Assembly: GCA_910574895.1 (NCBI GenBank)
Contig: CAJTDQ010000011.1
Span: 1-47,660 of the forward strand
From: Eubacteriaceae bacterium
GTDB lineage: Bacteria > Bacillota > Clostridia > Lachnospirales > Lachnospiraceae
DNA: 47,660 nucleotides
Reading direction: 5' to 3'
Shown here: one piece after another, positions 1-47,660 of the stretch
Position numbering within the stretch: position 1 is the first letter of the stretch
Layout of the letters: each line of letters starts with the position of its first letter
Notes under the pieces: generated by a model
Database searches by the model: none
What the model was told of the DNA's origin: nothing
What the model saw: only the letters and a program-made list of their open reading frames with translations
Translations under genes and position numbers: made by a program

Positions 1-50
1 TATTTTTTGGCCACTTCTCTTTTAAAATGTTCATCATAGTATCTGCTCAT
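1..50 (-). CDS. IS3-type transposase OrfA, N-terminal fragment (runs off window)
   Basis: Only 16 codons are visible, MSRYYDEHFKREVAKK, preceded by GGAGG about 9 nt upstream of the ATG. The basic start with an (R)YDExFKxE pattern is typical of the helix-turn-helix OrfA of IS3-family transposases, which bind the IS ends and are fused to the DDE catalytic OrfB by frameshifting. The family call rests on this short stretch plus the position at an apparent IS end, so it is moderate. The gene continues to the left of the window. Confidence 0.5.
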   Translation of the reverse strand, partial: MSRYYDEHFKREVAKK

Positions 51-116
51 CTGCTTTTCCTCCTGTTGGTTAATATTATATATTGCCGTCCCAGGTGTTG
101 CAATTTTAATATACCA
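1..116 (-). mobile_element. Partial IS3-like insertion sequence, one end
   Basis: Reading the minus strand, position 116 starts TGGTATATT, and after about 65 nt there is a ribosome site (GGAGG) and an ATG that opens a transposase-like frame running out of the window. On the + strand the recombinase homology begins immediately after 116, so this is the IS terminus and the insertion point. TG...CA ends fit the IS3 family, but the inverted repeat cannot be confirmed because the other end is not in the window. Confidence 0.55.
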
Positions 117-1140
117 CTACAGTTTTCTTGGATACACGAAGGACGCGGACGGCAACCTCATCATCGATCCAGAACAGGCAGAAATCGTAAAGCGCATTTA
201 TCGAGAGTATTTAGAAGGACTCAGCATGGATAAGATTGCCGCCGGGCTGGAACGTGACGGTATCCTTACCGGAGCCGGAGGAAAAAGGTGGCACACAAGC
301 ACCATCAACAAGATTCTCCGAAACGAGAAATACATCGGCGATGCCCTGCTCCAGAAAACCTACACAACAGACTTTCTGAACAAAACCAGAGTCAAGAACA
401 ACGGTCTCGTCCCTCAGTACTATGTAGAAGGTAACCACGAAGCTATTATCCCGAAAGACATTTACTTACAGGTTCAAGAAGAGTTGGTTCGCAGGCGAGT
501 AGTCAAAACCAGTGCCAACGGCAAGAAACGAAGCTACAGCTGCAACCACTGCTTCTCACAAATTGTCATCTGCGGTGAATGCGGCGAAATGTTCCGAAGG
601 CTCCACTGGAACAATCGTGGAGTTAAATCTATCGTCTGGCGCTGCATCAGCAGGCTGGAATCCACTGGACTGGAATGCCACGCCAGAACCATCAACGAGC
701 TGGTCCTTCAGGATTCTGTCGTCAAGGCAATCAACCAGATGCTTGGAGACAAAAGTAGCTATCAGGCACAGCTACAGCTCAACATTGCCTCGGTCATCCG
801 AACTTCGCAGGTAACTTCTGTTGAAAACATCGACGAGAAGCTGATGGCCTTACAGCAAGAGCTTATCCAGAAAGCCCAGAGCAAAGAAGCCTACGACGAA
901 ATTGCCGATGAAATATTCAGGCTTCGAGAACTGCGTCAGCAGACCACTATAGACACTGCCGCAAGAGACGAACAGATAAAGCGGATCAATGATCTACAGG
1001 ATTATATTGCACAACAGACTACCCACCTCACCGAATTTGACGAATCGCTGGTACGACGCTGGATCAAGCAGATCACTATCTGGGATGACCACATCACCGT
1101 CGAACTAAAATCCGGTGTTAATATCGATGTGGATGCATAA
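117..1140 (+). pseudogene. Large serine recombinase, 5'-truncated by the IS
   Basis: The frame is open from the IS junction to the stop at 1140 and encodes the C-terminal two thirds of a large serine recombinase. It begins FLGYTKDADGN, within the Recombinase (PF07508-type) DNA-binding domain. It continues with INKILRNEKYIGD, a zinc-ribbon (CGECGEMF about residue 158 and a second Cys pair downstream), a coiled coil and a C-terminal beta-rich end. The N-terminal catalytic resolvase domain with its nucleophilic serine is missing, and an in-frame TAG lies in the IS at 37-39. It is therefore inactive as a recombinase. It belongs to the same general family as the intact protein at 3059-4837 but is clearly a different protein. 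An ATG at 226 could start a shorter protein, but this looks fortuitous. Confidence 0.85.
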
Positions 1141-1159
1141 GTCCCATAGATGCACGAAA

Positions 1160-1196
1160 CCCTCCTGACCATGATGGCCGGGAGGGCTATTTTTAT
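1160..1196 (+). terminator. Intrinsic terminator after the recombinase remnant
   Basis: CCCTCC at 1160-1165 pairs with GGAGGG at 1181-1186, extended inward by CC/GG around the loop ATGAT, and is followed by CTATTTTTATA. It lies 20 nt after the recombinase stop and also faces the 3' end of the convergent gene at 1193. Confidence 0.8.
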
Positions 1197-1927
1197 ATTG
1201 TTGGAACACCTGAAGATATTTCTTCTTCATCATAAGATAATTTAAGTTCTTTTCGTAGCTGATTGTAGTCTTTTACGATTGTACTGACAATTTCTTTAAT
1301 CATTCGAAATTCTTCATCATCAGCTTTTTCTTTCACATCAACACTACCACCTGAGTCATTTCCAGAATAATGCTCATGTGCAAATCTGTATGAAACTGCA
1401 AGTTTTAGTAGATTTTGTGAAGCTAACTCACCATTTTGAATGATGTAATCGCACAACTCCTTTTTATTGAATTTTGATATTGGAGTCTCTATTGATTCTG
1501 TTTTTCTAGATACTGATGAGCCCTTCTCTCCACCAATATTCCATGTTGTTGTTTCTCTATGAGTAGGAGAAATTTCAAGAAACGGTGCTTCCTCAAAAGT
1601 AATAACTTTTCCATCTGTTATCTGTATAAAATGTCTTACATATTCAGATTGAATAATTATAGCGTATAATTTGCAATATAGCTCCGAATACTGCTTATAA
1701 AAGAAGTCATATTTGAATCTCATGTCGGATGAAAATGCTTCGAATTCTTCTTTAAATTCTCTTTGAACTTCCTCTGTTTTTCTTGTAATCTCTTCAATAT
1801 CCTCTTTTGTAGCTAAATTTTCTCCCTTCTTATCCATGTAAGATGGCAAATAATTCTTAGTGAAAAGCCCCACTAAAAAAATCAACACTATCACCGCAAT
1901 ATTCAAAATAAGATTAACAATCTCCAT
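1193..1927 (-). CDS. Unknown membrane-anchored protein (244 aa), second gene of an AT-rich pair
   Basis: I do not recognise a named family. Residues about 5-25 form one hydrophobic helix (NLILNIAVIVLIFLVGLF). A short basic loop follows, with a motif KGENLATKEDIEEIT that recurs in many small accessory-island proteins and leads into a charged coiled coil (about 40-80). The rest is soluble and rich in aromatic residues. The likely topology is a single N-terminal anchor with a cytoplasmic body. It starts 24 nt after the stop of the upstream gene with the weaker ribosome site AAGGATAAGGAATAT, so the two are probably one operon. The codons are much more AT-rich than in the neighbouring recombinases, which suggests a separate acquisition. 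A role in defence or stress is only a guess from the genomic setting. Confidence 0.7.
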   Translation of the reverse strand: MEIVNLILNIAVIVLIFLVGLFTKNYLPSYMDKKGENLATKEDIEEITRKTEEVQREFKEEFEAFSSDMRFKYDFFYKQYSELYCKLYAIIIQSEYVRHFIQITDGKVITFEEAPFLEISPTHRETTTWNIGGEKGSSVSRKTESIETPISKFNKKELCDYIIQNGELASQNLLKLAVSYRFAHEHYSGNDSGGSVDVKEKADDEEFRMIKEIVSTIVKDYNQLRKELKLSYDEEEISSGVPTI

Positions 1928-1951
1928 ATATTCCTTATCCTTTCTGTTTCT

Positions 1952-2779
1952 TTAACTCGCATCAGTATAGCGACTGACAGGTATAGGCGTACCATTTCCA
2001 ATAAACATTCCTTCCCTGAAAGCTCTCAGCATAGAAATCGAGGCGTCATCTATAAGGCCACTATTTTTATCTTCGAGCAGCAGGTCAATCTGGGTTGTAA
2101 TATCTTTAGAAGATAACTGCTCTATTCCTCTTTGAATCATCGCGATTCTCTCCGGGTCCGTTCCATCATCCATTACGACTGAATTATTGAGAATACTTAA
2201 ACTTGCCGCTATCATTAATGCGCTTCGCCTTGCTGTATCTAATAAGAGTTCTACTTCCTCTGGGGAGAGCGCATATTTCTTCTCTTCCTGATTTTCAACC
2301 TTGTTAACAACTTCAATCTCACTTGCCTTAGAGGTGTTTTTCTGCTCAGCGATGATTTGAGTAGCTTTTATAGGCTTATCCGAATCTTTTATCGCAGATA
2401 TAAATAGTTTGAGATTTTCCCATCCAGCCTTCATTTTTGCTTTGGCTGCTGGAACGGCTTTCTCTTCTATCCACATCTCTGCTTTTTCAGTTCCATATTC
2501 AAGTAACTGCGTAGTTGCATCCCTAATCACAGGAATAACAACTTCATCAACAAGTCGTTCTCCCATAGAACGCTCTTCTTGTGGAACTTGAACATATTCA
2601 GTTCTTACTAATTCTTCTTCATCGACTTCTATCAAATCAACGGGACCACTTAAATCATTATTGTCATCTGTAAATTGCAATGCAGATTTCGTTCCATCCG
2701 GATTTACTTTTGTATTTAAGTGGCTACCATCTTTACGAACTACTCTATAAAGCTTATCATCTGTATGTTTTTCAGCCAT
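1952..2779 (-). CDS. Unknown soluble protein (275 aa), first gene of an AT-rich pair
   Basis: No recognised family. The N-terminus (about 1-60) looks like a small beta domain (LYRVVRKDGSHLN). It is followed by an acidic linker, a long amphipathic helical stretch at about 75-125 (VIRDATTQLLEYG, WIEEKAVPAAKAKMK), and a helical C-terminal domain from about 170. No signal peptide or transmembrane helix is seen. The start is supported by AACAGGAGGATTTGGT before the ATG. It precedes the membrane-anchored gene by 24 nt, so the pair may form a two-component unit of a soluble effector and a membrane partner; this is inference. Confidence 0.7.
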   Translation of the reverse strand: MAEKHTDDKLYRVVRKDGSHLNTKVNPDGTKSALQFTDDNNDLSGPVDLIEVDEEELVRTEYVQVPQEERSMGERLVDEVVIPVIRDATTQLLEYGTEKAEMWIEEKAVPAAKAKMKAGWENLKLFISAIKDSDKPIKATQIIAEQKNTSKASEIEVVNKVENQEEKKYALSPEEVELLLDTARRSALMIAASLSILNNSVVMDDGTDPERIAMIQRGIEQLSSKDITTQIDLLLEDKNSGLIDDASISMLRAFREGMFIGNGTPIPVSRYTDAS

Positions 2780-3058
2780 ATACCAAATCCTCCTGTTATC
2801 TATTCCACTGCCAAGTCTGTCGCTTAATATCGAGTGGCTTAAACTGCGGTCGGCTCTGATAGCAATTCCAGTGCCACAACCTATGACATCTAATCCACAG
2901 CCTAAACCCTACCGCTATTTTCCGACCATCCACTTTTTCTCCAGTCAGACTAAAAAGTAGATATGTTTCCATACAAGAAAACCGAGCTTTCCGCAAGGCT
3001 TCCCTGATGATACTAACCTTACAAAAAGCCCGGAAATACGCCACTTATCAGCCTTTAT
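2780..3058. other. Intergenic region, probable left-end region of the ICE
   Basis: About 280 nt between the unknown pair and the recombinase. An 82-codon frame at 2796-3044 (minus) has no convincing ribosome site and a composition unlike its neighbours, so I do not call it. Large serine recombinases usually lie within a few hundred bases of one end of their element, so the attachment site is expected here. I could not define it, because the other end is outside the window. Confidence 0.35.
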
Positions 3059-4837
3059 TTATCTTTTCTTGACAGCAAACATACCGTCTCCACATGTGTC
3101 GGAACTACTATGTAAACACAATTTTTCAGCCTCGTCACTCGTATAGGAACACAATTCTGCGTCATTATGTACAGCCGCAGCGTTTTTACGCTTTGGCTTA
3201 AAATCCTTTCCATTAAAATTAGAGTGGATACCAGTTTTATACTCAAAGGTTATCTTCAAAGGCTCCTCCACTCCCTCATTATTATAACCTCCGATGACTA
3301 TTTTTTCAACCACGCTTTCAAAAACCACCCTGTCGAAACTCTCCAGTATCTCCCCAGAACCTAACACTTTTCTGAACTCCCTTAACCGTGTTCTGGTATT
3401 ATCCTGATTCCTGCTCAATTCCATCAACCGCTCCTGTTCCTCTTGGAGCTTCTTTAACTGCTCGGACAGCTCTTGGTTCTTCTTTTCGTAAATGTCCCTG
3501 TCGATATTATTATCAAGCCTTAAATCAAGCAGCTTCTCCTTACGCCTGTGCAGGTCAGCCATTTCCTTTTCAATCTTAGGCAGACGCTTCAGAGAAGTGT
3601 CGTCATTAAGGATTCCCTCAACTTTTTGCAGGAACTCATCAACAATCTCCTGCTGGTCTGTGCATAAAAGCTGGTAGCTCTTTACAAAGGCTTTTTCAAT
3701 CACTTCTTCGGGGATTCCCTTACAGTGTGGGCAATGTCTTTTCCCGTTCTTCGTAGCAGTGACGCACTGCCAGATTGTCTTAGTGTATGCGGAGCTGCTG
3801 TGCCAGTTCCTCCGTGTCAGAGTGCCGCCGCAAAATCCGCATTTTATCATGCAGCTAAACGCATATTTCCTGCTGAACTTGTTTCTTTTCTGCCCCTCTT
3901 GATGCACGTTGCGGTTTGTGTTCCGCTTCGCCAGTATCTTCTGCGCTTCCTCAAAAATTTCCTCGCTGATTATCGGTTCGTGATGGTCACGGATATAAAA
4001 CTTATCTTCTTCCCCGAAGTTTTCCAACCGTCTTTTTGAAATCGGGTCAACCGTGAATGTCTTTCCTAAAAGCAGGTCGCCTTTGTATTTCTCATTTTTG
4101 ATAATTCCGATGACTGTGGACTGTACCCATTTTGAACTGCCGTACTTTGTCTTGTATCCCAAGTTTTCCAGTTCGTTCCCGATGACCGTGCAGCCTGCGC
4201 CCTCAATATACCGATTGAAAATATACCGTACAATTTCAGCTTCCTTTTCATTTACGGATATGCTTTTTGTATCCTTATGGTAGTCATATCCCAGACAGCC
4301 TTGAAACCCTACAAGCTCGCCCCTCTGCATCTTCATTTTCAATCCCTTTTTGACATTGGAAGATATATTCTCCACTTCCTGCTGTGCGACGGAGCTGAGT
4401 ACCACCAACAGCAGCTCGCCGTCCATTGTTAAGGTATTGATATTTTCATCTTCAAAGAAAACGGCAATGCCTTTCTCTTTCAGCATACGGACATATTTCA
4501 GAGTGTCCAGTGTGTTTCTGGCAAATCTTGAAATGGATTTTGTAATCACCATATCAATATCCCCATTCATACAGTCGTTAATCATTCTCTGGAAATCCTC
4601 ACGCTTCGCTACCTGCGTGCCTGTTATGGCTTCGTCAGCGTATATGTCCGCCAGTGTCCATTCGTGTTTCTTCTTAATCAAATCCGTGTAATATGTGACC
4701 TGTGACTTATAGCTGTTGAGCTGGTCTTCACTGTCCGTGCTGACACGGCAATAGGCGGCTACCCTTAACACTTCGACCTTTCTGCCACGGATACGGTTTT
4801 CACTACGGTTTGCTTTGATTACCTGCACATCGCTCAT
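3059..4837 (-). CDS. Large serine recombinase (integrase of the outer ICE)
   Basis: Catalyses site-specific integration and excision through a serine-DNA intermediate. Domains in order: N-terminal resolvase catalytic domain (VAAYCRVSTDSEDQ with the catalytic Ser, residues about 28-40; ITKSISRFARN about 100), the Recombinase DNA-binding domain (about 190-290), a zinc ribbon (CGFCGGTL, with CPHC further on), a coiled coil and a C-terminal tail. At about 592 aa it is full length for the family. I place the start at 4837 because GGAGG lies 8-9 nt upstream; a longer reading from 4852 would start inside the ribosome site. It follows the SHOCT-like peptide and MazF toxin in the same direction. Its position at the edge of the ICE makes it the likely integrase. 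Confidence 0.9.
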   Translation of the reverse strand: MSDVQVIKANRSENRIRGRKVEVLRVAAYCRVSTDSEDQLNSYKSQVTYYTDLIKKKHEWTLADIYADEAITGTQVAKREDFQRMINDCMNGDIDMVITKSISRFARNTLDTLKYVRMLKEKGIAVFFEDENINTLTMDGELLLVVLSSVAQQEVENISSNVKKGLKMKMQRGELVGFQGCLGYDYHKDTKSISVNEKEAEIVRYIFNRYIEGAGCTVIGNELENLGYKTKYGSSKWVQSTVIGIIKNEKYKGDLLLGKTFTVDPISKRRLENFGEEDKFYIRDHHEPIISEEIFEEAQKILAKRNTNRNVHQEGQKRNKFSRKYAFSCMIKCGFCGGTLTRRNWHSSSAYTKTIWQCVTATKNGKRHCPHCKGIPEEVIEKAFVKSYQLLCTDQQEIVDEFLQKVEGILNDDTSLKRLPKIEKEMADLHRRKEKLLDLRLDNNIDRDIYEKKNQELSEQLKKLQEEQERLMELSRNQDNTRTRLREFRKVLGSGEILESFDRVVFESVVEKIVIGGYNNEGVEEPLKITFEYKTGIHSNFNGKDFKPKRKNAAAVHNDAELCSYTSDEAEKLCLHSSSDTCGDGMFAVKKR

Positions 4838-4870
4838 ATGATTTACCTCCAAAATATTTATTGATGAATG

Positions 4871-5029
4871 TCAAGCCGCAAGGTTCGTAACGACATTGTA
4901 ATCTCTCATAAGCCGCTTCTTTATGGCTTCGTATTCATCTACCGTAATTAAACTTCTTTTTTTCAGCTTCTGCAAACATGCGAATTGGATGCTGTAATGT
5001 ACAAAATCCTGCTCCCTATTCTGCTCCAT
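4871..5029 (-). CDS. SHOCT-like small protein (52 aa)
   Basis: A small frame, [20 protein letters not shown]..., ending VVTNLAA. The motif '[19 protein letters not shown]' is the short bihelical SHOCT-type signature (helix, Gly/Leu-Ile-Thr turn, E-[YF]), which is usually an oligomerisation or adaptor module. It overlaps the 3' end of the mazF-like gene by 14 nt, so translation is probably coupled. It is followed by the integrase gene. Its function is unknown. It occupies the place where a toxin partner might be expected, but there is no evidence that it is an antitoxin. Confidence 0.75.
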
Positions 5030-5399
5030 CGCCACACCCCGCTTTCTGCTGCTTCATGGATAAGCTAATGGCAAGAGCCTTGTCAACCCTTGCCATTATG
5101 TCCGTGGGCATTGTCCCCATATGCTGTTTTAACCGCTGTTTGTCAATCGTCCTTATCTGCTCAAGCAGGATAATGGAGTCCTTATCAAGCCCTTTGTAAT
5201 CTTTCACGGCGGTATGTGTCGGCAGTTTCGCTTTTGTCTGCACTCGGCTCGTAATGGCTGCGATAATGACCGTCGGGCTGTGCCTGTTTCCTATATTATT
5301 GGAAATGATAAGTACGGGTCGTGTGCCGCCCTGTTCTGAGCCGATAACGGGATTAAGCTCTGCGTAGTAGATGTCGCCACGCCTGATTGTTCTTTCCAT
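5016..5399 (-). CDS. mazF: MazF/PemK-family endoribonuclease toxin-like protein
   Basis: This family cuts mRNA at short sequences and normally pairs with a MazE antitoxin. The start [20 protein letters not shown] is the MazF/PemK hallmark, and [10 protein letters not shown] and the conserved Thr/Ser in ITSRVQ complete the beta-barrel core. About 127 aa is usual. I chose the ATG at 5399 because GGAGG precedes it by 11 nt; an ATG at 5417 is also in frame but overlaps that site. No MazE-like gene lies upstream. A 560-nt non-coding stretch precedes it and a SHOCT-like peptide follows it. It may act in ICE maintenance or regulation; this is inference. Confidence 0.85.
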
Positions 5400-5417
5400 A
5401 TTCTTTATAACCTCCAT

Positions 5418-5979
5418 CTGGATTTAGGCAGGAATATCCTGCCTATGTAACAGACAGACGCAAGGAAGCATTTAAGGTCGGAAAAGCATAAAACAAGCCC
5501 TGTTCCATTGACCGCCCTGCATCTGGCTTTATGATAAAAGGCATTTTCTATTTGTCCCCGACACCCCGAAAATGCTGATGCGTGATAACGCAAGGGAAGT
5601 CACCAAACGGTCAGCAGCGAACTGACGCCACGGGAATTGCACCCCAACTGTCGGTCTGACAGAGCCGCCCCCATTGCCTGCGGCGGACTGGTTACCGCTC
5701 GGACTGTGGCTGGACGGGAGTATCATTGTCCTCTTTGTGGGTTTTGGCGAAATCGGGAGCTGCCCGATATTTCCAGTCGGTATTTTCCGCTTGCCGTCTT
5801 TCGGCGGGTCATGGCGTACCGCTGCACACGCTTACGCTTATTACAGCCACAAAGAGAATGTATTTGGTGAATGGGTATTCGGTTGTCAAAGAGCCGTCCC
5901 GTTTCGATATAAAAGAAAACTGGGCAAGAGGTTTTTGCCCTCTCACCCAGTAGCCGATGGGAGAGTGCGATTTTGGACA
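5418..5979. other. GC-rich intergenic stretch without a convincing gene
   Basis: About 560 nt between mazF and the sigma-like gene. Several open frames of 60-120 codons exist on both strands, but none has a ribosome site together with recognisable protein composition. There is a perfect short palindrome around 5446-5463 (GGCAGGA with TCCTGCC). A hairpin near 5924-5957 (GGGCAAGAGG / TTTTTGCCC, next to CTCTCACCCAG) may terminate the sigma-like gene. The stretch could be a structured RNA, a regulatory region or decayed coding sequence. Confidence 0.4.
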
Positions 5980-6408
5980 CTATCCCAAAAGTTTTTTAAT
6001 TTTTTTCTTAAACCTGTTCAAACGCTTGTAAATGACTTCCTTGTTTAAACTTAATTCCACTGAAATTTCAGTGACTGAAAAGCCCTGCGTCCTCATCAGC
6101 AACGCTTGGAGCGTGAGCTTATCCAACTGATGCAGCTCTTGGTACAGCACTGCATTTTCAATGCTGTCCAAAAATTCCTCAATCGTTTTTACTTCGGGCT
6201 GTGCCGTGTCCTCTGCCACTTCCTCAAGATATGTACCCGCATCCTGCAATTTCTCATAGTACCGTCTGTCGGAATTGAATATCGCCCAATCATGGACACG
6301 GAGCTTTTCAATATCGCCCTCGCTGACACCCAAGCTCCTAAGCTGCTTTTCCTCGGCTTCTTTCCATATCCGCCATTTTCTTTCTTCTCTGGCTTTGTTG
6401 TACGCCAT
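5980..6408 (-). CDS. Sigma-70-region-4-like / HTH regulator (142 aa)
   Basis: The N-terminus has the pattern MAYNKAREERKWRIWKEAEE, shared with the protein at 41062-41490 in the inner element, so the two are clear paralogues. The C-terminal half (about 95-140) is a helix-turn-helix of sigma region 4 type (LLMRTQGFSVTEISVELSLNKEVIYKRLNRFKKKI). No region 2 is seen, so it is probably an element-specific transcription regulator rather than a full sigma factor. GGAGG lies 9 nt before the ATG. A long leader with hairpins precedes it (6511-6733). It is the last gene before the mazF-recombinase end of the ICE, consistent with a role in control of excision or transfer genes. Confidence 0.75.
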   Translation of the reverse strand: MAYNKAREERKWRIWKEAEEKQLRSLGVSEGDIEKLRVHDWAIFNSDRRYYEKLQDAGTYLEEVAEDTAQPEVKTIEEFLDSIENAVLYQELHQLDKLTLQALLMRTQGFSVTEISVELSLNKEVIYKRLNRFKKKIKKLLG

Positions 6409-6510
6409 AATCCGTTACCTCCAATCTGAATTTTTTTGTATAATCCAGATTGAAAGGCGGAGAGCGGCATCCCACACCCAGAAAAGCCTTGCGGCGTGAT
6501 ATTACAAAAA

Positions 6511-6660
6511 ACGACAAAAGAAAAACCGTAAGGGCTGTCACACCTTTACGGTTTATAGATATTTTAGTTCTTATATGTAGAAATTTGACTTCTACTTCTT
6601 GGGTAGAAATCCCCCTTGCACTGACAAGGATTTTTTTAACAGGCTGTCCACCCATCCCCG
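6511..6660 (-). promoter_or_regulatory. Structured leader of the sigma-like gene, with possible leader peptide and terminator
   Basis: On the minus strand a short frame begins at about 6655 (MGGQPVKKI...). It runs into an intrinsic terminator: AAACCGTAA pairs with TTACGGTTT (6523-6554) and is followed by TTCTTTTG. The sigma-like gene starts about 110 nt further on. The same arrangement, with the peptide pattern GxxPVKKI and a terminator of the same shape, lies before the sigma-like gene at 42093 in the inner element. This suggests attenuation control; the peptide is unproven. Confidence 0.5.
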
Positions 6661-6700
6661 ATATGATATATGTAAATGGAACTTGCTATTTGCAGGCAAT

Positions 6701-6735
6701 AAAAATCCCTCCAAACTTGAAACAGATTTGGAGAG
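6701..6735 (-). terminator. Intrinsic terminator downstream of the van operon
   Basis: On the minus strand CTCCAAA pairs with TTTGGAG (6709-6715 and 6727-6733), followed by GGGATTTTTATT. It lies about 130 nt after the vanTr stop and before the leader of the sigma-like gene. A near copy is at 42416-42453 in the inner element. Confidence 0.65.
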
Positions 6736-6865
6736 AAAAACTATTTTTGCATGAAAATACAACCCGCCAAAACGCTGTTTTTTTTATTTGACGAGTTATA
6801 AATCCAATCAAAATTCTTATTCTAAACTTCCCGCTATACCTATAAGAAAATGCTATCTTCCGCTA

Positions 6866-7990
6866 TTATTTTTTTATTGATACTCTGCCTAAACGACTTC
6901 CTAATTGGCTTAAAATCTCATTTGATATAGTATTTATACTATCTGCAAGGTCAGCAGCCATGATTTCACTGTTTCCGCTTTTCCCAATAAATATGGTTTC
7001 ATCCCCGCAAGACACGCCCTTAATATCTGTCACATCTACCATTAACTGGTCCATACAAACACGACCGACAATAGCTGCTTTCTGCCCGTTTATCAAAACA
7101 AATCCCTTATTTGACAATTCACGGGGAATCCCATCTGCATATCCGACTGAAACAGTAGCAATCTGCATTTCTTTTCCAGCCTTATAAGTCAGACCATAAC
7201 CGAGTGCTTCGCCTTTATGTAACTGCTTTACACACGCAATTCTGGCTTTTAATGATAAAACTGGTTTCAATTTTGTATTAGAAATAATTCTATCTTTCGG
7301 AGAGCTTAATACACCATAAAGTGCAATTCCTAATCGTGCATAGTCAAACTTTAAAGCGGGGTAATTCAGTACGCCATAACTTCCTTGTATGTGCGTTTTA
7401 AAATGATGTATTCCCTTTCTATGCAGAAAGTTTATTACCATATTAAATTCCTCAATTTGTTTTAGAGTAATATCCCGTTCCGCATCACTAGCCCCATCGG
7501 ACATACACAAGTGAGAATATACACCTGTTATCTTCAGATTATCAAACTCCCACATTTTATAAACTTCCTTTATGTTTTCGCTTCTTTCCCCTAAACGATG
7601 CATACCCGTATCTATTCCAATATGGACAAAGATGACTTGTCCAAAGTCATTTAACAATTTTGCGTAGGGGTAATCAACTACCGTTTGTGTAAGATTGTAC
7701 TTCACCAAATCAGAAAACTGATTTGGCGAGGTATATCCCAAAATCAAAATCTGCCCTAAAATCCCTGCTTTTCTAAGCTCAACCGCTTCATTTACTGATG
7801 CCACACAAAAATCTTTAATTTCCAAATCCTGCAATGCTTTTGCAATGAGGACAGCACCATGTCCATAGGCATTTGCTTTAACGGCGGGCATAATCGCACA
7901 CTTAGGAGAAAGTATTTTTCTGAATTGCCTTATATTGTAAGCCAGATTGTCTATATCCAGTTCAATCCACGCCCTACCTTTTTGATACAT
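6866..7990 (-). CDS. vanTr: VanTr: PLP-dependent serine/alanine racemase
   Basis: Makes D-serine from L-serine (and probably D-alanine) for the altered peptidoglycan precursor. It matches the C-terminal cytoplasmic domain of VanT and alanine racemases: PAVKANAYGHGA carries the PLP-binding lysine (about residue 35), ALGYGLTYKAG the conserved region with the catalytic tyrosine, and VCMDQLMVDVTD the active-site loop. It is 374 aa, an ordinary length for a stand-alone racemase. In VanT of the VanC, E and G types this domain is fused to a membrane domain. Here the membrane part is a separate upstream gene in another frame, overlapping by 17 nt. I start at 7990 because AGGGGAGG lies 5 nt before this ATG, showing genuine independent initiation. 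The same split (vanTm/vanTr) is known from the VanL type. Confidence 0.9.
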   Translation of the reverse strand: MYQKGRAWIELDIDNLAYNIRQFRKILSPKCAIMPAVKANAYGHGAVLIAKALQDLEIKDFCVASVNEAVELRKAGILGQILILGYTSPNQFSDLVKYNLTQTVVDYPYAKLLNDFGQVIFVHIGIDTGMHRLGERSENIKEVYKMWEFDNLKITGVYSHLCMSDGASDAERDITLKQIEEFNMVINFLHRKGIHHFKTHIQGSYGVLNYPALKFDYARLGIALYGVLSSPKDRIISNTKLKPVLSLKARIACVKQLHKGEALGYGLTYKAGKEMQIATVSVGYADGIPRELSNKGFVLINGQKAAIVGRVCMDQLMVDVTDIKGVSCGDETIFIGKSGNSEIMAADLADSINTISNEILSQLGSRLGRVSIKK

Positions 7991-8990
7991 TTCTACCTCC
8001 CCTTTCAAAAAATATTTGAATCATAAACATGGCTGCCAATGACAATAGACAGACCGAAATATATTGGAAAAAGGAATTGTCCACAAGTATCTTTGTAAGT
8101 CCTGTCACTTTAGCGATTAACCGTTGGGCAACAATTACCGCAGGATGAATAATATACAGCATCATTGAACCATTCCGTATCCAAGCGGGGGCTTTCCCAG
8201 AAACTTTAAGCAGTAATTGAAACAAAAAATACATCACTGGCAGCAAAAAGAAATACATACTATTATGCTTTTGGATATGGAAAGAATAAGTAATCCATCC
8301 CTCTAAAAGCATAAGTAACGATGCTAATGCAAGTCCCCATTTACATACCTGTTCCCCACAATGAAATTCGGGAACAGCCAGCAGCACACCGAGCAGGATA
8401 TAAATTGGCGCAAAGAAAATACCGTTTCTTGTATAACTGCTGACATAGAAAATGCCAGTATATAACGTGCGTAGTAAAGGCACGTTTTCTATAAGACCAT
8501 AATAAGAATCACCAAATACTCCTATCACATAAGCAATGAGCGAAAAGTAAACTGCTGCCTGAACTGATTTTTTTGTCAGACACGCAAGAAGTACACACCC
8601 AATAATTGCGGCGGGAAAATACCACAAATGATAGAACGTGCCGTCAAAAAGAAGCTGCTTTATAAACTCCAAGATAGATTTTGGCATATTCCCAGAATAT
8701 ATTGAAATAGGTATATAAACAGCGGTCACAATGAGGTACAGCCTTATATTTTTAACAAGGTATTTACGGAGAGGATATTTCTTTTTAAAATTGCTAAGCA
8801 CATAGGGAGCTAATACAAAATATCCTGTCGTCATAAAGAAAAATGGAACAGCAATTCTCCCAATACAATAGGTAATTAAATAATCAATTCCCTCACTCCA
8901 GACTGACAATGGCGATATATGAATTGCAATTACCATGAAAGCAGCCACTAAGCGGAAATAATCTATTCCTGCAAATGTTTTATGACGCAT
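7974..8990 (-). CDS. vanTm: VanTm: membrane acyltransferase-3-type domain of VanT, separate gene
   Basis: A 338-aa integral membrane protein with about ten hydrophobic helices. It begins FAGIDYFRLVAAFMVIAIH and has the RIAVPFFFMTTGYF motif of the acyltransferase-3 family, as in the N-terminal half of VanT. In VanT this half is thought to help serine uptake or membrane placement of the racemase. It ends with ERGGRNVSKR, and the last 17 nt overlap the vanTr gene. The ribosome site GGAGGG lies 6 nt before the ATG, and the start overlaps the end of vanXY by 11 nt, so it is translationally coupled on both sides. Together the two products (338 + 374 aa) equal the roughly 700 aa of a fused VanT. Confidence 0.88.
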   Translation of the reverse strand: MRHKTFAGIDYFRLVAAFMVIAIHISPLSVWSEGIDYLITYCIGRIAVPFFFMTTGYFVLAPYVLSNFKKKYPLRKYLVKNIRLYLIVTAVYIPISIYSGNMPKSILEFIKQLLFDGTFYHLWYFPAAIIGCVLLACLTKKSVQAAVYFSLIAYVIGVFGDSYYGLIENVPLLRTLYTGIFYVSSYTRNGIFFAPIYILLGVLLAVPEFHCGEQVCKWGLALASLLMLLEGWITYSFHIQKHNSMYFFLLPVMYFLFQLLLKVSGKAPAWIRNGSMMLYIIHPAVIVAQRLIAKVTGLTKILVDNSFFQYISVCLLSLAAMFMIQIFFERGGRNVSKR

Positions 8991-9753
8991 AATATTCCCT
9001 CCATCTACTTAAAATAGCCCCTCCCTCGTTTGTACCCGAAATCATATACGGCGACATCTCCGATACATCAAGTTTTATAGAGTGACCGCCATCTAAAAAA
9101 ACATACGAAATTTCGATTTTGTCCGCTTTAGAACTGTTATAAATATAAGGATGCCTTAAATCGGTAGTTTCCTTTAAAAAGCAAATGTATTCTTCTAAAG
9201 CCATATCCTTTTCTGCCATAATGACAGAATGGGGATAACCCACATAGCGAAAATGCCACGGTTCTGCTCCAATACCCGTTATCTGTTCTTTCCCAGACAC
9301 ATACCTTTCAACAAAACCAAATCGGGGAGCGGTCGCTCTGAACTCCCCACAAATCCCCGTATATGGAAAATGCGGGCAGATATAGTCAATCTGTTCCTTG
9401 TTCTCTGCAAGGTCTATGGCAAGTCCTGTCTGATGCTCGCTATGTCTGGGTACTGCCACATATTTTTTTGTGAAATCAAGACCGCTTTTGGCTAACGTAT
9501 CATTCCATATTTTTTCCTGTTCTTCCTGTGTGCGGAAACCGCTTACAGCTACAATTTCATTTTTGCAATGAATTTTTGCTAATATTAGCTGTAATAAATT
9601 AGCCGCCTGCTCATTCATCTGTATTTCTGGTTGTTCCTTAATTGCTGGCTGCATATCTTTCATACACGGGAACTTCATAAGCGGATAATCTGGCGTTACA
9701 AGTATTAAGTTCCCATGATAAGTGTTGTCTTTTGTTAATTCAATCTGTGTCAC
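8980..9753 (-). CDS. vanXY: VanXY: D,D-dipeptidase/D,D-carboxypeptidase
   Basis: A zinc peptidase that removes D-Ala-D-Ala and trims pentapeptide precursors ending in D-Ala, so that only D-Ala-D-Ser precursors remain. It is 257 aa, the usual VanXY size. The zinc site and catalytic signature are visible as SEHQTGLAIDL (about residue 103) and EPWHFRYVG (about 163), with the conserved SGFRTQEEQ upstream. There is no signal peptide, in keeping with the cytoplasmic VanXY type. The start is GTG and overlaps the vanG stop by 4 nt (GTGA), with GGGGG just upstream as ribosome site. No separate vanX or vanY is in the cluster. Confidence 0.9.
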   Translation of the reverse strand: MTQIELTKDNTYHGNLILVTPDYPLMKFPCMKDMQPAIKEQPEIQMNEQAANLLQLILAKIHCKNEIVAVSGFRTQEEQEKIWNDTLAKSGLDFTKKYVAVPRHSEHQTGLAIDLAENKEQIDYICPHFPYTGICGEFRATAPRFGFVERYVSGKEQITGIGAEPWHFRYVGYPHSVIMAEKDMALEEYICFLKETTDLRHPYIYNSSKADKIEISYVFLDGGHSIKLDVSEMSPYMISGTNEGGAILSRWREYYAS

Positions 9754-10811
9754 TTCGATACCCCCATTTCAATCAAGCGTCCGATTACTTCATCAAATGG
9801 CAGACCTGCTTCTTTTAACATATTGGGATAACGGCTATGCTCCGTAAAGCCGGGAATTGTGTTTACTTCATTAAAATAAATTTCCCCTGCGGGAGTCAAA
9901 AACATATCCACCCTTGCAAAACAGCAGCAACTTAATGCTTTGTAAATTTCAAGAGCTGTTTCTTTAATTTCTTTTGCCTTTTGTGGAGAAATACGTGCAG
10001 GTACATGAATACTGGAAGTTTTCAATGTATATTTCTCTGTGTAATCAAAAAATCCATCCGACAATTCAATTTCATCAACTTCACCCACAATCAAATCGGA
10101 ATCCTTGTTCCCCAAAACTGCACATCCAACCTCAAAACCATCAACCATTTCTTCCAGAATAACGGTAGAATCATGCTCAAAGGCACTCTCGATTGCTAAA
10201 AGCAAATCCTGTTCATGTAAGACTTTTGAAATCCCAAACGATGAACCAGACCGTACAGGCTTTACGAATAAAGGATAACCAAGCTCTAGGGCTTTTTTCT
10301 GAACCATTTCCTCTGAATAATTTGTCTTAATAGTAAAAGACCGTGCAGCTTTTATTCCGTTCATTTCTACGATACGGTGAGCCAGTTCTTTATCCATACA
10401 TAAAGCGGAAGATAATAAACCACATCCGATAACAGGAATCCCCATCAAATCCAGAACCCCTTGAATTGTTCCATCTTCTCCGTTCTTTCCATGTAAAACT
10501 GGCAATGCAGCATCGAATGAAATTATCTCTAAATGATGATTGTCCAAATAACACAACCCGTGAACTGTTCTGTCAAAAGACGGAAATACTGGCGTACAGT
10601 TTTCTTCTGACTGCCAATTATCCTCCTTTATCTTTTCCAGTTCCCCTTGATACCAGTACCATTTGCCAGAGTGAGGGGCAATGCCTATTAAGATTGGTAC
10701 ATATTTCTTTGTGTCAATACACTTAATTACCGCATATGCCGACTGTAACGAAACTGCATATTCCGTGGAGCAGCCGCCAAAAAAAACAGCAACTTTCTTT
10801 TGTTGATTCAT
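9750..10811 (-). CDS. vanG: VanG-type D-alanine--D-serine ligase
   Basis: An ATP-grasp enzyme that joins D-Ala to D-Ser to give precursors with low vancomycin affinity. About 353 aa. Motifs: VAVFFGGCSTEYAVSL at the N-terminus, LPVLHGKNGEDGTIQG, FVKPVRSGSSFGISKV (ATP-grasp), and FNEVNTIPGFTEHSRYP near the C-terminus. The omega-loop region EKYTLKTSSIHVPA resembles VanC/E/G-type ligases rather than the VanA/B D-Ala-D-Lac enzymes. The VanT and VanXY partners agree with D-Ser use. I chose ATG 10811 because GGAGG stands 8 nt before it; ATG 10829 would add six residues. A 17-bp RNA hairpin and a probable VanR box lie in the leader. The G assignment within the D-Ser group is by recognition and should be checked by alignment. 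Confidence 0.88.
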   Translation of the reverse strand: MNQQKKVAVFFGGCSTEYAVSLQSAYAVIKCIDTKKYVPILIGIAPHSGKWYWYQGELEKIKEDNWQSEENCTPVFPSFDRTVHGLCYLDNHHLEIISFDAALPVLHGKNGEDGTIQGVLDLMGIPVIGCGLLSSALCMDKELAHRIVEMNGIKAARSFTIKTNYSEEMVQKKALELGYPLFVKPVRSGSSFGISKVLHEQDLLLAIESAFEHDSTVILEEMVDGFEVGCAVLGNKDSDLIVGEVDEIELSDGFFDYTEKYTLKTSSIHVPARISPQKAKEIKETALEIYKALSCCCFARVDMFLTPAGEIYFNEVNTIPGFTEHSRYPNMLKEAGLPFDEVIGRLIEMGVSK

Positions 10812-10841
10812 TATGAAGTCCTCCTTTTTCATACAAAGCAA

Positions 10842-10882
10842 ATAGCTTCTATTCAGTATTCATTCTACTGAACAGAAGCTAT
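10842..10882 (-). promoter_or_regulatory. 17-bp stem-loop in the vanG 5' leader
   Basis: The minus-strand RNA folds with 10866-10882 pairing to 10842-10858 over a 7-nt loop; all 17 pairs form, one as G-U. It lies about 20 nt upstream of the vanG ribosome site and just after the predicted transcription start. No clear U-run follows, so it is more likely a stability or translation-control element than a terminator. Confidence 0.65.
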
Positions 10883-10890
10883 CCATACTT

Positions 10891-10928
10891 TAATATTCAA
10901 TTTTCTAATTCCTAAGAAAATGCTAAGA
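10891..10928 (-). promoter_or_regulatory. Probable VanR-dependent promoter of vanG-vanXY-vanTm-vanTr
   Basis: The + strand has TAAGAAAATGCTAAGA at 10913-10928, a tandem TAAGA repeat spaced one helical turn (11 bp), as OmpR-type regulators bind. The same box occurs before vanR at 12840-12855. On the minus strand the TTCTTA of the box could serve as -35, 17 nt before TATTAA as -10. This is a prediction from repeat matching. Confidence 0.6.
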
Positions 10929-10944
10929 GAGCCTATATATTTTA

Positions 10945-12099
10945 CTAATGTGTTATAGGTAAAGAGATACGGAAAGTTGTTGATTCGTTTTCACTTTCGG
11001 CAGTAATTTTACCTCCATGCAGTGTTATGATTTCTTTTGCAATCGCCAGCCCCAATCCTGCACCTCCCGTATTCGTCGAACGTGCTTCATCCATACGGAA
11101 AAACTTCTCAAAAATAGAATTTAACTTACCTTCTGGAATTGTCTTTCCTTTATTGCAAAAATAAATCCAAACATCCGTATCTGTGCTTTCAGCCCATATT
11201 TTAATTATCGTATCTGGGTAACTGTAATAAATCGCATTTTTTAAAATGTTATTGAAAACTCTGGCTAACTTCATAGAATCCCCATAAACCGTTACTTCTT
11301 CATCAACACATACCTCTGTTTGATTACCATGAGCATTTAACAGCGGGTAAAATTCATCTGTCATTTGAACCAACATATGACAGAGGTTTATAGATTCTTT
11401 TTCCAAATCAATTTGTTGCAGATTATATCTTGTTATATCAAAAAATTCGTTGATAAGCTTTTCTAAACGAAGTGCTTTGCTTAATGCAATATTTACATAT
11501 TTTGTTTTTTGTTCTATCGGCATATCCTGTGCTTCATCCAATAATGCTAAATATCCGATAACAGAGGTAAGCGGTGTCTTTAAATCATGTGCAAGGTAAG
11601 CAATCAAATCATTTTTTCTGCTTGCTTCTTCCTTTAACATTTGTTCATGCCGCTGCATCGTGGATTTTATTTCGGACATCTGGGCTGAAATTTCGGCATA
11701 CTCTTTTGGAAAAATATCTATATTTCCTTTTTCTTCTATCATAAAGTCATGCAGCATCACCGAAGTCGCAGTGATGGATTTTCTCACTTCTGCCTTTGCA
11801 TGTAAATTTGCAACCGCAAAAGTAATTGCAATGCAGATAAGTACGATTATAATCAGAACTGTCAAGATAAATACTTTCAGCTCCGACCACAAAGGCTCTG
11901 TAACAAGAATATCTTTTCCCACATCAGCAGAATAAACCTCATGCGTATTCATGTACTTAGCCGTGAACCAATCCACAAAAAAGCCGTTCCAAACCTTATC
12001 TACCAGATAATACAATCCAAAACAAGCAGCAATGCCGAGGATACAAGTGCCAATTAGTGTAGTTGTCTTTGAAATCTTAATTTTCAATTTTGTATCCAC
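10945..12099 (-). CDS. vanS: VanS sensor histidine kinase
   Basis: Membrane sensor that controls VanR phosphorylation in response to glycopeptide. Two transmembrane helices (about 13-33 and 73-93) flank a short extracellular loop of about 40 residues. The kinase core follows: the H-box LAYLAHDLKTPLTSVIGY-type segment with the phospho-acceptor His at about 171, N-box FNNILKNAIYYS, and G-boxes GGAGLGLAIAKE. It is 384 aa, normal for VanS of the VanG group. The start overlaps the vanR end by 23 nt. It is followed by the 100-nt leader with the promoter of vanG. Confidence 0.92.
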   Translation of the reverse strand: MDTKLKIKISKTTTLIGTCILGIAACFGLYYLVDKVWNGFFVDWFTAKYMNTHEVYSADVGKDILVTEPLWSELKVFILTVLIIIVLICIAITFAVANLHAKAEVRKSITATSVMLHDFMIEEKGNIDIFPKEYAEISAQMSEIKSTMQRHEQMLKEEASRKNDLIAYLAHDLKTPLTSVIGYLALLDEAQDMPIEQKTKYVNIALSKALRLEKLINEFFDITRYNLQQIDLEKESINLCHMLVQMTDEFYPLLNAHGNQTEVCVDEEVTVYGDSMKLARVFNNILKNAIYYSYPDTIIKIWAESTDTDVWIYFCNKGKTIPEGKLNSIFEKFFRMDEARSTNTGGAGLGLAIAKEIITLHGGKITAESENESTTFRISLPITH

Positions 12100-12772
12100 A
12101 CCCCCAGACTGTTTTTATATATTGTGGTTCTTCAAATGAATCTCCCATTTTCTCACGAAGATGCCGAATATGAACAGTAATGGTGTTATTGCTTTTACTG
12201 AAATATTCATCCCCCCATATTTGATGAAAAAGTTCCTCCGAACTGACTACATTTCCTTTCTGCTGACACAAAATCCGTAATATAGAAAACTCCGTAGGCG
12301 TTAATGAAAGAGGCTTTTCATTTAAAGTACACTCATGCGTTTTCACATTTAGAACTAAACCAGAATGAATCAAAATATCTTCCTCTGGCTCATTTCCCAC
12401 ATTGTATTTTTTATATCTTCTTAGTTGGGCTTTCACACGAGCGACCAATTCTAAAGGCAAAAACGGTTTCGTAATATAATCGTCTGCCCCTAATGTTAAT
12501 CCCGTTATTTTATCAATTTCCTCTCCCTTTGCCGTGAGCATTATCACTGGATAGCGATATTTCTCCCTTATCTTTTTGCATATTTGGAAACCGTTCATAT
12601 CAGGCAGCATAACGTCCAAAATTGCCAAATCAAGGGTTTCACTTTCAATACAAGCCATTGCATCTTTGGCATTATAAAATTTATATACAGTAAAATTCTC
12701 ATTTTCAAGATAAAGGGAAACAAGGTCTGCTATTTCCTGTTCATCATCTACAATCAGTATTTTATTCTCCAT
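12077..12772 (-). CDS. vanR: VanR response regulator
   Basis: OmpR-family activator of the van genes. The receiver domain has the acidic pair D9-D10, the phospho-acceptor D53 in LAILDVMLPD and the conserved Lys in DDYITKPF. The C-terminal winged helix (about 135-230) has LTPTEFSILRIL and SNNTITVHIRHLREKM. It is 231 aa, typical. It is the first gene of the operon, and its upstream region has the TAAGAAA box shared with the vanG promoter, suggesting autoregulation. No vanU-like activator, vanY or vanW gene is present. Confidence 0.92.
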   Translation of the reverse strand: MENKILIVDDEQEIADLVSLYLENENFTVYKFYNAKDAMACIESETLDLAILDVMLPDMNGFQICKKIREKYRYPVIMLTAKGEEIDKITGLTLGADDYITKPFLPLELVARVKAQLRRYKKYNVGNEPEEDILIHSGLVLNVKTHECTLNEKPLSLTPTEFSILRILCQQKGNVVSSEELFHQIWGDEYFSKSNNTITVHIRHLREKMGDSFEEPQYIKTVWGCGYKIEN

Positions 12773-13109
12773 ATCAGTCCATTCCTTTCCTTTTGTTTTA
12801 TTTTACTAAATTGCACATAAGCAATCCTGCACTTTCCAATAAGAAATTGTTAAGATTTTCCTAATCGCCGTATAGATTCAAGGTATCTCTGTAATTTCCG
12901 TATCATATTTTGATTGCGATTATTATTATATACGCTATAAAGAATAATAACAACTCTATGCAAGGGGATAAAAAAGAGGGGATAGTTCTTTCACTTCTAT
13001 ACATAGGAAATCATATATCCTATATGTAGAAATGTCACCTCGTTTCATAAGAACTTTGATTTCCGTAAAATATCTGTATGAACTTTTACGAAAAATGAGG
13101 TGATACTTT
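12773..13109. promoter_or_regulatory. Divergent intergenic region of vanR and the XRE regulator
   Basis: On the + strand TAAGAAATTGTTAAGA (12840-12855) is followed by TTTTCCTAATC, giving three units at 11-bp steps; it is the probable VanR box for vanR. Near 12998-13033 an imperfect inverted repeat (TTCTATACATAGGA with TCCTATATGTAGAA) precedes the XRE gene and could be its operator. No gene is seen in these 337 nt. Composition is strongly AT-rich. Confidence 0.5.
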
Positions 13110-13466
13110 ATGAATGAAGTACCAGAAACTTTTGACTTTATGCCTTTTGGAGAAGCAATCAAGGATGCCCGTGAAAAAAATGGTCTGACAAGAGAGGAAT
13201 TAGCCGAACAGCTTGACATTACGCCAAGATACCTCCAGTCTATCGAAAAAGAGGGACAGCAGCCAAGATTTATGCTATTCATCCAACTTATCACAATGTT
13301 TGACATCTCGGCTGACCAATACATATTTTCCGATAAACACATACAAAAATCTTCACTCCGCCGACAGTTGGACTCACTCTTTGACACATTCGATGATTCA
13401 GAGCTGACAATCATAGCAGGGACGGCGCAGGGGATATGTAAGGCAAAAGAGCAGCCAGAGGATTGA
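13110..13466 (+). CDS. XRE/Cro-CI-family transcription regulator
   Basis: A 118-aa protein whose first 70 residues are a classical helix-turn-helix of the XRE type (FGEAIKDAREKNGLTREELAEQLDITPRYLQSIEKEGQQP). A helical C-terminal part probably mediates dimerisation. GAGGTGAT lies 7 nt before the ATG. This is the only well-supported complete gene on the + strand and it is convergent to the conjugation genes. Such regulators sit at this place in Tn1549/Tn916-like elements and control transfer genes; its targets here are unknown. Confidence 0.85.
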   Translation: MNEVPETFDFMPFGEAIKDAREKNGLTREELAEQLDITPRYLQSIEKEGQQPRFMLFIQLITMFDISADQYIFSDKHIQKSSLRRQLDSLFDTFDDSELTIIAGTAQGICKAKEQPED

Positions 13467-13482
13467 CCTCTGGTTTCCTTTT
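13455..13482 (+). terminator. Intrinsic terminator of the XRE gene
   Basis: CCAGAGG (13455-13461) and CCTCTGG (13467-13473) form a 7-bp stem over the loop ATTGA, followed by TTTCCTTTT. It overlaps the stop codon region of the XRE gene and separates it from the convergent conjugation module. Confidence 0.8.
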
Positions 13483-13493
13483 ACCTTGTTCAA

Positions 13494-15320
13494 CTAATAG
13501 TTTGGACATCCGTAGCCGTATATTGAGCCGCTCCCGACTGGATAGCTCTGCTGTTTGCAGGCATCCCCAGAGTTGCCCTCCACGGTGTAGACCGTCCCAT
13601 TCTCGCATTTCTCTACGATTCCCACATGGTCGATTGAGCCGTCGCTCCCCCAATCAAAGAAAATGAGGTCGCCTGCCTGCGGCTCATAGTTCTTATCCTG
13701 CCATTGCCCTTTGCCCTTGAACCAGTTCACACCGTCCGAGCAGAGGGAAAATTTCGGGATGATGCCGCTTTCCAGATAGCCGCACTGGTCGGCACACCAC
13801 GATGCGAAGCAGGCGCACCATTCCACACGCCCGCCAAAACCGTACCAGCTCCAATAAGGCTGACCGCCCTCGTTGCCGAGCTGCGTCAATGCAACCTCCA
13901 CAATGGCTTGGTTTCCTCCGCTTGTAAACGCCCTCCCGTATGGGTAGTAGCGTAATACATGGGCGGGGTACTGTGTGTCGCCGTACTTCTCCCAACCGAG
14001 CCGCTGTGCCTGCATTGCGGAAAACTCCACCGCATTTGCATAGGAATAGCCGCCGTAGTTGCTCTTTGCCCATGAGATATACCCGTTCCCAAAGTTGTAG
14101 CCCTGCAAGGCGAGCTTGATGCGCTCCATGTCAATCGGGTTCTCCACCTCGGCTGAAACAAGGGCTGCTTTTAATTCCTGCACGCCGCACTCGATGGAAT
14201 ATTCGGGGTCTTTGATTCCGTTCGGCTCATGGGGGTATCTCTTGTTAAAGCTCCCCTCCGCCGCCTGCATCGGGTCAAGTCCACGTCCACCGCTTTCCTG
14301 CATCATCACCGCCTTGATAAGCTCCACATATTCGGGGATGCCGTACTGCTTCGCATACTTTTGTATCAGCGGCGTGTAGGCTTCCACTTCCGCACTGACA
14401 GGGGTATAGGAAGTGCTGTCGCTGCCGCCCCCGAACAGGGAAACGGCGCACCCAAGCAGGACGACGATAATGATTATCACAATGGCAATCCAGCCGCCCG
14501 CGATAAGGGCAGAAATCAACGCTTTTGTCCCCGCTATGATTGCCTTGACCGCCGCAATGGTAGCCTTGACCGTGGCTTTCGTCGCTTCGGCTGTCGCCTT
14601 TGCAGTGGCTTTTGCCGTCTGCGCCGCTTTCTGGGCGGCTTTGGCAGATGCTTTCGCCGTTTTCTGCGCCGCCTTTGCAGTCTGCGACCTGGTCTTAATC
14701 GCTGTCTTGGATGTCGCCTTTGCAGTTTTCACGCCTTTTTCCGTCGCCTTGACCGTCCCTTTTGCTGTGGTCTTGACGGACTTTTCCGCATTTCTGGCGG
14801 TTGTCTTTATCGTCCGCTTTCCCTGTTGTCTGGTCTTTATTAGTGAGTTTGCCGCCGTCTGGGGCGTTTCGGTCTTGACAGGAGTAGAATGAGTAGCAGA
14901 AACAGCGGGACGGCTTGCAGTCCCTTGAACCTCCTGCAAGCCGTCCTGTCCCATTGTACGCATGGCGTTTTGTCCTGCCTTATTCCGCATTGTTTTCTGC
15001 TCTGCGGCTTTCTTCGCCCGCTTTGCCTTAAAGTCGGCGATTTTATCCTTTACTTTACCGATATTCTCTCTTGTGGCTTCGGCGTTTTTCTGCCCCTGCT
15101 TATTGAATTGGTGGATGCCCTCGTCCTTGATACATCCCGAAGCATGGGAAACCTTGTCGGCGGCATATTCCGTGGGGGAATTTTCCTCTGCATAATATCC
15201 CTGCTTCGCCTTGTCCTTTGTCTTAGCGTAAGCGGATTTCATTCGACTGCCTGCTATGGCGGCTTTGTCTAAAGTTTTAATCGTACCTTTGACCGCATCT
15301 CTGGTCTTTATATCAGCCAT
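13494..15320 (-). CDS. Conjugation cell-wall hydrolase (lysozyme-like + CHAP domain)
   Basis: Opens the peptidoglycan for the conjugation channel. In order: a cytoplasmic N-terminal region of about 270 residues with a long Ala/Lys/Thr-rich repetitive stretch (about 165-265), one transmembrane helix (about 272-295, GGWIAIVIIIIVVLLGCAVSLF), a lysozyme-like transglycosylase domain (AVMMQESGGRGLDPMQAAEG, about 340), and a C-terminal CHAP amidase domain with WCACFASWCADQCG (catalytic Cys) and DHVGIVEKC (catalytic His). At 608 aa it is longer than Tn916 Orf14 because of the N-terminal extension. AGGAGG precedes the ATG. It follows the sortase gene and is the last gene of the transfer operon. Confidence 0.88.
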   Translation of the reverse strand: MADIKTRDAVKGTIKTLDKAAIAGSRMKSAYAKTKDKAKQGYYAEENSPTEYAADKVSHASGCIKDEGIHQFNKQGQKNAEATRENIGKVKDKIADFKAKRAKKAAEQKTMRNKAGQNAMRTMGQDGLQEVQGTASRPAVSATHSTPVKTETPQTAANSLIKTRQQGKRTIKTTARNAEKSVKTTAKGTVKATEKGVKTAKATSKTAIKTRSQTAKAAQKTAKASAKAAQKAAQTAKATAKATAEATKATVKATIAAVKAIIAGTKALISALIAGGWIAIVIIIIVVLLGCAVSLFGGGSDSTSYTPVSAEVEAYTPLIQKYAKQYGIPEYVELIKAVMMQESGGRGLDPMQAAEGSFNKRYPHEPNGIKDPEYSIECGVQELKAALVSAEVENPIDMERIKLALQGYNFGNGYISWAKSNYGGYSYANAVEFSAMQAQRLGWEKYGDTQYPAHVLRYYPYGRAFTSGGNQAIVEVALTQLGNEGGQPYWSWYGFGGRVEWCACFASWCADQCGYLESGIIPKFSLCSDGVNWFKGKGQWQDKNYEPQAGDLIFFDWGSDGSIDHVGIVEKCENGTVYTVEGNSGDACKQQSYPVGSGSIYGYGCPNY

Positions 15321-15358
15321 AAAATCCGACCTCCTTTCCCAGAAGATTTGCGGTCATG

Positions 15359-16144
15359 TCAGTCTGCTTTTTTCGCCACCACGGCAAGCCTGCCGTTCTG
15401 TGCGGAGTATTCGCAGGTGGACAGGGTAATGAGCTTATCCCCATATTCAGCGGTCACGCCCGTATCATACAAGGCAAGTTCCTTACACTTCCCGACAAAG
15501 GCATTAAATTCTTTTTCATTCTCCGCATTGACAAAATCATAGTAGCGGTAGCCCTCCGAGCTGTACGCCACGGTCTTAAAAACAGCAATAATTTCATACT
15601 CTGCCTGCTCCGTGAGGGTGTCAAACTGGATATTCCTGTGTTTCTCATAAAAGCTCTTGGATTTATAATCTTCCAACGCCCCGAACATCCTGCCGCCTTT
15701 GATGTGGTGTCCGTAGATAACCAGATTATCACTTGCCGCAAGGTCGCAGTCCTCTTGGATATACGGCACTCCCAAATCGCTGTATTCCTTTTCAAAGCTG
15801 TGCTTCAGATAGAAATTCGGGCTGTTCCTGCTCTGCATGACGGGGTAGTTGATGCTTGTTCCGTCTATGGCAATCCACCCGACCATATCCTCATTCTGCA
15901 AATACAGTTCCTTGTACTTTGCAAGAATATCCTCTCCCTCGCTGACGGGCGTATCCTTATCTCTGGGCAGTTCTTCCTCTGGCTCGGCGTTCTCCACGAC
16001 CTTTGCAATCTCCGCAAAGGCTTCCGTCTGCTCGTCTATCTGCTGGTAATGGCTATAAATCTTAAAGCCACAAAAAACCGCTGCTCCTAAAAAGGTAACA
16101 GCGGCGGTAATACAGAGAATACATTTATAGTTTTTCAGATTCAT
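15359..16144 (-). CDS. Class B sortase
   Basis: A transpeptidase anchored by an N-terminal hydrophobic helix (about 8-28) with the catalytic domain outside. Catalytic His lies in NLVIYGHHIKGGRMFG (about 145), Cys in LITLSTCEYS (about 243), and the essential Arg in QNGRLAVVAKK near the end. It is 261 aa, normal for SrtB-type enzymes of conjugative elements. It may attach an element-encoded adhesin or pilin to the wall, but no LPxTG-type substrate is seen in this window. The gene starts after the double hairpin at 16169-16268 and is followed 38 nt later by the CHAP protein. Confidence 0.9.
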   Translation of the reverse strand: MNLKNYKCILCITAAVTFLGAAVFCGFKIYSHYQQIDEQTEAFAEIAKVVENAEPEEELPRDKDTPVSEGEDILAKYKELYLQNEDMVGWIAIDGTSINYPVMQSRNSPNFYLKHSFEKEYSDLGVPYIQEDCDLAASDNLVIYGHHIKGGRMFGALEDYKSKSFYEKHRNIQFDTLTEQAEYEIIAVFKTVAYSSEGYRYYDFVNAENEKEFNAFVGKCKELALYDTGVTAEYGDKLITLSTCEYSAQNGRLAVVAKKAD

Positions 16145-16168
16145 AAAATATTCCTTTCTTTATTCTGT

Positions 16169-16268
16169 CCTGCTTTCTGGGCATAATGGTATGCCCGCAG
16201 GGTGTTTCTTTGTTCTTGCCCTGCTTTTGGGCATAGAGGTATGCCCGCAGGGTATTTCCTTTTTTCTT
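16169..16268. repeat. Tandem duplicated hairpin, two copies of about 51 nt
   Basis: Each copy has CCTGC...GGGCATA-NNGG-TATGCCC-GCAGG, a strong stem with inner arms GGGCATA/TATGCCC and outer arms CCTGC/GCAGG, followed on the + strand by a T-rich stretch. They lie between the DUF6075-like gene and sortase. A 66-codon frame runs through them (16125-16325, minus) but has weak support. They may be an RNA-processing or termination element that sets the relative expression of the two sides. Confidence 0.65.
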
Positions 16269-16276
16269 GTTTTCAG

Positions 16277-16681
16277 CTACCGTGTATGCTCTGCCTGCTT
16301 CTTGGGCGTTGGTAAATCCCTGCAATATTCGGGATACCGTGCCTTGATGCCCTCCATGAAATACGGGGCGAACTCGCAGCAGAACAATTCCTCTGGCGTG
16401 AATAGTTTCTCACGCCCCTCCTCGGCGTAACCGTTCCAGAGGTTAAAGGCAAGGTGGCAGACTTTGACCGTGCCGCTCGTCTGCCAGCCTGCGTGCATCC
16501 CCTCTGGCTTGATGCAGTCCGTCTTAAAATCGAACATGGCGTTGATGTTCTGCCTTGTTTCCCCCGCAATCCCCATCACATAGAAAAACGCCCTGTGATA
16601 GCAGTCGTTGACCTTACACTTTATCATGCTTTCCAGAAAAAAATCACGGTGGGCTGCGTTGCGAAACCTTATCTCCGACAT
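16277..16681 (-). CDS. DUF6075-like protein of the conjugative element
   Basis: A 134-aa cytoplasmic protein beginning MSEIRFRNAAHRDFF, with conserved aromatic and cysteine residues (FYVMGIAGETRQNI, HLAFNLWNGYAEEG, LFTPEELFCCEFAPYF). I recognise it as the DUF6075 type, which accompanies DNA methyltransferase and sortase genes in Firmicute ICEs; its function is unknown. I start at 16681, where AGGAGG lies 6 nt upstream. It overlaps the end of the methyltransferase gene by 13 nt and is therefore translationally coupled. Confidence 0.75.
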   Translation of the reverse strand: MSEIRFRNAAHRDFFLESMIKCKVNDCYHRAFFYVMGIAGETRQNINAMFDFKTDCIKPEGMHAGWQTSGTVKVCHLAFNLWNGYAEEGREKLFTPEELFCCEFAPYFMEGIKARYPEYCRDLPTPKKQAEHTR

Positions 16682-17454
16682 AAAAATCCTCCTTTCTCCT
16701 GTGCCGATACGCTGCAAGCCGTTTCTTTTTGCAGCCGTGGCAGAATGATATTCTCCACATAAACTTCATTGATTTCAGAAGCGATAAAGTCACGCCCGTT
16801 TTTGATGCACTGGACTACCTCGCTCCCAGAGCCTGCAAAGGGGATTACCACTAAATCGCCCGCCCTGCTGCTTGCAAGCAGCATCCGTTCCGCCAGCTTC
16901 TCTGGCTTCTGCGTGGGATGCCCCGTCGCTTCTTTATAATTGGGCATAATCCTCGGAAACTCCCATACGTTCCCGCAGGATTTCCCCTTTGGGTTTTTCC
17001 GCTTGTCTTTTTCGCCGCCCTCATCATACGGGATGCGGACGGCATCAATGTTTATTTCATGCAAGGGGTTACTGTAAAACCACAAGAACTCCGCTTCATT
17101 CCGATAGGTCGCTTTCGCAGGTCGCCCCGTCCTGTAATTCCAGACAATCAGATTCCGCTTTATCCAGTCAAACTTGTCTAAAACGTGGGTAGAGAGTTTG
17201 TCTATCATCTGGCAGCTCCCCCAACAGTAAAACGCACCCGTAGGCTTCAAAATCCTATGGCATTCCCCCGCCCACGCCAGACACCATTCCAGATATTCCG
17301 AAACTGTCTGGAACACAAAATCAAAGTCCCCTTTCATGCGGTAATACGGCGGGTCGGCAATCACTACATCCACGCTTCTGTCTGGAAGTTCCCGCAGCAC
17401 TTCCAGACAGTCGGCAGGATAAACACAATTCCTTTCCTGTTTCTTGACAATAAT
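16669..17454 (-). CDS. Site-specific DNA methyltransferase (N4/N6 type), irregular start
   Basis: An AdoMet-dependent amino-methyltransferase of the beta class. The catalytic motif ADPPYY is near the N-terminus, the target-recognition region lies in the middle (WNYRTGRPAKATYRNEAEFL), and the AdoMet-binding motif PFAGSGSEVV is near the C-terminus after TQKPEKLAERML. No restriction enzyme is adjacent, so it may protect the element in a new host. The start is odd. The frame is open only from the TGA at 17458-17460, and no ATG, GTG or TTG precedes the conserved CVYPADCLEVLRELPDRS. An ATG at 17459-17461 is one base out of frame: dropping one T would give MTIIVKKQERN. So it either starts at AUU (about 17454) or carries a single-base frameshift. 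A GTG at 17400 would lose conserved residues. Confidence 0.8.
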   Translation of the reverse strand: MIVKKQERNCVYPADCLEVLRELPDRSVDVVIADPPYYRMKGDFDFVFQTVSEYLEWCLAWAGECHRILKPTGAFYCWGSCQMIDKLSTHVLDKFDWIKRNLIVWNYRTGRPAKATYRNEAEFLWFYSNPLHEINIDAVRIPYDEGGEKDKRKNPKGKSCGNVWEFPRIMPNYKEATGHPTQKPEKLAERMLLASSRAGDLVVIPFAGSGSEVVQCIKNGRDFIASEINEVYVENIILPRLQKETACSVSAQEKGGFLCRR

Positions 17455-17745
17455 AAGTCATACTCCTTTCTCCATTTTGACAATAGATAGTTATACAAAC
17501 ACTGGATTTGCAAATAAAAATGCCATCGCATGGAACATTCCACGCAACAGCAATACCTCCACCGACAACAAAAAACACTCTTACAACCAATCCATTCAGC
17601 GACTTCACACCAGTATAACTTTTTATTGTAAATACCAGTGCGCCAGTATGAATAATTATTGTAAAATTCACACATGAGCCGCTATTATGGATATTTATTG
17701 TAAAATATAGCTTTCTATTGTCAGAGTATAACTATTTATTGTAAG
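17444..17745. repeat. Array of seven imperfect 20-bp repeats (AGTATAACTATTTATTGTAA)
   Basis: Five copies read along the + strand at about 17612, 17645, 17684, 17705 and 17725. Two read along the minus strand at about 17497-17478 and 17463-17444. The right-hand copies step by 20-21 bp and others by 33 and 39 bp, roughly whole helical turns. The last minus-strand copy covers the start of the methyltransferase gene. The 17460-17771 interval is otherwise without a convincing gene. Regulator binding sites or iterons are both possible. Confidence 0.7.
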
Positions 17746-17771
17746 TCAACATTTCCAAAATTGCCATCCTT

Positions 17772-20105
17772 TTAGCACTCCCCAAATTTAGTCGTCATCA
17801 GCTTATACAGCTTTGTATTGCGTGGGAATTTATTGACGAAAGGCACAAGGGAGCTGCCGACTTTCAATAATCCCTGCCCCGCACCGACATTCGTGATATA
17901 GCTCATCTGAAGGTCGGAAATGTTAAGGAGCTTCGCAAGCTCGATTCTGTCCGTGGACGCTTGGTTCAGCATGATAATGAACTCGCTGTTGGCAAGCATC
18001 GTCCTCGCCGTATGGCTCTGCAAGAGGTCGTCCACGTTCTGCGTGATTCCTGTGCAGTACGCCCCATACTTACGCACACGCTTCCAGAGGGTAAAAAGGA
18101 AGTTTGCCGAGTATTCGTGCTGAAAGAGCAGGTAAATCTCGTCAATGAAAATAAAGGTGTTCCTGCCTTTCGCCCTGTTCTGGGTGATGCGGTTTAAAAT
18201 GCTGTCGAGGACGACGAGCATACCAATAGGCTGTAACTGCTTGCCCAAATCCAGAATGTCGTAGCAGATAAGGCGGCTGTGGGTATCCACGTTCGTATGC
18301 TTGGCAAAGGTGTTGAGTGAGCCGTCCGTGAAAAGCTCAATCGCAAGGGCGATTTCCTGCGCTTCTGGCTCATCCTGCTTTAACAGCTCCTCACGGAAGT
18401 CCTGCAAGGTCGGCGGCGTACCCATATAGTTGCCCTGCTGGTAGTAGCGGTAAACGCTTGCCGTGCAGCGGTCGATGATGGATTTCTGCTTTGCCCCCAG
18501 ACTTGCCCCGCCGATAAGTTGCTCGCACAAAGACAAAATAAACTCTGATTTCAAGATGACGGGGTTCGCTCCGTCGCCGTAATCAGAGTTCATGTCCATT
18601 GCGTTGATGTGGTTGTCGCTCGTCGCTGAGATGTGGATAACCTCGCCCTGCATGGCTTTCACAAGAGGGGCGTACTCTCGTTCGGGGTCTATGACCAAGA
18701 CATCGGCGTTAGGGTCGGTCAGAATAATGTTTGTCATTTCCTCCTTTGCCGTAAAGGATTTTCCCGCACCCGACACGCCGAGGATAAAGGAATTGCCGTT
18801 CAAAAGATGGCGGCGGTTGGCGATTATCATGTTCTTTGAAATGACGTTCTGCCCGTAATACACGCCGTCCTTATGGTAGATTTCCTGCACACGGAAAGGG
18901 ATAAACACCGCAAGGCTTTCCGTCGTCAGCGTCCTCAACGCATCAATCTTCCTCACGCCGAACGGCAGGGCTGTGTTCAGCCCGTCCATCTGCTGGTACT
19001 TCAGCACGGCAAACTGGCAGAGATGCTTCCTTGCCGTCGTGAGCAGGGCTTCCGTGTCGTTGTCAAGCTGCTCTTTGGTTTCTGCGGTATGCACCATCGT
19101 AAGCACCGCAAACATCATCCTCTGGTCACGGGTCGTCAAATCATCAAGGAACTCCTTGCTTTCCTTTCTCTGCTGCTCCAAGTCGTAGGGGATGACGGCG
19201 GAAAAATTGTTGTTCTGGTTCTGCTTCCTCTGCCAGTTCGTGATGTTGGTTTCCACGCCAAGCAGACGGTTTTCTACTTCTCTCACGGCTTCATCCGTCG
19301 GGACAGGCACAACGTCCACGGAGAGCATCATGTTACGGTTTAATTCACAAAGCTCCGCCACCATGCTGTCCTTGATATAGGCTGCGTACTCTCTGAGGAA
19401 TATCACACGCCCGTACCGATTCCCCATCTTAAAATAATCTTTCTCAAACTCAAAGGAGTCGGGGCAGATATAGTCCTTGAAGTCGTGTCCTTTCCGCATG
19501 GTCTGCACCATGTCAAAGGAGAACGCCGTTTCCTCGCCCGTGCGGTAAAAATCATGGAAGATACGCAGCTTGTCGTTAGCGTCCAGTTCCGTACACTTCG
19601 AGCCTAAACGGTTAAAATGCCCGATAAGGTCAGCACCGACACGGGCAAAATAATTCCTCGCTTCCTCAATGTTCTTCTTGCAGACGGAAACCGTCACATA
19701 TTTATCCTGCACGGTGGAGTTTGCCCCCGTTGCTTTATCGAGCAGCATCTTGTTATACTCTTTGCGGTATTTATCCAAATCGTCCTCCGCCATCGGGATT
19801 AAGATGGTCTGCTCAAAGTCCGCTTTATTGAGCCTGCGATTGTTTATCGTGATTTTCGTGGTCGCCCCGCTATCGAGGGCGTTAAGAAGCTCCGAGTATT
19901 CGAGGAACATCGCTTCCTTGTCCTCACGGCTTGCCACGGCGTAGTTGATGTCCTCAAACTTAAATGTCTTTGCGTATTTGTTCCTGCCCACGAGGAAAAT
20001 GCCGTCCTCCCACATGGTCTTTAACGGGATGACCGCCTGCACCGACTTCGGCACGATGAATTTCTCCCTGTCCTGCTTGAACAGCGTTTTCAGCGTCTTA
20101 ATCAT
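17772..20105 (-). CDS. VirB4-family conjugation ATPase
   Basis: A cytoplasmic ATPase that powers the type IV secretion channel. It is 777 aa, usual for Gram-positive VirB4/TraE. Walker A is FILGVSGAGKSFTAKE (about residue 445), and Walker B is TFIFIDEIYLLF (about 652), followed by the VirB4-typical TGITQNVDDLLQS. The N-terminal CagE/TrbE region has KTFKFEDINYA. It overlaps PrgI by 8 nt. The 340-nt repeat-bearing spacer downstream separates it from the methyltransferase gene. Confidence 0.93.
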   Translation of the reverse strand: MIKTLKTLFKQDREKFIVPKSVQAVIPLKTMWEDGIFLVGRNKYAKTFKFEDINYAVASREDKEAMFLEYSELLNALDSGATTKITINNRRLNKADFEQTILIPMAEDDLDKYRKEYNKMLLDKATGANSTVQDKYVTVSVCKKNIEEARNYFARVGADLIGHFNRLGSKCTELDANDKLRIFHDFYRTGEETAFSFDMVQTMRKGHDFKDYICPDSFEFEKDYFKMGNRYGRVIFLREYAAYIKDSMVAELCELNRNMMLSVDVVPVPTDEAVREVENRLLGVETNITNWQRKQNQNNNFSAVIPYDLEQQRKESKEFLDDLTTRDQRMMFAVLTMVHTAETKEQLDNDTEALLTTARKHLCQFAVLKYQQMDGLNTALPFGVRKIDALRTLTTESLAVFIPFRVQEIYHKDGVYYGQNVISKNMIIANRRHLLNGNSFILGVSGAGKSFTAKEEMTNIILTDPNADVLVIDPEREYAPLVKAMQGEVIHISATSDNHINAMDMNSDYGDGANPVILKSEFILSLCEQLIGGASLGAKQKSIIDRCTASVYRYYQQGNYMGTPPTLQDFREELLKQDEPEAQEIALAIELFTDGSLNTFAKHTNVDTHSRLICYDILDLGKQLQPIGMLVVLDSILNRITQNRAKGRNTFIFIDEIYLLFQHEYSANFLFTLWKRVRKYGAYCTGITQNVDDLLQSHTARTMLANSEFIIMLNQASTDRIELAKLLNISDLQMSYITNVGAGQGLLKVGSSLVPFVNKFPRNTKLYKLMTTKFGEC

Positions 20106-20562
20106 AATCTACCTCCTTGCGCTTTCTTGATTTCTTGGGCTGCTTTCGCCCGTCTGTCTTTGTTCTTTTTTTCCTGCGTTTCCCCTTTTTCCGTTTCTTA
20201 TCCTGCACGGCGGGCAAGCCTTTCTCATGTGCGTCCAGTGCCTGCTTCATCGCATCGTAATATAAATTCTCTGGGACAAATAAAATCTTCTTCGGCATCA
20301 GAAACTGCGACTTTATCCATGCCCACACAAACTGCTCGGCGGTCATGCCGTTGTACCTCACAAATCCCATGACCGCAAAAGGGGAAGCCCCCAAGATGCA
20401 CATCCAGCTTACTGTTTCCGTCCCGAACCTGCCACGGAGCAGGAAGAACAAGCCGACCGCCACGCCGCAGGCAAGCACGGAAAACAGGAACTGCCGCATC
20501 GACAGCCCGAAGAACATGGATTCCGTGTAGTTGCGGATTTCCTTATTTATCTTGACTTCCAT
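20098..20562 (-). CDS. PrgI family membrane protein (VirB3-like)
   Basis: 154 aa. The start MEVKINKEIRNYTESMFFGLSMRQF is the PrgI signature. Two transmembrane helices (about 27-47 and 50-68) follow, and the C-terminus is very basic (KKRKKGKRRKKRTK). It is an inner component of the conjugation channel, usually encoded just before VirB4 as here. The start at 20562 has GGGGCGG upstream; longer readings on this frame run through the upstream gene and are not supported. The gene ends inside the VirB4 start (8-nt overlap). Confidence 0.88.
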   Translation of the reverse strand: MEVKINKEIRNYTESMFFGLSMRQFLFSVLACGVAVGLFFLLRGRFGTETVSWMCILGASPFAVMGFVRYNGMTAEQFVWAWIKSQFLMPKKILFVPENLYYDAMKQALDAHEKGLPAVQDKKRKKGKRRKKRTKTDGRKQPKKSRKRKEVDYD

Positions 20563-20563
20563 A

Positions 20564-20800
20564 TCAGCACCGCCCCTCTCGGACGTCTCCCGTCGAAATA
20601 AAGAGGATGCTGCGTTTCGGGATATATGCAAACCCAGAAATGGCATCCCCGATTTCAAATATCTCGTTATCGTCCGCTTTTCCAAATTTTCCGACCAGCC
20701 CTTTTTCAGCAGGCAGGTCATAGGCTTCGGAAGCCTCAATGACTTCTCCATTTAACAGATGGATATTATAATTCTGGCAATACTTCGTTTCTTTTTTCAT
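20564..20800 (-). CDS. Small unknown conjugation-operon protein (78 aa)
   Basis: MKKETKYCQNYNIHLLNG... ends GFAYIPKRSILFISTGDVREGRC. It is a small soluble beta-rich protein without a recognised domain, resembling the short 'hypothetical' genes found between VirB6 and PrgI in this ICE type. AGGAAAGGAAAATTGAA precedes the ATG. It ends 1 nt before PrgI and begins 26 nt after the VirB6-like gene. The reading is supported by spacing and operon position; function is unknown. Confidence 0.7.
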   Translation of the reverse strand: MKKETKYCQNYNIHLLNGEVIEASEAYDLPAEKGLVGKFGKADDNEIFEIGDAISGFAYIPKRSILFISTGDVREGRC

Positions 20801-20826
20801 TTCAATTTTCCTTTCCTGTGGGGTAA

Positions 20827-21663
20827 TTACAAGCCCATCATTTCCCTTACCACACGGTCTGCCATCTTGACCGCACCGACAAGGACGAGCATATTGAACA
20901 CCAATTCCCCGATATAGCCCCATACCATCGTGACCGCCGCCGCATCGGGGTTGACTGCGGGCGGGGACGCCGCAAACACCGAGAAGATGATGCAGGCAAG
21001 CACGATGATTGCCCCCTCAAGGCACACGGCGGAGTAGCTCTTGATGAAACTCTTTCCCACGCTCTGGCTCGGCTCTCCCGCAAACGAGGACAGCGGCACG
21101 GGGGCGATGGCGGTGTAAAGATACAACTTAAAAAATCTGCCGTACACCGACATTATCATAATGAATGACAGCACCGTGATGAACAGCCCGCCTATCAGCG
21201 TGACCGCCCATAAGGGGATGCTCTCGAAAAAGCCGCAGTCCTCCACGGCTGTCACTATCTCCTGTGGTAGAACCGTTTTCTGCGCCGAGCCGAAGCCTGC
21301 GGCTTTCATAATGGCGGAAATCACGCCCTGCACAATTTTGAACAGAGCCATCATCAGCTCCAAGCCGTAAGTGACCGCACCTTTCGCAAGGGCAAAGCGG
21401 ATGAACAGCTTCAAGGCGTGTTCGGGCTTCTTCACGCTTGCGAAGTCGCCGCAGGTACGCATCACGCCGACGACAAAGAACAGCACGAGCAGGGCAAGCC
21501 CTATCGCCTGCAACGCCCCGTGGATGTCAACGATGACTTTCCATATCGCACCGCCCTTAAAGGTTTCGGGGGATTGGGTGATGAGCTGCCATATCTCGGC
21601 TAACTTTTCATTCCATGTGTCAAGGGCGTTCTCCAAGTTCTGGACTACCCAGTTGTCTGACAT
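20827..21663 (-). CDS. VirB6/TrbL-like polytopic membrane protein
   Basis: 278 aa with about six transmembrane helices (for example IGLALLVLFFVVGVM at about 54 and AVTLIGGLFITVLSFIMIMSVYG at about 155). The C-terminal part carries YLYTAIAPVPLSSFAGEPSQ, a pattern of Gram-positive TrbL/VirB6 channel proteins. It would form the membrane pore together with VirB4 and PrgI. It sits between the Maff2-like gene and the 78-aa gene, all in the same direction. Confidence 0.85.
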   Translation of the reverse strand: MSDNWVVQNLENALDTWNEKLAEIWQLITQSPETFKGGAIWKVIVDIHGALQAIGLALLVLFFVVGVMRTCGDFASVKKPEHALKLFIRFALAKGAVTYGLELMMALFKIVQGVISAIMKAAGFGSAQKTVLPQEIVTAVEDCGFFESIPLWAVTLIGGLFITVLSFIMIMSVYGRFFKLYLYTAIAPVPLSSFAGEPSQSVGKSFIKSYSAVCLEGAIIVLACIIFSVFAASPPAVNPDAAAVTMVWGYIGELVFNMLVLVGAVKMADRVVREMMGL

Positions 21664-21768
21664 TCGACCACCTCCGTTCTTAAAATTTGATAGCGGGGCA
21701 AGTTCCGCAGAGCGGATCTGCCCCGTTATCCTGTCTTGTGTCAGTCTGTTATTTCAGTCTGTTTTGGA

Positions 21769-22134
21769 TTAGCCCGTGATGAGGGTTAAAATCTCTTTCG
21801 CAAAGGTAATCACAACGCCGCCCGCCAGTGTGAGGAAGCCGTTCGCCCTCTGGGACGGGTCGTGGGATTTCAGCGACAAGCCGACCTGCACGATGCCGAA
21901 GCCGAGCATAATCATCCCGACCGCCCGTATCAGACCGAAGATGAAATTGGAGAGGTTGTTGACAACGGCAATCGGGTCATTGGCGGCAAAGGCGGTCATG
22001 GACGTTCCAAGCATCAAAGCCGCAGCCAGTACCGCCACGCAGTAGCAGCGGAAACCTCTTTTTACCTTGCCTGTCATCGGCAGTTTCTGGGTTGCTTTGT
22101 TCTGGTTGTTCTCGTTTTTCTGAAAAAGTTTCAT
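21769..22134 (-). CDS. Maff2 / VirB2-like small membrane protein
   Basis: 121 aa. A basic N-terminus is followed by a hydrophobic signal-like helix ending TSMTAFAAND (about 35-52, possible cleavage after AFA). Two further hydrophobic helices (NFIFGLIRAVGMIMLGFGIVQVG and GGVVITFAKEILTLI) make it resemble VirB2/TrbC-type pilin-like proteins, annotated Maff2 in Firmicutes. It lies directly after the coupling protein gene (14 nt). Note that the 105 nt between it and the VirB6-like gene hold no further gene. Confidence 0.82.
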   Translation of the reverse strand: MKLFQKNENNQNKATQKLPMTGKVKRGFRCYCVAVLAAALMLGTSMTAFAANDPIAVVNNLSNFIFGLIRAVGMIMLGFGIVQVGLSLKSHDPSQRANGFLTLAGGVVITFAKEILTLITG

Positions 22135-22148
22135 AGGGTAAATCCTCC

Positions 22149-23942
22149 TTATAAATTGAATATTTCTTCCAAGTCCTCATCGGACAGAAGCTCATAGGAA
22201 GTGCTGACAGGATTAAGCGCAACAGCGTCTTTTGGAATATCCCCGCCAAACACAAAGGTTGCGACCGCCTGCGTCGGCTCGCCGTGGATATACGGCGGCT
22301 TCCCACCGTCGGCGGTCAGTTTCACGTTCGGGTGTTTCAAGATGTCGTACTTCAAATCCATGACGGGGCGTTCCCCACGCACAAAAAGAAGTGCGTAGCG
22401 GTTGTCAAGCATACGCACCTCGTCTGGGGTTAAAAGCTCACGCCCCGAAATCTGGTAGTTGGTGGAATAGTTGCCGCTCCGCCCAGAGCTTTTCCCATAG
22501 GTGTTGGTGTCGATGGTCGCCTTGCCTAACAGCTCCGACACAAACTTGTGGGTACTCTGCTCATTGCCGCCGAGATAGAGGAACTCGTCGGCGTTCCCGA
22601 CGATGCTTTCCCATTGTTTCTCAAACAGGGCTTTGAGCTGCGCCAAATTCTGTAAAATGATGCTGACCGACACGCCCCTTGAACGCATGACTGACAGTAT
22701 CTTGTCAAAGTCATCTGGCAAACTGACGTTCGCAAATTCATCCATAATGAACTGACAGTGGACGGGCAGGCTCCCGCCGTACTTGTGGTCGGCGAGGTAA
22801 AATAGCTGTTGGAATAGCTGCGTGTATAAAAGTGACACCAAAAAATTAAAACTGGTGTCGTTGTCTGGTATCAGTGCGAACAGTGCGACTTTCTTCTCGC
22901 CCAAAGACGGTAAATCCAATTCGTCCGTGGCAGTCAAAGATGCAAGGCTTTCCAGATTGAACTTCTCAAGCCTTGCGGCAAGGGTTATCTGGATGCTCTT
23001 TAGTGTCTTTGCCGAACCAGAATGGTAATCTCTGTAATACTTCAAAGCGATATGCTCTGGGTTTACCATCTCCAAGCGGTCAAACAGCTCGTCAAGCGGG
23101 CTTACATAGCCGTCGTCATCCTCCCTTACCTCACCCGCCCTTAAAAGCTCCATCACCATCGGGAAATTCTGCTCGTCTGGCGGGGCTTCGTATTTCAGAT
23201 AGAATACGAGGGATAAAAGCAGCATACTCGCCGCCGTGTCCCAGAACGGGTCTTGCGACTGGCTTCCTTTCGGCGTGGTCGCCTTAAATAAATTTGTTAC
23301 CAACCGCTGCACGTCGTTGCCGTTTCTTAGATAGACAAACGGGTTGTAGCAGTGGCTCTTGTGCATGTTGATTAAATCAAGCACACGCACCTCATAGCCT
23401 TTCTTTTCCAGAAGCCCGCCCGTGTCACGGACAATCTCGCCTTTCGGGTCTAAGATTACCATTGACGTGTTGCACTGCATGACGTTGGGCTTACAAAAAA
23501 ATCTGGTCTTTCCTGCGCCAGAGCCGCCCACCACGAGGATATTTAAGTTCCTGCGGTGTTTCTTCCCGTCAAGCCCGATGCGGACGCTCTGGGTCAGCAG
23601 CTTGTTCTCCGATGCGTTTTTATCTCGGTATTTTTTATTAAGCGTACCTGCATTGCCCCATTTTGCAGAGCCGTGTTCCTCCCCCTTGCGGTAGTTCCTG
23701 CGTGTGGAGAAATAAACGCCGATTCCCATGCCGTAGGCAAGCAGGAAAATAAGGACAGTCCTTACGCTGTCCCCGCATACCGTTATGGAAAACGGGTTCT
23801 CGATTGCCACGGATAAATTCTGCATTATCTCCACGATGCCGCCGCTGACATAAGGGGCAGTCAGCAGTGCAAGCCACACGACAGGGACAATCCCGCATAA
23901 AGAAAGGATTAAGCCCGCCTTGTAATCATCACCGTTCTTCAT
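22149..23942 (-). CDS. VirD4/TraG-family type IV coupling protein
   Basis: Links the relaxase-DNA complex to the channel. It is 597 aa. Two N-terminal transmembrane helices (about 10-30 and 60-80) are followed by the ATPase: Walker A LVVGGSGAGKTRFFCKP (about 140), Walker B HCQFIMDEFANV (about 399), and the conserved GNADEFLYLGG and MLDNRYALLFVRG regions. It overlaps the small upstream gene by 14 nt. Gene order (coupling protein, Maff2, VirB6-like, PrgI, VirB4) is that of Tn1549-like ICEs. Confidence 0.93.
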   Translation of the reverse strand: MKNGDDYKAGLILSLCGIVPVVWLALLTAPYVSGGIVEIMQNLSVAIENPFSITVCGDSVRTVLIFLLAYGMGIGVYFSTRRNYRKGEEHGSAKWGNAGTLNKKYRDKNASENKLLTQSVRIGLDGKKHRRNLNILVVGGSGAGKTRFFCKPNVMQCNTSMVILDPKGEIVRDTGGLLEKKGYEVRVLDLINMHKSHCYNPFVYLRNGNDVQRLVTNLFKATTPKGSQSQDPFWDTAASMLLLSLVFYLKYEAPPDEQNFPMVMELLRAGEVREDDDGYVSPLDELFDRLEMVNPEHIALKYYRDYHSGSAKTLKSIQITLAARLEKFNLESLASLTATDELDLPSLGEKKVALFALIPDNDTSFNFLVSLLYTQLFQQLFYLADHKYGGSLPVHCQFIMDEFANVSLPDDFDKILSVMRSRGVSVSIILQNLAQLKALFEKQWESIVGNADEFLYLGGNEQSTHKFVSELLGKATIDTNTYGKSSGRSGNYSTNYQISGRELLTPDEVRMLDNRYALLFVRGERPVMDLKYDILKHPNVKLTADGGKPPYIHGEPTQAVATFVFGGDIPKDAVALNPVSTSYELLSDEDLEEIFNL

Positions 23943-24126
23943 GGCACTTGCATGGGGCGACCTTTACTTTCCTGGTCGGGGCGAATGCCACCCTGCTTAT
24001 CAGCTCGTCAACAGGCTCGGTGGGGCGTTCCTCCTGTATCTGCTGCGTCCGCAGGGTGTTGAGGGCGTTGAGGACGATGTTCTTATCGTATTTGTCCAAT
24101 GCCAGATGGTATCGTTCTTCTTTCAT
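23929..24126 (-). CDS. Small conserved conjugation protein (65 aa)
   Basis: MKEERYHLALDKYDKNIVLNALNTLR... with a basic C-terminus (TRKVKVAPCKCHEER). The family is not named with confidence; such proteins regularly precede the coupling protein gene in this ICE type. GGAGGTGCAGCCC before ATG 24126 decides the start over the upstream in-frame ATG at 24135. It overlaps VirD4 by 14 nt. A DNA-binding or adaptor role is possible but unproven. Confidence 0.7.
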   Translation of the reverse strand: MKEERYHLALDKYDKNIVLNALNTLRTQQIQEERPTEPVDELISRVAFAPTRKVKVAPCKCHEER

Positions 24127-24141
24127 GGGCTGCACCTCCGA

Positions 24142-25005
24142 TTAGCGTTCCTGCCCTTTGGATTTGGGCGGCTTGTTCTTCTCAAGGCTCTTATACATGT
24201 CCGACTGGATTTCGCCCAGAACGTCACGCATCGAGCCAAGCTGCCCTTTAAATTCCTGCGTTTCCATGCCCGCAAACTCTTTCGGGATATTGTCGAAGCG
24301 GAAGCCCTTTGTGTCCACGCCGTAGCGGGAGCTTACCATATAGGCGACGCAGAACGACTTGAACTCTGAAACGTCACGGCTCTCCTTGTGCTTGAAGTCA
24401 AAGACCGCTGCCGACACTTCCTTTGCCATGCTGACAAAGAGCTGTTCTTCGTTCAATCCCGTCTTGATGAAGATGGTCTGCTGTGCGCTGTCGTAGAACG
24501 CAGGCAGCTCAAGGTCGTCCACTGGCACAAAGGAAACGGGGCTTGCGTCAATCATCGCCGACACAAGCTCCCGCATGGTTTTCTGCTCCTGTGGCTGCTG
24601 CCTGTCCTTTGCCGAGGTCTGGGAAATGTCGTAGACCACTTTTGCATTATAGCCGACCGCCTTTGAGCCGTCCTCCCGCTCGTACTCTTTCCCCGGCTCA
24701 AGGATGGTGATTTTCTGTGCGTCCTTGTCCATATAGGCACGGCTCTGTTTCCAACTGCCGTAATCCTTAAGCTGCGTCGCTTCGGGCATCTGCGCCGAAA
24801 CCAAGATGGCGTTGTTGACGGAGTAGCGGTCAAAATGCCCCTGCACGTCAAGGTACTGCTGAAACGCACCTCCGTCCGCCATCATTTTTTCGCAGGTCGT
24901 GTCTATCAGCTCATAGGCTGCTTTCCGCTGCTCCTGTTTCTGCGTCGCCCATTCCTCTTTGTTAAAAGGTCTGCCTCCGCCGCTGAATACGTCATAAATG
25001 CTCAT
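24142..25005 (-). CDS. ArdC/LtrC-like protein with ssDNA-binding-type N-terminus
   Basis: 287 aa, soluble. The segment with QQYLDVQGHFDRYSVNNAIL, followed by LKDYGSWK and ITILEPGKEYERE, is the N-terminal ArdC/LtrC-type domain that binds single-stranded DNA and protects incoming DNA during conjugation. The C-terminal part has a degenerate peptidase-like region (SMAKEVSAAVFDFKHKESRDV, about 200-225) without a clear HExxH zinc motif. It is separated from the PcfB gene by 2 nt and precedes the 65-aa gene by 15 nt. Confidence 0.75.
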   Translation of the reverse strand: MSIYDVFSGGGRPFNKEEWATQKQEQRKAAYELIDTTCEKMMADGGAFQQYLDVQGHFDRYSVNNAILVSAQMPEATQLKDYGSWKQSRAYMDKDAQKITILEPGKEYEREDGSKAVGYNAKVVYDISQTSAKDRQQPQEQKTMRELVSAMIDASPVSFVPVDDLELPAFYDSAQQTIFIKTGLNEEQLFVSMAKEVSAAVFDFKHKESRDVSEFKSFCVAYMVSSRYGVDTKGFRFDNIPKEFAGMETQEFKGQLGSMRDVLGEIQSDMYKSLEKNKPPKSKGQER

Positions 25006-25007
25006 GC

Positions 25008-25853
25008 TTATCTTGCTCCTTTCGATTTTGGTTTCCGTTTCCGCTTCTGGGGCTGCTTATGCTCCGTCTTTCCTGCGGGCGGTTTCTTTCCCCTGTCGGG
25101 AGATTTCTCTTTTGCAGGGGAAACGTCCGCTTCCTGCTCCTTACGGCTCTCCTTGATTTTCCGCAGTTCCTCCCTGACTGACGGCTTTTGTGCCTTAGCC
25201 ATAGTAGCCCCCTCTGCGGGCTTCCTTTGCTGCTTTGAGGTAGGCTCGGACAGAGGGGATTTTTCTGTCTTTGCCACCGAGGGGTTTGGGGCGTTTTCCT
25301 CTTTCTGCACGGGTTTTCCCATAAGGGCGTCCATGAGTTTGTCTTTCTCCGCCTTTTCCTCCACGCCGACGTCTGGCTCTGGCTGACCGTCCTTTGCATC
25401 TGCGGTCTTGGTATCTCTCGCCTTTCCTTTTTCCCCTTTCGATTTTTCCGCTTCGGTCACGATGGAAGCAGTATCTACCGACGCAAGGCTGAACCTCTCC
25501 ACGATGCGGCTGATTTTCGATGCGTCCTCGGCACGGGCAATCACATCCACCTCCGCATTGGGGTCTTTGTTCTTGCGGTCTGCCAAAACGCAGTAGAGTA
25601 CGCCGTATTTCTTCGCTTCCTGCGTGAACTTCTTCAAGTCGCCGCTCTTGACAGTAAAGACTTTTAACTCTTTCCCAGAGCGGAGCATGTTTGTGAGCCT
25701 TGCTTTGCCTTTGGTTTTCTGTTCTTCCTTTAAGATGGAATATAAGAGGATGGCGATATTCTTCGCACCCGCCCCCGTGATTTTGGCAGCAACCTCAAAT
25801 CCCTCCAAGCTCATCCTTACGATTTGCTCCGCCGCTTCGCCGCCTGTGTTCAT
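25008..25853 (-). CDS. PcfB-family protein (DUF3801)
   Basis: 281 aa. The N-terminal 125 residues match the PcfB/DUF3801 type (EQIVRMSLEGFEVAAKITGAG, AILLYSILKEEQKTKGKARL, LKVFTVKSGDLKKFTQEAKK). The remainder is a charged, probably disordered tail rich in Lys, Glu and Pro. PcfB proteins help present the relaxase to the coupling protein. It overlaps the relaxase gene by 59 nt. ATG 25853 has GGAG upstream. Confidence 0.83.
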   Translation of the reverse strand: MNTGGEAAEQIVRMSLEGFEVAAKITGAGAKNIAILLYSILKEEQKTKGKARLTNMLRSGKELKVFTVKSGDLKKFTQEAKKYGVLYCVLADRKNKDPNAEVDVIARAEDASKISRIVERFSLASVDTASIVTEAEKSKGEKGKARDTKTADAKDGQPEPDVGVEEKAEKDKLMDALMGKPVQKEENAPNPSVAKTEKSPLSEPTSKQQRKPAEGATMAKAQKPSVREELRKIKESRKEQEADVSPAKEKSPDRGKKPPAGKTEHKQPQKRKRKPKSKGAR

Positions 25854-27207
25854 GCTTCATCAGCTCCTTTCCTTTTTCTTTGTTCTCATCTGCCCGTATG
25901 ACATTTAATTTTTCCTTGAGGGTGTCGCTGCGGGCTTCGATTCCCTCGCACAATCTGACCTCCTTTCGGATTGTTTTCATGCGCCCCGTGATTTCCGACA
26001 GCCGAGCCTTGACCGCTTCTTTTTCTTCCCCGACAGATTTTCGGGATTGGGAGTAAAGCCCCTTACGCTGTTCGGTCAGCTCACTTATCTCGGATTCCAG
26101 AGAGCCTTTATAGGACAAAAGCTGCTCCGCCGTGTCGATATGGTTGCGGCAGAGCAGCCTTGTTTCGTTGGTGATGGCTTCCATCTTCATAAGGTCGTCC
26201 TTTAGGAGATAGTGAAGCCGTGCGTAATTCTGTTGTTTCTTTTTTGGCAGGATGCCGAGCTTGTAGCAGTAGTGGAGATACAGCCCACGCAAGCCGCCGA
26301 TTTTCTTGGCATCCTTTAACGTGCCTTTTACCCTTATCACTCTGACCTGCGGCTGTTCTTTGGAAAAGCTCTGGAACTTGACCGCATAGGAATTTTCCTT
26401 GATGCGTTCCGTTATCCGCTCATTGGTGTAGTCATCGCCGAGCTTATAGAGCCGCTTCGGTCTTTGCCATCCTTTTCCGATTATCGTCCAATATTTTCGG
26501 TTGGGGTCAAAATTGATGCGGTATCCCATTTCCGACAACTGGCGGTCAAAGTCTTTCAGCGTGAACGATTTTGAGATGGCTTCGTCCACCGCCTGCCGTG
26601 CCACGGTATCCCTTGTGGGTAAGCCCTGCTTCTCGGCTTGGCATAGGACATAGGGCTTCTTCCTGCCGCTTGGGTGTTCGATGACCGATAAGGAATACTC
26701 ACGACACAATTCATCCGAACGCTGGCGGAGCAGACGCAGATTCTTCTTGTTGTCGTGGTAGTGCCTGCCGTCAATATAAGAAATGGAGTTGACGACAAAG
26801 TGGTTGTGCAGGCAGTCCGTATTTAAGTGGGTTGCCACAATCACTTGGAACCTGCCGCCCCACATCTTCTCCGCCAGCTTCACGCCGACCTCATGTGCCT
26901 GCTCTGGCGTGACCTCGCCCGCTTTAAAACTCTGGAAGCCGTGATAGCAGACAATCTCGCTCTGGTCGTTCCATTGGGCTTTTGCCATCATCATCTCGTC
27001 CCTTGCGGTGGCAGGGTCGCAGTTTACGCCCGTGACGAAAAACTGATGCTCGGTCTTGTCCCCATTGGTGGCATACTTCATCACGTCGCCCATCGCCTGC
27101 AAATCCGCATCCGTGTATTTTGGGTTGGCGGTCTTTTCTGGGTTCTCCGCATAGTCGATGGGGTGGTCGAGCCTGCCCTTTACGTCCCATATCTCGCAGA
27201 CCGCCAT
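25795..27207 (-). CDS. Conjugative relaxase of the ICE (MobP-type HUH)
   Basis: Nicks the ICE oriT and pilots the strand. About 470 aa. The N-terminus MAVCEIWDVKGRLDHPIDYAENPEKT has the candidate catalytic tyrosine (Tyr19) and the MobP-like pattern. The metal-binding histidines are in VIVATHLNTDCLHNHFVVN (about 123-141). The C-terminal half is helical and coiled coil. I start at 27207, where the ATG shares its A with the stop of mobC (TGATG); the longer frame to 27270 lies inside mobC. Confidence 0.88.
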   Translation of the reverse strand: MAVCEIWDVKGRLDHPIDYAENPEKTANPKYTDADLQAMGDVMKYATNGDKTEHQFFVTGVNCDPATARDEMMMAKAQWNDQSEIVCYHGFQSFKAGEVTPEQAHEVGVKLAEKMWGGRFQVIVATHLNTDCLHNHFVVNSISYIDGRHYHDNKKNLRLLRQRSDELCREYSLSVIEHPSGRKKPYVLCQAEKQGLPTRDTVARQAVDEAISKSFTLKDFDRQLSEMGYRINFDPNRKYWTIIGKGWQRPKRLYKLGDDYTNERITERIKENSYAVKFQSFSKEQPQVRVIRVKGTLKDAKKIGGLRGLYLHYCYKLGILPKKKQQNYARLHYLLKDDLMKMEAITNETRLLCRNHIDTAEQLLSYKGSLESEISELTEQRKGLYSQSRKSVGEEKEAVKARLSEITGRMKTIRKEVRLCEGIEARSDTLKEKLNVIRADENKEKGKELMKHEHRRRSGGANRKDELGGI

Positions 27208-27539
27208 CAGCCAGACATCTTCCTCGGAACAAGGTAGCACCTGCCCACGTCCAGACGGAAATCCCGCCACCGCTTCGCTTCGTCGTAGAGCATCGGCGTG
27301 TCCACAAAGTTTAAGGCGTTCGCCTTTGCCGCAAGCTGGTTGATGCGGTTGCCGATGGCGGACAGCTCCCGCATGATTTTATAAAACTCTGGGTCTGGCT
27401 TCTCGCACAGGCGGTAGCCCATGACCATCGACTGGAGCAGGGCTTGTCTGGAGTGTCCCGACCTTTCCGCAAGGGAGCAGAGGTATTCAGCTTCTTCCTC
27501 GGTCAGTCGGAACAGTATCTGCACGTTTCGTTTCCGCAT
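27207..27539 (-). CDS. mobC: MobC-like relaxosome accessory protein
   Basis: 110 aa. A ribbon-helix-helix-type start (RKRNVQILFRLTEEEAEYLCSLAERSG) is followed by the MobC signature region ELSAIGNRINQLAAKANAL. It assists the relaxase at oriT by bending or opening DNA. It ends one base before the relaxase start and overlaps the upstream small membrane protein by 53 nt. Confidence 0.87.
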   Translation of the reverse strand: MRKRNVQILFRLTEEEAEYLCSLAERSGHSRQALLQSMVMGYRLCEKPDPEFYKIMRELSAIGNRINQLAAKANALNFVDTPMLYDEAKRWRDFRLDVGRCYLVPRKMSG

Positions 27540-27651
27540 CCAAATCCCCCTTTCCCTCGGAAAGCCTGTTAATCTGCAGCACGCACATACACGCCACGCC
27601 GACCATGCCGCCGAGCGTTGTGCCGAGGATAAAATATAAGAAATTACTCAT
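27487..27651 (-). CDS. DUF3789-like small membrane protein (54 aa)
   Basis: MSNFLYFILGTTLGGMVGVACMCVL... has one N-terminal transmembrane helix and a short charged tail. This matches the DUF3789 type found beside mobilization genes in ICEs. ATG 27651 has GGAATCCAAG upstream; the longer frame to 27687 lacks a ribosome site. Function unknown. Confidence 0.72.
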   Translation of the reverse strand: MSNFLYFILGTTLGGMVGVACMCVLQINRLSEGKGDLDAETKRADTVPTDRGRS

Positions 27652-27727
27652 TCTTGGATTCCTTTCTGTGACCGCCGTACCGCACACGGCATGGCGGCAT
27701 ACTTTAACATTGTTCTTTTAACGGGGT

Positions 27728-27749
27728 ATTAGGGGAACTGTCCCCTAAC
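27728..27749. promoter_or_regulatory. Palindrome upstream of the mob genes, candidate ICE oriT
   Basis: TTAGGGGA (27729-27736) and TCCCCTAA (27741-27748) form a perfect 8-bp stem around ACTG. It lies 80 nt upstream of the small membrane protein, mobC and relaxase genes, the normal place for an oriT. It lacks a T-run in either direction, so it is not an obvious terminator. The nick site cannot be assigned by eye. Confidence 0.35.
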
Positions 27750-27811
27750 AAGCGAATTTTGTTTCCATCGGCAGATGGATAACCAAATTCAGTGCTTGGT
27801 AAGACGTGTCT

Positions 27812-28102
27812 TTAATCCCCACCCTCATGACAGCATCCTTTACATACCGTTCTGAAGCACGGACACTCCGAACAGCAGCCGTCCTCAAAATCCTCTCCCT
27901 CGGATTCGATTTCTTCCCCTGCATCCTCCATAGGGTCGTTAATCTCGGCTTCGCCGCAGACAAAATCCTCTTGGGAAAACTTCACAAGGTCGGTATCAAA
28001 CAGGACGGTCTTTAACTTCTCCGCCGCCTGTTCGGGGCTGTCGGCATGGATGGAAACGGTCTTTGCATAGTGGGCGACAAGGGTCACTTCATAGTTTTTC
28101 AA
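27812..28102 (-). CDS. DpnD/PcfM-family protein
   Basis: 96 aa. The start MKNYEVTLVAHYAKTVSIHADSPEQAAEKL is the DpnD/PcfM type. It is followed by an acidic stretch and a cysteine-rich end (CCSECPCFRTVCKGCCHEGGD) that could bind metal. PcfM-like genes belong to Gram-positive conjugation operons, but their role is not established. It is positioned between the TOPRIM protein and the mobilization genes. Confidence 0.75.
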   Translation of the reverse strand: MKNYEVTLVAHYAKTVSIHADSPEQAAEKLKTVLFDTDLVKFSQEDFVCGEAEINDPMEDAGEEIESEGEDFEDGCCSECPCFRTVCKGCCHEGGD

Positions 28103-28175
28103 TCGGTCTTTCCTCCCTTTTGGTCTTAAATTTAATGATAGTTACGTTGTTCCTAACAGAAAAATCTTCACGCAG

Positions 28176-29165
28176 TCAGCGGGCATCCCTTCTTTCACGG
28201 CTCGGTTTCTGCCTTGCAATCCCCAGATAGGACATTAAAAAATCGTTGAAGTCCTTGCCAACTGGCGGCGGTTCATCAACGATTTGGTAGTCTTTCTGCA
28301 ATAATTCTTTCAATGCGGCGGTACATAAACGACCTGCCCTGTCCTTATCCAGATGCAGAAATATGGTCTTGATTTGTGGATTTGCTTTCAAAAAAGTCGT
28401 GAGGGCAATAGGAATTTTGCTTTCTTTCAGCTCTTTCTTCGGCTGATATACGCCCGACAACGAGAGAAGATTCTCTGCCTTATAATCCTTTCCCTCGCAT
28501 TTTAAATAGGTGGCATAGGATAATAAATCAATGGCGGCTTCAAATAAATGCACGGCATCGGTCGGGTCTTTTGCCAGAAGCCGAAACGAATACCGCTTGT
28601 CGCTGCCCGATGCGTCACGCTTGAAGTTCCCCATCGTGCCACGGCAGGCAGCATATTTTGGCGTTCCGTTCTCATCTTTCCCGATAAAAACGGCGTTGTG
28701 GTAGTCGGCACTCTCGAAAATAATCCCCTCGGCAATGCACTCTTGAATAATCTGGTAGTCAATGCCACGCCCGAAAAGATACTCTGCCACCCTGTCACAA
28801 TTTTTGTTCTTCGGCGGCAGGAGCAGCACCTTTGGCTCGTCTTTCTTCACGGCAGGGGGCGGCGGTTTCCAGTCCGCCATCGTCTGCCCCGTGAGGGTTT
28901 CCACGGCTTCCACAAATCCGTATTCCTTGACTTTCATCAGATAGTCAAGGGCAGAATAGCCGCCGAAGCCCCTCGACCACCAGTACCATTTTCCGTTGGA
29001 AATCTTTAGGCTGTCATGCTCGGCGGTACAGTAGACGTTCGTCGTGCCTTTGACTTTGACAAGGTTGCTCGGCTCATAGGCTCTAAGATAGGAGAGTAAA
29101 TCTATCTGCCTTGCCTGCTCAAGCACGTCGGGGTCAATCTGCACATAGGGTCTGTTACTTCTCAT
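28176..29165 (-). CDS. DUF3991/TOPRIM-domain protein (primase-like)
   Basis: 329 aa. The N-terminal part (about 20-90) is the DUF3991-type primase-like region (IDLLSYLRAYEPSNLVKVKG, NGKWYWWSRGFGGYSALDYL). The C-terminal part is a TOPRIM domain (HLFEAAIDLLSYATYLKC with its acidic residue, and TIFLHLDKDRAGRLC with the DxD-type metal site). It is likely to prime or process transferred DNA. It is the first gene of the conjugation operon after the AT-rich cargo. Confidence 0.85.
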   Translation of the reverse strand: MRSNRPYVQIDPDVLEQARQIDLLSYLRAYEPSNLVKVKGTTNVYCTAEHDSLKISNGKWYWWSRGFGGYSALDYLMKVKEYGFVEAVETLTGQTMADWKPPPPAVKKDEPKVLLLPPKNKNCDRVAEYLFGRGIDYQIIQECIAEGIIFESADYHNAVFIGKDENGTPKYAACRGTMGNFKRDASGSDKRYSFRLLAKDPTDAVHLFEAAIDLLSYATYLKCEGKDYKAENLLSLSGVYQPKKELKESKIPIALTTFLKANPQIKTIFLHLDKDRAGRLCTAALKELLQKDYQIVDEPPPVGKDFNDFLMSYLGIARQKPSRERRDAR

Positions 29166-29353
29166 TCAAATAAAATCACCTCCAGAAATGAATTTAGCCG
29201 AAGGATTTTCGCTAATGAAAACCTCTCGGCTATGTAATAAATTCAATATTAATTCTAATTTAAGTTGTCTGAAAACCGTAATTTATTGTTTGACAGCATT
29301 CTTTCTGTTTCAATCTACAACATTCTCTCAATTATAATGACTAAAGAAAATAT
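29166..29353. other. AT-rich intergenic region
   Basis: About 190 nt with no gene. An imperfect inverted repeat (AGCCGAAG with CTCTCGGCT, about 29193-29232) just upstream of the TOPRIM gene may be a hairpin in its leader. The remainder is AT-rich, like the adjacent cargo. Confidence 0.35.
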
Positions 29354-30076
29354 TTATTCTATTAAATTAGGATATCCTACATCTAAATCATATCCTGTAC
29401 CATCTTCATTTCGTTTTAATTCGTAATATTGAATATACTCGTTTGTCATGCTGTCCGCAAACCAGATAAAAAATGTGACTCTTTTTCCCATTTTGTATGT
29501 TTGAACATTTAGTAATATTTCTTTTTTCTGATTTACTGTAAATACTTCTTTAAAGCTTATACCAGTTAAGTTTTCTCCCGTTCCAAAAGTTAAAGTGTTT
29601 GCAAATCCGTTTCCTATATTTGTAATAGATAAATATATAGGATAAAACTCTTGTGTAGCTTTTCCCTCTACATATTTTGGCTCATCTGCGATTTGAAATT
29701 TTTTTACAGTTCCAGATGGTTTTCCCACCACTTCTACATTAAGAAATGGCTGAATACTTTGTCTTTCCTTTTTTCTATCAGCTTCACGGGTAAACTGTAT
29801 TGTATAAAAAACACCAAAAATTGCAATCGTTCCAGAAAATACACCACCAATGATGCCACCCCAGTACGATGCTAGCGACCCAATCCAAGTTGCGTTAGCA
29901 TCATTATCAATGGATAATTTGCCTATACTACATCGTATCACCTCTTCACACTTCAAGGACAATAATACAAATAAAATAGCGATAATGATACCCATTAAAA
30001 CTGGCTTTATCCATTTTTTCTTTTTGCGTTTTAATTGATTCTTTCCAAATCGCGATATATCCATTTCATTTTTCAT
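29354..30076 (-). CDS. Unknown protein with two transmembrane helices (240 aa)
   Basis: I do not recognise a named family. A basic N-terminus is followed by helix 1 (WIKPVLMGIIIAILFVLLSL, about 22-41), a loop of about 25 residues, and helix 2 (YWGGIIGGVFSGTIAIFGVFYTI, about 71-93). A cytoplasmic beta-rich domain follows, with repeated FxLxNIGNG-type strands (YLSITNIGNGFANTL). Such proteins occur scattered in Firmicute accessory islands. It is much more AT-rich than the ICE genes on either side, so it is cargo. The gene is preceded by GGCGG about 9 nt before the ATG. Confidence 0.7.
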   Translation of the reverse strand: MKNEMDISRFGKNQLKRKKKKWIKPVLMGIIIAILFVLLSLKCEEVIRCSIGKLSIDNDANATWIGSLASYWGGIIGGVFSGTIAIFGVFYTIQFTREADRKKERQSIQPFLNVEVVGKPSGTVKKFQIADEPKYVEGKATQEFYPIYLSITNIGNGFANTLTFGTGENLTGISFKEVFTVNQKKEILLNVQTYKMGKRVTFFIWFADSMTNEYIQYYELKRNEDGTGYDLDVGYPNLIE

Positions 30077-30149
30077 TTACTCAACCGCCTTTTCAAATGC
30101 CACCGTCTGCTCCTTCATAGAAATCTTCTTAATCAATTTTTACCGTTTA

Positions 30150-30665
30150 TTATTTTATCATTTTAATAATTTTCTCTGCGACACTATCTATATTCATATC
30201 TGATGTATCTATTCTAACTGCATCAGAATAATGATTTTTCAAATATATAGTTGCAGTTTGAAAATACGTTTTTGCTAAATCCACATCTCTATTTTCTTGG
30301 TTTTCTATACGTTGATACAAAATCTTTTCTGATGCAGTTAAGATAAAATGATAGCATTCAACATCTACAAAAGTATTTACAAGTTTCTGATTACAATAAT
30401 CATTAATCAATGCAATCGGAACAATTATATAATCATAATCTCCGCCTTGTATCAAAGTCAATATTTTATTTCTAAGTGCATCAATCAAATATCTTTTCGC
30501 TTCAGGATACCTTTCTCCAAAAAAATCAGAAATAGAATTTGGTTTATATTCCTTTTGCAAAGCATCAAACTCAAGTAAACACATATTATTAATTCTTTTA
30601 GCAATTACATTGGCAACAGCAGTCTTTCCACTCCCAAAAGTTCCATCTATCCATATTATTTTCAT
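30150..30665 (-). CDS. P-loop kinase/TmrB-like protein (171 aa)
   Basis: The N-terminus IIWIDGTFGSGKTAVANVIAKR is a Walker A P-loop of the AAA/nucleoside-kinase-like type seen in TmrB-like proteins (tunicamycin resistance in Bacillus) and small nucleotide kinases. The remainder has ERIxxQENRDVDLAK-like lid residues. The substrate is unknown. TmrB itself is longer and membrane-attached, so the resemblance is only partial. AT-rich, in a cargo pair with the 240-aa membrane protein. Confidence 0.7.
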   Translation of the reverse strand: MKIIWIDGTFGSGKTAVANVIAKRINNMCLLEFDALQKEYKPNSISDFFGERYPEAKRYLIDALRNKILTLIQGGDYDYIIVPIALINDYCNQKLVNTFVDVECYHFILTASEKILYQRIENQENRDVDLAKTYFQTATIYLKNHYSDAVRIDTSDMNIDSVAEKIIKMIK

Positions 30666-30779
30666 ATTCTCACCTGCAACTTCTTATTTATTGCTCTTAT
30701 TGTACATCCAGATTATGAATTTTTCAAGCCAGTCAAGCTATTGCATTTCTGCTCCATAGAAATATTATTCCTTTTAAGC

Positions 30780-30822
30780 TATATAAAAAGACGGCATCAA
30801 CACTCACGCCAATACCGCCTTT
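30780..30822 (-). terminator. Intrinsic terminator after the DUF6664-like gene
   Basis: On the minus strand GGCGGTAT (30812-30819) pairs with ATGCCGTC (30790-30797), with two G-U pairs, and is followed by TTTTTATA. It lies just downstream of the gene ending at 30838 and separates the helicase transcript from the AT-rich cargo. Confidence 0.65.
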
Positions 30823-30837
30823 TTCTCGGTCAGTCCG

Positions 30838-31167
30838 TTATAAAATCCCTGCCTTTTTCAGATACCCCACGCTGTCATAGCAGCCACGGAAGTAGACCGA
30901 CTGCATCTCCATGTCTGTAAGTTTGTTCCTAAGCTCCATCACTTTAATCAGTGCGGCACATTCTTCCTCGGTCAGTTCCGCCGCTGTTTCCGTGTCAAAC
31001 ACGCCTAAGACTTTCGGATGTTTCTCATATAAGCCCTCAATCTCGGCTCTTATGGCACGGTATTCCTCATTTTCTTTGGACAGTTTTGCGATGACAGAGC
31101 CGAGATATTCATTAAAAACATTGTCATGAACATCTACAAAAGTTTCAAATCTGAACGCATCAGACAT
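30838..31167 (-). CDS. DUF6664-like small conserved ICE protein (109 aa)
   Basis: MSDAFRFETFVDVHDNVFNEYLG..., a helical acidic protein (VIAKLSKENEEYRAIRAEIEGLYEKHP; TAAELTEEECAALIKVMELRN). I recognise it as the DUF6664 type that sits next to the giant helicase gene in Tn1549-like ICEs. Function unknown. It follows the end of the helicase gene by 79 nt and is followed by a good terminator. Confidence 0.72.
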   Translation of the reverse strand: MSDAFRFETFVDVHDNVFNEYLGSVIAKLSKENEEYRAIRAEIEGLYEKHPKVLGVFDTETAAELTEEECAALIKVMELRNKLTDMEMQSVYFRGCYDSVGYLKKAGIL

Positions 31168-31246
31168 TCTTCCTCACCTCCGATTTTTTCTAATCGTCCT
31201 TTATTATACTGCCCAGAAATACTCAATACAAATGTGCAAACTGGAT

Positions 31247-32083
31247 TTAACGCTCCCTGTCCGCACTTTTTTTCTCTGGCTGCTCATCGTTCTGCTCTGG
31301 CTCATCGTCAATAACAGTCTTGTCTTTTTCATTCAGATTCAGTTCGATATTGAGGGCGTTCAGCCGTTCCGTCTTTTCTTTCAGCTCATTTTCAAAGGCA
31401 AACGGCTTCTTCACTTCCTCTTTTGCGGTTTCAAGCTGTGCGGTGGTTTCCTCCTTTCTGGTCTTGGCGGCTTCCAGTCTTGCGGGAAGTTTGGCAATCT
31501 CATTCTCAATTCTCGTTAAATTGCCGAGGGCATCCGTTCCTAAATCCACTTTGTATTTCCTCATTCCGCATAAATTTAAGCAGTAGTGGGCATTGACCGT
31601 ATCATAGAAAACCTCCATCTGGAAGCCACGGTAGCTGCCGATTTGTATCGGCTGTGACAGCGGGTTTTCCTTGCAGATGGCAAGGAGCATTTCGCCTGCG
31701 TCCGCTTTTTCTTTGTAGGTCACGCCGTTTAAGGTCATCGGGCAGAATTTATCCTCGCCCTGCGGCATATGCTGGCTTGCAATCTTGGCATCATTTCCAT
31801 ATCCTACAATGCGTTCCCCATACTCCTTAATCTCCTGCGGGTAGTGCTTCAGTATCCTGTCCTCAAGGTCGTAATGCTCGGAAAGGTAGCTCTGCTTCAA
31901 GACTTTCAGCTTCGCCACCTGCATATCCAAATCCATTTTTTCCTTAAAGCGTTCATCGCCCGTGGCAAGCATTTTCACCTCCGCAAAAGAGAGGGCGACC
32001 TCGTCCACGTCCTCGGCAGAACGCACGGGGCTTTTGCTCGTCATTATCTGGGAGATGAATTTCTGCTTTCCCTCGACAAGCTG
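31247..32083 (-). pseudogene. Giant SNF2-type helicase, C-terminal exon after the intron
   Basis: 279 in-frame codons beginning QLVEGKQKFISQIMTSKSPVRSAEDVDEVALSFAE, the well-known end of the SNF2 helicase core of Tn1549-like giant proteins, and ending in a coiled-coil tail (EKTERLNALNIELNLNE). The codon before QLV is split off by the intron. Correct splicing joins it to the exon at 34439-34541 in the same frame. It has no own start and would be made only if the intron splices and the inner element is removed. Confidence 0.88.
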
Positions 32084-34438
32084 GTCGGGTAGGTCAGCGG
32101 TATTACTACCGCCTTCCCCCCTAAGAACCGTGCATGAAAGTTTCCCCTCACACGGCTCAAGCACTTATAAGCCCTGCATTACCAGAGCCGGTTCATCAAC
32201 ATTTTTCGAGTAATGGATAAATCTATGGCAGGCTGCGTGTAATAAAAACTTTCTCTCTTTGAAGTCTTCCCCTATAACTGTATGGATTCTGAAACCTTTT
32301 TCTACCGTTATCGCTTCCTTGCAGTATGGGCAGATTCCGCCCTGCGTTTTGTACAAAGCGTTCAGTTTCTTCCTGCCGCCTATCTCACGGAACATTCTTT
32401 CGGTATCCCTGTCCTCAAAATATTCTGCGTAACTGGCGTCGAATGGCGTCGCTTCTGACTTTGTTTTCAGCCACCTTACGATTTTTGTGTCAGTGGCATA
32501 AATCAGGTTGAGTTCAAACGAATCGCTCGTTTTCACGCTGAATGTCCAGATTCTTGTCCCGACCTGTCTGAAATATCTTTTCGCTATCCATTTGTGACTC
32601 TTTCGGGGATGTCTTCGTTTACACCACCGCCATAAGCATCTCCATACGTCAAAATCGAATCTCTCAAACGCATCCGTGGATACATTGTATTTGTGGAAAT
32701 TTACCCACCCTCGGATAACTGGGTTCAGTTTTCGGATTAAATCCTCCTGTTTCATGGATGGGTTCTGCTTTATGATTCCCCTTACTTTACTGATTATGGC
32801 TTTATAGTTCTTTTTGGATGGTTTGGTCAGAAGCTTGTCTTTGTACCACCGTATATTTGTCCCAAGAAAATCAAACCCGTCTTCGATATGGGTTATGACT
32901 GTCTTTTCCTCTGACAGTTCCAGCCCTCTTTCTGACAGGAAATCCCGTATGATTGGGAGCACTCCGTTTTCCAAAAGTTCCCTGCTCTCGCCAGTGACGA
33001 TGAAGTCATCCGCATAACGGATAAAATTGACTTTTGGGAAATATGATTTTCCATTGCTTTTCGTTTTGTGGTATTTCTCTTTTATCTTGGCTTCCAGTCC
33101 ATCCAGCACCATGTTACAGATAGTCGGTGAAATCGCTGAACCCTGCGGGCTTCCCAAATCTGTCGGGAATAGCTTCCCTGTTTCGATATAGCCGCTTTTT
33201 AACCATTTCCGCAGGATATCCTTATCCATTGGGATGTTGCTTAAAATCCACCCATGGCTGATGTTGTCAAAACAGCCTTTTATATCTCCTTCCAGCACCC
33301 ACTTCGGGGATTTCCCCTTGTTCAGACAGGTGAAGCATTGCTCAATAGCGTCCTGCACGCACCTTTTTGCCCTGAACCCATAGGAATTTGGGTCAGCGGT
33401 GGTTTCTGCAATCGGCTCTATCGCAAATTTATATAACGTCTGCATTGCCCTGTCCTTCATGCATGGTATGCTTAGGGGGCGTGGCTTTCCATTCTTTTTC
33501 GGGATATACACCCTTTTTAATGGCAATGGTTTGTAGCCCCTGCGTTTCAGTCCGAGAATTGCTTCATATTTCATTTTTGGGGTAGGCCATAATACTTTGT
33601 CTACGCCTGCCGTCTTTTTGCCTTTATTACCCGTCACCCTCCTTACGGCTAATGCACGCCCGTAAAAAGAGTGTGTGAGCAGCCACTGCAAAGATTTTAC
33701 CTTGCCTGTCCTGCCCTGTTGATGAGCCTTTACGATACGCATTTGCAGTTTTTTAACGTATGCCTCTGCCTTGTTCCAGTCTATGCTGTCCCATGCTTTG
33801 GCTGCGTCAGAAGTCGCACACGTTTTACCGTTCATTTGCCTTACTCCTTTCAAAAATCCTATAAACTCTCTCGTAATTAAGCACCCTGCGGAATTCTGCC
33901 CCCTTTCGGGTGGGGCAAATCTTGAACCCCTGTCCGTCCCCATTACAGGGTCGGCATTCGCTTCTTCCGCAATCCTTTTTCCGCATTCCCATCGGCTTTC
34001 CTTACGGTCGGCTTGCCCGTCTGGGCGAAAATACGGAGTTGACACGTTCCGCCTAACCAACAATTGATTGATAGTTTAGGTCCCACCTCTCCTCCGGCAG
34101 TCATTACGTCCGTGTATCCCCACTATACAAAAGGATAACCGACTGCACACCTTTTGGTTCAAGCCTGTCAGCTACTTTGGCTTGTTCGCCTTAACGAAGT
34201 TTATCAGTGGTTCAGTTAATTAACCATGCTATCAGTAAGCCTGCACCCTAACCGCCTTGTAGCTAGCAGTTTCATCTCCACCTCACGGTTTTGATTCCAA
34301 GTAGGGTTACTTTTATGCCCGCTTCCGAACAGTGCCATTGCTGGCAGAGCCGGGGACAACGGCTTCATCCAACGGAATGGATGGTTTGGTCTGTAATATT
34401 ACATCCAAACAGTTAAATTAAGCGACTTCGTGTCGCAC
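32084..34438 (-). mobile_element. Group II intron inserted in the helicase gene
   Basis: A 2355-nt ribozyme with an internal reverse transcriptase. The 5' end is GTGCGAC (34438-34432). The 3' end shows domain V (GAGCCGTGTGAGGGGAAAC...ACGGTTC, about 32162-32126) and domain VI with a bulged A near ...TACCCGAC at 32084. Joining 34439 to 32083 gives an unbroken frame ...DAYLY|QLVEG..., which fixes both ends to the base. The intron is on the same strand as the gene, as needed for splicing. Confidence 0.92.
32165..33835 (-). CDS. ltrA: Group II intron reverse transcriptase/maturase with HNH endonuclease
   Basis: 556 aa. Reverse transcriptase blocks include LPLKRVYIPKKNGKPRPLSIP, ILEGDIKGCFDNIS-like block 3 (VLEGDIKGCFDNISH), GSPQGSAISPTICN and the YADD active site (FIRYADDFIV). 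A maturase/X domain follows (about 380-470). The C-terminus carries an HNH endonuclease with CPYCKEAI, then a C/H cluster LLHAACHRFIHYS. ATG 33835 is chosen for AAGGAGTAAGGCAA upstream; the frame extends further upstream without a ribosome site. It aids splicing and retrohoming of the intron. Confidence 0.93.
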   Translation of the reverse strand: MNGKTCATSDAAKAWDSIDWNKAEAYVKKLQMRIVKAHQQGRTGKVKSLQWLLTHSFYGRALAVRRVTGNKGKKTAGVDKVLWPTPKMKYEAILGLKRRGYKPLPLKRVYIPKKNGKPRPLSIPCMKDRAMQTLYKFAIEPIAETTADPNSYGFRAKRCVQDAIEQCFTCLNKGKSPKWVLEGDIKGCFDNISHGWILSNIPMDKDILRKWLKSGYIETGKLFPTDLGSPQGSAISPTICNMVLDGLEAKIKEKYHKTKSNGKSYFPKVNFIRYADDFIVTGESRELLENGVLPIIRDFLSERGLELSEEKTVITHIEDGFDFLGTNIRWYKDKLLTKPSKKNYKAIISKVRGIIKQNPSMKQEDLIRKLNPVIRGWVNFHKYNVSTDAFERFDFDVWRCLWRWCKRRHPRKSHKWIAKRYFRQVGTRIWTFSVKTSDSFELNLIYATDTKIVRWLKTKSEATPFDASYAEYFEDRDTERMFREIGGRKKLNALYKTQGGICPYCKEAITVEKGFRIHTVIGEDFKERKFLLHAACHRFIHYSKNVDEPALVMQGL

Positions 34439-34541
34439 ATAGAGATACGCATCAAATGTCTGTTCTGTCACATAGCGGTAAACTTCCACTTCGGGAAACA
34501 TATTGCCCTGACGTTCCAGACGACCTTGACGCTGTTCCAAG
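34439..34541 (-). pseudogene. Helicase middle exon, 103 nt between intron and inner element
   Basis: Encodes LEQRQGRLERQGN followed by MFPEVEVYRYVTEQ and TFDAYLY, i.e. SNF2 helicase motif VI (QRxGR) and the following conserved block. It joins exactly to the N-terminal part at 45068 when the inner element is removed, and to 32083 when the intron is spliced. This short piece proves that both insertions hit the same gene. The last 24 codons of the inner recombinase are read from it in another frame. Confidence 0.9.
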
Positions 34542-36399
34542 CAAGTCGGTCATTTTTTACGGACAGTTCAATACATGCCATCCTTTTCTGTTCCCTGCTC
34601 CTGCGTTTGCTCTCGTTTGACTTCTCCCTCTGTATCCTCTTGGCACAAGCAGGGCAATACTTCGATATGCCAGAGCCGGGGACGTATTCAAAACCACATA
34701 CCGTACAATGTTTAGCGGGCAACGCCGTCCACCGCTTTGTGGGTGTGATATGTAATTCACCGACAAAGCCGATGAATTTATAGTAAATCTTGATTTCCTG
34801 TCTAATCGTTCCGTCCGCTGACTTCTCACGCTCCGAAACAAGTATCTTGTCTATCAGCGCATTTACAACCGTTGCGTCCAGTTCCTTTAAGCCTTGATAG
34901 TTGCGGATAAGGGAGAGGAAGTCACGGATTCCCTGCGATTTCTCGTAGCTTTCGTTGAGCGCTTCCGTTACTTCCCTTAACCGTGCTTCGATTTCAAGCT
35001 GTTCTTTCTGGTATTTCCCCGACATCATCTCGAAATTCCGCTCGGTGATACGCTCCATGACCTTATCCTCATAGAGAGAGGAAAACAGCCTGTCAAGCTC
35101 CGCAAGGCGTTTGTTCAGCTTCTTTTGTTCTTTCTCCATCGCCTTTGCCCTGCTCTGGTCTGTTTCCGTGAGCCGCTTCTCAATCGCCCTTACCGCCCGC
35201 TCGTCATTCACCGCCATATCCGCAAAGCGGTTGATGTCGGCAAGGACGGCGTTAAATAAATCTCTTGCTTCAATGGCGTGTGCGGTACACATGACGTTGC
35301 CGTACCTGCCATAATTATTACAGGTGTATTGTACGCAGTCGATAATGTCGGGGCGTTTCCTCCTGTTTGCGCTCATAGCCCGCAGAGCGTAGCCGCAGTC
35401 TGCACACTTGATAACGCCTGCAAAGATATTCTCAAATCCCCCTGCGTTCTGTTCCCGCCTGCGGCTCGTCATAAGCTGCTGTACGGTGTCAAATTCCTCC
35501 TGCGTGACTATCCCCTCATGGGTGTCGGGTATCACTTCCCATTCTTCGGGCAGCTTAGAAGGGCGTTTCTTGCTTTTCATGTTGGCGGCAATCCGCTTGT
35601 AGCCTGCAAGGTTTCCCGCATAGATAGGACTTCTTAAAATGCCCCTCACGCTGTTCTCGCTCCAAATATAGCGGTTTTCCTCGTTATCCTCAAAGTACCG
35701 TTCATAGCCTGCCGCCCCCTGCTCCGCCGCATAAGCGGCAGGGCGCAAGACGTGCTGTTTATTGATGTGTTTGCGGATTTTGGAGATTCCGTTTCCCGCA
35801 AGCGCAAGGTCGAATATCTCCCTTACAATGTGCGCCACCTTATCATCTATCAGCAGATGGTTATGGTCGGCGGGGTCTTTGATATACCCATAGGGCGCAT
35901 ACGTCCCCATGAATTTCCCCTGTTGAAACCTCGCTCGGTACGCCGATTTTATCTTAACTGATATGTCGGCGGCATACATTTCATTTAGGATATTGCGGAA
36001 CGGCGTGATGTCCATCACTGATTTATTGAGTGTGTCCACACCGTCATTGACCGCTATATACCGCACATTATTTTCGGGAAAAAAGACTTCCAGATATAAT
36101 CCGCAGTCAAGATAATTCCTCCCTAACCTTGATAAATCTTTCGTAATCACGCAGTTTATCAGCCCGTTTTCAATGTCCTTAATCATGTTCTGGAAGCTCG
36201 GTCTTTGGAAATTCGTACCAGAATAACCGTCGTCCACATACGTTTTTGCCAAGTGCCAGCCCTGCTTTTTCACATAATCCGTGAGGATGGATTTCTGCGT
36301 GGCAATGCTCGCACTCTCATTTTCCGTGCCATCGTCTTTCGATAGACGGCAGTAAATGCCGACTAAATAGATTTTCTTTTCTTCTTTGATTCCTGCCAT
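34468..36399 (-). CDS. Large serine recombinase of the inner element (TnpX-like)
   Basis: 643 aa. Catalytic domain at the N-terminus (VGIYCRLSKDDGTENES with the nucleophilic Ser in the YCRLS region; ITKDLSRLGRNYLD), Recombinase domain (about 170-290), zinc ribbon (CADCGYAL, then CNNYGRYGNVMC), coiled coil (about 380-480), and a C-terminal zinc-finger-like end (CTVCGFEYVPGSGISKYCPAC). GGAGG lies 9 nt before the ATG. The frame runs over the attachment site: the last 24 residues (AWNSVKVVWNV...) come from host helicase DNA, whereas on the excised circle it would end ...KNDRLV-stop. Confidence 0.92.
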   Translation of the reverse strand: MAGIKEEKKIYLVGIYCRLSKDDGTENESASIATQKSILTDYVKKQGWHLAKTYVDDGYSGTNFQRPSFQNMIKDIENGLINCVITKDLSRLGRNYLDCGLYLEVFFPENNVRYIAVNDGVDTLNKSVMDITPFRNILNEMYAADISVKIKSAYRARFQQGKFMGTYAPYGYIKDPADHNHLLIDDKVAHIVREIFDLALAGNGISKIRKHINKQHVLRPAAYAAEQGAAGYERYFEDNEENRYIWSENSVRGILRSPIYAGNLAGYKRIAANMKSKKRPSKLPEEWEVIPDTHEGIVTQEEFDTVQQLMTSRRREQNAGGFENIFAGVIKCADCGYALRAMSANRRKRPDIIDCVQYTCNNYGRYGNVMCTAHAIEARDLFNAVLADINRFADMAVNDERAVRAIEKRLTETDQSRAKAMEKEQKKLNKRLAELDRLFSSLYEDKVMERITERNFEMMSGKYQKEQLEIEARLREVTEALNESYEKSQGIRDFLSLIRNYQGLKELDATVVNALIDKILVSEREKSADGTIRQEIKIYYKFIGFVGELHITPTKRWTALPAKHCTVCGFEYVPGSGISKYCPACAKRIQREKSNESKRRSREQKRMACIELSVKNDRLAWNSVKVVWNVRAICFPKWKFTAM

Positions 36400-36452
36400 A
36401 CTGTAAAACCTCCGTATCTGCCCTAACGTTTTCGTGTTCCATTGCGTACATT

Positions 36453-36644
36453 CTAAGCGGATATCCCCTCATTGTCGAAGGTGTCGCCCTCGGCAATCTT
36501 CCTGCGTATATCCTCGGAAATAATCGGGATAAACGCCTCCGCAACGGTCTGTGTGCCAACATATTCACGGCTGACAATCATCTGCACTGGCTGTCTTGCC
36601 ACAATACGCTTTCTCTTTTTGTTCGCTTTCTTATCCTCGCCCAT
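36453..36644 (-). CDS. Small conserved transposon protein (63 aa)
   Basis: MGEDKKANKKRKRIVARQPV..., then VGTQTVAEAFIPIISEDIRRK. This basic small protein is commonly found just upstream of large serine recombinase genes in Clostridia, but I cannot name its family with confidence. It has AGGAAAG 9 nt before the ATG, which I prefer over the longer in-frame start at 36719. A recombination directionality or DNA-binding role is possible but unproven. Confidence 0.65.
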   Translation of the reverse strand: MGEDKKANKKRKRIVARQPVQMIVSREYVGTQTVAEAFIPIISEDIRRKIAEGDTFDNEGISA

Positions 36645-36715
36645 ACTCAAATCTTCCTTTCCAGACAGGGCAGGGGAGCGTCTGAAAACGTCCCCACCCT
36701 GCCAATCAGACACAA

Positions 36716-36946
36716 TCAATCCCCGCTGTTTATCTTTTTCTGCAATGCTTTAAAGAGCGCAGCCGCTTCATCAGCGGTCAACGTGATTCCCTTTCCGCAC
36801 TTCTCACGGCTGGGGGAAAAGCTGCGGATGTCATACTTTGGCTCTTTCCCATTCCATGAAATCAAGTTGATTTCCTTTGTATAGCCGCTGTCGCTCGTAG
36901 ACAATACGGCGATTTCCTTTACAATCTCATATTGAATAGCTTTCAT
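36716..36946 (-). CDS. YdbC/PC4-like single-stranded-DNA-binding protein
   Basis: 76 aa. The pattern YEIVKEIAVLSTSDSGYTKEINLISWNGKEPKYDIRSFSP followed by KCGKGITLTADEAAALFKAL matches the YdbC-type PC4 fold, which binds ssDNA as a dimer. It may protect DNA or assist transcription in the mobile element. The gene is in line with parB upstream and the 63-aa gene downstream. Confidence 0.85.
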   Translation of the reverse strand: MKAIQYEIVKEIAVLSTSDSGYTKEINLISWNGKEPKYDIRSFSPSREKCGKGITLTADEAAALFKALQKKINSGD

Positions 36947-37012
36947 TTCCTGTCTTGCCTTTCTGCTTTTTTATCTGTCCAAAGTTTCTATTTACTGCCC
37001 GAAAAGAGAAGA

Positions 37013-37867
37013 TTAGCGGCTGTCCCTGCCCCGTTTCCTCTGCAATTCACGCTCCAACAGTTTGATGATAGTGTCCTCCATCTGCTTGGGCGTTGTCCCT
37101 TTCGGGAAGTATTTCTTTAACCTCTCCATGCCAATTTTCACGGTTTCTTTCTGGTTTCCCTTTTCCTCCGTCATAATCGCAAAGATGGTGTCCATATCAA
37201 GCCGCCCGCTCTGGCTCAAGGTTTTCATCCGCTGTGCCTGTGAGAGTGAAGGCGTTGCTTCCTCGCTTTCCATTGTGGCGAATAGGTTTTCCTGCTCGCC
37301 TTTCTTCAGAAAGGACAGCTCCACCGCAGGCGTGAGGGCGATTTTCCCCTCGTCCACCATCTGTAAAATCGGCGGTATCAGTTCCGTTAATCGGATAAAT
37401 CTCTGCACGGTCATCCTGCCAACGCCGAATCCCTGCGCCACTTTATCGTCCGTCCGCAACTTCGTCCCAACTTGTGACGAGGTTAAATCCGTGCGGAAGC
37501 CCTGCCGCTTCATGGCTTCGGATTTCATCTTGTAGGCAAACGCCCGCTCCGATGGCAGGATATTTTCACGCTGTAAGTTGCTGTCCACAAGGGTGATGAT
37601 GGCTCGGTCACGGTCTAAGGGCAGGACAAAAGCGGGGACTGTGTTTATCCCTGCAAGCTCGGAAGCACGGACACGCCGCTGTCCCGCAATGATTTCGTAG
37701 CCGTTCCCGTCCTCTTTCGGGCGTGTGATTATCGGCGTTACAATGCCAAATTCCTTAATGCTTTCCGCTAACTCTGACAGCATTTCATCCTCCACCACAT
37801 GAAACGGATTGTCGGGAAACGGGTATAAATCTGCGGTCTTTAATACCTTAAAATCCTGTTTCTTCAT
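37013..37867 (-). CDS. parB: ParB/RepB/Spo0J partition protein
   Basis: 284 aa. The N-terminal ParB domain (LYPFPDNPFHVVEDEMLSELAESI, then EIIAGQRRVRASELAGI, the CTP-binding/arginine patch) is followed by the HTH region (VAQGFGVGRMTVQRFIRLTEL) and a short C-terminal dimerisation part. No ParA partner is present nearby, so it could be a ParB-like regulator rather than a full partition system. It lies 9 nt downstream of the MobV relaxase gene. Confidence 0.9.
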   Translation of the reverse strand: MKKQDFKVLKTADLYPFPDNPFHVVEDEMLSELAESIKEFGIVTPIITRPKEDGNGYEIIAGQRRVRASELAGINTVPAFVLPLDRDRAIITLVDSNLQRENILPSERAFAYKMKSEAMKRQGFRTDLTSSQVGTKLRTDDKVAQGFGVGRMTVQRFIRLTELIPPILQMVDEGKIALTPAVELSFLKKGEQENLFATMESEEATPSLSQAQRMKTLSQSGRLDMDTIFAIMTEEKGNQKETVKIGMERLKKYFPKGTTPKQMEDTIIKLLERELQRKRGRDSR

Positions 37868-37875
37868 TCACATTC

Positions 37876-38841
37876 CTACCTTTCTTTCGCTCTATTTCTA
37901 CTAGATTTTTGCAATTCCTCTAATACCTCTGGCGGGATTTTGGAGAGCAGCCGCCCCATCTGCTCGTTGGTTCTCTGCAACTCAAATATCCTCTGGTTGG
38001 CTTTCTGTACCTTTCGTTCCTGCTCGTACTTCTCATCACGCATACGCCCCGCATAGTCGGATTCCTGCCCGATTCTCTCTTTTAGGCTATCGATATACGC
38101 CTGCTGTTTGCCGATTTCCTTAGAGAATTTCTCCACGTCTGGAAGCCATGCGGAGAGCAGTTCTAACGCCTTATCCCTTTTCTTGCCAGCGTTAAAAGCG
38201 TTGATGTCGGAGAGGGCAGACACGATTTCCGCATACTGTTTATCTAGCCTGCCGCCTAACTTATAGAGCCATGTGGGGATGTGCTTGCGCTTCGTTTCCA
38301 TTGAGGACTGACCCCTTTCTAATTCGCTCCACCGTGCGGACATCCGTTCATGGTAGGCGGTCTGCCACTCGGAAAGGCTCTTTTGGTTGCCTAAAATTGA
38401 CTTCGCTGACAGCTTGTTGTCGGGCGTAAGCGGCACAAAGCATAGGTGCATATGGGGCGTTTTCTCGTCCATATGGACGACTGCGGAAAGGATATTCTGC
38501 TTTCCCACACGCTCCGAAATGAAGTCAAGAGCCGTCTGGAAATACGCTTTTTGTTCTTCGGGCGGTAAGCTGTTCATAAATTCGGGTGAAGCGGTGATGA
38601 GCGTTTCTACCATCATCACGCTGTCTTTTCTTACTTTACAGCCCGCTTCTTTTACCATTTGGTTTATCTCTTTCTTGTAAGTGTAGCGGGGCGGCTTCAC
38701 AAGATGGTAGTTATCTTTGGAGCGTCCCACGTCAATGTCTGGGTTGCTTTTATAGGCTTCTTTCTTCCGTTCGTTGTGGCGTTCACAAGCCGCAACGCCG
38801 CCTGCCTTGCGTTTCTGGAAACGCAGGATTGCATAGGGCAT
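37876..38841 (-). CDS. mobV: MobV-family relaxase (Pre/Mob)
   Basis: 321 aa. It starts MPYAILRFQKRKAGGVAACERHNER, the Pre/Mob pattern, has the metal and catalytic centre VVHMDEKTPHMHLCFVPL (HxDExxPHxH), and a C-terminal coiled coil. Such relaxases nick pMV158-type oriT sites, and a matching site lies about 200 nt upstream (39038-39080). The gene is shorter than pMV158 MobM (494 aa) at the C-terminus. It permits mobilization by the surrounding ICE or another helper. Confidence 0.9.
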   Translation of the reverse strand: MPYAILRFQKRKAGGVAACERHNERKKEAYKSNPDIDVGRSKDNYHLVKPPRYTYKKEINQMVKEAGCKVRKDSVMMVETLITASPEFMNSLPPEEQKAYFQTALDFISERVGKQNILSAVVHMDEKTPHMHLCFVPLTPDNKLSAKSILGNQKSLSEWQTAYHERMSARWSELERGQSSMETKRKHIPTWLYKLGGRLDKQYAEIVSALSDINAFNAGKKRDKALELLSAWLPDVEKFSKEIGKQQAYIDSLKERIGQESDYAGRMRDEKYEQERKVQKANQRIFELQRTNEQMGRLLSKIPPEVLEELQKSSRNRAKER

Positions 38842-38880
38842 AATTCATCTTCCTTTCTTCGGCGGGTAATCTCCCAAAAG

Positions 38881-39388
38881 GTGACGGTCGTGACGATGGT
38901 GACGGTGTTTTTGGGATACCCCCTGCCGCAAGGCATAGCCGTCACTATCACGCCAACATTCTTCCATCCGAAGCCGCAAGGCGCAGGATGGGGCAGGGCG
39001 TATGCCCTGCTTTAAGGGAGTCCAGAGGGAACGTCTGGCACACGACTTTGCGGAGCAAAGTGTAGTGTGTTACACCCTGTAAACGCAGTCGGAAAAATCG
39101 GAGGATTTTTCTGACCGCAGGGGTGGCTTTACGAGCCGAAAAGGGCGAGCAAAGCCCACGCCTGCACTTTGCGTTTACGGGGTGTTCTCCCGTAGGGCAG
39201 AACCGCCGATCTTACAAATATTTGCTATGACAGCGGCAGCAACAGGGGGTATCCCAAAAACACCGTCACGACCGTCACTAACCGTCACGCATAAGCCAGA
39301 GCCGCCGATTTCGCTTAGTTTTTAGGTGACAGTGGCGGCGGCAGGGGGTATCCCAGAAACACCGTCACCATCGTCACGACCGTCACCG
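38881..39388. repeat. Three copies of a 35-50 bp repeat flanking the oriT region, candidate origin
   Basis: Copy A (38881-38930) is inverted relative to copies B (39243-39278) and C (39339-39386). The common core is CAGGGGGTATCCCAAAAAC followed by 9-bp steps of CACCGTCAC or its complement (GTGACGGT-type). B and C together form a longer direct repeat starting CCGCCGAT. Copy C overlaps the C-terminal codons of the RepA-like gene. The arrangement resembles iterons of a replication origin. Confidence 0.65.
39038..39080 (+). promoter_or_regulatory. oriT: pMV158-like oriT (nick TAGTGTG/TTA)
   Basis: GCACACG, the hairpin ACTTTG-CGGAG-CAAAGT (39045-39061) and TAGTGTG/TTA (39063-39072) reproduce the layout of the pMV158 oriT recognised by MobV relaxases. 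The predicted nick is between 39069 and 39070 on the + strand. In this direction the mobV gene would enter the recipient last. A further inverted repeat pairs ACACCCTGTAAACGCA (39072-39087) with TGCGTTTACGGGGTGT (about 39169-39184). Confidence 0.85.
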
Positions 39389-40362
39389 TCCGTATCCTCC
39401 TGCCTTGCAAGGAAAATCAGCCTGTGGCTGTTCTTGCGGCAGAAGTCATAGCGGATATGGTTTTCAAGGAGAAAGTCAAGGCGGTACTCGTTCATCCACT
39501 TTGTCAAAACATTCGCCGCTGTCCCTGTTTCCCCTAAAGCGTCCAGTAATTCCGTTGCCGTTCCAGTCCATTCCTCCCTGCACTGCATGAAATCCACCAG
39601 CCGAAAAAGAATATCTGGTATCGCTTCTTTGGCAAGCTGTTCCTGCTCTTTCCTCTCCACCAGTTCCCAACTGCAATCATGGAAGCGGAGCGTGAACTCC
39701 TGATAGGGCGTGTCCCTGCCCGTCACATACAGCTTTGCGGCATTGGACGCACGGTTTTCCTGTTCCAGTACAAAAGTTGCGTCCGCACTCCCCGTCAATC
39801 CCGTCGTGCCAGACACTTTGTTGAACACGTCGCTGTCGTTCTGCTTTCGGATGTGGTGTACGACAATGACCGCCAATGAGTGCCTGTCGGCAAAGTCTTT
39901 GATAAGGGAGATGTCCCCATAATCGCTTGCATAGGCGTTGTCTTTGGATGCGGTGCGGACTTTCTGCAAGGTGTCAATCACAATGAGCCTGCTGTCGGGA
40001 TATTCTTTTAAATAATCCTCCAACTGCACGATAAGACCGTCTGACAGCTTGTCGCTTGCCACCGCAAAATGAAGCCGCCCGCTCGCTTCGTCCGTCAAGC
40101 GGAACAGCCTGTCCTGGATGCGGCAGAACGTGTCCTCAAGGCAGAGGTAAAGCACATCGCCCTCCTGCGTGGGCATATCCCACAAGGGGATTCCCTGCGA
40201 CACGCAAAGGCAGAGTTTTAACATGAGCCAGCTCTTGCCGATTTTCTGTGCGCCGCAGAACAGGGTTAAGCCCGTGGGTATCAGACCGCCCACCACAAAG
40301 GACGGTTTTTCAAGCGGCTCATAGAGGAGCGTGTCGGCGTTGACCGTCTGAAGCTTCTGCAT
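39322..40362 (-). CDS. RepA-like AAA ATPase / replicative helicase
   Basis: 346 aa. The RecA-fold core (AAA_25 type) has Walker A LTLFCGAQKIGKSWLML, Walker B RLIVIDTLQKVR, and the VIVVHHIRKQ motif, as in RSF1010-type RepA helicases. The C-terminal part is a winged-helix-like region (MQCREEWTGTATELLDAL). The last residues DTDGDGRDDGDG are encoded by the origin repeat. It suggests that the excised element can replicate as a circle; no separate primase or initiator is seen. Confidence 0.85.
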   Translation of the reverse strand: MQKLQTVNADTLLYEPLEKPSFVVGGLIPTGLTLFCGAQKIGKSWLMLKLCLCVSQGIPLWDMPTQEGDVLYLCLEDTFCRIQDRLFRLTDEASGRLHFAVASDKLSDGLIVQLEDYLKEYPDSRLIVIDTLQKVRTASKDNAYASDYGDISLIKDFADRHSLAVIVVHHIRKQNDSDVFNKVSGTTGLTGSADATFVLEQENRASNAAKLYVTGRDTPYQEFTLRFHDCSWELVERKEQEQLAKEAIPDILFRLVDFMQCREEWTGTATELLDALGETGTAANVLTKWMNEYRLDFLLENHIRYDFCRKNSHRLIFLARQEDTDGDGRDDGDGVSGIPPAAATVT

Positions 40363-40507
40363 GGGATTCCTCCTTTCGGGCGGTGTCTTTGGTTTTGTTG
40401 CACATAGATGTGACCTCCTTAAATAGATTTACTCCCACGGAAAAAGTGAGAGTATGTAATGCCGCCAGTCCCACGCAAAACGGATTTCTTTTTTCGGATG
40501 GTGGCGG

Positions 40508-40981
40508 TCACGGTTGGAGATACTTCCTCATTTCTGCCTTGACTTTCTCCCTTGCAACTGAAACGGACTTCTGGACAGCGGAAGCGGTGCAATGCTCCAT
40601 CTCGCCAATCTGGTAGAAATTAAAATCATACTCGTAATAGAGCAGGAAACGCCGCCTTTGTATCTCTGGCAGTTGGGCAACTGCTTTGTAAAACAATTCA
40701 TTCCGTTCTTTTTCAATCATTCTTTCATCAAGGCTCTTTGGCACTCTTAACGCACGTCTGTAAAGGGTTTCATCCCACACCTCGTTAAACTCCCTGTGCC
40801 GCTGGTTCCATTGCTGAAGGTTTCTGTTCCTCCTTTCCATCTGCCGAAATTCAATGAATAATTGTTCTGACACTTCCAGTTCGTGGTATTCCCCCTGCCC
40901 GTCCTTAAAACTGATAAAATACCTTTTACCGCTTTCCGTGGATGCCTCCCGAAGCGTGTATGTCTTTGCCCCGTATGCCAT
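40508..40981 (-). CDS. Sigma-70-like regulator A of the inner element (157 aa)
   Basis: MAYGAKTYTLREASTESG... with a C-terminal sigma region-4-like HTH (LPEIQRRRFLLYYEYDFNFYQIGEMEHCTASAVQKSVSVARE). The N-terminus resembles the region before the HTH in ICE sigma-like proteins. AGGAGGAAAGGAA before ATG 40981 decides the start. It is the nearest regulator upstream of the RepA-like gene and could control replication or transfer genes. Confidence 0.75.
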   Translation of the reverse strand: MAYGAKTYTLREASTESGKRYFISFKDGQGEYHELEVSEQLFIEFRQMERRNRNLQQWNQRHREFNEVWDETLYRRALRVPKSLDERMIEKERNELFYKAVAQLPEIQRRRFLLYYEYDFNFYQIGEMEHCTASAVQKSVSVAREKVKAEMRKYLQP

Positions 40982-41061
40982 TTCCTTTCCTCCTGCTAAA
41001 AAGTAGGAGAGCGTTTTTCTCTCCCCACCCAATAGCCCATAGGAAAGCCATGATTTCCCCT

Positions 41062-41490
41062 CTAACGCTTAAATGGCTTCAATCTGCTCCGCAGCCTTTC
41101 CATCCGTCTGTAAACAGACTTTGTTGACAGCTTTACGGATGCGGCAATCTCTTTTGTGGAATATCCCTGCATTTTCAGCAGGACGATTTGTAACGTGCGT
41201 TTATCTACCGTGATTAAGGCAAGGTACAGAGTTTCGTTCTCAATCTCGTCCAGTAAATCAGAAACAGACTTTACCTCCGCCTGCTTCTCCTTATCTGCCA
41301 TGCCCTCAAGGTATTCGCCGAAGTCGCTCGCCCATCGGTAAAACCGCCTGTTGGAATTAAAATCTGCCCTGTCGTCTGTGCGGATTTGCTCAATGGTCGC
41401 TTCATCAACGCCGCACTCACGCAGAACCTTTTCCTCAGCTTCTTTCCAGATACGCCATTTCCTGTCCTCCCGTCCGTGGTTGTATGCCAT
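41062..41490 (-). CDS. Sigma-like/HTH regulator B, paralogue of the one at 5980-6408
   Basis: 142 aa, the same length as the outer ICE protein, sharing the start MAYN(H)GREDRKWRIWKEAEE, FNSNRRFYRWASD-like middle and a C-terminal HTH (LKMQGYSTKEIAASVKLSTKSVYRRMERLRSRL). GGAGG lies 10 nt before ATG 41490. The two elements therefore carry homologous regulatory modules and could cross-regulate each other. Preceded by a terminator hairpin (41530-41575). Confidence 0.78.
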   Translation of the reverse strand: MAYNHGREDRKWRIWKEAEEKVLRECGVDEATIEQIRTDDRADFNSNRRFYRWASDFGEYLEGMADKEKQAEVKSVSDLLDEIENETLYLALITVDKRTLQIVLLKMQGYSTKEIAASVKLSTKSVYRRMERLRSRLKPFKR

Positions 41491-41529
41491 CTTTATTTCC
41501 TCCAATCAGAATTGATTGAGAGGGCAGGT

Positions 41530-41575
41530 AAAAGCCCCCTCATTTTCCCAAAGGAAAAAACAAGGGGGCTGAACG
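41530..41575 (-). terminator. Hairpin between sigma-like genes B and C
   Basis: On the minus strand AGCCCCCT pairs with AGGGGGCT and TTTTCC with GGAAAA across the loop, followed by TTTTACC. It lies between the gene ending at 41578 and the gene starting at 41490 and probably ends or attenuates the upstream transcript. Confidence 0.7.
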
Positions 41576-41577
41576 CC

Positions 41578-42093
41578 TTAAATTTTGTTTTCGATTATCT
41601 TCCTCAGCTTCGCAAGGATTTTGGCTTTGCGTTTATTGACAACGCTCTGTGTCACGCCCAACCGCAACCCGACTTCCCTCTCGGAAAGTTCTTCAAAGAA
41701 GATTGCTTGTATCAACGTCTGTTCACTGTCCGACAATAAAGGCAGGGCAGCTTTCAGCCTGTCCACCATCGCCGCATGGACAACGGTTTCCGCAACGTCC
41801 ACCGCTTCATCAACAATGAAATCAAGAATATTCCCCTCGCTGTCTGTAAATCCCTCCAATGACAGCAGGCTGTAGTTAATATCCAGTTTTTTCAGATAAC
41901 GCCACCGTTCTTTATCTTTGTAGAACTCTGCGTACTGTTCCCGCACTACCTCAAGCAGACAACCTTGAATGGGAATAAACAGCTTGTCCATGTAACTCTG
42001 GTCGGCTTGCCTGCGGCGGCAGAAGTCCGTATAGGATAATTCCACATAGACATTGTTTTCTTTGATATATACTTTTCTTGGTGCATATTTCAC
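41578..42093 (-). CDS. Sigma-70-family-like regulator C (171 aa)
   Basis: The product starts (GTG)KYAPRKVYIKENNVYVELSY. It has a sigma-like middle (RYLKKLDINYSLLSLEGF) and a region-4 HTH at the C-terminus (LLSDSEQTLIQAIFFEELSEREVGLRLGVTQSVVNKRKAKIL). I choose the GTG at 42093 because GGAGG lies 9 nt upstream; a TTG reading would start inside the ribosome site. It is the first regulator after a structured leader (42211-42453). Confidence 0.78.
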   Translation of the reverse strand: MKYAPRKVYIKENNVYVELSYTDFCRRRQADQSYMDKLFIPIQGCLLEVVREQYAEFYKDKERWRYLKKLDINYSLLSLEGFTDSEGNILDFIVDEAVDVAETVVHAAMVDRLKAALPLLSDSEQTLIQAIFFEELSEREVGLRLGVTQSVVNKRKAKILAKLRKIIENKI

Positions 42094-42179
42094 CGTATTT
42101 TCCTCCAATCTGAATTTTTAAAATGCTAAAATCCAGATGAAGAGGGCGGCGAACGACAGCCAACAGCAGGAACAGCCCT

Positions 42180-42350
42180 GCGGCACATTCCGATAAAAAA
42201 CGACAAAAGAAAAACCGCAAAGGTTCTGTGACCTCTACGGTTATAGGAGATATATGTTCTATTAAGTGGAGATTCTACTTCTGGTTTCATGGTGAGAAGT
42301 AGCGTTGCATGGGCAGGGATTTTTTTAACTGGCTTCCTGCCAATCCCCGA
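42180..42350 (-). promoter_or_regulatory. Structured leader of sigma-like gene C, similar to 6511-6660
   Basis: A short frame IGRKPVKKIPAHATLL... (about 42345 down) parallels MGGQPVKKI at 6655 in the outer ICE. It runs into a terminator AACCG-AAAGGT / ACCT-ACGGTT (about 42214-42242) followed by TTTTCTTTTGTCG, the same tail as in the outer copy. The two copies are alike but not identical, which suggests conserved function. Confidence 0.5.
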
Positions 42351-42415
42351 TATGCTATGTATAAGTTATTTCTGCATTGCATGAGCAGATGGATAACTGC
42401 CCGAAAAAAAGACAT

Positions 42416-42453
42416 AAAAAAATCCCTCCAAACTCAAAAACAGGTCTGGAGAG
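42416..42453 (-). terminator. Terminator hairpin upstream of the leader
   Basis: On the minus strand CTCCAGAC pairs with GTTTGGAG and is followed by GGGATTTTTTT. It is the counterpart of the hairpin at 6701-6735 and probably insulates the regulator genes from the cargo upstream. Confidence 0.65.
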
Positions 42454-42485
42454 TGTCTGTTAAGTCTTTTCGGGCATAGCAATAC

Positions 42486-42592
42486 CGCCCACCACACACC
42501 GTTTTTTTATATGGTGGGCGTTTGCCTTAAAATCCTATGAAATAAAATAGAGCCAACGAACTGTGATTTTATTTCACAAGTTCATCGGCTCT
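42486..42592 (-). terminator. Two terminators after the KTR gene
   Basis: On the minus strand a long stem AGAGCCGATGAACT / AGTTCGTTGGCTCT (42549-42592) directly after the KTR stop is followed by ATTTTATTTC. A second stem pairs CGCCCACCA with TGGTGGGCG (42486-42520). Two strong terminators in series insulate the cargo from the regulators. Confidence 0.72.
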
Positions 42593-42596
42593 GCGT

Positions 42597-42767
42597 CTAT
42601 GCGTCTGGCTCTGTGATGACTGTTATTTGCAAACTTTTGACTTCAATCAAAGTTTCCTGCTTGCATTTCGGGCAATAGAGGGGGTAGTTTTTCAAAACCG
42701 TATCTTCTCTAATTCTGTCACGGGTTTTGTTACCGCAAACAGGACAGAGTATCCACTTTTCTTTCAT
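42597..42767 (-). CDS. Cysteine-rich KTR-domain protein (56 aa)
   Basis: The start MKEKWILCPVCGNKTRDRIRE with two CxxC pairs (CPVC, CPKC) is the KTR-type zinc-ribbon protein known from Firmicute mobile elements. It likely binds zinc; its job is unknown. AGGAGTGTAT precedes the ATG by 4 to 9 nt. It lies between the WYL regulator and the double terminator. Confidence 0.82.
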   Translation of the reverse strand: MKEKWILCPVCGNKTRDRIREDTVLKNYPLYCPKCKQETLIEVKSLQITVITEPDA

Positions 42768-42833
42768 ATACACTCCTATAATTGCTATTTATAATCTTTT
42801 AAATTACGGCAAACATCTGTATTTCCGACATTG

Positions 42834-43739
42834 TTAGTACATGGCAGATATTCTTTTAGCTTTTTCCTTTAGAATATTTCTCGCTTCAACAGGTTCAATA
42901 ATTTCAACATATTCCCCAAAAGAAAGCAGATATAGGAAAGTCCAATCACTAAGCTGGTATCTAAAAGTCACTTCCAATGTTCCATCGTCTAATTTTTTAA
43001 TGTATTTCTCTTGAAATTCATCATAGACTTTATACGCTATCTTTTCCGAAAAATGTAATACGAATATCGGCGTATTGTATTCTTCCTTGTAGGCAGGGGT
43101 AATGGAAAAATCCTTTGGTAATTCACGGTCAAATAATTGGTCTGTTATTTGAAGCTCCCTTATGCGAGACATCTTAAAAGTGCGAATATCATTTTTGCGC
43201 TTTGAATAGGCAACAAGATACCATGCATGAGATTTGAAAACCAATTTCAACGGTTCGACAATCTGATTGGTGATTGTCAATTCTGCATTAAAATAAGTGA
43301 ACGTAATCACATACTTATTGATTATTGCACGTTCTAAAACCGTAATATTGTTTCGTTCCTTTTCAGGACTGCCCCAATAGGAAAAATCAATCTCTAGCCA
43401 TTCGGACTGCAAATTGTGACTAAACAATCCAGCAATCTTGTTTAATGATTTATCAGCATCGGGATAATTTGATGACTTTAGAATCTGCAACGCCTGTATA
43501 ATATTCTTTTGTTCTTCCTGCGTAAAATAAGATTTGTCCAGTGAAAAGCCTTGTAATAATGACAATCCTCCGCCATATCCCTTTTGTGATGTAATCGGTA
43601 TTCCCGCAATCGATAGTATATTGATGTCCCTATATATCGTGCGGGTGGAAACGCAAAGTTCCTCCGCCAGTTGCTTCGCAGTTATATTCTCATGCCTTAA
43701 CAAGAGAAACACAATTTGAATAAGTCTGTCTATCTGCAT
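42834..43739 (-). CDS. WYL-domain transcription regulator
   Basis: 301 aa. An N-terminal winged HTH (RLIQIVFLLLRHENITAKQLAEELCVSTRTIYRDINIL) is followed by the WYL ligand-sensing domain (FKSHAWYLVAYSKRKNDIRTFKMSRI), the usual arrangement of YafY/DeoR-like regulators. The start at 43739 lies 4 nt after the DUF3795 stop (TGATAATATG), so it is probably coupled; a longer start at 43772 overlaps that gene. It may control the two genes before it. Confidence 0.85.
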   Translation of the reverse strand: MQIDRLIQIVFLLLRHENITAKQLAEELCVSTRTIYRDINILSIAGIPITSQKGYGGGLSLLQGFSLDKSYFTQEEQKNIIQALQILKSSNYPDADKSLNKIAGLFSHNLQSEWLEIDFSYWGSPEKERNNITVLERAIINKYVITFTYFNAELTITNQIVEPLKLVFKSHAWYLVAYSKRKNDIRTFKMSRIRELQITDQLFDRELPKDFSITPAYKEEYNTPIFVLHFSEKIAYKVYDEFQEKYIKKLDDGTLEVTFRYQLSDWTFLYLLSFGEYVEIIEPVEARNILKEKAKRISAMY

Positions 43740-43743
43740 ATTA

Positions 43744-44088
43744 TCACTCTGCCTTTTTGTGTTTAATGGCAAGCTGTTTTAAATGATTCAAATTTTCTGA
43801 ATTATCACCTAAATTTTCTTCCAGTATAGAACATGGAAATTTGCCACACTCAGCACAACTTCCATAGGGTTTCTTAACGCCACATAGTCTTATTTCACAA
43901 TCACCGCACATCTTTTGTGACACCATATCAGAATGGCATCCCAAACAATACATATCCTCTTTTGAGAATTTTGTAACATCAGTTGAATATTCGTTTGCCA
44001 ATTTGATTTGTTCATCTGTATTTTTGCTGATAGTAGCCAAATAAACAGGACATTCATTACAATCCAATCCACAATATGAGAAATCCAT
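43744..44088 (-). CDS. DUF3795-family cysteine-rich protein
   Basis: 114 aa, starting MDFSYCGLDCNECPVYLAT, with a second cluster CLGCHSDMVS and C-terminal CGDCEIRLCGVKKPYGSCAE. The cysteine pattern fits DUF3795, presumed zinc- or metal-binding. The start shares one base with the stop of the preceding gene (TAATG), so it is tightly coupled. Function unknown. Confidence 0.82.
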   Translation of the reverse strand: MDFSYCGLDCNECPVYLATISKNTDEQIKLANEYSTDVTKFSKEDMYCLGCHSDMVSQKMCGDCEIRLCGVKKPYGSCAECGKFPCSILEENLGDNSENLNHLKQLAIKHKKAE

Positions 44089-44435
44089 TAAAACACTCCC
44101 TCTCCTAAATATTTGTCATGCGGAACTATTAAACATTTTTCAATAGACTTCCAATAGCTGTCGTAAAGATTTTTTTGTGCTGCTCCGTAGTTCTCTTTTG
44201 TATCAAATTCCCAGTAAAGCATATACTTAACACTTTTTACGATACGGTTAATTTTAAGAGGTGGAAGCCCCTCCTTAATTTGCTCCATGTCTATGCGATA
44301 CCCTCTTTTGGCGAACCGAAGCAGAAGCAATCCCTCCTGTTTTTCTAAGAGGCTTTTGGCTTCAAGCATCAGAGCTTCAAATTCTTCTACCTTTTGCGGC
44401 TTGACTTGATAAATACATATTTCAGTAAACGGCAT
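44088..44435 (-). CDS. ABM-like dimeric alpha/beta-barrel protein (115 aa)
   Basis: MPFTEICIYQVKPQKVEEFEALMLEAKSLL, then VKSVKYMLYWEFDTKENYGAAQKN, the pattern of antibiotic-biosynthesis-monooxygenase-like ferredoxin folds. These can be small oxygenases or heme-binding proteins; the substrate is unknown. AGGAGG lies 8 nt before ATG 44435. It is the first gene of a three-gene operon with DUF3795 and a WYL regulator. Confidence 0.75.
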   Translation of the reverse strand: MPFTEICIYQVKPQKVEEFEALMLEAKSLLEKQEGLLLLRFAKRGYRIDMEQIKEGLPPLKINRIVKSVKYMLYWEFDTKENYGAAQKNLYDSYWKSIEKCLIVPHDKYLGEGVF

Positions 44436-44590
44436 ATTCAATTCCTCCTTCATTTTAGTTATAGCATTAGGAATGTGACAACAAGCATGTCGCATTCCTC
44501 AATTTATTTACAGTGAAATGATGATATAGTTCTTTATATTCTACCATGCTGAAACTCCTTCTGGCAAATATCAACTTTAATCAGCCCTAT
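44436..44590. promoter_or_regulatory. Promoter region of the ABM/DUF3795/WYL operon
   Basis: An AT-rich stretch of about 155 nt with no gene. The operon promoter and a possible WYL operator should be here. I see no strong dyad that I would call an operator. Confidence 0.4.
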
Positions 44591-44626
44591 GAAAAGAAAA
44601 GTGACAGAACTTTTACATTCTGCCAC
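44591..44626 (-). terminator. Intrinsic terminator of tnpV
   Basis: On the minus strand GTGGCAGAA pairs with TTCTGTCAC (44618-44626 and 44601-44609) over a 8-nt loop, followed by TTTTCTTTTC. It starts just after the tnpV stop at 44636. Confidence 0.8.
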
Positions 44627-44635
44627 CTTGCCTAT

Positions 44636-45010
44636 CTATGCGAAAATAATTTCCTCATTCACAATCTCCCTCGCACACGCCCTTATGTTGTTGAGCCGTC
44701 CTGTCCATTCTAAGGCGTTTTCTTCCTTTAGCCGTTCCGTTATGCCCTGTGCCTGTTTCATGCCCTCTATGAGCCTTTCAAAGCGTTCCTGCGCCTGCCT
44801 GTCGATGTCGGCAAGGTAAGTGTTCAGCCTGCCGCTTGTAAGAAGATTGGTGTATGTAACCCTGCGGTACTGCTTCAGATAATCTAGATGCCGCTGTCCC
44901 CATGTGCCTATCGGCTGTTCTTCTTCGGCGGGTACGGTTAAGCACGGGATTAAGTAATCTCCTTGCCGCTCGTATTTTCCGCCCAGTTCCTCAAAAATCG
45001 TCTTTGCCAT
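44636..45010 (-). CDS. tnpV: TnpV family transposon protein
   Basis: 124 aa. MAKTIFEELGGKYERQGDYL, then PIGTWGQRHLDYLKQYRR and LTSGRLNTYLADIDRQAQERFERL are signature stretches of TnpV, carried by Tn4451-like mobilizable transposons. Its exact role is unknown. GGAGG lies 7 nt before the ATG, and the truncated helicase frame ends inside this ribosome site. It lies at the element end opposite to the recombinase. Confidence 0.88.
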   Translation of the reverse strand: MAKTIFEELGGKYERQGDYLIPCLTVPAEEEQPIGTWGQRHLDYLKQYRRVTYTNLLTSGRLNTYLADIDRQAQERFERLIEGMKQAQGITERLKEENALEWTGRLNNIRACAREIVNEEIIFA

Positions 45011-45016
45011 TGTCTG

Positions 45017-47660
45017 TTACCTCCACATTTTTTTTATTTTGAATGTCCGCAAAATCCGTCCTACACATGACGGCTTCCACGGGCAGTCGAGGTTATGAAT
45101 GGCAATCAGCCTGTCCTGCACGTTTGTACCTGCGCCCATCTTCTGGGTAGAGCCGAACAATATACGCACTTCGCCGCTCCTTACCTTTGCGAACAGCTCC
45201 TTTTTCTGTGCGTCGGTATTCGCTTCATGGATGAAACGCACTTGCTCCGCAGGGATTCCACGCCGTATCAACTTTTCCCTCATGTCATCGTAGACATTAA
45301 ACATGCCGTCATTTTTCGGTGTGCTGAGGTCGCAAAACAAGAGCTGTGCAGCCTTTGTGTCGGCGTGTCCCTCCCAGATGCGGTACATATTTTCCACGCA
45401 GGCGTTGACTTTGCTGTTCGGGTCGTCTGGCAGCATCGGGTCAATCAATCTCTGGTCTAGGGCAAGCTGCCGCCCGTCGTTTGTCACTTTGAGCATATTA
45501 TCTGTTTGTGGTTTTACCAGTCTTGCACGGATTTTCTCTGCCCGCTTCGCAAGCCCCGCCACCATTTCGCTCTGAATTTCACTCGGTTTGGTCTTGATGT
45601 TGTGGTAATTGACCTTTGGCACGGGGAGCTTTAGCATATCGGCAGTCTGGATGTCCGCAACCTCACGGAACATCTGCATCAGTTCTGGCAGGTTGTAGAA
45701 CTTCGCAAACCTCGTCTTGGCTCGGTAATTCGTGCCTTCGGGGGCGAGTTCCAGAGCCGTGACTGTTTCGCCGAACGTGGAAGCCCAACTGTCAAAATGC
45801 TGCAACCCGTTCCTTGCGAGGGTGTCATACTGCAAGTACCGCTGCACGGAATACATCTCGACCATTGAGTTACTTATAGGCGTTCCCGTTGCGAAAACCA
45901 CGCCACGGTTGCCCGTGATTTCGTCCAGATAACGGCATTTCATAAACAAATCGCTTGACTTCTGGGCTTCGGTCTGGGCGATGCCGCCGACGTTCCGCAT
46001 CTTTGTGTAAAGGTAAAGGTTCTTGTAAAAATGGCTCTCATCTATAAAGAGCCTGTCTATGCCCAGTTCCTCAAAGTTTATCACGCTGTCTTTCCGTTTG
46101 GTGTCGTTGAGTTTATCGAGCTTCGCCTTGATTGCTTTCCTCGTTTTCATGAGCTGCTTGACCGTGAACTGCTCCCCGTGGGATGCCTGCACGTCGTCTA
46201 TCCCCATCTCTATATCGTCAAGCTGCCGCATGAGCTGTTCCCTCTGGCGTTCCTCGCTGATGGGGATTTTCTCGAACTGGCTATGCCCGATAATCACCGC
46301 ATCATACGCCCCCGTCGCAATCCTGCCGCAGAACTTTTTGCGGTTTCCCGTTTCAAAATCCCGCTTGGTAGTCACAAGGATATTGGCAGATGGATAGAGC
46401 CTTAAATACTCCGACGCCCACTGCCCGACAAGGTGATTCGGCACAACAAACATGGATTTCTGGCATAAGCCGAGCCGCTTGCTTTCCTGTGCGGCGGCTA
46501 CCATTTCAAAGGTTTTTCCCGCACCTACCTTGTGGGCAAGGAGCGTGTTGCCGCCGTATAGGATATGGGCGATGGCGTTCACTTGATGCGGTCTTAGCTG
46601 GATTTCTGGGCTGATGCCTCCAAATGTGATATGGCTTCCGTCGTATTCACGGGGACGGATGGAATTAAATGTGTCATTATAATAGCGTACAAGCCTGTTC
46701 CTCCGCTCTGGGTCTTTCCAAATCCAGTCCTGAAACGCCTGCTTTATCACCTCCTGCTTTGCCTGCGCCGCCGTGGTTTCCTTATGGTTCAGCACCGCTT
46801 TTTTATTGTTGTGTTCATCATAAACATAGTCAAAGATGCGGGTGTCACGGAGATTTAAAGTGTCCTCCATAATGCGGTATGCGCTCGCCCGCTTCGTGCC
46901 GTAAGTGCTGTCCGCCTTGACATTCCCAATGTCGGAACTCTTATTCTCGATGAACCAGTCGCCGTTATATGCCGTGTAGCGCACTTGCAGCCTGCCCGCC
47001 GCATAGCTTGACGGCGTTAAAAGCTCCATCATAAACTGCTGTATATCCTCCTGCGGTATCCATGTCGTGCCGAGACGGACGGAGATTTCGCTTGCAGGCA
47101 AATCCTTTGGGATGACTTTTTCCAGAGCCGCCACGTTGACTGCAAGCTCTGGGTCTGACTTTGCCGCTATCCCTGCAACTTTCAGTTTCTCCCGCACATT
47201 CCCCGATAAATACTCGTCTGCGGTCACATACCTTGCAGGCTCACAAGACGGCACTTTGTAGATAACGCCCTGCAATTCCTTAATGATTTCTTCCTCTGAC
47301 CTGCAAGTGAGCCGTGCCATATAGGGCAAATCGACACGGGCTTTCTCCCCGATGGAGAGGGCGAGGGCTTCGCTGGCGGTTTCCACAAAAGTCACTTCTC
47401 GGTGGGGCTTTATCGTCCGTTTCGTGAACATATCCGCCTTGCGTTTGAATTTCCCCTCGTCGTCAAGCACTTCAAGGGAACAGAGTAAGAAATAACTTTC
47501 ATCTGCCCCAAAAGCGAGGTAGTTCCCCCTGCTGTTGATTAAGCCGTACCTTTTGGTAAAGGCATCATATAATCGGTTTAGGTTTTCCTGCTCGGTCTGT
47601 ATCATTTCCTCTGGGCAGTCGTCGGTCTGGTACTGGATGAGCTTCCTCACGCAGTCACGG
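45017..47660 (-). pseudogene. Giant SNF2-type helicase, N-terminal part cut by the inner element (runs off window)
   Basis: A DEAD/SNF2 helicase core: Walker A TLLAHKVGAGKTFEMVAA, Walker B-like RLFIDESHFYKNLY (DESH), ATGTPISNSMVEMYS (motif III), and a C-terminal helicase domain to FGSTQKMGAGTNVQDR. It ends at LDCPWKPS, where the inner element begins at 45067; the last 16 codons (CVGRILRTFKIKKMWR) are read into the element. The frame is still open at the window edge, and homologous giant proteins have an N6-DNA methylase-type region upstream. Residues upstream of helicase (PHREVTFVETASEALA) fit the family. It lacks the final motif VI (QRxGR), which lies at 34439-34541. Confidence 0.88.

What the first reader, a model, noticed from the sequence alone, without database searches (positions are those of the whole stretch)
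34542..45067. Inner element sits in the ICE helicase gene; removal restores the frame to the base
The flanks share only CA. Joining them at that dinucleotide yields the in-frame sequence CPWKPS-C-LEQRQGR, i.e. helicase motif VI. This defines a 10.5-kb element with a two-base core typical of large serine recombinases. The insertion is in a conserved catalytic motif, so it inactivates the helicase as long as it is integrated, and excision can switch the gene back on.
Basis: seen in the sequence. Interest (0 to 1): 0.8.

Follow-up and report, generated by a model that had tools for sequence, protein, structure and literature searches.

The report
Mobile element nested in ICE helicase
A 10.5-kb element with its own recombinase gene sits inside the helicase gene of a larger element that carries predicted vancomycin-resistance genes, and a copy of the larger element in another bacterium, identical over the 34 kb compared, lacks it, so it likely came or went cleanly; arrangements of this kind are already described.

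Summary
Window 34542-45067 is a 10.5-kb element inside the SNF2-type helicase gene of an ICE with a predicted vanG cluster. The best one (genome G426, another genus of the same family) matches the window without mismatch over 2,595 bp on one side and 31,461 bp on the other, and holds the two-base core (TG on the minus strand) once. The element has the gene set of a mobilizable element: large serine recombinase, MobV relaxase, TnpV, ParB-like protein. Of 79 element edges read (80 relatives plus the window), 41 lie at the same helicase motif VI. That excision switches the gene on is not shown. The idea is published (PMC5357655); a streptococcal relative showed no excision while its ICE still transferred (PMC7168690). 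Verdict: new member of a known kind (IME in ICE snf2). The main extra is that the core dinucleotide goes with the target codon: GA with Asp, TG with Cys.

The parts
34542..45067 (-). Inner element, predicted integrative and mobilizable element (IME), core dinucleotide included at both ends
   Evidence: Shared element ends; natural element-free allele G426:C2
45066..45067 (-). Core dinucleotide TG, copy on the helicase N-part side
   Evidence: present once in the element-free allele
34542..34543 (-). Core dinucleotide TG, copy on the recombinase side
34468..36399 (-). Large serine recombinase; residues 1-619 inside the element, last 24 residues encoded by helicase DNA in another frame
   Evidence: Pfam Resolvase, Recombinase, Zn_ribbon_recom, DUF4368 all above cut-off; tail varies with target in the relatives read
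37013..37867 (-). ParB-like protein
   Evidence: Pfam ParB_N 69.5 bits; TIGR00180 91.8 over cut-off 58.45
37876..38841 (-). MobV-family relaxase
   Evidence: NF041497 176.6 bits, cut-off 100; PF01076 202 bits
39322..40362 (-). AAA_25 ATPase (RepA-like by recall)
   Evidence: PF13481 91.3 bits
40508..42108 (-). Three sigma-factor-like or helix-turn-helix ORFs (40508-41032, 41062-41505, 41578-42108)
   Evidence: Two of the three scanned: sigma70-ECF 32.7 and 41.1 bits, both under cut-off 42.9; 41062-41505 named by eye only
42834..44495 (-). Cargo: WYL regulator, DUF3795 protein, unnamed 135-aa protein
   Evidence: WYL and DUF3795 above cut-off, third protein without a Pfam family
44636..45010 (-). 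TnpV
   Evidence: PF14198 156.4 bits
45044..45054 (.). 11-bp end repeat of the S. suis snf2 IMEs, exact
   Evidence: repeat quoted in PMC9815147
34555..34565 (.). Inverted copy of the same repeat, 10 of 11 bases
45017..47660 (-). Helicase gene, N-terminal part up to motif VI (gene start lies beyond the contig), running 15 codons past the core codon into the element
   Evidence: SNF2-rel_dom and ResIII
34439..34543 (-). Helicase gene, middle piece from motif VI to the intron
32084..34438 (-). Group II intron with reverse transcriptase/maturase (ORF 32165-34063)
   Evidence: Rfam RF02012 and RF00029; TIGR04416 356 bits over cut-off 300; bounds; 2355/2355 nt identity with L154
31247..32083 (-). 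Helicase gene, C-terminal piece
   Evidence: reference residues 2310-2587
3082..47660 (-). Host ICE (part in window): serine recombinase ORF 3059-4852 (its last codons lie past the inferred edge), vanT/vanXY/vanG/vanS/vanR 6866-12772, VirB4 17772-20105, VirD4 22149-23942, relaxase-like 25795-27270
   Evidence: NCBIfam VanG 549.9 over 495, VanT-G C-term 548.9 over 460, VanR 390.1 over 350, CD1110 VirB4 and CD1115 VirD4 over cut-off; VanXY, VanS, the VanT membrane part and relaxase hits under cut-off; end of identity with G426

Best explanation
The 10.5-kb stretch carries the genes of a mobilizable element of the IME_SNF2 / Tn4451 kind and lies at a two-base core inside motif VI of an ICE helicase gene, most likely put there by its own large serine recombinase, which would be able to take it out again. 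Shown: exact bounds, a two-base core at both ends, a natural element-free copy of the same ICE identical on both sides, and the same site used by many relatives. Inferred: the recombinase pairs the core in the circular element with the same two bases in a loosely palindromic target (G at -8, C at -5, G at +5, C at +8), and motif VI coding DNA fits that pattern, so ICEs carry a ready landing site. While inserted, the element cuts the helicase reading frame within motif VI; the N-terminal part would run a few codons into the element. The element likely travels with its ICE or uses the ICE's transfer machinery through its MobV relaxase. Whether excision is regulated, or needed for ICE transfer, is unknown. 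A group II intron about 100 bp downstream breaks the gene independently and would have to splice.
For: Pieces in order on an intact relative. G426 allele: 2,595 bp and 31,461 bp identical, flanks overlapping by the two core bases. A second, uninterrupted copy of the helicase's later part in the window's own genome (C12, 1178-aa frame). Both edges seen in 46 elements, window included: 42 GA/GA, 2 TG/TG (window and L015), 1 TG/GA, 1 AA/GA. 41 of 79 edges at motif VI. Target pattern: +5G with +8C in 22 of 36 distinct other targets against a background rate of 0.044, and in 39 of 40 helicase loci. Gene content. 11-bp end repeat of the published S. suis elements. One recombinase, identical over the 605 residues compared, in 28 loci from many genera.
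Against: No excision or transfer was observed; genomes cannot show it. The window's core is TG, not the GA of most relatives. In S. suis IME_SNF2 excision was not detected (PMC7168690). Because the G426 pair is identical, entry and exit cannot be told apart. Target-pattern loci are not independent draws. Two of 46 elements have unlike cores at their ends.
Confidence: 0.93

Rival explanations
1. Regulated switch (an addition to the best explanation): the element leaves when conjugation is induced, the helicase is made, and the element returns afterwards, as proposed for IMEs in streptococcal ICEs.
For: Core and flanks allow traceless exit, since an element-free identical ICE exists. Hypothesis stated in PMC5357655 section 25. 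A Tn1806-like ICE nested in snf2 was in part excised and transferred on its own during re-conjugation (PMC12942858, passages; other recombinases). Tn6103, which carries nested elements, circularised but was not seen to transfer, and its authors name the insertions as a possible cause (PMC3158075, passages).
Against: IME_SNF2 excision not detected and ICE transfer went on with the IME aboard (PMC7168690). The composite ICE of PMC12942858 also transferred whole, at low frequency. The intron remains in the gene in the element-free allele.
Confidence: 0.15
2. Passive passenger (an addition to the best explanation): the element rarely leaves, rides with the ICE, and the helicase is dispensable or only modulates transfer.
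For: PMC7168690 (no excision seen, transfer with IME). PMC9815147 says that only eight of 155 S. suis genomes carried an intact snf2 gene.
Against: Recombinase and relaxase frames are open here; an identical ICE without the element exists, so movement was likely recent.
Confidence: 0.4
3. Assembly artefact: two ICE copies in one genome were mis-joined around a separate element.
For: The genome holds a second ICE whose contig C12 begins at the helicase position where C11 ends.
Against: C12 is only 92.0-95.5% identical to the window pieces, so the copies are told apart; 40 of 78 edges read in other assemblies show the same junction.
Confidence: 0.02

Closest known systems
IME_SNF2 of streptococcal Tn5252-family ICEs (PMC5357655; PMC7168690; PMC9815147)
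   Same: Serine recombinase, PF01076 relaxase, TnpV, ParB, insertion in the ICE snf2 helicase gene, 11-bp end repeat, recombination site inside or next to the integrase gene
Tn4451/Tn4453 and Tn6104 (PMC5704250; PMC3158075)
   Same: TnpX-type recombinase, two-base core, TnpV, mobilization gene; Tn6104 is nested in the conjugative transposon Tn6103 and excises
   Different: No catP/catD found here; sequence identity to TnpX not measured
Tn5397 / TndX (PMC4430133)
   Same: Large serine recombinase, GA at the target, a group II intron in the element
   Different: TndX records are about 36% identical over 83% of the query; Tn5397 is conjugative, this element has no transfer machinery found; core here is TG
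Tn1806-like ICE in snf2 (PMC12942858)
   Same: Serine-integrase element nested in the same kind of gene, shown by conjugation
   Different: Three integrases, 4-bp repeats, a whole ICE

Membership tests
IME_SNF2 / Tn4451-type IME | Large serine recombinase at one end with the recombination site at or in its 3' end | tested here: met
   Residue 619 of 643 is the edge
IME_SNF2 / Tn4451-type IME | Two-base identical core at both ends | tested here: met
   TG/TG; one copy in the element-free allele
IME_SNF2 / Tn4451-type IME | Own relaxase (PF01076/MobV) | tested here: met
IME_SNF2 / Tn4451-type IME | TnpV | tested here: met
IME_SNF2 / Tn4451-type IME | No conjugation machinery of its own | tested here: met
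   No VirB4/VirD4 family among the 10 of 11 main inner ORFs that I scanned in Pfam or NCBIfam; ORF 41062-41505 not scanned
IME_SNF2 | Insertion in the ICE snf2 helicase gene | tested here: met
IME_SNF2 | 11-bp inverted repeat at the ends | tested here: met
   Exact at 45044-45054, 10 of 11 at 34555-34565
IME_SNF2 / Tn4451-type IME | Excision and mobilization | not testable with these tools
   Needs the living strain
IME_SNF2 / Tn4451-type IME | Sequence kinship to TnpX or to a named streptococcal IME_SNF2 integrase | not tested
   No such named sequence was compared; kinship rests on architecture, end repeat and site
Tn5397 / TndX-type conjugative transposon | Central GA at the target | tested here: not met
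   Core is TG in the window; GA in 36 of 41 helicase edges, window included
Tn5397 / TndX-type conjugative transposon | Own conjugation genes | tested here: not met
   None found among the 10 of 11 inner ORFs scanned

The most novel reading that the evidence does not exclude
One codon of the ICE helicase is the battleground between ICE and IME. The IME's two-base core is the first two bases of that codon, and both change together: GA-core elements sit in Asp codons (36 of 36 helicase edges) and TG-core elements in Cys codons (5 of 5), with at least five core changes on the recombinase tree (four to or from TG, one AA). ICE helicases whose codon starts with neither GA nor TG (7 of 87 distinct uninterrupted alleles) were not found occupied (0 of 41). 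Codon change would be an escape from the element and core change the element's answer.
Probability: 0.2. Interest if true: 0.6.

Novelty: new member of a known kind. Interest (0 to 1): 0.38.

Why it matters
The window and the G426 copy form a natural with/without pair of one ICE, identical over the 34 kb compared, so the effect of the nested element on its gene can be studied with no other difference seen in that stretch. The family also shows how an element finds a landing site in a gene that many ICEs of this group carry, by recognising DNA that encodes a catalytic motif, and how a two-base core can go with a codon. The kind of arrangement itself is already in print for streptococci and, for nested Tn4451-like elements, for C. 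difficile.

Tried and rejected
Mimicry of motif VI by the element's end: the tail that the element adds to the helicase N-part begins VGR and tblastn aligns it to motif VI, but it lacks the preceding QR residues, so I read it as attachment-site similarity, not a replacement motif. The longer shared tail (KKNVEV...) is present in 21 of 23 loci read; the window and L015 differ.

Codon escape: the difference between 0 of 41 occupied and 7 of 87 empty is not significant (Fisher p = 0.096), nor is TG 5 of 41 against 4 of 87 (p = 0.14); the loci are related and not independent.

Strict helicase exclusivity was rejected: 38 of 79 edges fail the strict motif test; of these L052 is a helicase by tblastn, and L071 has helicase on its other side only. 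Edges not read: L024 (no edge found) and L073 (contig ends), 2 of 81.

The protein search with the helicase gave at least 7,980 relatives, but the 120 listed were all 99-100% identical to the query over the searched stretch, so it was not used for the codon survey.
Full report
What was checked. The window carries, on the minus strand, an ICE with VirB4, VirD4 and a vanG-type cluster: the VanG ligase, the VanT catalytic part and VanR are over NCBI cut-offs; VanXY, VanS and the VanT membrane part are under theirs. I used natural uninterrupted relatives instead.

The bounds. Against an uninterrupted 2587-aa relative (L121, from genome G047), the helicase pieces align in order at 47659-45047, 34549-34439 and 32083-31250. 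The ends shared by relatives place the core at 45067-45066 and at 34543-34542. This is the finding's interval to the base.

The natural with/without pair. The search for the intron's protein led to genome G426, same family and another genus. Its contig C2 matches the window without mismatch over 2,595 bp on the N side and over 31,461 bp on the other side, down to window 3082, with the flanks overlapping by exactly the two core bases. The element is absent there and the intron present (2355 of 2355 nt). Identity ends near window 3065-3082, in the last codons of the ICE's own recombinase ORF, and window 1-3064 has no match in the stretch of G426:C2 that I fetched (15001-110000), so I infer that the ICE lies at different places in the two genomes. 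The window's own genome has a second ICE on contig C12; its helicase, held from reference residue 1410 on, is 92.0-95.5% identical to the window's pieces and uninterrupted by either element. Whether the element entered one lineage or left the other cannot be told.

The element. Its gene set is that of Tn4451-like IMEs: recombinase with Resolvase, Recombinase, zinc-ribbon and DUF4368 domains, MobV relaxase, TnpV, a ParB-like protein, an AAA ATPase and sigma-like ORFs, plus a small cargo. The 11-bp repeat printed for the S. suis IMEs is exact at one end and 10 of 11 at the other. The recombinase frame runs through the edge: 619 residues are in the element and 24 come from helicase DNA. In the relatives read (38 of 80) the tail past the edge changes with the target or, in one branch, ends at the edge. 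PMC5357655 section 14 describes one streptococcal IME with its site inside the integrase gene and one with its site next to it.

Site choice. From 80 relatives (the best 80 of 203) plus the window, 79 edges could be read. 41 continue as helicase motif VI, with core GA in 36 and TG in 5; 38 do not, with core GA in 36, TG in 1 and AA in 1. One recombinase sequence, identical over the 605 residues compared, occurs in 28 loci: 6 in motif VI, 21 elsewhere, 1 unread. So the enzyme is loosely specific. The other targets share G at +5 and C at +8 (both in 22 of 36 distinct flanks; background 0.044 over 12,318 positions) and, mirrored, C at -5 (18 of 23) and G at -8 (20 of 23). Motif VI DNA has +5G and +8C in 39 of 40 helicase loci. 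I infer that motif VI is a hotspot because its coding DNA fits this dyad.

Core and codon. In the natural element-free alleles the core is the first two bases of one codon. Among 87 distinct uninterrupted segments (102 matches), that codon starts with GA in 76, TG in 4 and something else in 7. TG-core elements in helicases sit in a Cys codon and GA-core ones in an Asp codon (5 of 5 and 36 of 36). The core changes at least five times on a quick recombinase tree in which many forks are weakly supported; six rows are TG (window, L012, L015, L017, L019, L059) in four places, and one is AA (L062). This is the novel case; the contrast with other codons is not significant.

The second interruption. 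A group II intron lies at 32084-34438. Its closest relatives L154, L155, L156, L157, L016, L042 and L074 lie at the same helicase spot (reference 2307-2311); the first four lack the IME at motif VI in the stretch read. Three more distant ones, L158-L160, showed no helicase match. So an intron family and an IME family use places about 100 bp apart in the same gene. Of 42 helicase-sited loci (41 plus L052), 37 run through the intron spot and 5 stop there (window, L016, L030, L042, L074). Four of the five carry the intron; L030 runs instead into other sequence that I did not identify.

Function. With the element in place the frame of the N-part ends 15 codons past the core codon, and the rest has no obvious start; loss of the full helicase is inferred. 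The switch idea is published as a hypothesis (PMC5357655 section 25, read in full). Against it stands PMC7168690 (no excision of IME_SNF2 seen, ICE transfer with the IME; passages). PMC12942858 cuts both ways: a composite ICE with an element in snf2 transferred at low frequency, and some nested elements were excised and transferred alone (passages). PMC3158075 reports excision of the related Tn6104 from Tn6103 with a two-base repeat but no transfer of Tn6103, for which its authors name the insertions as a possible cause (passages).

Novelty. IMEs in ICE helicase genes, including a gene of Tn1549-related ICEs distantly related to SNF2 (PMC7168690), and a group II intron in snf2 (PMC9815147, passages) are in print. 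None of six paper searches listed a paper whose shown title or abstract start concerns core dinucleotides that match target codons in this family; I read passages or sections of seven papers only, and the library holds openly licensed papers only.

Noticed in passing
window 3059-3082: The ICE's own serine recombinase ORF also runs to the ICE edge: identity with G426 stops near 3065-3082, a few codons before its stop.
   Followed up: partly
window 5016-5729: PemK/MazF-like ORF 5016-5417 (named by eye) with an Rfam pemK RNA match at 5628-5729 inside the ICE, a possible toxin-antitoxin locus.
   Followed up: no
window 226-1140: Part of another serine recombinase (PF07508 at 169-492) on the plus strand outside the inferred ICE edge.
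   Followed up: no
L012, L017: Elements with about 2.4 kb extra between the recombinase gene and the element edge, both with a TG core.
   Followed up: no
L010, L011, L012, L018: Four related elements in one genome (Sporofaciens musculi), three of them at helicase motif VI.
   Followed up: partly
L053, L084: The two ends of the element carry different core dinucleotides (TG/GA and AA/GA), as mismatched-core recombination, point mutation or, for L053, mixed elements could leave.
   Followed up: no
L065, L080, L084, L086: Four elements sit in nearly the same other target, which by eye looks like a ParB-like gene.
   Followed up: no
L061-L088: A recombinase identical over 605 residues in 28 loci from Streptococcus, Enterococcus, Blautia, Anaerostipes and other genera: likely recent spread.
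   Followed up: partly
records MN270279.1, LR962153.1, LR962508.1: A Streptococcus suis phage-labelled record and two Enterococcus faecalis plasmids match 47-50% of window 31100-47660 at 85-87% identity, with tet(O) under the match.
   Followed up: no
G000 contigs C11 and C12: C11 ends and C12 begins at the same helicase position, so the upstream half of the gene is probably shared by two ICE copies and collapsed in the assembly.
   Followed up: partly
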